A stretch of DNA of 64,000 nucleotides from Spirogloea muscicola (taxonomy: Eukaryota > Streptophyta > Zygnematophyceae > Spirogloeales > Spirogloeaceae), in the NCBI GenBank assembly GCA_009602725.1, contig WELB01000026.1:573769-637768 (forward strand). Reading direction: 5' to 3'. The notes under the pieces are model-generated. The model saw nothing but the letters and a program-made list of their open reading frames with translations. It was not told the DNA's origin and did not search any database. Positions 1 to 64,000 of this stretch are shown piece after piece (positions within the stretch are counted from its first letter, which is position 1; the number at the start of each line of letters is the position of its first letter). The position numbers and the translations under genes are program-made.

Positions 1-465
1 GGGATGCTTGCTTGGGGACAAGCACAGAGGCAGCGATTTGAAGCTTAGGTGTCAGCGGTGGGGCTGTAAAGATAGCGGAATTTAGAGATCTTGCAGGATG
101 TCATTACTAGGTCTTTGGCTCAAGCTGTTGCACGCATCAAAGTCTATGAATCTGTATACTTGCAATTCAGGGTAGCCGGCTAGAGATAGTGGGCTTTTGT
201 AAGGACCCTGCCGCTATGATTTTACCGGGCTTTTGTTGCTGGAGTGGAATTTGGCTTATTCCCTCTGCTTGCTCAGCTTTGAGCAGGTGTTCTTGGGCAG
301 CCAAAATCCGAGCTGTTCTTGGGCAGCTTCACACCGACCTGGCTTGCCTCAGATTGTCAAACCTGTGCACACGCCATGTACTGCTATGCGTGCCCTCTGA
401 GTCAGTTGAAACTGGCCCAGGTTAGTGATGCTGACATCGGCATTGATTAGTGGTCTTCATTGCAG

Positions 466-1496
466 AAGGCGACCGTCTTCACCGACCAGGTCCATTGTCA
501 AGTATTCCATGGCCACTGAGCAGGATACGAAGCTGGTGGAGTCTGAGGATGTCCCGGGCATGATAGAGAAGACCGGTCCTTTGGAAGCAAGTGACATATC
601 TCGTGCAGACGAGATTGGGGGAAAGCCTAACCAGGTTCTGTCAACCTAAACCCTGAGCAAGACGACAGTTCAAGCGATCGTGTATTGGTAATTAAAAAAG
701 ATAAACAGGAATGATGAGCAGATGCATATTGAGGATGTTCGTTGAGCCGAGCTTCAGCTCCCAAATTGGCTAATGCCTGCTGGACTCATTAAGCCTTGCA
801 GCCTTGTCAATAGCAATAAGTAGAACCTTTGCTTGCTCTGCGAGTGAGATGTTTGCAGAGGACAATGCTGTATTTCACAACATACAGGTGCTGCAAGCAC
901 TGGGTTAAAGTGGTCGTAGTTTCCTCATGAGATGCAGTTGAAGGAAATTGATGGCAAGCCCATCAGCATTCAAGACGCAAAGGAGGTGCAGCAGTCAGAG
1001 GAGGCAGCAGGGCACCCTACGGGCAAAGGAAGTCTTCCGGCCAGAATGCAGGTAAGCCCTGTATAAGTGTATTCTTATTCCAAGCAAATAGGCTATCCCC
1101 TTTTGCCCTTCTGCCCTTCTGCCCTTGACTGAGAGTTTAGCTAGCAATATCAGCGTTACTGGTAAAGCTGACAGATTTGCGTTTGCATTCCATGCTCATG
1201 TGATTTTCTTGATTAGAGCTTTGGCAGTTGAAATGGTTAGGACGATGTCGGGGGTTTAAGTCCCAGGGTTTCCAAATTATTCTCTCTGGATTACAAGGTG
1301 GATACAGTACCATGATTCAAACGTCGGAATGTTGCTGCAGGCTGCAGCTGCAGTGAATCTGCGTGAAGGTATAGTGCCGCCAATTGGCACGAAGAACGTC
1401 GGCACCGAGAGGGGTGTTATCAGTGGTCACCAGGCAGACTTGGTAAACAAGCAGAAGTCAGCCAGTGGCTCCAGGGAGGAAAAGACAAGGACGTGA
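466..1496 (+). CDS. SMP-domain (LEA_5/D-34 type) protein, 5' part missing
   Basis: Three exons join in frame: 466-634, 938-1051 and 1341-1496 (TGA at 1494-1496), each flanked by AG and GT. The second and third exons read IDGKPISIQDAKEVQQSEE, then GKGSLPARMQ|AAAAVNLR. That has the shape of the seed-maturation-protein (SMP) repeat: G.P....DA..VQ..E...TG, a small basic turn, then AAA..N.R. The first exon is acidic and hydrophilic and may hold a degenerate first repeat. The exon at 466 begins one base into a codon, so at least one more exon lies upstream; GC content and open frames in 1-420 do not fix it. SMP proteins are small, hydrophilic and desiccation-associated; that role is family knowledge. 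It could be an unrelated hydrophilic protein if the repeat similarity is chance. Confidence 0.5.
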
Positions 1497-2122
1497 AATG
1501 CACACAACCTTGGCGGCACGGCACAAGTGGTACATGAGAATTTGGCATTCGGCAGAACTCGAGAAATAGCATCTCTTCTGCTCGTTCGGTTGTTTACTAT
1601 TGCTTAGGCCCTCAGCAGCAACTCTGAATGACAATGAGAGTTATGCTTTCTGTTTGGCAGCTCCATGCTACATTGCTCATCAAAGATCAAGGAAATTGCT
1701 GTCACCCATCTTACTTGCAATATGAGTAGAGTGCTTCATGTGAGGTACTAGATGCAAGCAAGCACAGCAACCTTGTCAACGTCGAATTCAGCCCTTGGGC
1801 AACATCATCTTGAAAGCCCTACCTCGTCTTTGTAGTGCAGCACAGGTGTCAGGACCGTCTAGATTGATGTACAACGTGCCCACTCTGGTCAGCTATGACG
1901 ATATCTACCAGCTTGCAAGCCATCAATGCTTTTTAACTGAAAGAGAGGCGCAATCTGCACCACAAAGAGCTGTCTTCATATGCTATGCCGAGCTTTCTTT
2001 GAGAGCAGTGGCAACACAATGGGCTGTCAAGAGAGGTCAGGGTAACAAGAGAGTCGTCCACACAAACTTCAGATCCGCATGTGAGGCCTTGCAGCTGGCT
2101 GCCTTCCTGCAGGCTGTCGTAC

Positions 2123-3671
2123 TTGAAGCGCCAGCAACATTGACAGTGCTCCTACAACATTGATAACTCCGAGCTGCACAAGAGGCAGTACACACCGTGT
2201 ACAACGCTCTGAGGAATACATGTCACACTTTCTGCAGGTTGCTGCCTCCTGCCTTGCGTACTACCAGTCCTTCTGCCTTCTGAAAGCACCTGCAATATAA
2301 GCTTTGGCAACAAAAGTTTGGAAGCTATTAAGCACTAATAGTTACTTACAATCAGAAGGGTTTGCTGGACAGCTTGGAAGCCAACAAGGCCAGCAAACGC
2401 AACGAAGAGCACCTGGTATCAGAATCATCAATAGCCCTTTCAAAATTTCAGCACATGCACAAGGACACAATACAATTGCAGCAAGGAATGTATTCGTGAC
2501 GATCAACCAGGGACAGCACCTTCACAACGTGCTCTATCAAGTCAATAAATTACTGATCACTGAGATCACTGATCCACAAGCTTGGCCCAAAGAACATGCT
2601 CACTTAGACTGCAGCTCTTGAGCTCATACTAGAGAAGCAGAGTAGCACACATTGCTCGACCAATGACAGTCGGCTTACAGATAGATGCCTTCACACTGCA
2701 CTCTTGAGAAATCATGAGGACTCAAACTTTTGGCCCTGCGTTTGTAACACGCTGACATAGTCTTAAAATCTGCAGAACAAGCTTATACCAAAGAAGCACA
2801 AGAATACTCACTGCTCGACCAATCACAGTTGATATGTAGAAGCCATCAACACCCAGCCCCAGCACGTCCCCAGCTGCAGCACCAATGTAGTAGCAGCCAA
2901 AGAGCTGACCAGAGAAGGGCAAACATCAGTCTACAGGACTGAGCTCGAACAGCATGGCCACTCTCTCAAGCAGATGCTTGAGAGAGTGGCTGTGAGAGAG
3001 TGCTGTGATATTAAACCCAAGATACCCATTTGTTGTAACTGTCAATCAAAGACAACAAGCCTGCCAGTTGGATGAGCGCATGCAGCCCCAAATACGAGGA
3101 GCCATTGGCAGGGAGCTAGCATCTATCCAGATCAACAAAAGCAGGTGACAAAATGGGCCGCGATCGCACCACCATCAGTACAGCAAAGACCTGGACCCAG
3201 CCGATGGCGATGGTGCTCCAATCAAAGAGAAGTCCTGCCATGAAAGAGAGGCATTATCAATTGGCCTTTCTGTGACTGGCTTATAGCTGAAATCGAACAG
3301 CCTCTGTCAGCAAGCGACAGCTATGCTTTGAGCAAATCAGGAAAATAAGTTGCAAAGACACGCACGACGAACGGCATCAGCATACAAGATACATCCCTCG
3401 TTAAGATAAGGGCATCAATAGTTATGTTCAGTCATCACATACCAAAGCTCCACGCCGGGGCGCAGAAGGTCACAATGCCGGCGGCGGCAATGTAGATGCC
3501 GGTCAGCAGCGCAGCGCGGGCAGGGCGGAAGGACCGGGATGCGGTGGGCTTCAGCTGTCCCAGAAGCAGCTTCCAGATCCGCGCGAGCGGCGCCTCCAGT
3601 CTGTCGCCGTCGTCTGCGCCTCTCTCCGCTGGAGACGCTGGCAAGATGCTGCCGGACATTGCAGACTGCAT
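2123..3671 (-). CDS. Multi-pass membrane protein, unidentified
   Basis: Five exons read in frame on the minus strand: 3671-3443, 3234-3191, 2904-2812, 2412-2350 and 2173-2123. The start is ATG at 3671 (an in-frame alternative lies at 3791). The N-terminal 40 residues are Ser/Ala/Arg rich and could be a plastid transit peptide. Hydrophobic segments follow: ALLTGIYIAAAGIVTFCAPAW in exon 1 (start of exon 1's end), LFGCYYIGAAAGDVLG in exon 3, VLFVAFAGLVGF in exon 4 and GVINVVGALSMLLAL in exon 5, so about four membrane spans. The last exon below 2123 is not resolved; two acceptors near 1820-1835 give different short tails. I do not recognise the family. The exon 3 pattern FG.YY.GAA.GD..G....FY.STVIGR may help a search. 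Confidence 0.55.
2957..2990. repeat. Perfect 15-bp hairpin, 4-nt loop
   Basis: GCCACTCTCTCAAGC (2957-2971) is followed by AGAT and then its exact reverse complement (2976-2990). It lies in the intron between the second and third exons of the membrane-protein gene. The stem is too short for a typical miRNA precursor and too perfect for chance to be the obvious explanation. Confidence 0.8.
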
Positions 3672-3935
3672 GCGAGTGTCAGGCACTCTCTGACGCCACA
3701 ACCAGCGTGGCAGCACGAAACGAGTCAAGCGCGCAGCTCCAGACTGCACGAATGCAAGGCATCCACCTTCATGGCTTTGGCAAAAGAGCAAGTTCCGCCA
3801 AAAGGGGCAAGGCTTGAGGCTGATGGGCTGACATCTGAGGCCTAGAAGTCGACATTATCAACCAGATTTGGAGACTGAACCTCAGGGCTCAGTGACTGTC
3901 AGTGAGGTACAGACGTCAGGGAGCTGTGCTGTAGC

Positions 3936-4859
3936 TCACGTGATGGTGCCCTCCTCGGAGATGGCCGCCACCTCCGGATGCAGCTCACCGGCGCCGCTGA
4001 GCCACTCCGGGCCCAGGGCCTGCTCGCTCGCGATGGCTATGCGGCGCGGATCCATGACCAGTGCGGCGACGACTGCGTCACGGTCGCCGTCTGCGCCCGC
4101 GTGCACCTCGCCCCGCAGCCGGCCGAAGACGACGACGTCGCCGGCGGCGAAGATGCGGGCGCCCTGGTTCACGTCCCCATACACCTGGCAGCCGAGAAGA
4201 CGCGCTAGACGCGGCCAGGCGCCGTGGCCGAGCATCACACTCAGATACTCCCTACTTGTTAAATAAGTCAACGGCACGACGACGTAGCCCGCTACACATG
4301 CATTGCCATCATACTCAGCACAGGCAGCACAACTGAGTCTCTCCTGTAACAGAAGTCCCTTCCCGCGGTAACAAGCTAAGTCAAGCAGAGCTGCATGATC
4401 AAAGCCGAGCAACAATGGCCGACTATTGAAAGTCCGTGCTACTAGGCACAAAGCGCGCTTCTGTGGACTATGGATGAATTGACAATGGCGCAGGGTTTAG
4501 GGTTATGGGTTAGGGTTTCGACAGGGGCAAGCGCGTGGAGCTAGCCCGCCGTTCTGATGGCCGATGTCTCAGTGGCTGCGCTCTGGCCTGGCAGCCACAG
4601 AGCTGCCGGACCAGCTGAGGCGGCGGCGAAGGGGGAGCAGTCTCACCACGACGGCGCCCGGGCTGCGGACCTCCTCGTCCTGCCGCAGCGTGCTGCGCAC
4701 GTAGAGCGCCGGGCGGCCCTTGGCGTCCAGCTTGGCGCCGCTGAGCCACGACGCCGCCACCGCCTTCAGGCGCTCCTCCGCGGCGGCGGCGTCGTCGCCG
4801 TCGCCGTCGCCGGCGAGGGAGCCGGCGGGCCCTGCGGGTGTCGACGCTTCGGAGGCTGC
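3936..4859 (-). CDS. minC: Septum site-determining protein MinC, plastid type (C-terminal part)
   Basis: Two exons are visible on the minus strand: from the gap edge at 4859 to 4647, and 4184-3936 (stop at 3936-3938). They join in frame as RSPGAVV|VYGDVNQGARI. This is the MinC C-terminal beta-helix: an RSTLRQDEEVRSPG turn, then GDVNQGA, AAGDVVVFGRLRG, VHAGADGD and a DPRRIAIA strand. In bacteria this domain binds MinD and FtsZ and blocks Z-ring assembly away from mid-cell; a nuclear copy would act in positioning plastid division. Upstream of the beta-helix is an acidic Ala-rich linker. The N-terminal domain and any transit peptide fall in or beyond the N run. It is divergent from the IGPS gene. 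The C-terminal domain is intact by eye. Confidence 0.85.
4493..4519. repeat. Short interstitial telomere-like tract (TTTAGGG type)
   Basis: The stretch contains GGGTTTAGGG, GGGTTA and GGGTTTC in tandem, degenerate copies of the plant-type telomere unit. It lies in the intron between the two visible minC exons. Such telo-box sequences also occur in plant promoters and UTRs. Confidence 0.6.
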
Positions 4860-5213
4860 NNNNNNNNNNNNNNNNNNNNNNNNNNNNNNNNNNNNNNNNN
4901 NNNNNNNNNNNNNNNNNNNNNNNNNNNNNNNNNNNNNNNNNNNNNNNNNNNNNNNNNNNNNNNNNNNNNNNNNNNNNNNNNNNNNNNNNNNNNNNNNNNN
5001 NNNNNNNNNNNNNNNNNNNNNNNNNNNNNNNNNNNNNNNNNNNNNNNNNNNNNNNNNNNNNNNNNNNNNNNNNNNNNNNNNNNNNNNNNNNNNNNNNNNN
5101 NNNNNNNNNNNNNNNNNNNNNNNNNNNNNNNNNNNNNNNNNNNNNNNNNNNNNNNNNNNNNNNNNNNNNNNNNNNNNNNNNNNNNNNNNNNNNNNNNNNN
5201 NNNNNNNNNNNNN
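4860..5213. other. Assembly gap (N run)
   Basis: All bases are N for 354 positions. The gap hides the 5' exons of minC and the first coding segment, including any transit peptide, of the IGPS gene. All open frames reported across it are artefacts. Confidence 0.95.
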
Positions 5214-5336
<123 letters not shown>

Positions 5337-5349
5337 CTCCGACGCGGCC

Positions 5350-8246
5350 ATGGCGGCGCGCGGCGTGGCGGTGCGGCGGCGGCCGCCGGCGGGCCCGCCG
5401 TCGCACATGGTCGGGCCCTTCCAGTTCCGCATCGACGGCGAGGACAACCTGCCGCGCAACATCCTGGAGGAGATCGTCTGGAACAAGGTCCGGCACCATC
5501 GCCCTGGCGCTCGTAGGCCACCTGCCATGGCACGGCACTCCAGGCCCCCTGGCACTACAGCGGATCCCGCAACAAGCAGGTCCAGCCGGTGATTTACTAC
5601 AGCACAGCAAAGCGGCCCCAAGTGTGGTGTCGGACTGGTGGCAAGAGCCGGGCAGCGGCCGCTGCGCCCGAAAGCCGCACCCACCATGGCAATTTCACCG
5701 TCCTGATTGCCGCGGCTGGGGGTGATCGGGGATCGCCCTGTGCCACGAACCTTCTCTGCCAGTAGTCAGGCAGCGCTCGACTAGTGCAAGTGGCAGGAGC
5801 TCAGCTGGCACACCGACCCATGGTAGAGATTGGCAGAAGCATTGGAGATTCGCCAGCAGCCTGCGACAGCAATAACTCGTGAAGTCGTCATTACTTCCTG
5901 ACCCAGTGTTCGCGTGGCTTGCCTAGCTAAAATGCCCACGGGCACTAGCGGCCTGCCGCAGGACAAGGAGGTAGACGCGATGAAGGAGAAGATGCCGCTG
6001 AGCACGCTGCTACGGGGGATGGACGGCCTGCCGCCGACGCGCGACTTCGCGGGCACGTTGCGCTCGCGCGCCGCGGAGACGGGCGTGCCCGGCCTCATCG
6101 CAGAGGTCAAGAAGGCATCGCCCAGCCGGGGCGTTATTCAGCCCAACTTTGATCACGTGAGCGCCTTTGTTTCCAAGCTCCGCATTGCTTCGCTTACTTG
6201 CTGGAAGAACAGTGCCCACAGTAAGCTAAGGTCCTTCATGTCAGATCCCCAGCGTGGAGTCCTCTCTAGAGTTGCCTTTGGCACATCACCAGACAAAGCT
6301 CCTGGCTTAGGCGTCCTCGCTGTCGTCTTTGCCAATGAATGTAGGTGAAGATAGCGAAGGCATACGAGAGAGGAGGTGCGGCATGCCTGAGCGTCCTCAC
6401 AGACTCCAAGTACTTCCAGGTAGGTCTGGCCTCCTCAACCCCTCACCATGGTGGCCAACATACTGTAGTTCCAGCTCTAGGTCCAACTCATTTGCATCGT
6501 TTGCATATACGAGGCTCTTCGTCACGCTCAGAGCTTCTACGCAGCCTGTTGTGAGCTCTCCTGCAATGTCATCTTAGAGAAGGTGAAGTGCGTCATACCT
6601 GAGGTTGCATGTTAGTTGGTGGATATGGCGGCTGGCAGGGAAGCTTTGAGAACCTGAAGGAGATTCGAGCAGCAGGTGTGCAGGTACGCTAAGGGCAAAC
6701 CCTACTTGAAGTGCAAGTTAGCTGAAATGTATGGTACGCAATCATGTTCTTGTGTGGAGCTTTACCCCATCTGTGATCACCACACTAAAGCTGCTGCACT
6801 GGAGACAGACACACAAGAATCTGATGTTCGTGAGCTTTAGCTTGAAGTCTAGCCCCAGAGCCAGAAGCAAGGGAAAGTGTGTAGCAATGCGAGGAGTTAC
6901 ACGAGGAGCCCAAGTGGCTTCACCTGGTAACTGACCCGCTCCAGTGCCTGCAGTGCCCGTTGCTGTGCAAGGAGTTCATCATCGACGCCTGGCAGCTCCA
7001 CTTCGCACGGCTTAAGGGCGCCGACGCCGTGCTGCTCATTGCGGCCGTGCTGCCTGATGCTGATCTCAAGTACATGAGCCAGATCTGCAAGTTCCTCGGC
7101 CTCACACCCCTCATTGAGGTAGCCCATGTAGTGGCAACAATGCCGCTATCTGAAGATCCAATGCTTGTGGCTTGCTTGCTTCCCGGTTGCTAGTAGCAGG
7201 TCTCTGCGCAGGGCGCCTGCTCGTCCTTCGCTTGAGCCACTGGCCATGTGTGATGCTTATATTCAGGTGCACACGCCGCTCGAGATGGACAGGGTCCTTG
7301 GCCTTCCCAGCGTGGCCATGATTGGAATCAATAACCGAGACCTGGGTGAGGCAATTTGCACCCAAAATGTTGTCAGCATTTCTGAAGGAGAGATGACAAT
7401 CTAGCAGGAATATGTGTTTGCACTACCTCAGTGGCCCCATCAGGGTTCTTCAATTTTTCTGCACAAACTGGAGAGTGTTATGAGATGACGTAGTGATATG
7501 AGAAAGGATGGGACAATCTTAACATCGTTCATTTGCTTCTCTAGGTCTTTATCTTACAACTAAATACCCTTACTGCATTTTATGCAGGTACCTTCAAGGT
7601 GGACATCGGCAACACAGTAAGTCTCTTGAGTGGTGATCGTGGCAAGAAAATTCGAGACAGAGGCATCCTTGTGAGCACTCAGTCCAACGACTTGCAGCAG
7701 CTTCGCATTGACGTTAAATGTGGCTAAAGCTGTCAGGTCTTACTCGAAGAGTTTTCATATCAATTGATATGATCATGAGCTCCTCCACACATGATCGACT
7801 GCTGGCCATCTTTGGTTTGATTCCTGCGAGCTACACATCCGTCACAGGTCGTTGGGGAGTCTGGCCTGTTCACTCCAGAGGACATCGCCACTGTTCAACA
7901 GGCTGGATGCGAAGCGGTACATGCTACCCTTTGTCTTCGACATAGCACGTTATATCATTTACTTATCTGCCAAAAGGCAGAAGTCAGAAGGACCACACTG
8001 CAAGGCTTACGTTACAGACAGACTGGCACCAGTACCTTTTGCAGCCGTCTCACAGGGATATGTCGCTGTTGCAGCTCAAACATCTCGAGCATGCTCCATC
8101 AGCTGATATTTTTCGTCCCACAGGTCCTGGTTGGGGAGTCGCTGGTGAAGCAGGATGATCCGGCCATGGGTATAGCAGGCCTCTTTGGGAAAGACATCTC
8201 CCGGACAGCGGCGTTTGAGCATGGGGTGCAAGCTGCAGTCACATGA
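5350..8246 (+). CDS. Indole-3-glycerol-phosphate synthase, plastid (5' end in gap)
   Basis: Catalyses ring closure of CdRP to indole-3-glycerol phosphate in tryptophan synthesis, in plastids of green plants. Exons joining in frame: (5350)-5487, 5962-6156, 6345-6419, 6639-6683, 6954-7118, 7267-7345, 7588-7670, 7848-7916, 8124-8246 (TGA 8244-8246). The N-terminus has the plant signature [11 protein letters not shown]...[12 protein letters not shown]. Family motifs follow in order: [12 protein letters not shown] with the catalytic lysine region, [50 protein letters not shown] and [13 protein letters not shown]. All core (beta/alpha)8 motifs appear present. The ATG at 5350 is only the first seen; a transit peptide should lie upstream in the N run. 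Alternative start choices do not affect the call. Confidence 0.93.
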
Positions 8247-8477
8247 AGAGACGACAACAGGCGTTGCCCTCAAGCCAGCACGCAGGGCGGCCACCTGCGG
8301 AGGCTTCTCGTCAGCCAAGAGAGCCAGCTCTGTTGAGGCTTTGCCTTTACCTGTATTTGTAAATTTACTTGAATGTGCTCCTTTCCTTACGTATGAGCCG
8401 ATTATTTCAGAGGCAGACGTTTTGCAGCAGAACCAGTAAGGGGTCTTTGGCAGCCTTGAGTAGCAGGGCTGCTGTGG

Positions 8478-9113
8478 GTGGCAATGGCTGAAGCTAGGTT
8501 GTTCCAAGTGAAGGCAGCAAAGCCAAGCGCACGACAATTTTTAGGAGAATTGGCGGAGGCCTTTCGGACTGCTTATATAGCTAGGTACGTCTGCAACGTG
8601 CATCTAAGGGAATTGATGGCATCCTTGCAACAAGCATTGAAACCCTTGCAAAACCAGCGATTAGATTTGGACCGAAAGCAAGCGACTAGGTGTTACTTTC
8701 GGTCCAAAACGCTTGACTATCTGACAGTGGCAAGACCAGCAAGGAGGTTGCCTGATGTCACTTGGAAGGACATTCTACTGAACAACAAGCTCGTGCACAC
8801 AAGTCATAAGGCAGAGTGCAGGCTTAGTAGGGGCCTCCACCATAGGCTTGCAATGAACTACAACAGCAACGCGTCAAGAAGAATGTGCCGAGGCATGTGC
8901 CTGACGGTGGCTAAAATTGCTAGAGTGGAAGCGGCAAGCAGTGCACTGCCAACAGCTGTGTGCAAAGGCCCCAAAGCAGCAGGCCACTTGCTTGTAGTAT
9001 GTCTGCCAGAGGAACTGTGCCCAAATGTGCAGCCCATGATTGCAGCCCGGATCTTTAATGACGCCCCTCTTAAGAGGAACCTACTGACCCCATCCATAAC
9101 AAGTACCGATTGA
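8478..9113 (+). CDS. Hypothetical 211-aa open frame, doubtful
   Basis: This is the longest frame in the interval between the IGPS stop (8246) and the 3' end of the aminotransferase gene (9175). It is basic, with no signal peptide, membrane segment or motif I recognise. It runs unspliced in a region where all neighbouring genes are densely intronic, and it spans a 13-bp hairpin, so it may be chance or IGPS 3' flank. No function is assigned. Confidence 0.2.
   Translation: MAMAEARLFQVKAAKPSARQFLGELAEAFRTAYIARYVCNVHLRELMASLQQALKPLQNQRLDLDRKQATRCYFRSKTLDYLTVARPARRLPDVTWKDILLNNKLVHTSHKAECRLSRGLHHRLAMNYNSNASRRMCRGMCLTVAKIARVEAASSALPTAVCKGPKAAGHLLVVCLPEELCPNVQPMIAARIFNDAPLKRNLLTPSITSTD
8666..8708. 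repeat. 13-bp perfect inverted repeat, 17-nt loop
   Basis: TTTGGACCGAAAG at 8666-8678 pairs with CTTTCGGTCCAAA at 8696-8708. It lies in the interval between two convergent genes. It could be a foldback element remnant or an RNA hairpin; no flanking duplication was recognised. Confidence 0.8.
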
Positions 9114-9174
9114 CAAAGCCACCAAGGGAAGCAGCGCCGCTTTGATCAGTATTTCAAGTATATCCAACCCATTG

Positions 9175-11800
9175 TTACACTTCCAAAACCCAACCCATGT
9201 GGTCCTGGGACTTGCCAAGCTGCAAGTCCGTGAGCGCCGTGTACAGCTCTTGGGAGATGGGACCAACACCTCCACCGCCGTAATGCACACTGCCAAGAAA
9301 CATATATTCCAACAAGTGAGCAGCATCATGAGCAGGCAACATGTTGATCTGCACTTTGCAAAAGCTTCATCATGTGCTAAATTACAAGGTGGCTACAAAG
9401 TCAAAGACAAAACCTGAGCATTGCATAGCCCTTGACTTGTGGCATTACTTACACATCGTCTTTAAAGCTGACGCTGCCAACGGGGGATACAACCACAGCA
9501 GTGCCCGTGCAGAAGACCTCATCAGCCGCCAGCAGCTCGTCAACTGCTATTGGCTTCTCTGCAACCTGTTGCATGTTCACAATCCAAATGACTTGGTCAG
9601 GGAGGTACTATGCACTACTGGATCTCCGAAGGTAGTGTCACTTTCTGGCTCTTGATCAAGCAGGGTAGCTGAAGGTGCTATGAATGCAGCTGTTGACAGG
9701 CCAACACTGGCCAGCTTGCCAGTTGTGCACCTTGTAGCCGCGGCTGCTGGCGAGCTCCAGAATGCTTTTCCTCGTGATGCCAGGCAGTATCGTGCCTTTC
9801 ACTAGGTCAGGCGTGGCAACCTCCCCATCCTGCCAGATGTCAAACTGGTGTTATGGAGCTTCTTCCAACCCCACCTCCTTGAGGCTTGCCACTGTCAGTG
9901 ACGTAAGGCAACTCTGCATGACTGAGGACTCTCACATTGGTCCTACTAGAGACCCAGACCCTAACACCCTTTGTGCACGGTGGTTGACACTGTAAGGGTA
10001 ATGTACAGTCACTCTAGCTACTTGGAAGCTTTCAAGGTAGTCCTACAATGGACTCTGGTCCTAACAATTTTTAATGAGTATTAGAGCGGTAATCCTCATC
10101 ACATATTGATCAGACTGACTTGGTAGTACCTTCACAACGAAGATGTTGCAAGAAGAGACCTCCTCAATGTACCTATTCTCCACAACATCCAGGTAGACCA
10201 CATCTGAAAAGCCCTTGGCCTTGGCCTCCAGCTGGGTCCTCAGGACCTGGCAGAGTGACCAGCAACTGTCTCAGTCCAGTCTGACCTCATGCAAAACTTG
10301 CTCTGCTTCAATGAGGGCTGCCACTTGGGCTACAGCACCACGCTCAAGCTAAGAACGACTCAACTGGAGCGTAATTGCCGATAGTCTTGGCGGCGCCGGT
10401 GCCGCCGGGCGCTGCCCGGTGGTATGTCTCCTCCACCTTGAGGACGATCGGTGTCAGGCTCCCACCCTATGATGCCATCCACACACAGACTGCCTCAGCA
10501 CCCAAAGAAACGATGACATATTCACAACAGCAACAGGAGCAGCAGCCTCACTACTTCCCGCCAATGTGCTTAGGGGAAGAGGCTGGTGAGAAGAGCACTA
10601 GGGGCTGAGCTCACACAGCATTGTCAATTGAGGCTCACCCGAAAGTAATTGCCTACAGGGGAGCAGTACACGAGGAAGGTGTACTCGGGCGCGGGTCCAA
10701 GGCCCAAGATGGGACCACTCCCAATCAACAGCGGCCGCACATACAGTGAGCCCTTGCCCGGCGGCGGTACCTACACCGCTTCCCAAGCAATGTCAGTGTC
10801 TGGGCAATCGTTGAAGTGGTCAAGTTGGTCCGCTTTTCGCCAGCCTCCTCAAATATGCAACCTAGCACTACGATCAAGCAGTTGAGCATAGCAGCTGAGA
10901 AAGATGGCCGTCCATTAAGGGCCAGTCTGTCCCACCCATCGCTCGTTGGCGCGAATAGTTTGCCTGACAGCCTCCACAAAGGCGTCCACGGATGGTGCAG
11001 GCATGCTCATGCGGTCGGCACTTGCAATCATGCGCTCCGCGTTCTGGTTGGGCCGAAACGTGAGCAACCGCCCGTCGGCCGCACGGTACGCCTTGAGACC
11101 CTCGAAAACGCCCTGCAGCCAGACGAAGAAAACATGATCGCTCTTCATCACCACTGCCACTATAGTGGCTTCATGGACAGAAGAAGGCCAGTGGCAGCAG
11201 GAGAGAGAGAGAGGGTGTCAGGAGGAGAAGAGCGCCGCCAGTCTCGAGCAGCTGCCGCACCTGACCATAATTGAGCACGCCGGCGGACGGGCTGAGCTCC
11301 AGGTTGCCAAAGGGCAGTAGCCGGCCGGGCTGCCACTCACCGCCGCGCTCGCACGTCATCGAGAACATGGCGTCCGTGGCGATCAGACCAAACTCAATGT
11401 GATCCCAGTCGATGCTCGCCAGCGGCGTCACGCTGTCCGCCTGGTCGCTGCAGTAGCGACACCAGCAGATGACGGCCTGAAGCTACCACTCAGAAGTAAA
11501 GTACACTAAGTGACCAACATGAAAGCAAACCAGTAGAATGCTTGCCAAAAACGTGACGAAAAGCGGCGTACCTCTGAGGAGCCGCCACGGCGGCCTCGAC
11601 GGCAGCCACTGGCCGCCTCCGGGGAGCCTCATGGACCTGACAAGCGCAACCCTTGGCAGTTTTGGGGCTCCCGCTGCGATGACCACAGGCAGCAGCAGCA
11701 GAGGTACAACCGACAGCGGTGGCGACGGCTACGACCGGACTTGCTTAACGGCAGGGCGGCCGACAGCGAACGGCGGCGGCTTTCGCCTCGGAGGCGCCAT
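9175..11800 (-). CDS. Branched-chain amino acid aminotransferase, plant type
   Basis: A PLP enzyme of fold type IV that transaminates Leu, Ile and Val. Exons that read in frame (minus strand): 11447-11261, 11112-10936, 10770-10639, 10466-10365, 10246-10130, 9829-9731, 9565-9453 and 9289-9175 (TAA 9175-9177). An upstream exon ends at 11572, and the first ATG candidate is at 11800; this 5' part, probably a targeting peptide, is not resolved. Signatures: [44 protein letters not shown], the GSLYVRPLL strand, [14 protein letters not shown] with the PLP lysine, [24 protein letters not shown] and [17 protein letters not shown]. The C-terminal half and PLP-binding region look complete. Confidence 0.93.
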
Positions 11801-12679
11801 TCACCTGTGCAGGGCTTCGAAGGCTTCCGGCGGAGGAGGGCGACGAGCCTCGAAGCGGGCCGGGCGCAGCGCGCGGCGCCCGCAGGCGGCGTGGCGCGAG
11901 CCTGGCGGGCCCGTCGCCGTCGCGCGGGTGATCGGCAAGCCAGGCCTCCGAGGCGACGGCGGCGGCGGCGGCGGCGACTGCGGCGGCGGCGGCGGCGGGG
12001 GGGACGCAAGCAGGCCTAGTCTGCGGGGAAATAATCAGGAATATGACAGAATTGCCAGGCCGGCAGAGACCGCCGGGGGAGAGCAGGCTGGAAGAGCCCT
12101 TCTTCGAAGCGCAGCCACGGCGGGTAGGGGTTTCCGAGGGGTTCAGGATTTGGTGGCGTGACGCAGGGGTCATCCAGTGTCGGGGACGAGAGGCGCATGA
12201 GACGCGAGGGACAGGCCAAAGCAAGCCGATGCACAGTGCAGGCAGAAAGCTACGGGGGACGAACAGCGGGCGATAGGGCGAGGGCTGTGAAAGACGAGTG
12301 CTTCTTCCAGTGGTGGGAGAAGAGGCTAGCCCCGAGTGTGGACGAGGTCAGGGTGGGGAAGCACTGCTACAGACTGAACGAGGGGCTGCTCATGCGAGTG
12401 GCAGCTGTGAAAGCCAGCCTGGTGCATAAATAACAACTTCTGGCGTGCAATGACACCAAACGGCCTCCTAGTTCCTCCGAGCATTTATGCACTTGTGGAC
12501 CAGAAACTATTGAGCGTCCATTCACAGAAATCACAGAAGAGTAGTCTCGCTGCCCGCCTTCTCGGACCTTATCCATCCTGTTTCGCTGGCCTCTCACAGC
12601 CACCGCCTTCCGTCGCAAGTGCTGCCTCTGCTGTCATGTGTACTACGCAGAGCCGCAGCTGGGCAACAGGGCCCTCTCT

Positions 12680-12835
12680 ACAATCCCGTGTCAGCAGAAG
12701 GAAGTCAGATGAGCTGCAGAGGGGAGAGGAACCCCGCTGTTCAAGACAGGCTGCATCAAGTGCGCAACCGGCACGGGGGTGCAAGGCCAGCAATTGGGAC
12801 CGCTGGCGGGACATGGAGATACGCCTACAGTAGCA
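12680..12835 (-). mobile_element. Degenerate LINE C-terminal relic
   Basis: Minus-strand translation gives CYCRRISMSRQRSQLLALHP then RAGCALDAAC and ending in SSSDFLLLTRD. It is clearly related to the C-terminus of the better copy at 55.5-55.66 kb (CYRMRLSLSLQRSQALAIHQ, RAGRALAQAHG, ending SHMHVLTRGY). It is an old relic, upstream of the minus-strand aminotransferase gene. The surrounding 11.85-13.1 kb is GC-rich with many overlapping open frames in which I see no other gene. Confidence 0.6.
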
Positions 12836-13146
12836 AGACACAAGACCCAGAGGCACGGAGCCTCCAGGCAGTGCTGCACCCTGCTCGCCGAGCCGGTGGT
12901 CAGCTTGAGAGGCCATGCAGCGCCAAAGGAAGCGATGGCTGTGGACAAGGGGTTGCCTCCCCCCACCCGCGGCAACTGAGGCGCTTGAGCGCAGCCTTTC
13001 ACGTCGCCGCGCTGCTGAAGCCGTCCACGGGCGCTGCTGTGGGCCAGGCGCTCGGAATTATGCACTCAATCAAGGCTACTTTGCTTCGCAGTGACTGCGA
13101 CACGGAGGCGGGATCGAGAGCCATGACTGTCGGGCATCTTGCCCGC

Positions 13147-15940
13147 CTAGTACTCCTCCCACCAGCTGCCAAAGGTGGCAGCAGGCGATGGAACATCTGC
13201 CTCGGCCCCTAACGCCACTGGGAGAAGCCACTCCAGCGACTCCACGCCGCCATTGCCTTTCTGGGGCATGTTGTCGCTCTCCTTGTCGTTATCTTCATCA
13301 GATGTCTCCACTTCCGCTCTTTGCTCCGACGCGGCTCGCTGCCAAGGCTCTCCGCGTACCCGGAAGTACCGGCCCAAGCAGCCATTGACCACCCTCGCAG
13401 CAGCCGGATCGCAGTACAGCTTTGACAGCTCCACAGCCTGTACATTTGATTGCAGCAAGAGGCACATTGCTGTCATGCTACTCAACAGCGTCAAGAGGCA
13501 GAGGCACATGACTGACTTGGTAAGATAATGGGAGAGACATTGGGGTCCTTAAGCACCAACTGCATACCTCGCTCATGACCACCCGATAAGGAGTCGGGAG
13601 ACCCTCCAGCTCGGCCAGGGCTAGGTGGAGGATGCACCTTGGCAGCAGTGCCTCCACCTCTGCCCCCTGCCGGAGAACAATGACGTGCATATAATTACCA
13701 GAAGACAATAGAGGCTTCATCTTCGACTTGGACTGCCTTGTAGCTACGAGAGCAGAAGATTGCAAGGTGGGCAGCCATTGAGACATACCTTCCATCGGTG
13801 CGGCACAAGCTGGTTGATGATGCTGGCATGTGCTGACCACTTGACTGCCGCTGCCTCCACAAGTGAGCCGCAGAAGCTGAGTGGCAAACCACAAGCATCA
13901 GTGAAGAGTATCCACCTGAGTAGCCGCAGATAGGAGACTTGCATCCACTGTGTGAATGCAGGTCTGGCAGAGGTACCTCAGCACGAAGTCGTTGAACACT
14001 GCAGTGAGGGGCACAGCCAGCTCCACTAGCTCCATGGACCATCCTGGACGATGTCGAGCAACATCAGGAATGCTGCTAGATCCAACACAGACTCAGAGAG
14101 GGCACAATAGAGTGGACACAGAGATTGTCAAGCTTTATCATACCTGCAGGAGTCTCCATGACATTTCCATCAGTATGCAGCTTGTGCGTGGAGCTTGTGC
14201 TTTCCGACTTGACGACAACAGGTTGCACCACAAGATCCCTGAATGCTCTCCGGTCGAGAGTGCCTGAGCAAAACCAGAGGAGAGAGGTACTTTAGTAGAA
14301 GTGTTACATTTGGGCTTTAACACAACCGACACCCTACTCCCCATACAACCAATTGAGGCAGGAGCTTGGCATACCCCGGCCCAGGGATGCAAATGCAAGT
14401 CAGGCTAAGAGTGCACAGTGAGGAGGAAGGGGGACAAGCGCCGGGACAAGCACAGCTGCAAGTCGGATTGGAGTGGCACTACTTCATATCGAGATTCTTC
14501 CTAGTCATGGAGCACAGCAGTCACGACTGCGCTGTGGCGGGGAGATGAATGTCCGGCCCCAATGGAGCCATGCGGCAACCACGCAAGATGCCGCTTGGCA
14601 ACGAGAGGCCGGTGGGAGAGCAGCGAAACGGCAGCCCGACGCCAGGACGGCAGCGGGCAGCCGCCCCGCGGTCGCTCTCCCGTGTCCCTCTCCCTGGGAT
14701 GTAACGAACGAACGCCACAGGCGCAGCCAGAAGCCGCAAGGCCGGCCGTCCTGACCATCCCAGAACAAGCTCTAATCGTGGACCTTGACACTTAAGTCCA
14801 AGTCTGAAGCCCTGAGCAAAATGGCTAGGACTACAGAGCGGCGCAGGGTCGTGTGTACCTCTGTCAGCTGCCAGCCTCGCATTTGAGACTTGCAGGGGAT
14901 CCCTGTCTAAATTGGCGGCGGAGAACACCATAGACCTGGGCATGGCCAAGCACAAGGGAGAATGGACCTGGTGGGCAAGGCATTCTGTGACGATGACTCA
15001 GAGTGATAAGGCAAGAACATAGGTCATTTCATCAGTACTAATTACTTTTAATCTAAGAGATGACATTGCAATGTCAATATATAAGCAGCAACACTTACAG
15101 CGCAAGCTCACGTGCCGCCCGCTTGGTCCGCAGCCGCCCGCTCCAGTCAAGCTTTGGCTCTCCACCATGGCTTTCGTGCACTGCTGCTGGCACAGCAGAT
15201 GCTTCCTTGCCAAGTGGCTCATCACTCACGGCCCTGCGCGTGTTTGGCTGGCTTCGATGGCCGACCAGGAGCGACACTGCAGCTCCGTCTATGGCATGCC
15301 CGTCTTCACCGACTCCGTCCAGCTCTGGGGGCAGCGCCGCTGCCGGTAGCGCGGCCTTGCTCCTCTGGCGCTGGCCGCCATTGTCGACGCCCTCGCGGCA
15401 TCCAGCATGTGGCAGCAAAGCAGAAGCCTCAATCGGCCGTTCGCCCATCCCTGAGTTTGTTCGGCCGTCGGCCATCACTGACTCGTCTTCGAGCTCAACG
15501 GCGCTGCAAGGCATGCCGTCTCTGTCCTCCACCGGCAGCTCGTCGTCAAGTCCACCGTCGGCCGCATCCCGACTTCCAACTCTCGCTGGCCCACTGTGGT
15601 CATCGCCGGCTGCCTCTGGGCGCACGTCCACTGGCGGCGCGTCCGCTGGAGTGTGGCGGCGGCTGCCGCCCAGGTCGAGCAGCCGGAGATCGATGGTGTC
15701 CCCCGTCGTCGCGGCGCCACCTGAGCGGTCCCGCCGCGCGGCTTTCTGCTGCTGCCGGCCTGCCGGTGTCTCGCGCGAAGCTGTGGGCAGAGCCCGTGCG
15801 CTTGCCGTTCCTGCGGAGGCCGCGGCGAGCTCGGACGCCGGCAGAGGAGGCTGTGCCGCGCGGAAACGCGGGACCGCCATGGCAGTGCCGCCGCGCCACA
15901 CTACCCGGCTCTGCGCACAGAGGCCCAGGGGACCTGACAT
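13147..15940 (-). CDS. NusB-domain antitermination-like protein, probably plastid
   Basis: Seven exons join with consistent phase: 15940-15099, 14935-14859, 14263-14144, 14043-13977, 13876-13789, 13666-13568 and 13437-13147 (stop 13147-13149). The first exon encodes about 280 low-complexity, Ala/Arg/Glu-rich residues, then RAARELAL|S. The NusB fold follows: NLDRDPLQVSNARL, SLVEAAAVKWSAHASIINQL, ALLPRCILHLALAELEG, then VVMSE|AVELSKLYCD and ARVVNGCLGRYF. These match the conserved NusB helices (W..H at the W motif, LHLA..E, AVELAK, VNGCL). Plant nuclear NusB-domain proteins share the RAARELAL start. NusB binds boxA RNA with NusE in bacteria; a plastid role is inference. A C-terminal acidic tail after the domain is not typical. 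The start at 15940 is the first ATG of the frame; 15880 is an alternative. Confidence 0.82.
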
Positions 15941-16445
15941 TGCCGTTGCTCTCCAGGTTGAGCCCTTGCCGTCAAAGTTCCGGCTGGCGCTAGTCGGACG
16001 TGCGAGGTCCCGTCTATCTGCTCGCTGCAACTCGACGACACAGCGCCATTGGCGTCGGCCTGTTGCGGCGGCAGCGGCTGCGGCGGGCGTGGTGGCGGGA
16101 GGGCCAAAACTCTGGGTTTAGGCGCAGGGTGGCGGAGCCAGGCGGGGTCGGGGCGAGACGGAGGAGTGTACCCTGGCGCCGTCTCCCCGAGACGGCGGCG
16201 CGGCGCGCGCCAAGTGGGGCTGGGCCCAAGCGGCCGGCGGCACGCCACCTGCGCGATGCCGTCAGCGCCACCACTAATTGGGACCAGTCCAACGGACCGG
16301 CTCGATCGGGCCCAGACAGCGAGAGCGGGAGGCGCTCACCACCCAGTGAGACACCGGGGGGAAGGCGCGCGGAGCGCAGGAAATGACAGGGTGGCCATCG
16401 TCAAGCCAGTACCATTGTTCAGTAGTGCAATGAGTGGGGCTACAT

Positions 16446-16960
16446 GAAACGAAGCCCTATGCTAAGGAGAAGGGCTCGCCCATTGAGGATAGGGGCTGGA
16501 AAAAGCCAGCCCAGAAAAGAATGAACAAAGGACGAGAAGGGGCTAAGGTGGCTAAGGTCACAGTGTGACGTGAGTACCAACGGGTGAGCACACACAAACC
16601 CGACAAGCTAACTGATGGGGGGAGCCTTGGTTCATTCTTTCAACTGGGCTGGCCACTCACAGCCATCGCCCTCCCCTGGAAGAAGTGACTCTCCCAATGG
16701 GGGCAAGGGCTGTGAGAAGCCAGCTCGAAAAGAATTGACAAGGTTCGAAGGGGCCAAACTACGAGCTAAGCAGCGACTGCGGGGCCTGAAGAGGCTATGG
16801 CAGAACGGGGGAGGATGGACCACTTAGTAGTGACGAGTGAGGAGCAGCAGCAGTGTAAGGCAGTGCTTGTGGGAGGCCAGCCCAAAGGAGTATGCGGAAG
16901 AGTCCTCCTTTGCGGCATGACATTGCCCATTCTTTTCTGGGCTGGCATTGCTAGCCCCTC
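16446..16960. mobile_element. Cluster of LINE 3'-tail fragments in both orientations
   Basis: Between the divergent NusB and COX5b genes lie nested pieces. 16446-16545 and 16688-16850 carry the subfamily A tail on the minus strand (stem-loop GGGCTGTGAGAAGCCAG followed by AAAAGAATTGACAA). 16631-16680 and 16908-16960 carry it on the plus strand (CTGGGCTGGCCACTCACAGC). 16550-16620 on the minus strand encodes the end of a subfamily B ORF (SLSGLCVLTRWY). None has a reverse transcriptase region. Confidence 0.7.
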
Positions 16961-16969
16961 CTCTCTATT

Positions 16970-17310
16970 TTGGGCCACTCCAGCATTCCACAGGCCTTAA
17001 TTGCATATTATAGAATGCGGCTCTCGCTTTGTTTGCTGTGCTCGCAAGCATTGGCTCTTCATCAACGTGCAGGGCGCGCTCTAAGTCAGGCCTCCGGCTT
17101 TCGTGGCGGCGCTCCAGCTCCCCAAGTTAGCTTGTCCGATTTGTTTGTGCTCTCCCGTGGGTACTAATGTCACCTTAGGCACCTTAGTTTAGGTCTCTGT
17201 ATTATGTAGCCTTGTTTAGTTTGCACTCGCCTCTGCTTGAACTGTGTATTGGCTTGAATTGGCCTCCCTTTTCATTTTCATTTCATGCGCCCCGCGCTCC
17301 TTTCTCTCTT
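16970..17310 (+). mobile_element. 5'-truncated subfamily B LINE: ORF C-terminus and 3' tail
   Basis: 16978-17164 encodes GHSSIPQALIAYYRMRLSL, then ALALHQRAGRALSQASGF and SLSDLFVLSRGY plus a stop, nearly the same as the copy ending at 55661. The 3' tail follows, ending near 17300 with the block TTGGCCTCCC...CATGCGCCCCGCGCTCC. It ends about 100 bases before the COX5b start codon, so it may contribute to that promoter or 5' UTR. Confidence 0.75.
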
Positions 17311-17412
17311 TCTCTCTGTGGGCGAGCACGTTGGTCTTTGCGACCCGGTCTCCCTGAAGCTCAATCAGGCCGGGCGGCGGCCCAGCACCCCGCCGCCGCC
17401 GCCGACATCGCC

Positions 17413-18968
17413 ATGATGCGCGCCGCGGGCGCCAGGATCGGCGCGCGCCTGCGACGCGCCGCGNCGTCGGCGGCCAGCGCAGAGGAGGCGGCGGCGGCGA
17501 TCACGCCGCCGGGGGCCCGCTGTCCCCCGCCTGGAAGCACGCGCCGCGAGGCCTCGCCACTGCTTCTGCCAGCGCGCAGAGTCAGCCTCCTCCGGCTTCA
17601 CCTTACGTCGTTAGCCGAGCTGCGGCGGAGCTCGAGCGGCTCGGGATGCTCATCGTTGCCTCAGCAGGCCTGCAGCCCATTGCAATCGCTTCGATCTGAC
17701 CTGGTCGGCAGCACAGCGCTGTGCAGGCACGGAGCTGACGGAGAAGTTTGAGCACGCCACCGGGCTCGAGAGGGAAGAGCTGGAGGCCGAACTAGAGGTA
17801 TGCAGCCCACTGATATGTCGATGGGCCCACTGAGAAGTCAATGATGCACAAACTGATCACAGCTTCTAAGACTGTTCGCACTGCAAAGCAATTTCAAAAT
17901 ACAAACTGACCACAGCTTCTAAGACTGTTCGCACTGCAAAGCAATTTCAAAACTTCACTGTTATCGTTAAGTTTGCATTAAGTATGTGACAGCGTGTGTT
18001 CTGCTTGCGGCCCAGGGCACCTCGCGCTTCGAAACAACCCCACCCAGGGGGCCCTTTGGCACAGAGGTGTCCCTCAAGCCCTTTGCTTTGCCTTGACGTG
18101 AACAGCACTTGTCTGTCAAGTAACCCACGAATGTGGTCATGAGCAAGTGCAGTATGCCCTCTCAACAGCATCTATAGTAATGCATTATCAAGACTGCTTG
18201 TTGGATTGAAAGTGGATCTACTATGTACATCACAGGATGCTCCTGCCCACATTGAATCACAATACGATGAGCGAATAGTGGGCTGCTCGGGTGGCATTGC
18301 TGGTATGTGTGCACCTGTCGTAAAATGAACTCCTATAAAGCATGCATAAAATGTCCACAAAAGTAGAGCTCGGTGACTTGTATGGTGCTGGCTCCTGTTT
18401 ACCCAAGCTTCGAAAAGCAAAGCCTTCGACACTGTGACCTTATCATCAGTCCACCTCAAGATAACCGAGCACACTCCTCTGTGCATGTTGCATTTTTTAC
18501 TTGACAGCGTGCAATTGCAATGCTTGATGAATGCACGCTCCTCCAGCAGATGATGAACACGATGTAATATGGTTTCACTTGAAAAAGGGAGTCCGCCACG
18601 AATGCCCTGTGTGCACTCAGATCTTTGAGGTTTGTACTCACAATCCACTTGTTCGCTTACTTCACTCATACATTGCCTTTGTGGTCGATCTGTTGATCTG
18701 ACGACGTTAGAGAAAGGTGTTTGCAATAGAAAATGACATTTTCCCGTGAGAAAGCTTGGAAATGTTGTTGGAGCAAGAGATGCTTAGTGGATTAGGCAGC
18801 AGAGTGCGATCCTGCACAGGATTGATTGCGCGCTGTTCCTTACCTAAGGTAACCCACTGTTTATATAGGCACCAACAATGCTGGGCTGCACTGTTTTTTG
18901 AAGGGTTGCTTGTCATGCTGCAGCTCAGAGTTGTGGGAGAAGGGGGCCAACCAGGGGCTCACCACTGA
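17413..18968 (+). CDS. COX5B: Cytochrome c oxidase subunit 5b, mitochondrial
   Basis: A zinc-binding peripheral subunit of respiratory complex IV on the matrix side. Exons: 17413-about 17600 (presequence, end unresolved), 17727-17797, 18016-18066, 18236-18302, 18550-18629 and 18924-18968 (stop 18966-18968). Joined product: TELTEKFEHATGLEREELEA, then GPFGTE|DAPAHIESQYDERI, then VGCSGG, DDEHDVIWFHLKKG, HECPVCTQIFE|LRVVGEGG. The zinc cysteines in VGC and CPVC are present and phases agree from exon 2 on. In exon 1 the ATG frame (MMRAAGARIGARL) is an amphipathic presequence start, but the continuation that looks right (WKHAPRGLATASASA) is in another frame, with an N at 17464 and a five-G run near 17510 between them: probably a one-base error. 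The family identity is firm. Confidence 0.92.
17848..17953. repeat. Tandem duplication, 53-bp unit, in a COX5b intron
   Basis: Unit 1 (17848-17900) and unit 2 (17901-17953) both start ACAAACTGA and contain CTTCTAAGACTGTTCGCACT. I see one clear internal substitution (T/C in GATCAC/GACCAC), so the duplication is recent. Confidence 0.85.
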
Positions 18969-20270
18969 GAACCGCCAGCACCATGCCGAGCTAACACATT
19001 TGTGTTCTATACTTCTGAGTTGCACTAAACACAAACCAGCTATAATGTAGGGGGTCTGTTGTTCAACTGCACGCAGAGCGTCTCACGATCGAGGAAGCAT
19101 GTTGTCAAGCTCCACCAGTGTGTTCCCCTAGATACCTCTGCCTCAAGCAGAGGTAACTGGTATCCTGCATCGTTTCCATTTTCATCTCTGCGCACACCTG
19201 CATTTACCTATAAGAAGCGTGGTCTGAAGCATCGGAGATACTGGAGGGACGACAGATGGAGATGAGAGACTCCCTTCAATGTCTTTACCTCTGTTTAAAC
19301 CAATGGAAACCCAATGGAATCCAGATTCTGCTGACCGTCTAGAAACTTACTTCTTAAGCCTAGACAATGGCAAGCCATCAGCACGAATGAGTGGAAAGCA
19401 TACTGTCTGATGCATTGGCCGCATAGCGAGCGTGAGTGTTATAGAGTATCGAAGTCATAGATGCAAACTTAGTGGCACACAAGCTCATGTGGAATTGCTT
19501 TTTACACCTTGAAGCTGATTGTCACATGCTGCTGTGGTCTTGGCACACGCTGCTGTGGTCAATGTTGTTAGCGGGTCATGGCTGAATGTTACCACAAACT
19601 ATTATGTTCAGTTGAGGAGCTGCCATGTCTGGGCTTCCACTTGAATGAGGAAAAAAGGCGGGCATACATCATAAGCGCACAGGATTGTCTCGCAGTATGC
19701 TAGAAAGGTAAACATCGAAAGCAACTCCATTAAGTGGCACTCAGAGCCTGAGCAGATCAAAGCTCGACGAGTTGGGGCCTGTACACTATAGTACGGAATG
19801 CACCACCCAACCATGTCTGCGTTTTGCAAGACCTAAGTTTGAGCTCTTAACTGGAGGTCTGCAGGGAAGCACCTCGGCCCTCCAACAAGTAGAGCACCCA
19901 CCCTGCCCAGCAGAGAACAGTAACGAGAGCAATTTCCTGCCCAAGGACTATCGTGGTAAGGCACACGTGCTGTGTCGATAGCACCAGTTTGCTGTGTCAT
20001 TTCAACAGGGCAACACTGGCAAGGAATGTTCCTGAAAGCGGCGCTTGTTGATAGCGAACCCAGAGGTTTGGGAGGTAGCAATTTGTGCCTCACAGCAGTC
20101 TTGCAGTTGTTGACCAGGTAGGCTTAAGTGGCTCTTATCAGAAGCCAAGTAGCCAACTATTCAACTGAGTAAGTGGAAGTTTTCGTGTTGGGCTATCTTC
20201 TCGGTGATTCTTGTGGAATCGATGGGCTGGCTTTGCCCGGCCACCGCTTCCTTCTGGGTGGGTAACGGGT
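18969..20270. other. Intergenic region, no gene recognised
   Basis: Only short frames occur. One exon-like stretch on the plus strand (about 19825-19957, ending SNFLPKDYR before GTAAGG) has a good donor but no partner I could connect, so it is left unannotated. Confidence 0.4.
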
Positions 20271-20275
20271 ATTCT

Positions 20276-20760
20276 TGACAGAGAGCTTTGCCAAATGGGA
20301 GCGATGGCTATGACAGGCCAACCCAGAGTATTAAGAATGAGAAGCAAGCTCTCCAAGGGGGTCATGGGCTGTGAAAAGGGAAGTGGCACTCCCAATGGGG
20401 GTAAGGGCTGTGAGAAGCCAGCCCGAAAAGAATTGACAAGGTTCAAAGGGGCCAAACTACGAAGGGGCCAGAAGCGCTGTCTCAGAACTGGTGTAGGATG
20501 AATTACTCAATAAAGAATGTACAAGACGAAGTAGGTATTTGCTCAGTGCCCATAAAATGAAAGGGTGGTCAATGGAGGCCAATACACTGTCCAAGCAAAA
20601 GCTAGAGCTTTACAATTTGAAGCACTATGGCTAAGGTAACAGTGTGACGTCAGTACCCACGGGTGAGCACATGCGAATTCTACATGCTTACTTGGGGAGC
20701 CGGAGCGCCGCCACGGAAGCCAGTGGCCTGACTTCAGAGCCCGCGCCATAGGGCCGGAAT
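20276..20760 (-). mobile_element. Minus-strand LINE fragments (A tail, then B C-terminus)
   Basis: 20388-20465 holds a well-conserved subfamily A tail read on the minus strand: TTGTCAATTCTTTTCGGGCT then GGCTTCTCACAGCCC. 20276-20335 is a more decayed copy. 20636-20760 encodes, on the minus strand, ATGFRGGAPAPQVSM then HVLTRGY and a stop, the end of a subfamily B ORF with a premature stop. Confidence 0.7.
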
Positions 20761-20786
20761 GGGCTAAAATCGAAATGCGCTAAAAG

Positions 20787-21205
20787 TTGGATGTACACGG
20801 GGCTCTCGGGTCCCAGTGGCTCGACCTGCTGGCCAAGCTTGCACGGCGCGCTGTGTCCCGCAGGCGAGGTGAGCCGGCTGACTTCAACGCCGCTGGCTCA
20901 CGGGCCCAAGTCTATCGCATGCGGTTGTCAGTCTCCCTTCAGCGGTCCAAGGCACACGCCTTGCATCTGCGTGCTGGCCGGGCTCTCGCTGCAGCCTCTG
21001 GCTTTCGCCAGGGGGATTGGTTTCCGGCAGCTAGTCTGTCGGATTTGAGGCTACTCATTCGTCGCTACTGAGTTCATTCATCCACCCGTTCTGCCATAGC
21101 GCTTCAGGCCCCTCCGTCATTTGGCCCCTTCGAACCTTTGTCAATATTTTTCGGGCTGGCTTTTTCACAACCCTTGCCCCCATTGGGAGAGCAACTTCTT
21201 CTTCC
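20787..21205 (+). mobile_element. Subfamily A LINE: ORF C-terminus with 3' stem-loop tail
   Basis: 20800-21071 encodes LLAKLARRAVSRRRGEPADF, QVYRMRLSVSLQRSKAHALH, LRAGRALAAASGF and SLSDLRLLIRRY plus stop. The 3' UTR follows: TCATCCACCCGTTCTGCCAT, then TTTGGCCCCTTCGAAC, then the TTTTTCGGGCTGGC...CACAACCC hairpin near 21155-21175. This copy shows that the hairpin repeat scattered through the window is the 3' tail of this element. Its 5' end is truncated and lies head to head with the minus-strand copy to its left. Confidence 0.75.
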
Positions 21206-21227
21206 TCATTTTGCACCAGTTTCTGCC

Positions 21228-21350
21228 TAAGCAATGTATTGGCTTAAATTGGCCTCACTCTCGTTCATCTGCACCGCGCGCGCCTTCTGGTACTTTGAAT
21301 CTTGTCCATCTTTTTGGGCTGGCCTTCCCAGCCCCTATACTGTGGGCGAG
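21228..21350 (+). mobile_element. LINE tail fragments, B then A, upstream of pectinesterase 1
   Basis: 21236-21290 has the subfamily B end block (AATTGGCCTCAC...TGCACCGCGCGCGCC). 21300-21345 has a decayed A hairpin (GGGCTGGCCTTCCCAGCCCC). 21350-22190 is very GC-rich with overlapping frames and one isolated N at 21805. I see no separate gene there and take it as promoter and 5' UTR of the next gene. Confidence 0.55.
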
Positions 21351-22190
21351 CAGTTTTTCCTCTCACAAGTTGGGCCTTCCTCGCAGACACTTGCAACCTC
21401 TGGTCCGCCTCAGCCAACGGCCACCGCGGAGGAGCAGCCTCATCCAAACGCGGAAGGAAGAGCTTCGCTTTCTGGATCTTGGGCGGTGCGCCGTCAGCGG
21501 TGGCCGACCCCGCACGGCCCCTCGCGGGGGCCCCCTGCGCTCGCGGGCCCGTCCCGCCACGCGTCGGCCTGGCGGCGTCGCGCTGCCTGCTTCCAGAAGC
21601 CCACGTGCTCAACGCTGGCGGCAGATCGCGGGCACTTCCGGGACGGGTGTCGTGGAGCACGTGCCGCTCGACAGGCACGTGTTGCTTGCAACTGTACGCC
21701 GCCGCGGCGCAAGCTTTGTGCCGCGTGGCGGGCGGTTGGCGCACGTGCAGCGGACCCGGCGCCACGCGGCGGCTGCCGGGAAGAGAGGCAGGGAGGGAGG
21801 CGGGNGGAGGGGGGGCGGGCCGCCGGCGCGCGAGGCCGGTGACGTCAAGGCCCCGCGGCCGCCGGCGCGCGCCAGATCAGCCGTCCGGGCCGGGGGGATG
21901 TTTTGTCGGCCCCCCGACGGTTTCCAGAGTTGACCCGGGACTGGCGGCGGGCGGTTTCCTCTGCCGGCGCCGTCGGCGGGCCGCTCCTTGCGCCTTTCGT
22001 GTCCGCCGCTCCGGCCGTCCCATCGGCCCCTTCTGATTTCTGCCGTTCCAGCCGTCACATCAGTGGGGGGGAGCCGCGGCCCGACGCCCCACCATTCCCC
22101 CCTCCATGCCCGGAACGACTTCCCGCGGAAACACACGCCCCGCCCAACTAGAACTGCGGAGCCTCCGCCACCTTCAGGCCGCCGCCCGCC

Positions 22191-24629
22191 ATGGCGCTGC
22201 CCCGCGCCGCCTGCCTCGCCGCCGTCAGCGTGGTCTTGCTGCTGCCAGCCACCTTCTGGCCCGTCGCCGCTGTCGTGAGGTCCGGGCGCACCGCCGTCCC
22301 AGCCGGCTGGGGCGACGCCTTCGGGAGCATCACCGGCCCGGCCTTCGTCGTCGCCGAGGACGGCAGTGGTGACTTCACGACCGTGCAGGCCGCCGTGGAC
22401 GCGGTGCCCAAGAAGAACACCAAGCGGGTCGTCATCCTCATCAAGCCCGGCATGTACAGGTGCTAGCCTCCCCGCGAGCACGTCTACACACTAAGTCTTT
22501 CTGTGACGCGCTCTGAATGGGCTCCTGAGTGCCCGTTGCACTGAAGCTTGTGTGCCGCACGGCGCCCTTGGGAAGCTGCGTATACTCATCGACGCACCTT
22601 TCCACCAATACCGTGTTGCAGGGAGAAGGTGACAATCGCCAAGGGCAAGTCGTTCATAACGCTGCAGGGCCTCGACGCGTTGACCACCAAGATTGTGTGG
22701 AACGACTGGGCTGGCCGCAAGGTCGACGGCGAGGAGCTCTCGACCATCGGCTCCTGCACGCTGTGCGTCAGCAGCTACAATCTGGTCGTCAACCATCTCA
22801 CCATCGAGGTCCGGACCCCTTCCTCGTCACTCCTCTCTCACTTCTTGTGACCCCGTTTGCTTACTTCCATGACACATGCGTATTCTTACTCCTTCGAAGC
22901 TACTTCCTACCCTCCAGGCTTCACTGAGTAAAGGTCTGCTTATCATCAGCTCAAGCTGGACCTGCACTTGCCGCAAGGAATACTTATACTGCCTCTTCCT
23001 GCAGTCTCTTGATGAAGCACCTACAACTGCCTCTGCTGTCTTGCCGGCTGGCCACAGAACGACCACCCCAAGCCGAGTGCAGGCAGCACCACAGACCAAG
23101 CGGTGGCCGTAAGGATCACTGGAGACATGGCTGCCTTCTACAACTCCCGCTTCATCGGGTGGCAGGACACACTGTATGACCACAAGGTGCACACCACGCC
23201 GTGCTCAGTACTCGCTCATCCTCATCTTGTCTCATCGCCGCCCTTAGCATCCACTCATTCAACACTGAAGTACTGTTCAGTCTCTCTTTGTTACATGACT
23301 ACATGCGAGGAGCAGCTAGCAGCAACCATGAACTAGCCTGCAGCTGCGTGCTGCCTGAAGTCTTTAGAACTGGAGAGTTAACAAGTTTCTGTTACGGTGA
23401 ATTATACTGAAACAGAATAGGCACTTCTTCAAGGCCTGTTATATTGAGGGGTCATGGGACTTCGTATTTGGATACGGCCAGAGCATCTATGAGGTGAGAA
23501 GCTCAGCTGCCTAGCAGCCCAGTGCCAGTGCTCATGCCAATAGGGAGGGTACAGCTTGGGAAGGCGAGTTGTTTGACAGTCACTGTCTATTGGGCTACCA
23601 GCAAGCCCGCCAAACATATGATTCAGAATCTAATCACCTGCAACATGTATCAGCAACAGTGATAAATTATGTCACCCTTGTCATGTGTGAAATTGTGCAC
23701 GTTGCTCATGCAGGGCTGCACACTCTTCGCCAAAGACTGGGGCTCGTACACCGCCCAGAAGCGCATGTCGACCAGCGAGACGAGCGGATTCGTTTTCCTC
23801 CGCTCCAACATCACAGGCTCTGGGAAGGTGACGACCTCGTCACCTGATACTGTGCAGTATCTTGATACACAGATTCAGGATCTGGAGCTTGCCCACAGCC
23901 TTAGTGCACTGCAGGTCCCATGCAGAACTTGTATGCGAATCTCTTCGGGGTGCTGCCTTCGTTGAAGCAATGGTCTGTAAAACAAACTTGATTCAAACCC
24001 CCAGAATAATTGTCCTTACTCGTGCTTCAGTGCAGTCAAAAGGTTCTGTATGCTCGCATGCAGGCTTTACTGGGCCGCGCATGGGGGCCGGCAGCTAGGA
24101 CTGTATATGCCTTCTCCTTTCTGGATAAGGGCGTGGACCCGTCAGGCTGGGGCTCCGTCAAGGACTTCGACTCAGAAAAGTCAATCTTCTTCGCACTGGT
24201 GATTCGGCCTGAATGCACTGCCCGCCCAACCAGCCATGAGATGACATACATGATTTTAAGCTCGTTCATGCTGCCAGACACGCTTGTAGCAGTCTCATAA
24301 GATGCCGAACATAGAAGCAAATCATCGTTCCTCTGGAAAAACAGCGAGCTAGGTGAAGATTTTATCAGTGCTGTTTCGATCCAGTCGTGATCAATTTCTG
24401 GTTGACATCAATGCAGCACAAATGCTGGGGTCCTGGTTACAGCGCCGCAGCGCGCAGCAAGTACAGTCGCACCTTGAGCTCCAAGCAAGCGGCCCAGTTC
24501 ACATACTACAGCTTCATTGGTGCATCCGACTGGCTTGGTCCAGATCCTGCAGGCCCTATGACGAGCTACTCGCTGCCCACCACGAACAGTTACAGACCCT
24601 CCAGGTTTAATATACCCGATGCGCCTTGA
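22191..24629 (+). CDS. Pectin methylesterase 1, secreted (family CE8)
   Basis: Demethylesterifies homogalacturonan in the cell wall. Seven exons, phases all consistent: 22191-22459, 22622-22808, 23058-23186, 23416-23493, 23714-23827, 24064-24198 and 24417-24629 (TGA). Residues 1-28 form a signal peptide (MALPRAACLAAVSVVLLLPA). There is no PMEI pro-domain. Motifs of the right-handed beta-helix: [40 protein letters not shown] with the oxyanion Gln, GWQDTLYD and GSWDFVFG with the two catalytic Asp, and LGRAWG with the conserved Arg and Trp. The usual V before the second Asp is W. The C-terminus has WGPGYSAAARSKYS. Pectinesterases of this kind are known from streptophytes. The gene appears intact. 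It is paralogous to the gene at 49.6-52.6 kb. Confidence 0.94.
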
Positions 24630-25071
24630 CATTTGTGACAACCGATACTAGGCGTGCAGCACCGGCAGCCACGTCAAACAAGGCAACAACAGCATCCAGG
24701 GAGCTTACCGATGTGAACCAGCTAGCTTACAACCCTCATTCATTGACTTAGTTTCAAGGTCTGTACTTTCATTTTTTCATTCATTTTGTCCTCGGGCTCC
24801 CTGCCATTCACTAGAAGATGCAAGAGCACATGAGTGTGCATAGGCGCATTCCGGCAAGTTGCACAGCCTTGCAGTTGAAGTAGCTATACAAGCTCGCTGT
24901 GATGTACATAACAATGAGACAAAAATTGTGCTTACAAAAAGATGGAAAGCACTTTAGGCAAGCCTTTCATATTTATACAGTCTGCAATGCTGACAATGTG
25001 TTTGTTCATTTCCTGCACAGACAGTCCTTTACCTGCATGCCAGACATAATAGATAAGTTACAAGCTTAAGT

Positions 25072-26836
25072 TCATTTCAGCTTGCTGCAGAAGTCCGGCA
25101 GGTCGACGACATGAATTCTTGATATCTTGTTTGCCTCCTCTCTCTCTGAAGGCGTGTTGTAACCCCAAGTGCCTATGTGGAGATAAAGTTGGTGTCAGCC
25201 CAACAGAGTGTGATGACTTACCACAAGATCAAGCTCCTTACCTCTCATACTCCTCAACAGCTTATGCAGGACAGCAATGCAGAAGGTGAGAACTGGCACA
25301 ACTCTAAGTCGACCACGAAGTGCTTTACCCAAGTAGAGGTGCCACTTGTCGAGCTCCGGGCGCTTTATAACATTCTTCAGCGTCGCCAGCCGGTCCTCAA
25401 CGAAGCTGGGAAGAAGGGGAGAACATGCGAGGCAACAAGGTCTGCAACTGCTGCAACAAAGCTTACGGCTTGTGTCTCTGAACCTGTGAGAGGCTCAGAG
25501 AGCTACATAAGGATAGCAGCTGCAGAAAAGTGGGGAGCTGAGTACAAATGCTCAGTTGGTTGGCTCACTGCAGACTGCAGTCAGGATGAGCCGCCTGCAG
25601 CTTCTGCAGGACCTCCACCTTGGGCCTGCAGCGGATATGAAACCTCCGGCAGCTCTCACGGAGCGGCTAATGAGCATTATGCAACAGAGCGACGAGTACT
25701 AGCAGGTGCTCTGTGATTGGTCAGCAATGAGGTCCATTGCTCATTATGCCTGGAGCTTGCATGCTTCCTCTCACCCGGAGCCGAGGCCATATATGTTGTC
25801 CTCTGGGAACGTGACGCCCGCTAGCTCCTTAAGGAGGGCCTGGGTGAAACGCGCCTGCCCAAGCACAGGTCCGCCAAACATTGCTCTGGAGTTCTCATCG
25901 GCCACTCTTCTGATGGTGATCAAGGTAAGGTCTGAGACAAGTTGCAGCTACGTCTGCAGATGGAGCCGCAGACGCATCGATGACCAGGCACCGTTGCAGT
26001 GGCAGCATCGGCATGCCGCCAGGGAGACGACAGAGGCAGGGCTGCCAAGACATGGTACCTGCTTCGTAGTCACTATGTACAAGGCGGACGACGCAAAGCG
26101 CAGGGCATCGGCCGTGCCTGGGTAGAATCTGCGAGTGCGGTGTCAAGGGCGGGTCTAAACGGCGCCGGTCGGCGATGAGCCCACACGGCCCGACACAAAT
26201 GCCGTCAACGTGCGATCAGGAGAAGGCAGCCGGCGAGGCTGCTGGCGCACCGGTTGGCGCCGATCCAGCCTTTGAGGTCGGTCTCCAGCCAGTGGTCCCG
26301 GTAGATCCCGAAGGCGTGGACAAGCGACTGTGTGTCGGTCTCACCCCACTCCTCCTGGACGCGCGGCTTGATCAGTGCCTCCCACTCCTTCAGGATGTCG
26401 TCCACCGACAGGCCCTCCGAGGCCTGTGCCGCCGCAGCAATGCTAGCTGCTGTGATGGTCGTCAAGTCATAACCTCAGGACAGGCTAAGGTTGAGGATCA
26501 CATCGACTTATGATCTGAGATTGTGAGGAAAGGGTCTTCAGACACTTGGTCACATTTGCAGTGGGGCTCCAAGGTGAGGCACACAAGGCGCGCACCTTGC
26601 AGCGGCGGGGCGTGGCGGGGACGCGCATCTCCAGCAGCAGGCGCACGAGGAGCAGGTTCTCGTACCCCGTCTCGACCACCGGCCGCACCGTGCGCATGGT
26701 GGCCAGGATCCAGTCCTCGTCGGCGGGCGTGGCGGCATCCCAGAGGTCCGGCCACCGCAGCTTGGCGGCCTGCCAAGGCCCGGATCGTCGTCTCAGCGCA
26801 AAACATGGGACGGTAGGGACGGCAGCGGCGGGCGCT

Positions 26837-26867
<31 letters not shown>

Positions 26868-26955
26868 GAACCTTGAGGGCGGAGAGGGAGCTCTCGCCGG
26901 CGCTGTCGCAGAGGACGCCATCGAAGTCCAGCGCGTACAGAGCAAGCGCGGGCAT
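25072..26955 (-). CDS. HAD-like hydrolase, plant-type family
   Basis: Exons on the minus strand: 26955-26872, 26769-26596, 26423-26251, 26128-26059, 25854-25775, an exon near 25642-25575, one near 25422-25330, and a last one ending at the stop 25072-25074. The start reads MPALALYALDFDGVLCDS, with HAD motif I (DFDGV) nucleophile and acid Asp. The next exon gives AAKLRWPDLWDAATPADEDW, then RPVVETGYENLLLVRLLLEM. Later exons give GWIGANR|FYPGTADALRF, YIVTTKQ (motif II T), LLKELAGV, IYGLGSG|PKVEVLQKL, FVEDRLATLKNV (motif IV ED) and TWGYNTPSEREEA. The domain order matches the uncharacterised plant HAD family of about 250 residues. Substrate unknown. Polyalanine seen in the unspliced frame after SLSALK is a GGC-rich intron, not protein. 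Confidence 0.88.
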
Positions 26956-27134
26956 GGCCGCCGCGGCCGCGGCGGCGGCGGAGGCGGCGGCGGCGGCGGC
27001 GGCGGCGGCGGGACAGGAGGACGGGGAGTGCCAGACCAGCCGGGGGGCCTTGCGGAGGCGGACGAGCTGGGGTCCCGTTCACATGCGGCTTGTCATTCCA
27101 ACGAGTCACTTGCTGACCGGAGGTTGTTTATGCC

Positions 27135-27470
27135 CTTAGCCAACTCATCACCACGTTACCAGGACATCTGTAAGGCTAAAATAAGCCTCCCTTTCAACTC
27201 CATGCGCACCGCGCGCCTTCCTCTCCATTGAGCGCCCACTCGCTAGACTCAGGCTCAGGCTGCTGTCTGTCTGCCTCAAAAGTCTCGACGGAGCAACTTA
27301 CACTTTCTGTTTAGCTGCCTGCGTTGCAATATCTGGCCCTTTTGGGCCATCCTATTGGCATTTTGGGCCACTCGAGTCGCTGTGCGCTATAGCACTTTTC
27401 TGGCCCCTTCGGACTATGTTACATACTTTTTCTGGGCTGGTCACTCATAGCCATCGCGCTCTTTGTCCGG
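27135..27470 (+). mobile_element. LINE tail fragments (B then A) between divergent genes
   Basis: 27135-27225 carries the end of subfamily B (CAGGACATCTGTAAGGCT, then ATGCGCACCGCGCGCC). 27395-27465 carries a plus-strand A tail (GGCCCCTTCGGAC, TTTTTCTGGGCTGGTCAC). They fill most of the 0.5 kb between the HAD gene start and the next gene. Confidence 0.65.
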
Positions 27471-27490
27471 CTGCTCTTACTGAGCAGCNG

Positions 27491-29144
27491 GCCCACGTGG
27501 CGGTCGCGCCGCCGCTGCCCTCCGGCGCCGCCCTCGGCCCCACCGCCGGCGGCGCGGCGCTCGCCGTCCTGGCCTTCGTTGCGTGCGCCGTGAGTACACC
27601 TGTGAGCTCGCATTGGGCTTGCAGCGGCCAAGTGTACGCCCAGCAAGCCCATGTTGGGCTGCCGTGTTACCCCCAAGGCTTAAGGCCGCCGCCACCTCTC
27701 TGGGGAGCCGCTGCGCTCGCTTGCCGTGCACACCTGAGCCGTGAGCTGCGCTGCAGCGCAGGCCACCGGCGCGCTCTCGGCGCTGCTCCTCACGGCCATC
27801 CCCACCCTCCGGGTGAGCCCCCGACAGCCCCTTGTTGCCCAACTATCAGAGCTTGTGGTTGCTCCCAGCAAGGGGCCATTGGTCGCATCACTAGCAGATG
27901 TTGCTAAAGAGTGTGCAGTGTCCACGCTCGTTCTGAGAGCGCCAGGCGACGGATCGTGGAGAGAAAGTGGAGTATATCTTGCCAGATCATCAGATGCTTT
28001 ATTGCATTCCGGAGTTTGATTCCTGGCGTGCTGACGCGGCCGCACTCTTGGCGCCCTGCAGGCGATTCGGCGAGCCGCGCAGTCTGTGGAGAAGCTGGCT
28101 GACACGGCGAGGGCGGAACTCCCTGGTACCATGGCGGCCGTGCGCCTCTCGGGCATGGAGATCAGCGACCTGACAATGGAGCTCAGCGACCTCAGGTGAG
28201 GGCTCCATGGGCACTCTTACGGTTCCCAGGCGCGTGCGTCATACAATGTTCATCTTCGCAGCACAACAGCGGCTCATGCGTCCCTTCTCGTTGGTTTCCG
28301 TAGAGGATCGTGAGCAGGGCTTGAGACGCTGTGCCCTGAGCTTAAAGACTAAACCAAACATTTACTCTTGAACTCAAACCTTCGCATCTTCGTCGCTTCC
28401 TCCTGCGATCTTGGCTGCCAATCAGAGGTTAGCTCATGCCATACCAGCAGAGAATTGGAAAAGAAAAGCTGGCTGTGCCCCACTTCCGACATCTAACATC
28501 AGCCGTGTATTGGGGGCCCGTGGCAGCCAGGACATTGCAGAGGGCGTGAAGGGCTCGGCCCGCGCAGTGCAGGCTGCAGAGGACGGTCTGCGGCGAATGG
28601 GCAACTTTGCCGCCTCTCAGACTGTCGGTGCGGCAGCTTTCCACAGTGCTCTCCTGCTAGCAGGGGCTCCTTGCAATGGCACTTCGTCTTTGGCACTTCA
28701 AGCTGCTCTGCTGCTTGTGCCAGGCTGCTCATGATCCCAGCTTAGGACTGAGGATGTGAATAGTCGATGGGGCCAGAGGTCACAAGTCAGCATCTGGAGC
28801 TTCTCTCTTACTTCCGCATGACACGCTTGCTTCAACTCATGGTGGACATGGGGCTTTAGCTTCCGTCAGTGTTGTATCTGCTGGATGCTCCTGCTCAAGC
28901 TAGCACCTGACTGGGACACAAGCGCCGCCGCTGATGGGCAGCCATGCTGCGGGAGCGGGCGAGCGCGCCGGCGGGTGCGGTGAAACCAGCGGTGGTGAGT
29001 GCCGCGGCTGGCACACGGCAGGTGGTGGCGGAGGCGCGCCGCGTGATGCACGATCTTGTGCAGGTGCAGCGCTTAACCAAGTGGCTCGGCAGGGTGCGGC
29101 GGCAGCCCCGCAAGGCCAAAGCCACAGAGTCTACTGGTGGCTAG
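27491..29144 (+). CDS. Conserved green-lineage membrane protein, probably plastid (5' end missing)
   Basis: Exons: about 27491-27589, 27762-27812, 28062-28195, 28527-28627 and 28942-29144 (stop 29142-29144), all phases consistent. The first two exons give one membrane helix (ALAVLAFVACA|ATGALSALLL). Then come AIRRAAQSVEKLADTAR and the highly conserved block ELPGTMAAVRLSGMEISDLT, MELSDL, a heptad-like helix SARAVQAAEDGLRRM and a basic C-terminus. The TMAAxRLSGMEISDLTMELSD block recurs in plant chloroplast transmembrane proteins of unknown function with a DUF948-like coiled coil. No start codon is seen: an N at 27489 and LINE DNA lie just upstream, so a transit-peptide exon is probably lost in a collapsed gap. 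Confidence 0.75.
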
Positions 29145-30140
29145 AGGGTGTGAAAGAGTGGCGGCATAGACTCTGGGCCGCCTGGTGGGTTCCAGGGTGT
29201 GAGGAGATTTTCTTGCTGGCTCTGCTATTGACAGGGCTTGTCATTACGCGACATTGTTCAACTCCTTCACATTTAGATGTATATCAATTTATGCAAAGTA
29301 TGTATCCATTAAATTGACAAATGACGCGGCTTGGTCACAACGCCGCAGTAACTGCCATCTACGTAGCTCCAAGGCTAAGAGATGTATGTACAGTCTTTAA
29401 CATGTAAAAGTATGCAGTAGGACCACAGAGCACCCTAAGGATGACGGATTGTGAACTGACACCCCTTGTTAAGACGGAGCTTTCACTGCCAAAGGATACT
29501 TACAAGCACTAATTCAGGAAGCATTTGGAGAAACGTGCATTTACTCGGCAGCGTGTGAGTGCCATCTCTTGGGCAGCAGACGCAAGGTTCGTTTTGTATC
29601 TGACTTAAGCAGATCCTGCTGTAGAGCTACATGAGGTATAAGGAAGGAGCATGCCCCTTGCTGTGCACCAGCACTGAAAGGCACGAATGCAAGTCACGGA
29701 GTTTGTCCCAGAGGTCGTTCAGCACCCGGAAGTCTGAGAGAGTGCCGTCAGCTTGAGAAATCTTCGTTACTCTTCGCGCTCGCAGTCTACCAGGTGGGCA
29801 ATGCAGCCGGCAATGATGGATTGAGAGGTCTCCGGCTAGGGGGTTCAATGTTCTTTGACATCTCGCAGTGGATTTGCAAGCCCGGGCGGGGGCCCAGCTC
29901 AGAAGCACCAGCCTCCGGACGGTGCGTAAACCTTTAGGGATTGCCCATTTTGAATTCTACGAGGATCATGGCGGCGCTGCCTTCTCCAAACCAGCCACGC
30001 ATGGCAAGTGAAAGCCCCTTATATGGGGCATTGTCGCATGAATTAAGGCCCGCTCCGCGACGTGCCGCACAATCAGTGCAACATTGATAAAGAGGGGGGG
30101 GTTTGCAAAGGAGGGGGGGTGGCGTCCGAGGACATGGCTC
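29145..30140. other. Intergenic region, no gene recognised
   Basis: The longest frame (minus, 29627-29908, 93 residues) has no recognisable motif and no clear splice partner. A C run of seven with short G runs occurs at 30090-30120. Confidence 0.4.
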
Positions 30141-30142
30141 GC

Positions 30143-30195
30143 CCATAGAGAAAGAGGGGCTAGCAAAGCCAGCCCAGAAAAAACTTGACAACATC
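30143..30195 (-). mobile_element. Subfamily A LINE tail fragment
   Basis: On the minus strand it reads TTGTCAAGTTTTTTCTGGGC then TGGCTTTGCTAGCCCC, ending GGGCGAGC. The stem-loop is retained with a changed loop. Confidence 0.6.
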
Positions 30196-30439
30196 TACAT
30201 ACCACAAAGACCACAAAATGGTGCCGGGAGAAAAAAGAAAGGTACACACCAGGACACGTAATGATGCAGATGGATGCTCAGTTTTCACGAGTGAGCAACA
30301 GCAAATCAGAATAGCTCGAAGCAGGAAAAGTAGCACACCGCCGAGACCCTGAGGCAGCAGCCATAATGCGGCCGGCGCGAGGGGGAAGCCATGCAGGGGA
30401 GAAGCCTTCTGCCCCCCGTCTAGGATCACCAACCGCCGG

Positions 30440-31080
30440 GGGGAAGAAACTTTCGTGTATTTGAAACAAACGAAGGCCATATGGCCAAGTACAAAGCACA
30501 TCTGAAGACCTACATAACCTTCAGCAGATTGACCCGCTCAATAACCACGGGTCAAAACATTAAGTTCGCTAATCGATGCCTGAATACTAGATGTCAGATA
30601 CGGAGCCCTTCTGCCACCAACTAGAGCTCGCCCAGCTTTCTGGTGCAAAGCATTAGCCTGAGCACGCTGCAAACAGGCCGAAACTCGCAAGAACGACAGA
30701 TATGCAGCTGGCGAGCCCATCTCAGCTGGAAACACATCTGCATGTCGTGTGTAGCCTACATTGGCCATATTCTGCAGGAGAGTGTGGAAGCGAGGACCCA
30801 GACAGCCAAAGATGTCGACTGCCGCTGGCAGAAGCTGATCGCATTGGGGTCAATCGGAGTAGTGCTGCAGCTTTCTTTGTTCAGCACCGGCCACTGCGTG
30901 ACCAGCAATGTGTGTCGATGCTGGATGCCGATGCTTATACGCCTCCGTAAGAACGACATCGACCAAGGCCCGTGGTCCTCCACCAGGTTGCACGCCCGCA
31001 ATGTCAAGTGTGCGGCGACGATGAAGTCCCTGGGCGTCCGTGGTGATAGGCACGATGTCGCTGACTTCCACGACACGGCG
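30440..31080 (-). mobile_element. Subfamily C LINE: C-terminal ORF and 3' tail
   Basis: On the minus strand 31071-30538 encodes RRRTLDIAGVQPGGGPRALV, DVVLTEAY, AEQRKLQHYSD, then PAAYLSFLRVSACLQRAQAN, ALHQKAGRALVGG and SISELNVLTRGY plus stop, with one frameshift near 30850. The 3' tail continues to about 30440 with CGTTTGTTTCAAATACACG. LDIA...ALVDVVLTEAY...KLQHY resembles a PD-(D/E)XK (restriction-like) spacing. The left arm of an inverted repeat with 31083-31402. Confidence 0.7.
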
Positions 31081-31082
31081 AC

Positions 31083-31500
31083 ACGGCGGAAGGGCTTACC
31101 AGCTGCATATCTGTCGTTCTTGCGACGACTTTCGGCCTGTTTGCAGCTTGCTCAGGCTAATGCTTTGCACCAGAAAGCTGGGCGAGCTCTAGTTGGTGGC
31201 AGAAGGGCTCCGTATCTGACATCTAGTATTCAGGCAGCGATTAGCGACCTTCGTGTTCTGACCCGTGATTATTGAGCGGGTCAATCTGCCGTAGTTTATG
31301 TAGGTCTTTAGATGTGCTTGCCTTTGTACTTGGCCATTTGGCCTTCGTTTGTTTCAAATACTCGAGATTTCCTTCCCCACGGCGGTTGGTGATCCCGGCG
31401 GCCGACGGGTGGGTGTCGCTCTTTAGCTGAAACAAGCCGGTGCTTGCCGGGGAGCTGTTTGTTTCAAATACACGAAATCTCCTGTTGTCATTAACGCGAC
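31083..31500 (+). mobile_element. Subfamily C LINE 3' end, inverted copy
   Basis: 31099-31275 encodes PAAYLSFLRRLSACLQLAQA, ALHQKAGRALVGG and AISDLRVLTRDY plus stop, matching the left copy almost residue for residue. The tail follows (ACTTGGCCATTTGGCCTTCG, then TTTGTTTCAAATACTCG), and a second tail-like piece is at 31450-31495 (TTTGTTTCAAATACACGAAA). Only the last 60 codons are duplicated, unlike the longer left arm. An unassigned 134-aa minus-strand frame (31423-31827) overlaps the outer edge. Confidence 0.7.
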
Positions 31501-32098
31501 CGAATTTCGAGCCACCGAGCCCCCAAGGTCCCGTTCAAGAGCTGGCAACTCACGAAGCTGTGCTATCTCACCTTGCCCTGGTAGCTGCTGCTGGCGCCGC
31601 TTCTCGTCTTCCTCACTCCTGACATCTAGCTGGCCATTTATCCTTCTCCACAGGACCAGCAGACTGCCTCCGTCTTGACTGCTTTCTTCTGCCGGGCCAC
31701 AGCGGAAAAAGTAGACTCGACTTGCAGCCTTGCTTGCAGCCGCCACCTTGGTCTCCTGCTTGTCCTGCTCCACTCCACTGTGAAGCATCATGGTGGCCAA
31801 TGATTGAAACCCGGCAAGCTGCGACACTCGGTTAGTTGCTGTATATCGGTGTGCAAGTAACTTGCTTCAAGTACGAGTTAGAGTTATTGATATCTGCAAT
31901 TGCACAAGTCGAAGGGAAACGTCGGCAGGCAGGTAAGTCAAAAATGACAAACATGAATGGAAGTCTTGCACCCTATGCAGATCTGAAAAGTGATGTTATG
32001 CCAACTTCTTGTTCTTCTGGCTGATTGTAATGACGGCAATCTGCACATGCCTCCAGGCGACTGTTATTTGCATAACACTCTGCTAGAGTATGGAGTTC

Positions 32099-35000
32099 CT
32101 AGCACCTTGTTTTGCTTAGACTCCTACCAACATTCTCTTGCAACTTCATGTAGGCGAGCGCGCTGAGAAGCAACAGATTCACCGGAGGGTACGAGTCCTT
32201 CGTGTGCTTGAAGGCAGTTCGCTTTTGCCAAATACGGCAAGCACGCTTTGTCCCCTTGTAGAACAAGTAGGCCGCAAGTATGGCCACCACGCCAGAGGAG
32301 AATATCAAAAAGTGGTATATCTCTTCGTCATGACTTCCTTCTTCTTGGCCACTCATAGCCAGATTGTCCCATGTGAGCAACCGCATCATCCAGCTGGGCT
32401 TTTGCAGGGTGGCACAATCTGCACCCTGGAAGAACTTATCGCAGATGTATTTATTGGTGAGCCCGTTACGGACTCCGTGGCCACTGCGCAGTCACAGCAG
32501 TAGGACACGGGCAGCCACTCTTAACGCTCTGCGCAGGCATGTGATCTCCGCGAGACGCACATGAAAGAAGCAGGGCTTGAAGCAAGCAACAATACAAACG
32601 ACTCATTATATCGCTTAAATGCAAGTGCTGGCAGCCAGCTTGAGTTGTAAGGAATGAACGTCGACCTGCAGCCATGGGGGCAGAGATAAGGTACAAGGAA
32701 CAGCCTGCTCGTTGGAGGAGAGCTTGGACGAGTCTGCATAGCCACTATCCAAAACTGGCCGCCTGGGGCAAGGCCCATGACCTCTGGTTGGCCCTTGACA
32801 GATGCCTGGCATGGTGGAAGCGAGAAATTGCCAACGGTGGTGGCTACTGCGTAGCTGTATGTGTATGTGCCTGCCTTGAGAAAGCCACTAGATACTCGAA
32901 CTGTAGACATAGCCATCTGTAGCTCGCCATACCAAGGCATAGAAAGTCCCCTGCATAGGCTTGACGTACGGGCTTGAGCTTACTTATTGCATACCCGGCT
33001 AATCGGAGTGCTCAGAGGCTCGTGAATGTAGTTATCCATTAAATTGCTGTATGAACTGAAGACATCCATCTTGCATGCTGGAAAGGAAAATGCTCTACGA
33101 AATCTATTACGAGCGACTTCCACATCTGCTGCAGATTAAGTACGACCTGTGTGCACTTACGTAGCATAGGAGCCAGGAAGGTGGTCTTGTGCGTCAGAGG
33201 CACCATAATAGGAGAAAGGTTCACAACCTCCAGGCAGCTTGTCGACCAGCTGCAGACCTTCAATATCATCGAGGGTAGTCATTTGGAGAGTGACTTGTAG
33301 ACCTGAGCCAACCTCCACCTGCAGTCATGGACGACTCCGGTGGTCGATGCACTGCTATTAGGGCGGATACCCGAGGAGAAGCAGCACATCTTGGGTGTCT
33401 GACAAGTTGAGCACCTTAAGCATGACTAAAATGCTTCAACCAGGATGGAGTATTTTCAGAGCTGCTTGAGAATTGCTGCTACTTCACTCACCCAGGTAAG
33501 ATCCTCCAAAAGGGTTTCACCTGTTGAGACATCTATCTTTTGAATTACCCGTCTTACATCCAGCCCACAGAAAAGAGGGAAGGTAATGGCGTTCAGCGGC
33601 ACATAGCTGACTGTGGTTGTGACAGAAACCTGCACTCACAGTAGGCATAAATAATGTTGAATCTGCAGGGGCTTACAAGGTGGTATGATGATGTCAGCTT
33701 GAACACTTCATCAAATAAAGCGGCACAATGATATCATACCTCTCCCTTGCCATTGGCCTGATACTTTATGCTTGGCCTGGCTGAGCCAACCTCCTGAATG
33801 GAGAAAGATCTGTGTACCAGAGGTGAGCTCCCTCCAAGCCTGTAGGAGGCCGTCAATAACTTCTTCTTCTCGACAGCAGCCTCAAGCTGAAGATCGGTAT
33901 TCACACTGCCCTTCCATCGGTCGTACTGTGCAAGTGCTATAATGGACAAGGCAGCCTCCCTAGGGCTGACGGAGTAGATTCCCAAGTTTTGGCCTCCCAA
34001 GGAGCTATATGCAGAGAGGAGATTCGCAATTTTCTCTTCTATGACTCCCGTGCCATTGAGCTGCAGCAAAAGAGTTTTATTCAGCTGGCTCTTACCTTGA
34101 GCGTTCATTCCAGCCAGGATCAAAGTCTTCCATAAGAATCATACTTAGATTGAATTTGAAATTAAGTGCACAGGACATCCTGAGTAAGCAATCACCGAAT
34201 TGACAACATACAGACGATGTTCAGAGACACTGATCAGAGAGAGCAGCACTAAGCAGCTACGCAAGGATGCTTCGAACTTGGTGGCTCCAGTGCATGACTT
34301 CAACCGAAGCACAAATAATAGATTTGCCTTGGTGAAAAGTAGTAGCGCCATGGCGTTAGCAGATCTGGAAGCAGGCTGGTTGGACCCCTCGGTAATGTAC
34401 GCAGTGCTGCCTTGGATTCTCACAGCAGCTCGCAATGATGTGATGATATTTGCAAGCTCTGAAGCCCAAAGTGATGAGTAGAAGTCGTCCAAGGACGCTG
34501 ACAAAGTAAGACCAAGTGCTGCTTTGTGAAAATTTGAGAGCTGGGACACATGCTGAAGAAGACGGCTCATGCCAAGATCTCTCCGGAGGCTTCTGTCTCT
34601 GCGCCTTCTGGACACCCAGGATGTGCCAAGGGCGAGACGCGCCTCAGCTAGGCGCGGTATCCGCATGGTGCCTTGACCTTTGTGACAGGATTCCAACCTC
34701 TGGACGAGACCCTCGTGCCACGTCCGTTGCAGGTACTCATGAAGCGACGGGCTCAGCAAGGGGCAGTTCAGATGTTCCAACAGCCTCAGCAAGAAGAGAG
34801 CAACAGCTTGAAAGCCCACATCACAAGGACTGGAGCTCCAGCAGAGCGACCCTGGACAAAGGGAGCAATTTGCAGCACTTTAAGCAAGTAACATGCTTGC
34901 CAGAAAGGGTTGTGACCATTCCAGCCACGTTGCTGCAACTCTTGCATCGCAGGACGATACTCATCACGACCAAGTTCTGCTTGTACCAACAAGAAGGCTT

Positions 35001-38000
35001 GTAAGTACGTACCACTTGCAACTAAGTCACTCAGGTTGCTGGATATTTCTTCAGGTACATCAAGCTGAAGCAGAGAACTTCCTTGCAGGTACTCCGACGT
35101 AGACAGTGAAGCTGCCAGCTTAGCAATGAGCCACTCATGGGAGATGCAATCTTGAACAGGGGCGTGTAAGCTCAAGATCTGGGCGATCGCGTCTATGGCG
35201 GGCTGCCTCCCAATCCTGATGGAAAAGAAGTTGTCAGATCAACATGGCTATGCTGCTGTAATGCATTCTCCCCAAAACATGGCGTACACCAATGCATACA
35301 CCTAATTGAACTGCTCATCTGCGTCTCAATTCAGGTGGTATTTGGGCCATGCCTACCCTGCTCGGATAATCAGCTCTCCACTGTCTGGAAGAGCTGGTGG
35401 GATCTCCACGCCTTCTTGCCGTTCCTCACCAGCTGACAATACAAAGCTGGACGAGAGCATCACTACCTCATGCAAAGCTTCCACCTGCAATTTTGCTTCG
35501 ACTTGATCCTCGACCTCGTGCCCCACAACAGCCTTGAAGTGTAAAACAGCGACACCAACAGCATGTGCAGAGAAATGGAACACGGCCTGCATGAGGGAGC
35601 CAATGGTTGTCAAATGTTGAGGACTGAAGTGATGACTAGCTAGCTAGCTCTGCAAGCATGGGCTTCTCAACACACCTGTTGAAGCCTTGCTCTGAGTCTC
35701 ATATTCACATGAAACAGTCTCTATGTGTCAACTACATTGCATGAGATACGAGTATAAGGACATACTAAAAGCATTTGTGCTTTCCGAGCAACTTCGAATG
35801 GGGCTGTGCACCTGTACAAGTACTGCAACTAATTACCTCTCCGGTTGCTGGCCCCAGGATGTACTTGGTTGTTGTAGTATTACCCACAGTGCGTACCCCG
35901 CTCGATGTCAATTCTATAGACACGTTAATACCCTTCTCTGGTGTATAGTTGTCCAATACAACATTTACTCCTGCCTCAAATACGTCTCCAAGCCTGACCA
36001 GTTTGGGGGCAGAAGCTCGAAGTGAGATTGATCTTCTCACTACCATCTGTGCCTCTGCAGAAGCAAACCTGTGGTCTTTGGTAGCTGCATAGGCATTAAT
36101 AGCTAGTGAACGCACATTGGCAGGTAGCTGGAAGGTGACAGCCACCTGCAATCAAAGAGTGAGCTATATATAGGTTATTGATTGCCAGATCGTTGATTTG
36201 TTTTTGCCTTCCAGAGCAATTGCTAGACCACATGTGTGCAGCGAATTGACGAACACTGAATATTGGTCATGCCTTGCTTACCTTGCCAAGCTTGTCAGAA
36301 ACGACCTGGGTTGCAAAGAGTAGCGTGGGATTGAAGTGTGTTCTCCTTCTGAAGAGTATAGCATCATGCTCATTCTGAACAAGTGTGGCGGCATTGGTGA
36401 TACGAGACGTCTTCACCTCTGCCCACTTGGCTAGCTTCTCACGCTTCAATATTGCATCAGCTACACTGAAAGTATCACGGCTCCTCCTCAAGTCAGCTGC
36501 TCATATTGAAACAAGGCAAGGTTGAGCTTCTGGTGACAGGTGTCTACAACTCTGTCCTTTAAGCCATACCCGTCATGTGCTGAAAGTCAAATCTATGGTG
36601 GCAGCCACTCATAACAGCCCAGGCACGCCAATCCAGTGCAGATTCACCGAATTTAGATTTCGATTCAGACCAAACCTGTCTCATCAGAAAGGCTGGAAGT
36701 AAATTGCATCAAGGCCTCGTTTACATCCATGTCAATGACTCTCTTGTGGCAGAAATCAGCTCTGAAGGGCTCCAACAGATTGTTTCCACGGTGGAGGTCT
36801 TGTATACTGTGAAAGACAAGTCCAAGTCGGAATGTAAGTTAGTATCATTCACTCCTTCCATTAAGCCTTCTTTTCATTGGGCACAGCTAGTTCCCCAGCA
36901 TCAGCAGGTTTCGATGGTTATTTCAGAGTAGACACAAATCATCAGCAATTTCAAGCAGTAGTAGGCCCTATTTGACGAGGTGACAATCTGTGTACATACA
37001 CAAGCCCAGGCTCAAGTTTCTTCAGCTGCTCAAATTTATTGACGACAGTCTGGAGGTACTTAGGCGCCAGCAGGCGTTCCTGTGTTGACACCACCAGCGC
37101 TTCATACATTTCGTTGTTGCTGACACTTGCTGTGTCAAATATCTCCTGAAGTGATGCCAAGGGGAATTGTGCCGTTTCCAAAGTGGCTTTGTCCACCGCG
37201 ACAACCATCAGTTCAACATCAGATTCTGGTAAGCCACGGCAAGATATGCCAATGTCCACTGTCACTTCAGTGTCTGGCAGAAGTGCTGCTTCAGGAACAG
37301 ACTGCGCATGCTTGCACGAGCATAAAGCTACTGGTTAATATCTGACATATCTCTGCAATTTGGAATAAGGACCTGTTCACTAGAGCGGAATTATCATGCT
37401 TCTCATTTTGCATCAAACCGTGCCTGTGCTATATGACCAGAGTCACACGGACTAACCAAGTCAACTTTCAATGCTCCATCTATCTGCCGGATGGGTAGTA
37501 TCAAGAACATGCTGTGGGTGGTGGGGGCATTGATGTCAAATGTTGCAGTTGAAGGGATAGTTGCCAATCTCTTGGATAATAGTGTGGATACTTGTCGAGG
37601 AACTGCTACAAGCTACCACATACAGGAGCAAGCACAGCTTATTAGAGATGATGTCATCTTCAAGCCAAAGGGAAGGTAAAGCAAGCCCATCTCTGCAACT
37701 CAGCCACCGATAGAAGACTGCCAGAACTTACAATTTGCAGTGCACAGCCTTTACTACACTCATCTCCAATTGGGATAGAAATTGAGGTTCTTGGAAATCC
37801 ATGCAGCTTGAAGGTCTTCATTTGACGTCCATTCGTTGGTCCCCACATTGTCAGGGCCCAAGCATCAACATATGGTGTATCGAAGGAGACCACCGCTGTG
37901 TCTCCTATACTGTATTCCTCTTTGTCCAGTATGCTTATGAAACGCCCATGCCAGGACAAAGGGCAGTCTTTCCATTGCTGCAATAGAAAGGTTGTGTGAC

Positions 38001-41000
38001 TGTAAGTGCTGCAGCAAATTAGCCAAAACATCCTCACATGTCAATGTCAAGGTGTAATACTGTCTATGCAAGACTACCCACCCACTCATTACTATGTATT
38101 CACCTGCTTGGAAGACCCTAGTTGAAGGGCACTGCATATCTCAATGCCAGATGCATCATTGAGGCAACCTCTCAGAAGATACTGGGCCACTTTGCGCATC
38201 TGGAAGCTGCACAAGGAACCTGCATGATGATGACCAGGTTTTTGTAGTTTGCTACTTGGATCCAGAGTCGTTGCATTGGTGAGGCAAGTAGAGACTTCCT
38301 TTATTTGCGACGTGCCATTTGTGCTTGTCCGATTGACTAGCAATGTCAATTTAACCACTTGTGAGTATACATCTTCAACCAGTAGGGGTCGATCTATCAA
38401 AGCTCTTTTCAAAAGCACTTGAACACCTGCATGGAGGGTAGTGAGTGAGCAATGCTGGTGATTGTGGCATCCTTGGTAACATTCCTGCATCAAACATGCA
38501 ATGAACGTCCAGACGTTCTGCATAGTCATGTGATGTCATATCATGGATTGCACCTACGGCCTCCCTCTAAGCTATGAGCAGCGGATATATAGCTTGTGTT
38601 CTCACCAAAGTGTTGCCCAGGCAAAGGAAAACTCTGTGTGAGCAGTAGTGTGAGACTGAGCTCGCTCTTGGCTATGGGTATGTACAGGTGCCTGACAATC
38701 ATCTCCCCGCTAGGGCCCACAACTTTTGCTGTCAGCCAAAGAGATTGTTGTGCGAATTCTTGGCTAGCTATATGCAGCCTGAAGACGGCCGATCCCTCTG
38801 ACGTGCAAGCAATGGAGGTGGAACCAGGGTTGGTTGAGGTCTTGCTTTCACTTTCCTTGGCAGCACAATTCTCTTCCATGAAAGTGATCAAAGGCCTGTC
38901 CTCCATTGCAGTGTCAATTTGGGAGCTAGGAGCTGTTGTCACTTCCCAACTAACTTGGATCATAGCACCCGCCACAGGTGCACCTGTGTAGGTCCTCATC
39001 TTTGCAGTGAAACTCAGACACTCTCCAGGCCTTGCCACCACTTGATCCGCAACGAGGTCAAGCGTCAGAACAGGTGCTTGCTCTCCAAGTACATGGAATT
39101 CTGTTGTAGTCAGTGTCACCAATTTATGGTCATATAGCAAGCTTGAGTCTTGCCCTGCCTGCAGCCCTGCTGTTGCTCCTGCCATGTTGCCCATGCGCTG
39201 CTCATATGCTGCAGTATGCCAGGAGGAGCCAAATCTGTCATTTTCTTGAGAATCACTACCCCTCATCTCTTCTTCAACATCTTCACGTGAATGTCGTAGC
39301 TCTTGCCACGCTGCAGGCTGCATGGAGGGCTCCATGGCCGTTGCCTCAGTTGTCATAACAAGCTCCATCATGTATGAGCCAGGCATGGTGCCAGCTGGTA
39401 TGTGGATCTCTGCTGAGAAGCTTCCATAGGTTGGATCAAGTACAACTGGGTGCTTTTTGAAGGTGGTTGATGGCCTCACTCTAACATAGAAATTGGCCGT
39501 CAAGGATGAAAGCTGCAACTGAGGATCACAACGCAGACACGTAAAAGCTCACTTGCAGAATTGCTCAGTCAAGTCGACTCCGCCGCATAGTACAATGTGA
39601 TAGCGTGCCTAGCCACAAATCTCATGGACGCTGACTTGCACCTCTATCCTGCAATTACAGATGCAAGATGCCAACAGAGGACTGCAGTCAATGCCTATCG
39701 ATGTACAGGGCCTACTCACACCAAACCAGAGGGCATTGCATTCGCACCTCAGAATGCTTCACTTGGCGCACATACCCTTTCACCATCAAGCTCTCATTTG
39801 CATAGTACATGAGTCGATCTAGAATCAGAATGGCTGTGTGACGGTCTGATTTGACATGCTGGTCAAGAAACTGGTATGGCATGGACAGTTGGATGGCCTT
39901 CATATCGTGCAGAATGAAAGCAACATAACTCGACTCGCAGCACTCCGGTAGCTTGAAAGAAGCCAGCCCCTTCTCATCTGTGCTTCTTGTGAAATTCATG
40001 TTCTTTCCTCTTTTGCGCTCCCATGGATTGTGCTGCAACCGTGATTAACTCATGGAACCATCACTGTGCTTGATGTAGGTAGATAGCATATTAAGATGAC
40101 AAGCTTAGGGATGAAGCACCTGCCTGCTCATTTACACTATGGGCATGCATCTGTATGAGTTAGAAAGCAGTTGATTATTTGCTGGTCGCTTGAGCTCACA
40201 TGGAAACATGATTGAATACATTTACTAGGTATGCATGGTCTTGACCACAGCCCAATCTCAAGCTGGGATGTACATGCTACAGCATAACGAAATGTAATGG
40301 CATAGAGCAGAAAGCATTAAGGGTAAAGAGGCACCGAGGCTTGGATGTATAAGGCAGCCAATGACCTTTATTAAGTGGACTTGCGCTTTCTTGATGGGGC
40401 TCCCTGTCTTGAGATCAACCACCCAAAAGTGAACATTCAGGTCCTCAAAGAAGTATGAAGCCCCAAGGCCTGTCTCCCCTATTGTCATCAGTCTGTGATT
40501 CACCAAAGTCTCCTCCTCTATGTCCTGCTCTAGCTTTTGCAACGTGAAAAGCCTGCACTTGGCAACTGTGAGGCTAGTCATGACATGCTTTATCCATCCT
40601 CTTTATAATGCATCTGTAATGTGGAAAGCCAGCCCAAGTAAAGCATGACTTGATTCAGTTACATGCCCTGTAGTCATTGCTCATATACTTTGGGGCCTGT
40701 GCTTGGTAGTCCCTTCAAAGTCCTGCATTGGTGACATCATGCAGCACGGGTGTTGTGAAAATACATCTACGAAGTTGTACTATGGTAGCAGCAGTAGTTG
40801 GAGGAGGAGAAGGCACCCTGAAGTCCCCAGGAGCCTACTAGCATTGACAGGTGTTATTTGCATTGCCTCCTCAGACATGAGGTCAACCTGCCAAAAGACA
40901 AACAGCCACTGTAAGAAATTTTCCAAGGCATTCTGTATAGAAAGGAGCAGATTTTAACTCATGACCTTATGGTGAAGGGTTGAGGGTGAACAACCCCTGA

Positions 41001-44000
41001 AGGCAAAGCAAAAGTAAGATGCTCAACAACAAGGTGCTCACAGAAAAGTCAGGAGGACGTCTTGAGACTCCCATTGCGCGCCACTCATGGAGGCCAGGAT
41101 TTAAGCTCCACTTGCTTAATGTGCTTACGTCACCTTCAATATTTCAAGCTCTCACAGACAGCAACCTGAGATATGTGTCAGATGATTGCTGCTCCTTGAT
41201 GCAGCTGCTACTTCTACAGTCCAAGAATTGCTCTGCAATTCTCTGCATAAACCCTGTGAAGGCAGAGTAGCAGCAACAGCGCAGCTCCTAATGGCATGAA
41301 CAGACCTTGTTGCACGAAACTCTACAGGCCTTTGGGTGAAGATGGGCCAAGTACCATCCCAACCTGTTCCCTCCTCCAACAAAGGTCCATGTAGTGCCGC
41401 TGCAAATGCCCATCACGTCAGGACTCTTCGGGTTCTGACAGCAGCCTGCCAACATCTGATGATACTATACTGGCTTGTGTAAGCAGGGGCAGTCTGGTGT
41501 TCTGCCAATCATTGTAGCAGAACAGCAATGACTTGTAATACCATAATCGCTCCAGGAGAACTGCGGATTGGGTGCATCTGTGAAGAGCAGAGATGCATTG
41601 GCCATGTTGAATATGACACTCGAACTCTCCAAAGGTTGCCCGTATCCATCTATTACAAGGCTCGTGTTCCGAATGAAGAGCATCTGTCATGCAGATCATG
41701 TGAAGATCAGCTAGGATGCAATAGCACTAATATGATGAGTTTGGTTGAGATGCAACATCAATGACACTGGTGTGGAACACACACTGGTGTATGGCATACG
41801 CTCAATGGTGATGGAGGCGTTAGACAGGAGTACTGGACAAAGATAAGCTCTTGAGGCCAATCAGACAATTCATGCTCACGTATTTGCGTCCGCATTCCAA
41901 CGGAGTGTGAATACAAATGGAGCCTGCTGATAAGCGTGACACGTTGAAAGGCAGTGGCATGCCATAAGTTCCCTTTCCTCTCAACTCTTGCACAACAAAA
42001 GCTTCCCTCAATGCCCTCCTTGTCACAGCTGTCCCTAGTCCATGTGGGAGGTTGAGCACAAGGCGACGATAGCTGATGCACTCACAACAGCAAAGTCAGC
42101 AAAATTAAACCCAATGCAGGAAAACATGTCAGCATACGTTCCACTAGTTGATGACGAGCAGTGCCACCCTCGGTATAAGATGGACGCTGACAAAAAATCA
42201 CGACAGACTGAGTTACTCCTTACAAGACTGTGTTGTAATCTCTCAGATGTCGTCGCATCTTCCTTGGAAACAAGTAATGGCTGCTGATATCAACAAGCGG
42301 CCTTGTCTCCTTAAAAAGTGGGATCAAGAATCTGCAGAGTCCTGTGATCTTGACACTGAAGGGGGTGCTCATTGGTCCTCCAAGTGGGTGAAGCTTTGCA
42401 CCCTCTGCAAATGTCAGCCTGTACTCTGACCCCCACTGTAATGCACCTCCTACAGAGCTTGATGTCAGCTGCACAATCACAACCGATTGTGCATACTGAT
42501 GGGGCCTATGGTCCTGAGAGGACCACCCATAACCGACTTCTCTCTGCATCATGCTGTATGTCTGCCATGGCGAAGCTAGCCAATCTGGCGGATCTTGCCA
42601 CCTTGTGACGTTGATTTTAAGTTGAGACGTAGCAGCCCCAGAAGTGGGCAATATCTGGCAAAAACGCAGTGGTAGGCATTGCTGCAAATGAGAGATAGTT
42701 GGGGTCCTTCCAGAGCAATTATTGTTACGTGAGTGACCAGACCTACACAATCCAGCAGCTCCGGTTACGCCATTGCAGGTGGAAGCTAGACGCCACACTT
42801 CTTGGCTGAGGGCTGAATCCATACCCTTAAAGCCTCCTGCACCCGTGCAATGTTGACAGCGCTTGAGAACGTGAGGACAAGTCTGCAGACAAGCAGCCAT
42901 TTGATTGTTAAAAAGACAGGAGAACACCTGGGAACATCCAGACCAAATGCAGCCTCTTGAGTGTGGGAGATGGACACAAACGTGATCCTTGTGAATTCAA
43001 GGGATGTCGCCGTGAGAGGGCTGCGCTTGCAATGCAGAGGCAGGATGATCTGATACCTTCCATCAGGGGGCACTTCACGAGTGGCTGACAGTTCCTCATG
43101 ATGGCCGCTGTAGCACTGCTGGCTTGACCACATGCCACCCTGCAAAAGTAGAATCTTAGCAGCATGATGCACACAATCGAGTTGCAGCTTGGCGCACGGA
43201 GGTTGAGGGCATATGTATTTATACTATACATATAGTATGTCATAAAAGTCAGTATGTCACTCAGTTTAAAAGTCTTCATGCACTGCGTACTGTGAAGTTG
43301 GTGGCACTGGTGGATAGAACAGTGGCCACACTGATATTCAAGGGCCTTGTGTGGAGTATCAGCTTGTGGTCTCACAATCCAACGGTATCCAGCCTGCAGT
43401 CACATGTTGCCTGACTATTCAGTTGCCATCGACAGTATCCAGCCTGCAGTCACATGTTGCCTGACCATTCATTGCCATCACGCATTCTAACAGAAGCTGG
43501 ATCAGGTGAGTCATGCCTAAGTGTTCAGAATTAGCAGCAATGTGGATCCGAGGCCTGAGCAGTCCACTCACTGACAACCGTCAAAAGAGGTGTAGTTACG
43601 ACAAAGATTTAGTGCGATGGTCAGATCAGGAGGCCAGGTTTCATCAGGGTCAAATCTGAACACTGAGGTAGAGACCCTGCATGATGCGGGTAAAGTGTGT
43701 CTGAGGAGAGGACAAACGTGACATTCAGTCGCAAGGTTGGAAAAGTGGCTTCATTGGTACAAAGAAATTTGGCAATCTGAACCTTCTCGATTAGCAGCAA
43801 CATACGTGCACCACACGAAGACATATGTGGACCCAACACTGCTGCTGCAAGTTGGGAAGGATGTGGCTGACCAGTGGTATTTGCCAGGAACTGGCTCAGA
43901 AAGAACAAAAGGTTGTTGACCTCCGCTTCTGCCGTGGTCGGCACCCAGTGCTAGGGCAGCCTTTGTGAAGGTCATCTGCACTCGTTAGAATTGAATTGGC

Positions 44001-44893
44001 TGCAGGCATTCGAGATGGAGCAGTTGCTGTGATAGTGTATTGCAAACTGATGCGAATCTGTCACCTCAACTGTTGAGCCGAGAGTACTAGAGAACTCCTG
44101 CTTGACATGAAAGTATGGCCATCTAATCGTAAGAGCCCCAACAAAATACACCACACCACCCTTCCAGGATAGATTGTGTGAAACACGCGCAAAGACTCAC
44201 AGTAATCGGTGTCCAGCCATCGAGTTCTGGTTGTGACATGTCGCTCATTGGTGCTGGCTCAATTGACACTATCCTGAAAGGAAGCAAGCCTGTAGCAGCA
44301 GGCAGGAGGCAGGGGGACACACTTAGGAACAGGCTAATACAGCTGCAGGTGCTTCAGCTTAGCAAAGAGCAGCACAGTGTGTAATTAACGTGCATGGGCT
44401 GGTATATCCTATACCCTTGCTTCATCTCAGCAGCATAGAAGGGCAGATGATTCTGCAGCACCACGGCACGCTCAGTCAAGTTACAAGGCAATCTGCCGAC
44501 GCAGAGCGGCTTGGGTCACTGTATTACCAGCTCCAGGACGAATGCAGCTGATGACAACTAGAAAGTACAGGCCTGCAGCAGCAGCACCACCAGCCCCTGC
44601 ATGGCCCGAGAGACGTTAGGGGAAGCTCAATTGACTTGGGCACTCGGCAGAACAGGACGAAGCTGACGTAGCGGCTCTATGGCGGCAATGCACCAGGCAG
44701 CACTACAGCAAGTGCGCAAGAGCGCGTGTGCTGTCACTGCGGAGCGTTGGTGGTCACAGTGGCATTCACTTCGCTCCTCGCTCCAAGCTCCAACGGTCAT
44801 GACGACGCAGCAGGCGACTGGAGCCAGCTGCAGTCTGGGTGCTTGCACACCGGAGCTGGCCTCCCGGGCCCAAGGCGACACCAGCATTCTCAC
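32099..44893 (-). CDS. Large alpha-2-macroglobulin-like protein with C-terminal membrane anchor
   Basis: About 25 small exons span 12.5 kb. The order of domains matches bacterial (YfaS-type) alpha-2-macroglobulins. In turn: a Cys-rich N-terminal region (44.6-43.6 kb); MG-like exons (43.17-42.8 kb, VLTFSSAVNIARVQEALRVW); MG2 at 40.04-39.71 kb (LILDRLMYYANESLMVKGYV); MG3 at 39.5-38.5 kb (VVLDPTYGSFSAEIHIPAGT); IGDTAVVSFDTPYVDAW (37.9); ELMVVAVDKA (37.2); the A2M core (36.35 RTHFNPTLLFATQVVSD, then FQLPANVRSLAINAYAATKD); an alpha-toroid (34.8-33.8 kb); the receptor-like end (32.85, AGTYTYSYAVATTVGNFSLP); and a membrane helix FLIFSSGVVAILAAYLFY near 32.3 kb, stop 32099. Where bacterial members have GCxEQ, the sequence is QDCISHEWL, so the thioester is absent. 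The 5' exon and start are unresolved. Confidence 0.8.
43385..43482. repeat. Tandem duplication, 50-bp unit
   Basis: Both units contain GTATCCAGCCTGCAGTCACA and GTTGCCTGA, then a TTGCCATC end. Unit 1 is 43385-43434, unit 2 starts at 43435. They lie in an intron of the macroglobulin-like gene. Confidence 0.85.
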
Positions 44894-45224
44894 ACGGCAG
44901 GCCGCACTCGGTGGCGAGGCTCACCCGGCCAGCCGGTGGGAGAACGACGGCGCGACGCCATGGTCGCAGCGGCGCACCGAGCTGCCCGCGGCGGCGAGCT
45001 CGCCGCCGCCGCGCCCGTGGCGGGCCGGGGCAGTCACCACGATCAGGAGGCAGGCAGAGGCCGGGTCGATCTGTGTCGTGGGAGTTGGCGAGGGGGTCTT
45101 GCCTTCTCCACGAGGGGCCTGGCGCGGAACGGGCATTGGAGGTCCTTGGTCCGTTCTTTTTGGACTGGCGTTTCAAAGCACTCCGCCCTTTTAGCATGGG
45201 GCTTCCTTTAGTGTGGTGCGCTAG

Positions 45225-45425
45225 ATTCTGCCCTGAAACAATGTGTTATCTTGGATTGGCTTCCCTTTCGCGTCATGCGCACCGCGCGCCTTCTCTCTCC
45301 TTTGATCGGGGGTATTTAGAGTCCCCCTTAGCCAGCTCATTACCCAGTTGACAGGACATTTGTAAGGCTAGAATTGGCCTCCCTTTCAATTTCATGCGCA
45401 CCGCGCGCCGTCTCTTTCCTTCGGG
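45225..45425 (+). mobile_element. Two subfamily B LINE tails in tandem
   Basis: 45245-45300 and 45320-45415 both end in ATGCGCACCGCGCGCC. The second also keeps GTCCCCCTTAGCCAGCTCAT and TTACCCAGTTGACAGGACAT of the full tail. The interval 45425-45910 is GC-rich with long mutually overlapping frames and no recognisable protein; it may be the 5' region of another element. Confidence 0.65.
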
Positions 45426-46321
45426 GCTTACAAATGGTGGGGGGCCTGGGCACGGGAGCCCCGACGGGGCGCCCCCCCCCCACGGGGGTTTGGCTAACCG
45501 GGTGCACCCCGCCCCTTTGACCCGGTTAGCTGGGTCCAGCCGGGGGGGCGGCCGGGTGGATATACCCCACCAGCGTGTGAAGGCGGGCTTGCGGCCCCGC
45601 GGGCGGGCGGGGTCGCGACTCCCGTTGACTCCCTCCACCCGGTGAATTCCCTCCCCCATTCCGTCGACTCTGTTGCCCCAGGTCGCCGCAAGCCGTTGGC
45701 TGCCTCCATGGCAATCGCCGCTTACTTGGCTCGATCGAGTCGACTCTCCGCCCATCGATGGGCTCGCGCCGTTTCGCTTGTCGTCGAAGACACCTTCGCT
45801 TCTTGACAATCTTGAGCCGACTGCCGCGCGCCCACCCCGCTCCCCCCCCTCCTCCCCCACTTGAGGTTGCTGAGATCCTTGTCCAGAGTCGTACCTCAAG
45901 TGCACCATCTACCAATATCTACCTACTTGGATAGCGTTCACAACCGTTTTGCCCAACATAGTAAGCGCTTGCTCTTATTATCTGACACCTAGGGCACATC
46001 AGACTACCAAGCTGTCATGCTCAAAGTGCAGTGTGCATATCTAAAGTGTGTGACTTCTTTATGCATCATATGAGGCTGACGTTGCAGATTATAGGTTCCA
46101 TTTGGAGGGTTGCCCAGATGAGCGGTACAGATTACAGCACCTTTGCCATATGCAGTAAAGGTGCTGGCTTCATGAGCCGCTTGACCAATAATTCTCTACA
46201 TTCCAATACAGTTCCTCAAAGAATGTGGGCACAAGTCATGGCTTGTGGTGCCTGTGCAGCAAAAGTTTGTGTAGAATATTGCATTCCACTGACCCTCAAC
46301 TGACCACCTCTCGAAGAACCA

Positions 46322-47677
46322 TCAAAAGGCTGTGTTGGCTTTTGCTTGGGCAGCAGCATTGTCTTGCTGAGGATTGAAGTCAGGTGCTCCGCTGCTGCTG
46401 GCACTGGGGTTGGTGCCAGGTAAGTGCAACCACCCAGATAAACCACGGCCCTTCAAGGAGGCCTCAATGGCCTCCATGCGCTGCTTCAATGTCCCCACCT
46501 GCCGCTCCAGCTCTGCATCCTTGGCTTTCAATGCCTGCACTTAAGAGATGCAATGAAGTTGCTCCTCAAATCACTGAAGTTGTCGTAGTGTGTTCCGTGT
46601 CAGGTGGAAAGTATTTCTTAGTCAGGACTTGGACCTATTGTAACCACTGTTCTTCCATTGCAGCCTTGTATGAAACTTGCACTTAGCACATGATTGCGCA
46701 CACCTCGCGCTCTTGTCGGCGAGCCTCCTCTTTTCTTGACTCAGAGATGGCACTTCTTGATACTTCAAATATGACCACGCTCGTCCCAACCTGTGAGTGC
46801 ACGCCAAAGTGCAGACATATCCAGACGTGTTGAGCATGCACTGTGGAGAGTGGCTAGCAAGTGTGCTCCTCCTAGGTCAATGTTGCTTGCCCACTCCAAC
46901 ATGTTGCCCTAGCTCTCAGCAATTTGTATCCTAGGCCCTTTAGACTCTACAATTCTGCTTAAGCAAAGATGCTCTGCCATTTTTGCAAAGTGAAGCTTGC
47001 TGGGCATGGTGCAATACCGAGAAGATGATTAGCTCTCCAACTAGGTCTGCGGCAGTGGACACAGCCGCCTCCTCATTCAGGGGCTTGACTGCTATGTCGG
47101 ATGTCACGCCATAGAGCTGCCTTTGCAAGCTGACATTAAGCTTGTGATACCCCTGCAGGTGCACGACACATCAACTTACTGGAACAATAGGGCAATCATG
47201 TGTGCGCACTTGTGCAATTGCCTAGACATGAGCAGAAAGACCACCATGCCACAAGAGGATCTAAGTTGGTGCCTAGCACGCAGATACCGTGACGAGACAC
47301 AGTATGGACGCATCACTGGTCAGCGGTGCCAAGGCTCAAATAGAAGCCAGTACACAAGCACTCAAGAGGCGCTGCAGGCCCATCGAAGGTGGCCCTCTTT
47401 TCAGAGGGCACATCCCCTTGTTGCTTCAACTCTGCCTCGTTCAAAGATTGAGGTGCCAGGCCTGAATCGAGTTGCCAACTTGCAAATTTGCATGGCTGCA
47501 CTGTTGAAGATGAGTAGGAGCAAGCCAAGGGGAGGAGCCTTGACGTGCCTGCGCGAAGTTGACGATGGCTTCCCGGAACTTGGGGTGGCTAGCAGCGCGG
47601 CGCTTCACCTGCGTGGCCAGCGGCTTGCTCAGGGTCCGCAGCAACAGTGTCCCAAGCTTCGCGAAGGGCAGAATCAT
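46322..47677 (-). CDS. OPA3-like protein, mitochondrial
   Basis: Four exons: 47677-47549, 47152-47018, 46790-46704 and 46534-46322 (stop 46322-46324), all phase 0. The start MILPFAKLGTLLLRTLSKPL matches the OPA3 N-terminus used for mitochondrial targeting. ASHPKFREAIVNFAQ|GYHKLN, then SDIAVKPLNEEAAV and DLVGELIIFS|VGTSVVIFEV follow, ending in SRKEEARRQERE and a coiled coil (ELERQVGTLKQRMEAIEASL). The C-terminal 35 residues are low-complexity. OPA3 family proteins sit in mitochondrial membranes; their biochemical role is unknown. The first intron appears to use a GC donor (CAG|GCACGT), because no GT site keeps the frame. Confidence 0.88.
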
Positions 47678-48053
47678 GGTGTCGCCTTCGGCGCCGTCGC
47701 GGTAGCCGCCGACGCCGCCACTGTTACCGCCGGTGGCGCGGCTCTCATGCTCCCCTTGCTGCGTCACTTGCAGGTGCCCCGCACTTAGGCCCAGGCCTCT
47801 CTGCTCGACGTGAACCTAAGTGCCAGTGCGCTCGCACGAGCCGGCCCTACGCGAAAGCCGCTGCCGCCCCCACCGCAGGCTTCAAGTGCGCAGCCTGCTG
47901 CCACCGCAAGTGGGTTTGGCCAATCGAGGTGCCGCAAGAGGGCCAACGCCAAGCCAACGAGGGCAGAAGCAGCCCAGCGCCGGTGGCTTGAACGACGAAA
48001 GGCGTTGCGCGGGCCGAGCGCCAGAAGCACGTCGCAGGGGGTCGGGCCCGCGA

Positions 48054-48084
<31 letters not shown>

Positions 48085-49551
48085 GGGTGCGAGGCGGGGG
48101 CACGGCTGACCAGGCAGCTCGTAAGACGAACGAAATGAACGAAATGAAGACGAACGAAATGAAATGGAGACCGAGCCGAGCCAGTACACTTTTTAAAGGC
48201 CCCAAAACTAGTGACAAAGAATGTGGCAAAACACGGATATGGTCGAGGCACTGGGCTACGAGGGGCAAAACACGGCTAGTTTAAGTCGTTTGCCACTGGG
48301 CGCGGAGAGGCTCTGGAGACGGGATAGGCATCGGCCACTCCCACTGATGCCTTGTTAGACGGCCTCCCCGTTCGAAGCGGAAGGTCCCGCTTGCGCAACG
48401 GGCACGTCAAGGCAGCTGCTCCACCCAGCTGGCTGGAACGACCGCCCGACGGCTTCCCGCCCATCAGGTGGCGCCCTCCGCACGGCACCGCCTCGCCCAG
48501 GCAGACGGCCGCCTCACCTGCGGCAGCTTCGTTGTGTCCCGCGACCTCCTAACAATCTCCGAACTGGAAGTGTTCCCCAGTGCTTGCCTTTGATTACCAC
48601 TGTACTGAATGCCGGCGGATCGCCAAGCTCAGGCTGCCGGCGGAGCAAGAAAACCGGGATGACATTGGGTTGGGGAAATCCAACGGCAATGTAGCAACAA
48701 ATACTGCAAGAACAATGTCCAGGGGTCCGAGGGCGGGTGAAGAAGGCACCGTACTCTTCATCTCGGATTCCCCCTACATAGCCCGACGGACTGCAGGTCT
48801 CTCGCATTCTGGCCTTACTGGCCGTGTGGAATGTATGGCACGGACGGCTTCTCTTCAACAATCTGTTCATAGGCTGTCGGCGGTTAAATTTTGGTCTATC
48901 AATGACAATCTCATCGTTTTAGGGTTTAAGGCTTAGGCTTAGGGTTTAGGATTTAGGGTTCAGACCGACATGCTGTTGTTCCCCTGTCAATTACCCAGTA
49001 ATGCCCGTCAACAGAGCCACTGACGGGCTTTGTCCAAGCCAATGTTGTCATTTACTTTTAAGGTACTTGCAGATTTGCCCCCCGTCCTCAATACTACAAG
49101 CATGTGTTGCTCTTGTCAGGTACATACCCCGTTTCTTTGACATAGAATTCAACGGCTCTTACCGCGCCTGCAACTGGAACTGTCCACTCAACGTTCCCCA
49201 CTCAACGTTCCTTGAAGGGCAAGACTACATCAGCTAACAAAATGTTGCAGGCAGGCGACATGAACAAAAGAATGCTGTTTTACAGGCAGCAGGGTGCCTT
49301 CTCAGACAACGTCATCCTGCCATCCTCCACTTGCACAGATCATGTATACTACACAGTAGCCAACGTAAGGAGATTCATGACTTACGATCAAGGAGTCAAT
49401 GCGCGTGACCATGTTGGGATGACAAGCAAAACCTGATGACAGTATCTTTTACTCTCTATAGTAAGAATCTCCATTCAAAGATTGACCTGATAAAAACACC
49501 AGTGAACCACTGCATCATGCATTGTGTCCTTCGACAGTAGCAGCACGCTCA
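47678..49551. other. Intergenic region with GGC tract and telomere-like repeat
   Basis: Upstream of the OPA3 gene, 48055-48090 is a GGC microsatellite and 48118-48170 repeats GACGAACGAAATGAA. 48916-48961 carries degenerate TTTAGGG units (AGGGTTTAAGGCTTAGG, AGGGTTTAGG, TTTAGGG). Overlapping frames at 48514-48936 occur on both strands, with no motif I recognise. Confidence 0.5.
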
Positions 49552-52500
49552 TTAGATGCCCATAGACCTGGGAGCAAGGGGAACCCGTAAAGACGCTGGA
49601 GGCCTTGTATACTTGGTTGATGGTGGCAATGGATAGGCATTCTTGGCGCCACTGCTTGTGTCAAAGGTGAGCCAAAGCGAGGCATCAATGAAAGCATAGG
49701 AGATCAAGTTGCTGAGTTCTGCAGGTTTGTGATATTTTCCGATCATGTTGTTCACGTTGGCAGCTCCAGGCCCCCAGCACGCATGCTGCGTGCCAATGAA
49801 AGGAGAAGGGGATCAGCAGTGGCCTGTTCTATCTTGCAAATAGCTGTAATGGTGAAGTCAATGCTGCACTGGATAGAAGACCAGACTAGCAACACCAGTG
49901 CTTGATAATGTGAACACCCGGAAAAGCTGGACGCATGCTTACTAGTGACAATCACTGCCTCAGCACCATATCAGTAGACACACCAACCTTGATCATCGTT
50001 GACGACTTTGCCTGTTTGACTCGCAAACCAACTGTTCCCCAGGTTCCTAGAGTGATCGTGTCATCTAAAAACGAGTAGGCAAAGATGATGCGTGCTGCTG
50101 CACCCCATGCCCTCCCAAGAAGTGCCTGCAAGTAGAGCAAGCATGGTCCACGGTGTGTGTGTGTCATGCAACCAATGACAGGCATGGCAGATAATTGTCA
50201 CATGTCTAAGGAAGACCTTGATTGCACAGCTTCTCGGGCACGCTATGATTCCCTCATCATGTGTGGCGCCTTGCCTGTTGCTGTCTGCTAGCTGGCTTGT
50301 TTACGTGCAAAGACCTTCTATCAAACAACAGCAGGGAATACAAATCTCTCGATAGTCGTGGAGAAGCCTGCGAGACTCCTGTGACATTGCAACGGAGGAA
50401 GACGAAGCCTGTCGCTTGTGAGAGGTCACTCCGAGCTTGTGCAGTGTAGGCACCCTGTGCTCGGGCATACAGCGTGCATTCCTGCAATATGTACTGCACA
50501 CATATCAGAGTGAAGGCAGAAATACACATGTAGTGCACACATGCCTGACTAGATGCAGAAGCTTAAAGCTCTCAGGCTCAATAGTGTGTTCTGTAGAGGC
50601 TCTTCGGAAGTTCTCTGCAACTGTCTGTACATGCGCTACGACCTTCATCAAGTTCTCAAGTGAGGCCTACTAGGCGTCCACTGAAAACCATCACGGTGCA
50701 GCCATACAGTGCAGTGAATAGCGGAGCTAGTACAAATTGTGCAGCTTGGCATTGGAGATGCGGTTAGCGGACAGAAATATACTCACGTGCAGCATAAGTG
50801 CAGCCCCCAGCATACTTCTAAGAACGTCAAACAGGCTTCTAGAAGACTTACTGTTGCCTACTCAGAGGCAGCCAACTTAAGTCCATAGCCTCAGCAGTAC
50901 CAGCCAAGCACATCAAGCTTGTTGGCTGTTCACATAGTACATACGAACCTCGTATATACTCGTGCCATTTCCAAAGATGAAGTCGACAGAGCCCGCGAAG
51001 TAACAATATCTGAAGTAATGACGCCCCTGGCCTCCAGGAGAACACAAATGCATCCGTAAGCTAGATGGTTGTCAAGCCGCTAAGGGACACGGCCTGTTGT
51101 GCGCCTGATGCAGGTACCACTATTTGTAAGATACCACATGCTGTCATGCATTGTCATGGAATGGAGGTCTTGAGCTGCTCACAACAGAGGGTGCACGTGA
51201 CTAGGCAGGAGGCCAGCTTCTGTTCTTGGCATGCACGCTTGCCTTCTGCAGCATCTTGTCAAACACAAATCGGCACTACTTCATCATTCTATCCACTTAA
51301 CGCTCTTACAAGTGGACTGCAAGTCGACACATACTTGATGATCACTGCAAGTGTCTTGCCATCCCAGGAAACGGCAATTGTAGAATGCAGCCATATCTCC
51401 ACTGATGCGAAAGGCCAACGCTTGATGGGTTCTATCAGAGGGTGGTGCTGGACGGTGATCGTTCTTCATCAACATAAAGTAACAATGAGTAGTTTCAGTA
51501 TCCTGTCTGTCAGAAAGGCTGTCTGAAAGACGAGAATAAAGCGGTACTGAGCACTAGTATTCCAGTGAAGCACTAATTCCTATCACTACAGCCATGCCAA
51601 CAGTGGTGAAGCTGTTGCGATATCTTGATCAACAACAATTTGAGTGAGAGGTATATCATCCTCAGGCCAACCTGGAATGTTATTTGATAAGCAGTAAAAT
51701 GAGCTGCATCAACACACACTGAACAGGACAAAAAGGTCCCAAGTACTTTGCCACTTGCGATGGGCATTCCGGCCCAGTCACTGTAGACAATAGTAGTGGT
51801 AAAAGCGTCCGATCCCCGCAAAGTTATGAAAGGCTTACTACTCGGTATGTGCACCTTCTCGCTGCGGAGCACAAAGCCAAACCGTTAGCCAGTCCTGCAT
51901 GTATTGTTAAACACATGCTGCGAGAACCTGGAGAACAGCCACTTTGGAGAAACCTCGTCAAGTCACATCGTGCACAAATTCGAAGTCGAAGATGAGGCAA
52001 TGACTTTATTGTGCATCCATTCAAGGTCTGGAGATGCTGTAGTTGCTACACGTGCTCTCGATAAACTAGGCGTCAATCTGTTCTCACCGGTACATGCCTG
52101 GCTTGAGGACGATCACCACCTCCGAGGGGCTGTTAGCAGGGACTGCATTGATGGCTTCTTGTACGCTTGTGTGTGTTCCTGATCCGTCCTTTGCCACTAC
52201 ATACTGTGCACCGGTTCTGACTGTTTGAGTAGGTTGTGTCTTGTGATGTCGGTCAGCTTCCACGTTGGGAGGGTGGTGGCCCCGCGTCACAGCATCGGCG
52301 CCACCAGCGGCAGCAAAGAGCACGTAGAGTATAACGAGCAAGCTGCTCATGCAGCCGGTGAACCAACGGTTGCCACACACGTCCTTGCTGAACGTCGCAG
52401 ACAAGCCCAAATGCATGTGCATGCTGAAGAAGCTGGTCCAGTCACAAGCAGGCTCAGCCAACGACCTCAACACCCGACGCTTCCACCTCCAGTGCTCGGA

Positions 52501-52563
52501 TCGGGCAACAACGGCGTGGTTCACCAAAAGCGGCTTCCACCGTGGGCAAGCGTCAATATCCAC
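49552..52563 (-). CDS. Pectin methylesterase 2 (family CE8), likely membrane-anchored or signal-anchored
   Basis: Seven exons in the same positions as pectinesterase 1: 52563-52088, 51861-51672, 51463-51335, 51026-50949, 50481-50368, 50125-49988 and 49785-49552. Lengths of the three central exons (129, 78, 114) are identical in both genes. The N-terminus has about 65 residues before a hydrophobic segment ([16 protein letters not shown]), so it is either a signal anchor or the real start is the in-frame Met just before it. Motifs: [55 protein letters not shown] and LGRAWG, so both catalytic Asp, the Gln and the Arg are kept. The fifth intron begins GC (CAG|GCTTCT) at the position where pectinesterase 1 has GTGACG. 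No pro-domain. Same wall role as its paralogue. Confidence 0.92.
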
Positions 52564-52654
52564 CCTTCAGGGGTAGCCCGCGAGGCGATAGTAAAGGCCT
52601 CGCTGGCAGCGCCGTGCACGCGGTGATGCCTCGGCGCAGCTCTGGAGGGCGGCA

Positions 52655-52745
52655 GTGAGAAGTGAGCTCTTCCAAAGGGCGCTGGGGGCTGTGAGAAGCC
52701 AGCCCAAAAGGAGTGCACGAGGTCCAAAAGGCCAGAAGGTGCCAT
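52655..52745 (-). mobile_element. Subfamily A LINE tail fragment upstream of pectinesterase 2
   Basis: The minus strand reads GGCCTTTTGGACCTCGTGCA, then CCTTTTGGGCTGGCTTCTCA and CAGCCCCCAGCGCCC. The hairpin is intact. It starts about 90 bases 5' of the pectinesterase 2 ATG. Confidence 0.65.
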
Positions 52746-53130
52746 AATTAGTGGAGTTCCCATCATGATCAGCCGCCTTGGCGCTGTCCCCCCTCTTCCC
52801 CTGGCTCCCGATGGGCCGGTCCCAATCGGGCCCCGGGCCAGGCAAGCTGTCGCAGGTGGTACTTGACCTCATGTCTGACTTTTGCTCAGCGCAACCCGGG
52901 TCCATGCCGGCTGACTCGACACCGCCAGCGTTGACCGGGCGTCCGGCGCGGCACCATGTGGGCGATTCGGTGGCCGATGCTGCTGCCACCACGCGGCACC
53001 GTTGATTTCCAGGGGATGCTCCCCCCGCCGTGCAGGTGCGCGAGTGCCCCCTAGCGCGTGCCAGCTTAGGGCCCAACCGAAGTCGCCTCCTGAGGTCTCG
53101 AGGGGTGCATATGAGTTGCGTGCTTTTACA

Positions 53131-53310
53131 TCAAGCGAGCAGCTGGGCTGTTCTATGGCGACGACGCGCGTCAACCAGTCGGGCCAGATGCTGGATGAGG
53201 GAGGACCATCTCATACCGTAGCCACCATAAGTATCCCTTCGAGTTTTGGACTTCGAATATTTTATTCCTTTAATCTGGGCTGGCCACTCACAGCCATCGC
53301 CCTCTACTGA
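53131..53310. mobile_element. LINE ORF fragment (-) joined to an A tail (+)
   Basis: 53131-53245 on the minus strand encodes YGGYGMRWSSLIQHLARLVD then ARRRHRTAQLLA, equivalent to YGDYGTKWSSLLHRLALHVD in the copy at 55.4 kb. 53255-53310 on the plus strand holds CTGGGCTGGCCACTCACAGC followed by CATCGCCCTCTACTG. The two pieces are in opposite orientation. 53320-54050 shows only a direct repeat of AGATGCGATCTAG (53477-53506) and no gene. Confidence 0.6.
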
Positions 53311-54059
53311 TGTATTCTTCTTTCTCTTTGTACTGTAAATCACGGCTATGTTGGCAGGCTCTGCCCTCGTGCGTGATGATATGAGGACCAACTGTGCCAG
53401 GGGCATATTCAGCAGGAAGCTTGGTCCACCAAATGCAGCTCCTTGTAAATTTCCTCAGCCTCAACTGAATTTGAGAGATGCGATCTAGCTAGATGCGATC
53501 TAGCGACAAGGAGTCGTGCGCGAATGCTAGCGGCTCGTTGACGTTTGCATCCAATCATGATAGACAACGACATTTCTCTGAGATCGTGCTCAGTGACCAA
53601 CATCAGAGAGACCGTCTGAAGATAGGCTGCTAGTCAGTCGGGCCCACGTTTCGAACAAGCTCAACTGTGTAGCTAAGTTTTGGCGTCGCAAGCAACAAAG
53701 GCAAGAGCGTAGACTCATGCAGTGATGCAGTGCCCTCGATCACAAGACAACGACGTTGGTGCAGAATCAACGACTTCCTGACAAGAAGTCTGACATAATC
53801 AGGCCTCAGACCACAGCCTTGACCAACTGAATCTGAAGGTTGGTCTTCTACTTAGGTCTTTGGTTCTATGGGTTGTGAGTTATAACATGCAGCATGACAA
53901 TGCTCACGGCAAATCCTCACGAATTTTCACGCGGAGCAAGCGAAGGTTCACTAGCTGCTGCTCCTGCCCATGGCTCAACGCCCCTCCTAAAGCGTGGCGC
54001 TGGTGCAGGGTGGATCTCAGCAAGATGACGAAACTTGCCAAGCGGACTGCTTGAAGAAC

Positions 54060-54475
54060 TGACGCTTCCAGTAGAGGGCGGTGGCTGTGAGAGGCCAGCC
54101 CAGGAAAAAGAATGAACAAACTTCGAAGGGGCCAGAGAAAGCTCTAAAGCCCACGGTGATTCAAGTATCCACGAAGCACTCAGTAAATTCTGTTGAGCAG
54201 CCGCAGGTCGGAGACAATAGTCTCCCAGTAGCGGGCCCCCTCGCCAGAGCCAGAGGCTGCAGCCAATGCGCGACCAGCACGCAGATGCAACGCGCGTGCC
54301 ATTGACCGCTGCAGCGAGACTGACAGGCGCATGCGATACACCTGAGCGAGAGATCCTGCTGCGTTTAGGTCTGCGGATGTCAGCCTCCAACAGGCTCTGC
54401 TCGGCCTGCTGGACCACCCGGCACTCCATACAACGCCTGCCGCCCTCCTCCAATTGACACGCCCCACAGGCAAGG
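54060..54475 (-). mobile_element. Subfamily A LINE: C-terminus and hairpin tail, inverted
   Basis: On the minus strand 54370-54183 encodes VYRMRLSVSLQRSMARALHL then RAGRALAAASGS and VSDLRLLNRIY plus stop. The tail to 54060 keeps GGCCCCTTCGAAGTTTGTTC, ATTCTTTTTCCTGGGCTGGC and CTCTCACAGCC. Head to head with the plus-strand copy beginning at 54454. Confidence 0.75.
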
Positions 54476-55755
54476 GCGGCCTTGGCTGCCGCTCTCTGGC
54501 TCACCTGGCTCGCGCGGCGCACCTGGGGTGTTGGGCCCAAGTGGCCTCCACAGTCCCAACGCGCTTCATCAGGAGGGGTCAGCCAGTACTGGCACCAGCA
54601 ATAGCTGGCGTGGCAAATGGGACCCTGCCCTTTCAAATCTCCCCCTCTGACGTTCGCAGAGACCTTCTCCGCTCCTTCCCATCACTTGCGGCAGATCAGG
54701 TCGACTTTGCAGCGTGGGCAAGATGCTCTGACATGAAGGCTCAAGCTCGCATTTCAAGCGCAGCCAATGAGCAAGCCATGAGCCACCTCAAAGCTCTGCT
54801 CAAGGATGATGGGAGTGGGCTCTCTCGTCTCCACTCCATCAGCTCTCCGGGGGCGTCGGAGTGGCTCGACGCTTTGCCGATTTACGAATCCCTCCGGCTC
54901 TCCGACTTCTTCCGGACGGCTGTCCACCACCATCTCGGCCTCCCTCCACTTTGTTTGGCTGGCATTCGACAGTGTGAACGTCGTTCAGAGGATGAGATAT
55001 CTTTGGCAGCTCACATGCTTCGATGGTTTGAGGGAAGTGAACGTGACTGCCTCCCACAAACTTCCCAGTTCTTAGAGACGCTACATATGGCTTGGTGCGC
55101 GAGGCAGGTTATAATGCGGCCATGGAGGTGCCGGGCATTTTGCCGGTAGTCCAGAAGCGTGGCAGGCCTTACGTCAGGCGTCTGGATGTGGTGGCCACCC
55201 CCCGGAGTGGTGGGCCTCGTCTTCTCCTCGACGTCGTTCTCATCGACGCATTCCAACCAGGGGCACCCACACCGACTGTGCCAGGCAGTGCGACACATCA
55301 TGCGGAGAGGAAGAAGGAGAGGCACTATAATGACCACACCCGGGGCGACCACTTCTTCCCATGCGCCATGGACATATACGGCGACTACGGAACGAAGTGG
55401 TCTTCCCTCCTCCATCGCCTGGCACTGCATGTCGATGCCCGCCGACGTAGTCGGGCGGGTAGCTTAGGGCATTCTAGCGTCCCGCAAGCCATCGTTGCAT
55501 GCTATAGAATGCGGCTATCATTGAGTCTACAGCGCTCCCAGGCACTCGCGATACACCAGCGTGCTGGTCGTGCATTAGCCCAGGCTCATGGCTTCCGTGG
55601 TGGTGGTTTGGCTCCTCAGTATAGCTTGTCACATATGCATGTGCTCACTCGGGGATATTAGTGTCCCCCTTAGCCCAGCTCATTACCCAGTAAAAAGGAC
55701 ATCTGGAAGGCCAGAATTGGCCTCCCTTTGATTTCATGCGCACCGCGCGCCTTCC
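54454..55755 (+). pseudogene. Subfamily B LINE, longest copy: post-RT ORF region and tail
   Basis: The 5' end begins just after where a reverse transcriptase would end (GKGGLGCRSLAHLARAAHLG, the usual LINE post-RT motif). Then come SSPGASEWLDALPIYESLRL, LSDFFRTAVHHHLGLPP, a decayed zinc-knuckle region, and after a frameshift near 55070-55100, AGYNAAMEVPGILPVVQKRG, RRLDVVA...LLLDVVLIDAF, AERKKERHYNDH, YGDYGTKWSSLLHRLA and the C-terminal CYRMRLSLSLQRSQALAIHQ, ending LTRGY at 55661. The tail extends to about 55755 with ATGCGCACCGCGCGCC. LDVV...LLLDVV...ERKKERHY could be a PD-(D/E)XK nuclease core. No RT domain remains, so the copy cannot move on its own. Confidence 0.78.
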
Positions 55756-56107
55756 CCCCCCTGCGTTGAAGTCAGGCTGCTCCCCGTGGACTGCTTGGCT
55801 TGGGCCCCCTTCCTACTTAGTACCCGTCTCAGCGATATCTAACGTTGTTAGTCGCGCAAGGATTCAGCCGACAGCTGAGCTGATTGGCCTTCTCTGGACT
55901 AATTATTACACCCACGAATCTATCCGACGATGAAGCATAGGCTCCAGCGTTTTGTTCCGCAGTCGCCTCGCCACCGCTTCTGCTGCCGCCCCTCTCCTGG
56001 GTGGTCGAGTTGCCCTTTCTGCTGGGCTTCCCTCGTTGCACGTAGAATGCCTACAGGCGTTGTGCACGGGCCAGGATTCAGCCGACGGTCAAGCTGATAG
56101 GCCCTTC

Positions 56108-56623
56108 TCAGAGACCACCTACCTGCCTAGGAAGCAAGCGCGGCCAGATTAACTGGTGGCTGGGAGAAGTGGTCTGCCTAGTGGTCAATCCAACCATGGC
56201 GGTTGGCTCCAGCTTTCGCTTTGAGGTCGCATCACACCGCTCCTGTTGCGCCCCCCCCAATAGTGAAACATAACTAGTAACAGTGGCCTTTCTGATCCAA
56301 TCCCTCCTTGCGCATATCATGATTTTCTGAGTGTAGGCATTGCGTATAGGTGTTGGCTCTTGTTCACATTTTTCTGGCCGATGTAAAGCGGTTTTGTTGA
56401 GCGCTTCAATATGAACTTGATCAGAAAAAGGTTTCCCATAGCTCACCTCAATCACACCACAGAAATGTGAATCATGAAAGATCATGCAAGCAACCAGCTC
56501 AGCCTTGTTAGTCAGATCGACATGAATAAGCCACCGGCAGAGTTTAGCACTGACAGTCCCTTGGGCTCCAGTCTCACTCTGTACACATGCAGCATGCCAA
56601 CAGCCCCATACTTTTAGGCTCAC
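56108..56623 (-). CDS. Hypothetical 171-aa open frame
   Basis: An uninterrupted frame on the minus strand with Cys and His scattered, no signal peptide, no membrane segment and no motif I know. It lies between LINE DNA and the 3' end of SEC10. The composition is less GC-rich than the LINE copies. It could be an exon of an unrecognised gene or chance. 56640-57090 holds a short hairpin but no gene. Confidence 0.25.
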   Translation of the reverse strand: MSLKVWGCWHAACVQSETGAQGTVSAKLCRWLIHVDLTNKAELVACMIFHDSHFCGVIEVSYGKPFSDQVHIEALNKTALHRPEKCEQEPTPIRNAYTQKIMICARRDWIRKATVTSYVSLLGGAQQERCDATSKRKLEPTAMVGLTTRQTTSPSHQLIWPRLLPRQVGGL

Positions 56624-56725
56624 TGAGATCCAGCTTATGTGAGCTCGATGCGGCTACGTTCGTTAAGTACATGGATGGTGCTTCCTGCCATATCGAGTGG
56701 CCAGAAGCTGGGCCACATTGTACTG

Positions 56726-56755
56726 GCACGTGAGTATGCCAACATACTCACGTGC
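56726..56755. repeat. Perfect 13-bp hairpin, 4-nt loop
   Basis: GCACGTGAGTATG (56726-56738), loop CCAA, then CATACTCACGTGC (56743-56755). Same architecture as the hairpin at 2957-2990 but a different sequence. It lies beyond the 3' end of SEC10. Confidence 0.8.
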
Positions 56756-57095
56756 TGTGAAAGTATTTCATGTGTACCCTCCTGCTGCCACATTGACAAT
56801 GTATGCTGCTCTTCTCCCTAGCCAACGAGGTTCTGACCAGCGAAAGGCTGTGGGCACATTTCGTCGTTACTCAAGATGGACTAGCACCGAATCACATTCT
56901 TTTTGGCTGACAATTTGGTATGGACTTGAGGTGACATTATCGATGCTTGAAGAGCATTCGGCATGACATCATGCAAGTTAGGCCAGCCATCCACTCGATA
57001 CACTTCATACTGCGTCAATGCTCTGACAGCCTACGCAAGCAGCAGAAATGTGAGATGGCATGAAAACAGAGTGATCGTTATAAGCCACTTGTCAT

Positions 57096-60000
57096 TTATT
57101 CAGCAATTAAGGCTGCAAATAGATTCGCAATTTTGGCACTTTTGTAGTCCTCCCTGAGTGGCATATACCTGCACATCATAAGATGGGTAGTCTCAAAGAG
57201 CTGAGGCAAGCAATGGCAAAGAGTAATGCATTCCTGCAATCTGAGACATACAATACCAACAATATGCAGCGATGACATTACCTGAGGCGAAATATATACG
57301 CGGAACAAAAGAGCCATTATCATTAAGAATTTACTAACTAGTCGTAAAACATTTACCGAGCAGCATCTTTAGGGTCGATGCGGCTTCCTTCAAGGAGCAT
57401 GGGCAAGCTTTCAGGGGCCACGATGAACAAGTTCACGAGTCTGCAACTCTTATGTGATCTATCAGTAAAGCACCAGAACGTACTTGGTCACAAAACCTAA
57501 GAGCAGCAAAGGGAAGGACTCTAGACATCTTCTGGAGATGGTCACGACCAGACCAAGCAGAAAGTCTGCCAGGCTTTACGTGGGTACTCCCTGATGATGT
57601 CAATGTGGGTACTCTTAGAGGAAATAGCAGCAGGTGCTCCCATCAGGACTTAGACCTACTGTGGTTGCCTTTGAAGGATCATTTTTCATATGTTGATCGT
57701 GAATTGCAAGGTAAGATGCCCACAAGGAGATACATAACACCAAGTGAGAATAGTACGTACTGGCCAAGGGTTTCAAATTTCTCGTCAATTTGGGGGGCCT
57801 TCAACGACCGCACAAGCTCCGTGTACTCTGTCACGTCTCTCTTCAGTCTCAAACCTCCACTGCAGAAAGAGCAAGCACTGATGCTGAAGAACAGGACATA
57901 CATGTGCCATAGTTGCAAACCTCTTTCATAGCACAATGTAAAGTACACTTCCAGAGATCCTATCTGAAGTTGAATCACTAGCAAATCTTAATCCTCATCA
58001 AGCAGAACAGTATCCTCTCACACCCTTGACAACATCAGTTACTAGTGGTGTGCAGGCATGCTCGTATTTGCCACTTGTCAACAGTCAAGACAGGAGACAT
58101 ACCTTGGGCTGAATGTAAATCGCTGGATATGTGCGATGATGCATTTGTGTAATCGATCACCCTGCAATGCAGGACAGAAGGCAGAGAGGTGGAGACACTC
58201 AGCTTCATGCACAAGCTAAGGAAGAAAACAAACAGCGATATCATGAGATTAGCAACGAAGAGAGAGTCCTGGCTTATTTTACATTCACTCGGACAACAAA
58301 AACTTTGATGAAGGAGGCCATCTGCTGGATGAATGTATGACAAAACCAGGTATGATATGGCAAGTCCAAAAGTGACAATACCACTTCTGCCATGAAGGCT
58401 AGCTTGTTAGGACCCTCAAGTGATCCCTGGCCAACATCCAAAGTTCTTCCCACGTAAGCAGCAACTCTGCAGTGAAACATGACTTAACCATCTGTAAGCC
58501 CAGACTGCAACTGACAAGAAGACGACAATTACCAAAAAGTATGACACGACTCTCACAGCAACGAGATTTGTCAGTACCTCAAGGAGCTCAAGGAAAAACA
58601 TCGCATCACATCACAAGATCAGTAAAGCGGATGATAGCACCAGCAGGAGCATGTCAATTAGAATACTGCTATGCATGAACCAGACAATGCACAGCACCAA
58701 CTAGGGAGCACCCCAGCATGGCTTGTATACTGACGATGTGCAGGCCTTGGTTGGACGGTGATCAGGTACATTCCCGTCCTCAGGGGGTCTGAATTCGGCC
58801 ACTTTCTGCTCAGTCTGTAGTAGTCTGTCCACCTGAAACCCCCCTTAGATTGAGAGGCTAATTGTCAAGAAGTTGCACCAGAAATCTATGGTTCAGGTGT
58901 GTATATTCTGATGAATTTAGCTGTCTACGTCTCCAGCTCTTTATATGACAAGCTCAGAAGACCAGCGTGAGTCTGATCTCATTGACTTCTCGTTGTGGAC
59001 ATGAAGCTAGGCTGAATTTTTCACCTCGGCAACAATTGTATCAACACACAGCTGCAGGCCTCTCAGAGCACCCTGCTCAGCATCAGCCATGCTTAGCCCC
59101 ATCTCTTCAATGCAGGTGGCATGTGCTCCTGGTTTGGCGATGAGATGCCTGGCTATTGTGTTTGTAAAGTGCTGTTTATGCACAGATAAAGGAAAATGCT
59201 ATCAGACCATGTCAATGCAACTCATGATGACATGGCATACAGACTGCTATATCTCAGCAAGTGGTTTTCAGACTTGGTAATGGCAGTACTGCAAAGTATT
59301 GTAATATTCAGGGAGCTTCAGTTATTTGTCACCTATGCAAACTTGAAGCAGGAACTTTATTTCATAATGCACAACAATGTTGTGCATGCAAAGTAGAGCA
59401 AAAGCAATCTGTAAGCACAATTCACCACTGATTGTGAGGCAACGCAAGGTCCCCTCAACAACATGTTGCAAGAGCAGAACGACCGACCTGCTGTACCATG
59501 CTCACGATGGTAGTGGCTCGGTGGACAGCCATCATGAATGCTCGAACACTATTCTCTCCAGCCGCTGCAGCACCTTCAGCCTATTACACAGTACATGGAC
59601 AGAGCAGATCAGTCATGCTACTGACAGAGTCATATACGGGTGGAAGCACGAGTAAGTATATTAAGTCCCTTCAGAGCCTGAGACCCACTGCAAATAACAG
59701 TGTGTATCAGCAGCGCATTCTCGCCTGCCAAGACACCTATGCTCAGCTAAAAACAGGCAAGTGTCACAGTCTTGCTGTCTCAACCTATGACAATCCCACT
59801 TGGGTTGAGTACCAGCCAGTCCCAGGTAGCTTGTCGCACATCGACGAGGTGGACTGTAAGTACTCCTGTCACGATCTGAGTGAGCAGTCGATTGTCAATT
59901 AATGTCATGCAAGTACGGGCATTACCGCGGCAATAGCTGCTGCCTGCACTCGCCAACTGACGCTCGTCCCCAAAGTAAACTTGTCCCTCTGGATTGCTGC

Positions 60001-63000
60001 TTGGTGAAGCTCTTGTTCAGCAGCCTGCAGGCCAGCCGTAGTGTACTCCCTCACCTAAGCTTGAGGAGGGAAAGCTACAGTCTGTCAGTAAGTGAGATTG
60101 GGTGAAGCAAGTCCCTTGCCAGGCTAATTGCAAGGAAGGCCACGCAGTTTGCACATCATTACACCATATTCAAGCAGTAAATAGTTGGTAGCTAGGACTC
60201 TTCATGCAGCGAGTGCCTTCACGGAGCTGCATCAGTCTGATTCTATGGCTTTCGCAAGGGCAGTCCAGTGAGCGTGAGGTACATCCAAGCACTGCAAAGG
60301 CTGCAGTCCTCACCTGATCAAGGAGTGTGCCAAAGACTATCTCTACGCTGTCTGCCAGGGCAGTAGGCTGTACATACAGACAAATGTAAGGCTGGTGTTT
60401 AAATACAGTCACCAGCATCATGCCTCAAGGTAAGCCTCAAGGTGAGTGATGCTGATAGCGTTCACATGTCAACATGATAGCAGACTACAGCGCTTGCTCA
60501 ACGTGCTGCCATTGCTCCTGCCTGGATGAGCTTGAGGGTGGGGCATCAACCTCGTGTATGAGCAGTAGGCTCCTTGCAACAGCCTCCTCGTTCCACCTCA
60601 CAAACTCGCTCACGACTCCCACCGACAGAGCGGGCTGCGCTCCCGAGCTCAGGCCGGCAGGGCCTAGGCCGCCCCTTGCCCTGGCTCCCCTGATCAGGCT
60701 TCCGCCGTGCAGCGCTTCGGCCTTCAGTTCCATGTTCTGCTTTCACAAAAGCACGATCATACAAGAGGACCTTAAAACAACGTCAACTAGTGGTCCAATC
60801 AAACCCTTATGCAATATTGACTACTGCTTACAAAGTGAATACATGCTGGCACGTTCATGACAGCCTGGTCGGCAATAAGGTAGTACATGGCCTCATACCT
60901 TTAAATCAAACAGCTGCTGCAAGGAGTTGAGTTCTCGTTGATGATAGGTCTTCAGGTGGCTTGAGAATAAGGACTCGGCAAGACCTTCACATGTTGAACG
61001 AGAGCCTCCCTTAGCCATGTCATTTATCTACTTTCTAATAATGTACCACAAAATCAAATCATGAGGGCACGCAAGTAAGGACCTTCTATGTCCAGCTCGC
61101 CGCATCCAAGGCTCTTCAGCTCCCTAGCCAACTCCTGAGTCCTCTCATAAGCAGCTGCAAGTGTTCGCAAGTACTGCATAACAGAAGTACAACAAAGCGC
61201 CAGTCATGCCAGGGAGCTTGCATGCTGTTGCTCGCCACAACATTTTCTACCCGTCATACCGACAGCGTGACATATTCAGTAACACTACTCAGTACAAACC
61301 ACTCTACGTGAAGGTAATGAAATCCAATCAATCCAACCCAACCCATTGCAACTCATTCCAATCTAACCAAACCCTATCAAGTAGACATTCAAAATGCATG
61401 TGACGTATTGCTTTTTGACCACCGCACTAACTCAATGCATGAGATCCCCCTCAGTGCCACTCAATGGATTCACAGCAAGGGCACTAGCTTTGGTACTCAC
61501 TGTCAGGAAATCAAAGCCCTCCGCCTCCTGCTGTTGATAGTCAGGGAGCATCTTGTCCAAGACATTGTATATTCTCTGCTCCAGAATACGTGAGACAAGC
61601 AGGGACATGACAATATCTGGTGATGGGAATACTGCAGCAACTGTAGTTGCTTCCTTTTTCACCGTATCTGCACAAACATCAGAAGCTTTGAGAGCTTATG
61701 ATATATCCTACTAAGAACATGGAGTACAAGGAAACCCAAACAAGGAACCCTGTCCTGAACTTCACCAACTTCTGTGGTCAAGATGACCCAATATTTCTGC
61801 TCACCTACAATCTCTTTGTACAAGGCTGACAAGCCCCTGGCAGGATTGTGAAAGCCAGCATTTGCCGCTCCTACTGTATCTCCAATGGCCATCCGATAGT
61901 CACTGTTGACGATGTCAAAGTCCATGAACATCGGCCGGGAAGCTACATACCTATGCATAGCACTGGTTCCTCTATTGAACTGCACTTCAGAATGCAAGCA
62001 AATCTTTACTCAAAACCCAGTGAACCTGGACGCTGTCGCACCCAAAGTGAGCTGCATTGCAGTGTGCACAGTGAAGGAATTCGGCATAGCAGACACTATG
62101 AGCACTTCTCCATGATGCCTGCTCATAATAGAGACAGCTAGCCGACCTGATTTAGGATCTTGGCACACTGTGCCATTGTGGCCAGTTCACGCCTCTGTGA
62201 GGCAGCATCAAACTTCGCAAGCAACCGGTTCTCCAACTCTGCAGGTTGCCGTGAATATTCTATCATGAGCCTCTTGACACTGACTATGATTGCTACTTCA
62301 GAAGGAGTGCAATGGGATGCAAGCAGGGCCCTCCTTAGAAAAGAATCTTGTTAGACACGGTACAGACCACATGGACTAGCAACAGAGCTTACCATTGCAG
62401 TAGTCCTGCAAGTTTCCCACTGCAACTTCCAAGCCTGGGCTGGCTACTGCAACACCTTTTACTCGCCCTTCCCCAGCCAGCCGTAGACTTGTTGAATCCT
62501 CTTCGGCAAAAGATCCTGGATGAAGAATGACACCCAATCTAAGCGTGCATCCCAAAGCTGCAGCTTGAGAAAAGGCAGCTGATATGACATGCAACCATTC
62601 AAGGGCTGGAGGCGCATGGCGAAGTACTGAGTTTTTGAGCAAGTGCTGCTGCCTCTGCGACTCGCTTGTCGTCAGAAAATACTGGTGCCAGCCGGAGGAG
62701 GTCGCCAGGGCTGTTGTTGAAGTCCATGAGATACTGAGACAAAGTGCCAAGTGTAGCGTGTGCAGGAGTTATAGGTACGCAAGTCGTGCAGAAGAATGAC
62801 ATCCTAGTGGCAATAGCAAAACAGAGGTCGTCGACAGGACAGGAGAAGAATAACACATTGTGGTCTAGGTGCGAGCTGCTACTGTAGAGGAAGCTGCCTG
62901 CTCGAAGAGAAATGCCAGTCACACCAGTGGCGCACCTTGATGGACTCTATCAGCTGGCATGCTGCCTCCCTCTCAGAATCAGCACTCTGGAACATCGAAC

Positions 63001-64000
63001 CAGACCCATACATTAAGCAATCTGCTTGTCAAGCCTCAGTGCAGGCTCCTTGCATGCAAGCACTTCTTGCTTGAACTACCTTTGCAGGCCGCGCTCATCC
63101 TTCAGCAAACGACTAGCATTCCCTCTGTCTGAAGACTTGTTGCACATCATACGGTACAGCATTGCACCTGCAAGTGATCCCCAATGCGGGCAGCTGTTTG
63201 GCTGACCCCAGAGATACGCGTGTCCAGGCGTCCAAAGCTGTGAAAGAGGACGTCCACGCCCTTTTCAAGCTGCACACATCCTCACAAATCCACATACTGC
63301 CAGTAAAGAATTGGAGACAAAGAGTGGGCATAGCAGCAAACATGCCGGGAGTCTGGCAAAGGGCGCGACAAAGCGTGGACGGGCACCTCAGTCAGCGTCT
63401 TCTTGTGCTCGTAATCCTGCGCTGATACCTCGCTCTGCAGCTTCGACAGGCTGTGGTCCACCTGCATGTGCCATACGCTGCGTCGCCGACTGTGAGCGTC
63501 ACTCTGCGCAAGACCTGCCACCCAACTTCTGGTGGAGAGGCGCCCCGCGCGTCGTCTCGACAGCAGGCCAACAGGTCAAGCGCTCAGGCATCAGTTGGCG
63601 TCTCACATTTGGCAGACCCGCGGACCCCAGTGCTCCTGTCTGTCGCATTCTAGGGTTTAAGGGCGACACAGGGCCAGATGCGGTTGTGGTTTGTGTAAAC
63701 TGTAAAGCCCTTCGGCCGTTTGGTCACGACGCTGGCATTGTGTGCCGCCGCTGCGGCCGCCGTCTGCTGCAGGCTGCTACCGGCCTGCTCGGCCCGAATG
63801 GTGGGCCGGCGACTTTCGTTCACTCGCCACGACCAGGACCGGCTTCGGGGCTCCCCGGGGGCTCCCGCGGCTCTCACCTGCTCGCCGATGCGCAGCAAGT
63901 CGCGCCGGACGTCCCTGAAGACGGGGAGCAGGCGCTCGACCTCGGCGAAGGACGGGCCCGGCGGGCCGGCCCAGCCGCCAGCGGCGGCGGCGCCGCCGCC
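57096..64000 (-). CDS. SEC10: Exocyst complex component SEC10 (5' end beyond window)
   Basis: A subunit of the octameric exocyst, which tethers secretory vesicles to the plasma membrane. 22 exons join in frame: 64000-63878, 63461-63387, 63269-63168, 62986-62936, 62733-62628, 62515-62393, 62238-62147, 61979-61805, 61667-61501, 61173-61083, 60984-60899, 60736-60551, 60367-60314, 60054-59926, 59580-59488, 59171-59025, 58832-58735, 58466-58382, 58161-58103, 57859-57761, 57440-57357 and 57168-57096. Plant SEC10 landmarks in order: QSEVSAQDYEHKKTLTE, MDFNNSPGDLLRLAPVFSDD, PGLEVAVGNLQDYC, FNRGTSAMHRYVASRPMFMD, NPARGLSALYKEI, VSRILEQRIYNVLDKML, AAAYERTQELARELKSLGCG, VVSEFVRWNEEAVARS, GGLRLKRDVTEYTELVRSLK, NLFIVAPESLP and MPLREDYKSAKIANL. 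Only the N-terminus (before EVERLLPVFRDV) is off the edge. A telo-box-like TAGGGTTTAA at 63654 falls in the first intron seen. Confidence 0.95.

Follow-up and report, generated by a model that had tools for sequence, protein, structure and literature searches.

Alpha-2-macroglobulins (A2Ms) are protease traps of animal immunity that also occur in bacteria, and the family is known mainly from these two sources. In bacterial Type I A2Ms (E. coli YfhM, Salmonella Sa-A2M), the order runs from MG domains through the A2M and thioester domains to bMG10. The N-terminus of YfhM, LAGC, is presumably a lipobox. Complement C5 is a secreted vertebrate complement factor. In the available text of one account it is an A2M-superfamily exception that has no thioester (PMC9156758), like the algal protein described here. 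The bacterial Type II protein MagD of P. aeruginosa is likewise described, in the text available, as lacking CXEQ while keeping its bait and holding protease non-covalently; it acts in the periplasm with MagA, MagB and MagF, all from one operon (PMC5764988). Tsetse TEP4/MCR, in the portion of the report at hand, combines a transmembrane domain with an LDLa module replacing the thioester motif, and reports place its Drosophila homologue in septate junctions and in innate immunity (PMC5969219). For Viridiplantae, the accessible part of a 2014 survey places I39 only in Mamiellophyceae, with confirmation in M. pusilla and none in poplar (PMC4189545). The five algae named there are chlorophytes, so streptophyte algae lay outside the survey. 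Because the I39 alpha-2-macroglobulin of Micromonas, which we liken by description only, is also a green-lineage A2M, the presence of A2M in green algae is not new (PMC4189545, same part). A literature search combining macroglobulin and streptophyte found no report.

The window examined here, a stretch of 64,000 nucleotides from Spirogloea muscicola, contains a multi-exon gene on the minus strand (about 44961 to 32099) whose product is a bacterial-type A2M. RuBisCO small-subunit exons at four places in this intron-bearing genome agree with the green-lineage origin of the DNA proposed in the initial annotation, and a nuclear gene for this subunit resembles those of streptophytes. Three sibling copies were found in the genome (four in total, 88–92% DNA identity). 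In a Pfam run on an initial version of the spliced window product (1724 aa), two models exceeded their cut-offs: bMG10 (1.4e-11, 45.1 bits against 26.2) and A2M (PF00207; 1.1e-8, 35.2 bits against 21). Matches to MG2 (1.5e-6), the bait domain (A2M_BRD, 4.4e-4) and bMG3 (0.0038) stayed under the cut-off. Genome-wide, PF00207 gave four matches, one in each copy. Alignment by hhalign to a profile of 80 bacterial A2Ms covered 1253 columns (residues 43–1622, probability 99.9, E = 2.2e-33, 16% identity), and the domain order agreed: MG domains, bait, CUB/thioester domain, C-terminal MG. On the two Pfam matches and this profile match, the gene product almost certainly belongs to the A2M family, as first annotated. 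Against YfhM alone, the four-copy profile gave a weak match (negative score, with a one-sequence E of 0.0074).

Other searches added little. The Pfam TED, bait and MG2 models had no match in the genome searched exon by exon; the spliced protein did better for MG2 and bait. The TED model (PF07678) matched neither the genome nor the spliced protein, and the alpha-toroid is therefore tentatively placed, by the profile alignment. Of the domain series proposed earlier, the order from MG to C-terminal domain was upheld by that alignment; the toroid lacked the PF07678 match, and the supposed receptor-like end proved to match bacterial bMG10, not the metazoan receptor domain. An AlphaFold model of the toroid exon from four near-identical rows was too poor to use (mean pLDDT 35.8). 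A phmmer search of 843 residues against PDB chains returned a single chance match (1.5), and a scan of the genome contigs with a single protein gave 26 pattern matches with no relative among them.

The start of the gene, previously put at 44893, is more likely the ATG at 44961. The likely first coding exon (44961–44925, MASRRRSPTGWP...) has its ATG and GT donor in all four copies and is in frame with the next exon. That second exon (44596–44528) is open, with AG and GT in 4/4 copies, and encodes AGGAAAAGLYFLVVISCI, judged by eye to be the hydrophobic core of a likely signal peptide; the third (44289–44201, LLPFRIVSIEPAP...) retains frame and splice sites in every copy. From this candidate start, MASRRRSPTGWPGAGGAAAAGLYFLVVISCI... 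reads by eye as an ordinary signal peptide, and a signal-peptide-like start is conserved among the copies. Probable N-terminal exons follow between 43676 and 40817. They are candidates from gene-model scripts and include conserved frames (e.g. 42026–41862 and 41680–41603); how many there are, where each begins and ends, and how they connect to the first three exons is provisional. Homology of these N-terminal pieces to bacterial N-terminal domains was not significant. All copies are also open at a further signal-peptide-like start, MPLGAALLLLLCLHRVYAE at 41297; this alternative start, and the candidate nature of the link from the first exons to the core, weigh against the mechanism proposed below.

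When joined in the window copy, the 16 exons chosen for the core (40032–32099) form a single open frame, and the core model also takes in a 17th exon (36806–36676) and a moved acceptor at 36496. An MG3-like exon, which carries the bMG3 match, lies at 40552–40366 (acceptor AG and donor GT in 4/4 copies). The first part of MG2 (40032–39748) is followed by a large exon (39518–38606) with the MG2 end and the next MG domain, a single frame in all four copies with length differences in multiples of 3. Profile alignment places three exons (38426–38104, 37977–37732 and 37612–37457) before and in the bait domain; the A2M_BRD match starts here and ends in the bait-domain exon at 37301–37000. The 17th exon, within the bait region, has its splice sites in all copies and is open in three, with one stop in copy C18a. 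It is followed by a fast-evolving bait-side exon (36496–36282), the A2M (PF00207) domain exon (36145–35897) and, by its place in the profile alignment, a CUB-like exon between the A2M and thioester domains (35586–35357). The thioester domain starts in exon 35215–35013, continues in 34851–34313, whose 3' end is ambiguous (donors considered: 34312, 34211, 34195), and, by profile alignment, ends in 34060–33740 together with the second CUB-like half. The bMG10 domain occupies 33629–32666 (exons 33629–33492, 33318–33161 and 32950–32666).

The exon that opens the thioester domain reads HAPVQDCISHEWLIAKL. Alignment around the toroid start, PVQDCISHE against bacterial PYGCxEQ, sets CISH on C-x-E-Q with middling per-column confidence (digits 5–6 of 9); the Cys (codon 35148–35146) is retained and Glu-Gln is not. 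The site is DCISHE in three copies and NCISHE in one. C-x-E-Q appeared neither in the four aligned copies, each about 14 kb and read in three minus-strand frames, nor in the four spliced models (part from 40887 on), the remaining gap being a motif split by an unmodelled intron. The loss of the thioester, with Cys kept and Gln gone, is thus borne out. As none of the four predicted products has a Cys-Gln pair to form a thioester, thioester-based covalent trapping is not possible, as had been argued. Because the motif is missing in all four copies, the most economical history is that its loss predates their split and that the domain retained a job. On trapping in general, the earlier claim stands for covalent capture via the thioester and goes no further: MagD, in the text available, holds protease without one, so a missing thioester by itself does not exclude protease trapping (PMC5764988).

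Covalent capture might also proceed by other chemistry, for example through the DCISHE Cys alone or by disulphide exchange. This Cys is invariant in all four copies and sits in the most constrained exon. However, the acceptor Gln is gone in every copy, residues neighbouring the Cys are mostly just as invariant, and other Cys encoded by the next exon may just be its pairing partners. We consider such chemistry highly improbable.

Overall dN/dS among the copies was 0.51. It was 0.21 in the thioester-domain exons (bootstrap 0.12–0.31; 0.18 for exon 35215–35013 and 0.22 for exon 34851–34313), whereas the remaining scored sequence gave 0.58; the six lowest-dN blocks of thioester-domain size begin at or beside this domain. 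Constraint is thus strongest in the thioester-domain exons, which are under clear purifying selection. At this dN/dS the domain still does something, and what role the part most protected by selection plays once its chemistry is gone becomes a testable question. The copies could instead be dwindling duplicates, under relaxed selection or in decay and with little function left; the overall ratio would fit, as would the stops in copy C18a, inside two exons before the tail, and the two EGF cysteines lost and the tail changed in the window copy. Against decay, the frame is retained up to the tail in 3/4 copies, inter-copy length differences in the exons before the last are all multiples of three, and, with the thioester domain so constrained, the open copies do not resemble genes in decay. 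We judge this reading improbable. The bait-side exon behaves as expected of a bait, with a dN/dS of 0.86 (bootstrap 0.45–1.63) and, in copy C18b, an in-frame deletion of 33 bases. The bait is not singled out by these values, because the interval is wide and the CUB exon (0.70) and the large MG exon (0.78) are about as loose.

The C-terminal membrane anchor noted previously was recovered in every copy: from 40887 onward, hydropathy is highest at the helix IYHFLIFSSGVVAILAAYL (32320–32264). In the aligned DNA and translations, the tail that follows (32263–32099) is basic close to the membrane and longer than those of the siblings, which stop earlier. The signal-peptide-like start points to a type I membrane topology, which, with the N-terminal exons provisional, we regard as probable. 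An EGF-like module before the membrane helix had been missed in the earlier reading. It spans the intron 32665–32484 (32682–32414). Intact in sibling C11 (EGF_2 2.8e-6, over the cut-off), it is two Cys short in the window copy, where they are replaced by R and Y (0.43).

The algal protein thus shares its domain order with bacterial Type I A2Ms but differs from YfhM, which carries CLEQ, in that it lacks a thioester, starts with a putative signal peptide of ordinary appearance, ends in a membrane helix with a short tail and has an intron-bearing gene. With MagD, likened by description, it shares the absence of CXEQ, and its bait match is under the cut-off; MagD belongs to an operon (PMC5764988, available text), whereas the algal gene is eukaryotic and encodes a membrane helix of its own. 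Insect Mcr, also compared by description, is a further A2M-family member with no thioester motif and its own transmembrane domain (PMC5969219, portion at hand). As described there, Mcr has A2M_N, A2M_comp, A2M_recep and LDLa, whereas the algal protein has bacterial-type bMG10 with the EGF-like module after it, and Pfam listed no LDLa match in the spliced window product. The protein may be best read as a type I membrane A2M working without covalent capture, MagD-like, or as an Mcr-like surface or junction protein. In the latter, a surface or wall adhesion or junction protein would use the A2M scaffold as a rigid extracellular module, its bait no longer functional. The membrane helix and missing thioester parallel tsetse TEP4/MCR as described (PMC5969219), sibling C11 keeps an intact EGF-like module, and the most conserved part is the thioester domain rather than the bait. 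On the other hand, the small module differs from that of Mcr in kind and place, bait-domain similarity is still detectable, though under the cut-off, and the window copy has lost two EGF cysteines. We hold adhesion to be a real possibility but a doubtful one.

The best explanation overall, on which our confidence is evenly balanced, is a type I membrane A2M working non-covalently at the cell surface. Such a protein would be secreted by its signal peptide and would comprise a bacterial-type ectodomain (MG domains, bait region, A2M/MG7, CUB-like parts, thioester domain and bMG10), an EGF-like stalk, a single membrane helix and a short basic tail. A foreign or wall protease might cut the exposed, fast-evolving bait segment and the protein would then change shape, either holding the protease physically or signalling via contact surfaces of the strongly conserved thioester domain. 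We put this bait-triggered mechanism forward tentatively. In its favour, MagD, which lacks CXEQ, is described as holding TEV protease non-covalently after bait cleavage, in the construct MagD-TB (PMC5764988, text available); against it, human A2ML1, a monomer, is described as requiring covalent binding for inhibition (PMC9156758, text available), and the missing TED match and the poor toroid model also count against it. The gene bears on how algae handle proteases at their own surface. A bolder proposal, which we think unlikely, is a streptophyte-alga surface protease sensor built on a bacterial-type macroglobulin that discarded its thioester, with the former thioester domain as a conserved binding face reporting bait cleavage across the membrane. 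If true, complement-like surveillance would have a counterpart in the plant lineage that arose independently of the animal system.

A tree was built with 73 rows: YfhM, 69 of the 80 long bacterial proteins and, with C18a omitted, three of the four copies. Its algal branch measured 2.54 changes per column and attached at an open node next to a bin labelled proteobacterium and two Verrucomicrobiota, apart from the main Pseudomonadota clade. We take no origin from this tree of bacterial and algal sequences, and either bacterial transfer or inheritance may lie behind the gene. What is new is the membrane-anchored, thioester-free, EGF-bearing architecture in four copies, with selection data. We also considered the CAGE complex, by description, for its presence in some green algae; in the part of that report available, A2M is the best structural match of two of the beta-sandwich domains of that complex (PMC12485934). 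For the gene in the window, the bMG10 and A2M matches make the A2M reading sufficient.

The window, part of contig 26 of a 153 Mb genome, holds one long A2M (alpha-2-macroglobulin) gene. It runs on the minus strand between a likely ATG at 44961 and a stop at 32099. Exons were first predicted by a script that weighed splice sites and codon use together with the pattern of substitutions between four copies of the gene (the window copy, C18a and C18b on contig 18, and C11 on contig 11), and were then fixed by hand. In the window copy, 16 joined exons gave one open frame (40032 to 32099). A seventeenth exon (36806-36676) was added and the acceptor at 36465 replaced with one at 36496, because every copy preserves the splice sites concerned and only C18a lacks an open frame here. 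The modelled product from 40887 onward has 1778 residues. Further upstream, three minus-strand start exons (44961-44925, 44596-44528 and 44289-44201) keep splice sites and frame in 4/4 copies, and their opening, MASRRRSPTGWPGAGGAAAAGLYFLVVISCI, is, as judged by eye, a likely signal peptide. Several conserved frames between 44.2 and 40.9 kb are candidate exons only; a homology search with these N-terminal pieces gave nothing significant. Another signal-peptide-like start, MPLGAALLLLLCLHRVYAE, lies at 41297 on the minus strand and is open in each of the four copies; this may be an alternative start for the core gene or a chance occurrence.

The initial annotation had assigned the protein to the A2M family with its thioester lost, and profile evidence now bears out the assignment. 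In a Pfam search with the initial, 1724-residue version of the product, bMG10 (1.4e-11) and A2M (1.1e-8) exceeded the curated cut-offs, with MG2 (1.5e-6), the bait domain A2M_BRD (4.4e-4) and bMG3 (0.0038) under them. PF07678, the thioester domain (TED), matched neither the genome nor the protein product. A DNA pattern for PYGCxEQT gathered at least 120 stretches of prokaryote A2Ms, and of 119 open frames the 80 longer than 1300 residues made up a bacterial profile, all thioester-bearing by construction. Alignment of the four-copy profile to it covered residues 43-1622 in 1253 columns, at 16% identity, with a probability of 99.9 and E = 2.2e-33. Scores against single bacterial proteins were weak (best 6.4e-17, for L130, a bacterial A2M; 0.0074 for E. 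coli YfhM). In the profile alignment, CISH of HAPVQDCISHEWLIAKL lies on the consensus C-x-E-Q with middling per-column confidence (5-6 of 9); three copies read DCISHE at this site, the fourth NCISHE. A search for C-x-E-Q through the three minus-strand frames of each of the four copies, as aligned, and through their spliced models found none, which largely answers the earlier concern that a missed exon might carry GCxEQ; a motif divided by an unmodelled intron could have escaped these searches. The simplest history would be a single thioester loss before the copies separated.

The same annotation's C-terminal membrane helix also stands: 32320-32264 is the hydropathy maximum in every modelled copy. 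A basic segment follows the helix, and the N-terminal side should therefore face outside. Because the N-terminal exons are candidates only, type I topology is rated as likely rather than certain. Ahead of the helix, after bMG10, the siblings carry the cysteines of an EGF-like module (EGF_2 at 2.8e-6 in C11, the sole sibling tested, exceeding the cut-off). EGF_2 scores 0.43 in the window copy, where alone two of these cysteines are replaced by R and Y (32483-32414). A 2-base difference also extends the tail of the window copy beyond that of the siblings.

Selection was estimated as dN/dS pooled over the six copy pairs. The region first scored gave 0.51, and the scored part minus the thioester domain 0.58. 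The thioester domain was lowest at 0.21 (bootstrap 0.12-0.31), followed by the A2M domain (0.35), the TED end/CUB2 (0.41), the MG exons 38426-37457 (0.42), the linker with EGF and membrane helix (0.48), bMG10 (0.49), exon 37301-37000 (0.59), CUB1 (0.70), the new bait exon (0.72, 0.29-3.23), the large MG exon (0.78) and the bait-side exon (0.86, 0.45-1.63). In sliding blocks as long as the thioester domain, the dN minimum fell at or beside the thioester domain, and intron divergence (0.07-0.19) was similar to dS. Since the four copies are closely related and include the probably broken C18a, the intervals are approximate, and a clear result emerges for the thioester domain alone.

P. aeruginosa MagD lacks CXEQ, yet its construct MagD-TB is reported to retain TEV protease non-covalently once the bait is cleaved (PMC5764988); monomeric human A2ML1 is described as requiring the covalent bond (PMC9156758). 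In tsetse TEP4/MCR, which is reported to span the membrane by a domain of its own, an LDLa module replaces the thioester motif; reports link the Drosophila counterpart to septate junctions and to innate immunity (PMC5969219). The algal protein unites features of MagD and of TEP4/MCR. Bait cleavage might trigger a non-covalent surface trap or sensor, a reading that we favour tentatively, at somewhat under even odds, over an adhesion or wall role, to which we give about one chance in three; the present data do not tell the two apart.

A2M in the green lineage is already known: a 2014 survey covering 21 families of peptidase inhibitors records A2M (I39) among Viridiplantae for Mamiellophyceae alone. 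Its presence was confirmed for Micromonas, not for poplar, and the algae surveyed were chlorophytes (PMC4189545). A literature search for macroglobulin and streptophyte, with most subscription journals outside its coverage, returned no paper. The membrane-anchored, EGF-bearing, thioester-free, four-copy form therefore looks like a new architecture. Its source is probably a streptophyte, going by the likeness of the genome's RuBisCO small subunit to streptophyte sequences.

Pfam A2M matches fall at four genome places (the window, contig 18 twice, ~20 kb apart, and contig 11); bMG10 matches coincide with them, and when the thioester-domain exons were used as a protein query, the same four and no further came up among the best candidates scored. 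The copies align over ~13.8 kb at 88-92% DNA identity, introns counted. C18a (G000:C18:401001-415200; L005, L006) has stops within two exons ahead of the tail and is probably a pseudogene beside its tandem neighbour C18b, which is open up to the tail, as are C11 and the window copy. Collinearity with contig 11 extends past the gene (window 46000-56000 against G000:C11:498707-508004, 82-93% identity, adjoining the A2M copy), and for this pair at least, duplication of a chromosome segment therefore seems likely, perhaps through polyploidy. A 1.38-kb repeat at window 54371-55754 has at least ~40 other matches of ~900 bases or more, 87-93% identical. Its absence from the collinear contig 11 stretch (~507765-507780) suggests a mobile element that inserted in the window once the segments had duplicated. 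Directly downstream of the A2M gene lies a large imperfect inverted repeat (30423-31395); its 194-nt arms (30494-30687 and 31126-31319) are 94% complementary, and a 74-nt outer pair reaches 92%. Elsewhere, RuBisCO small-subunit exons are encoded at four places (G000:C39, C8, C42 and C441).
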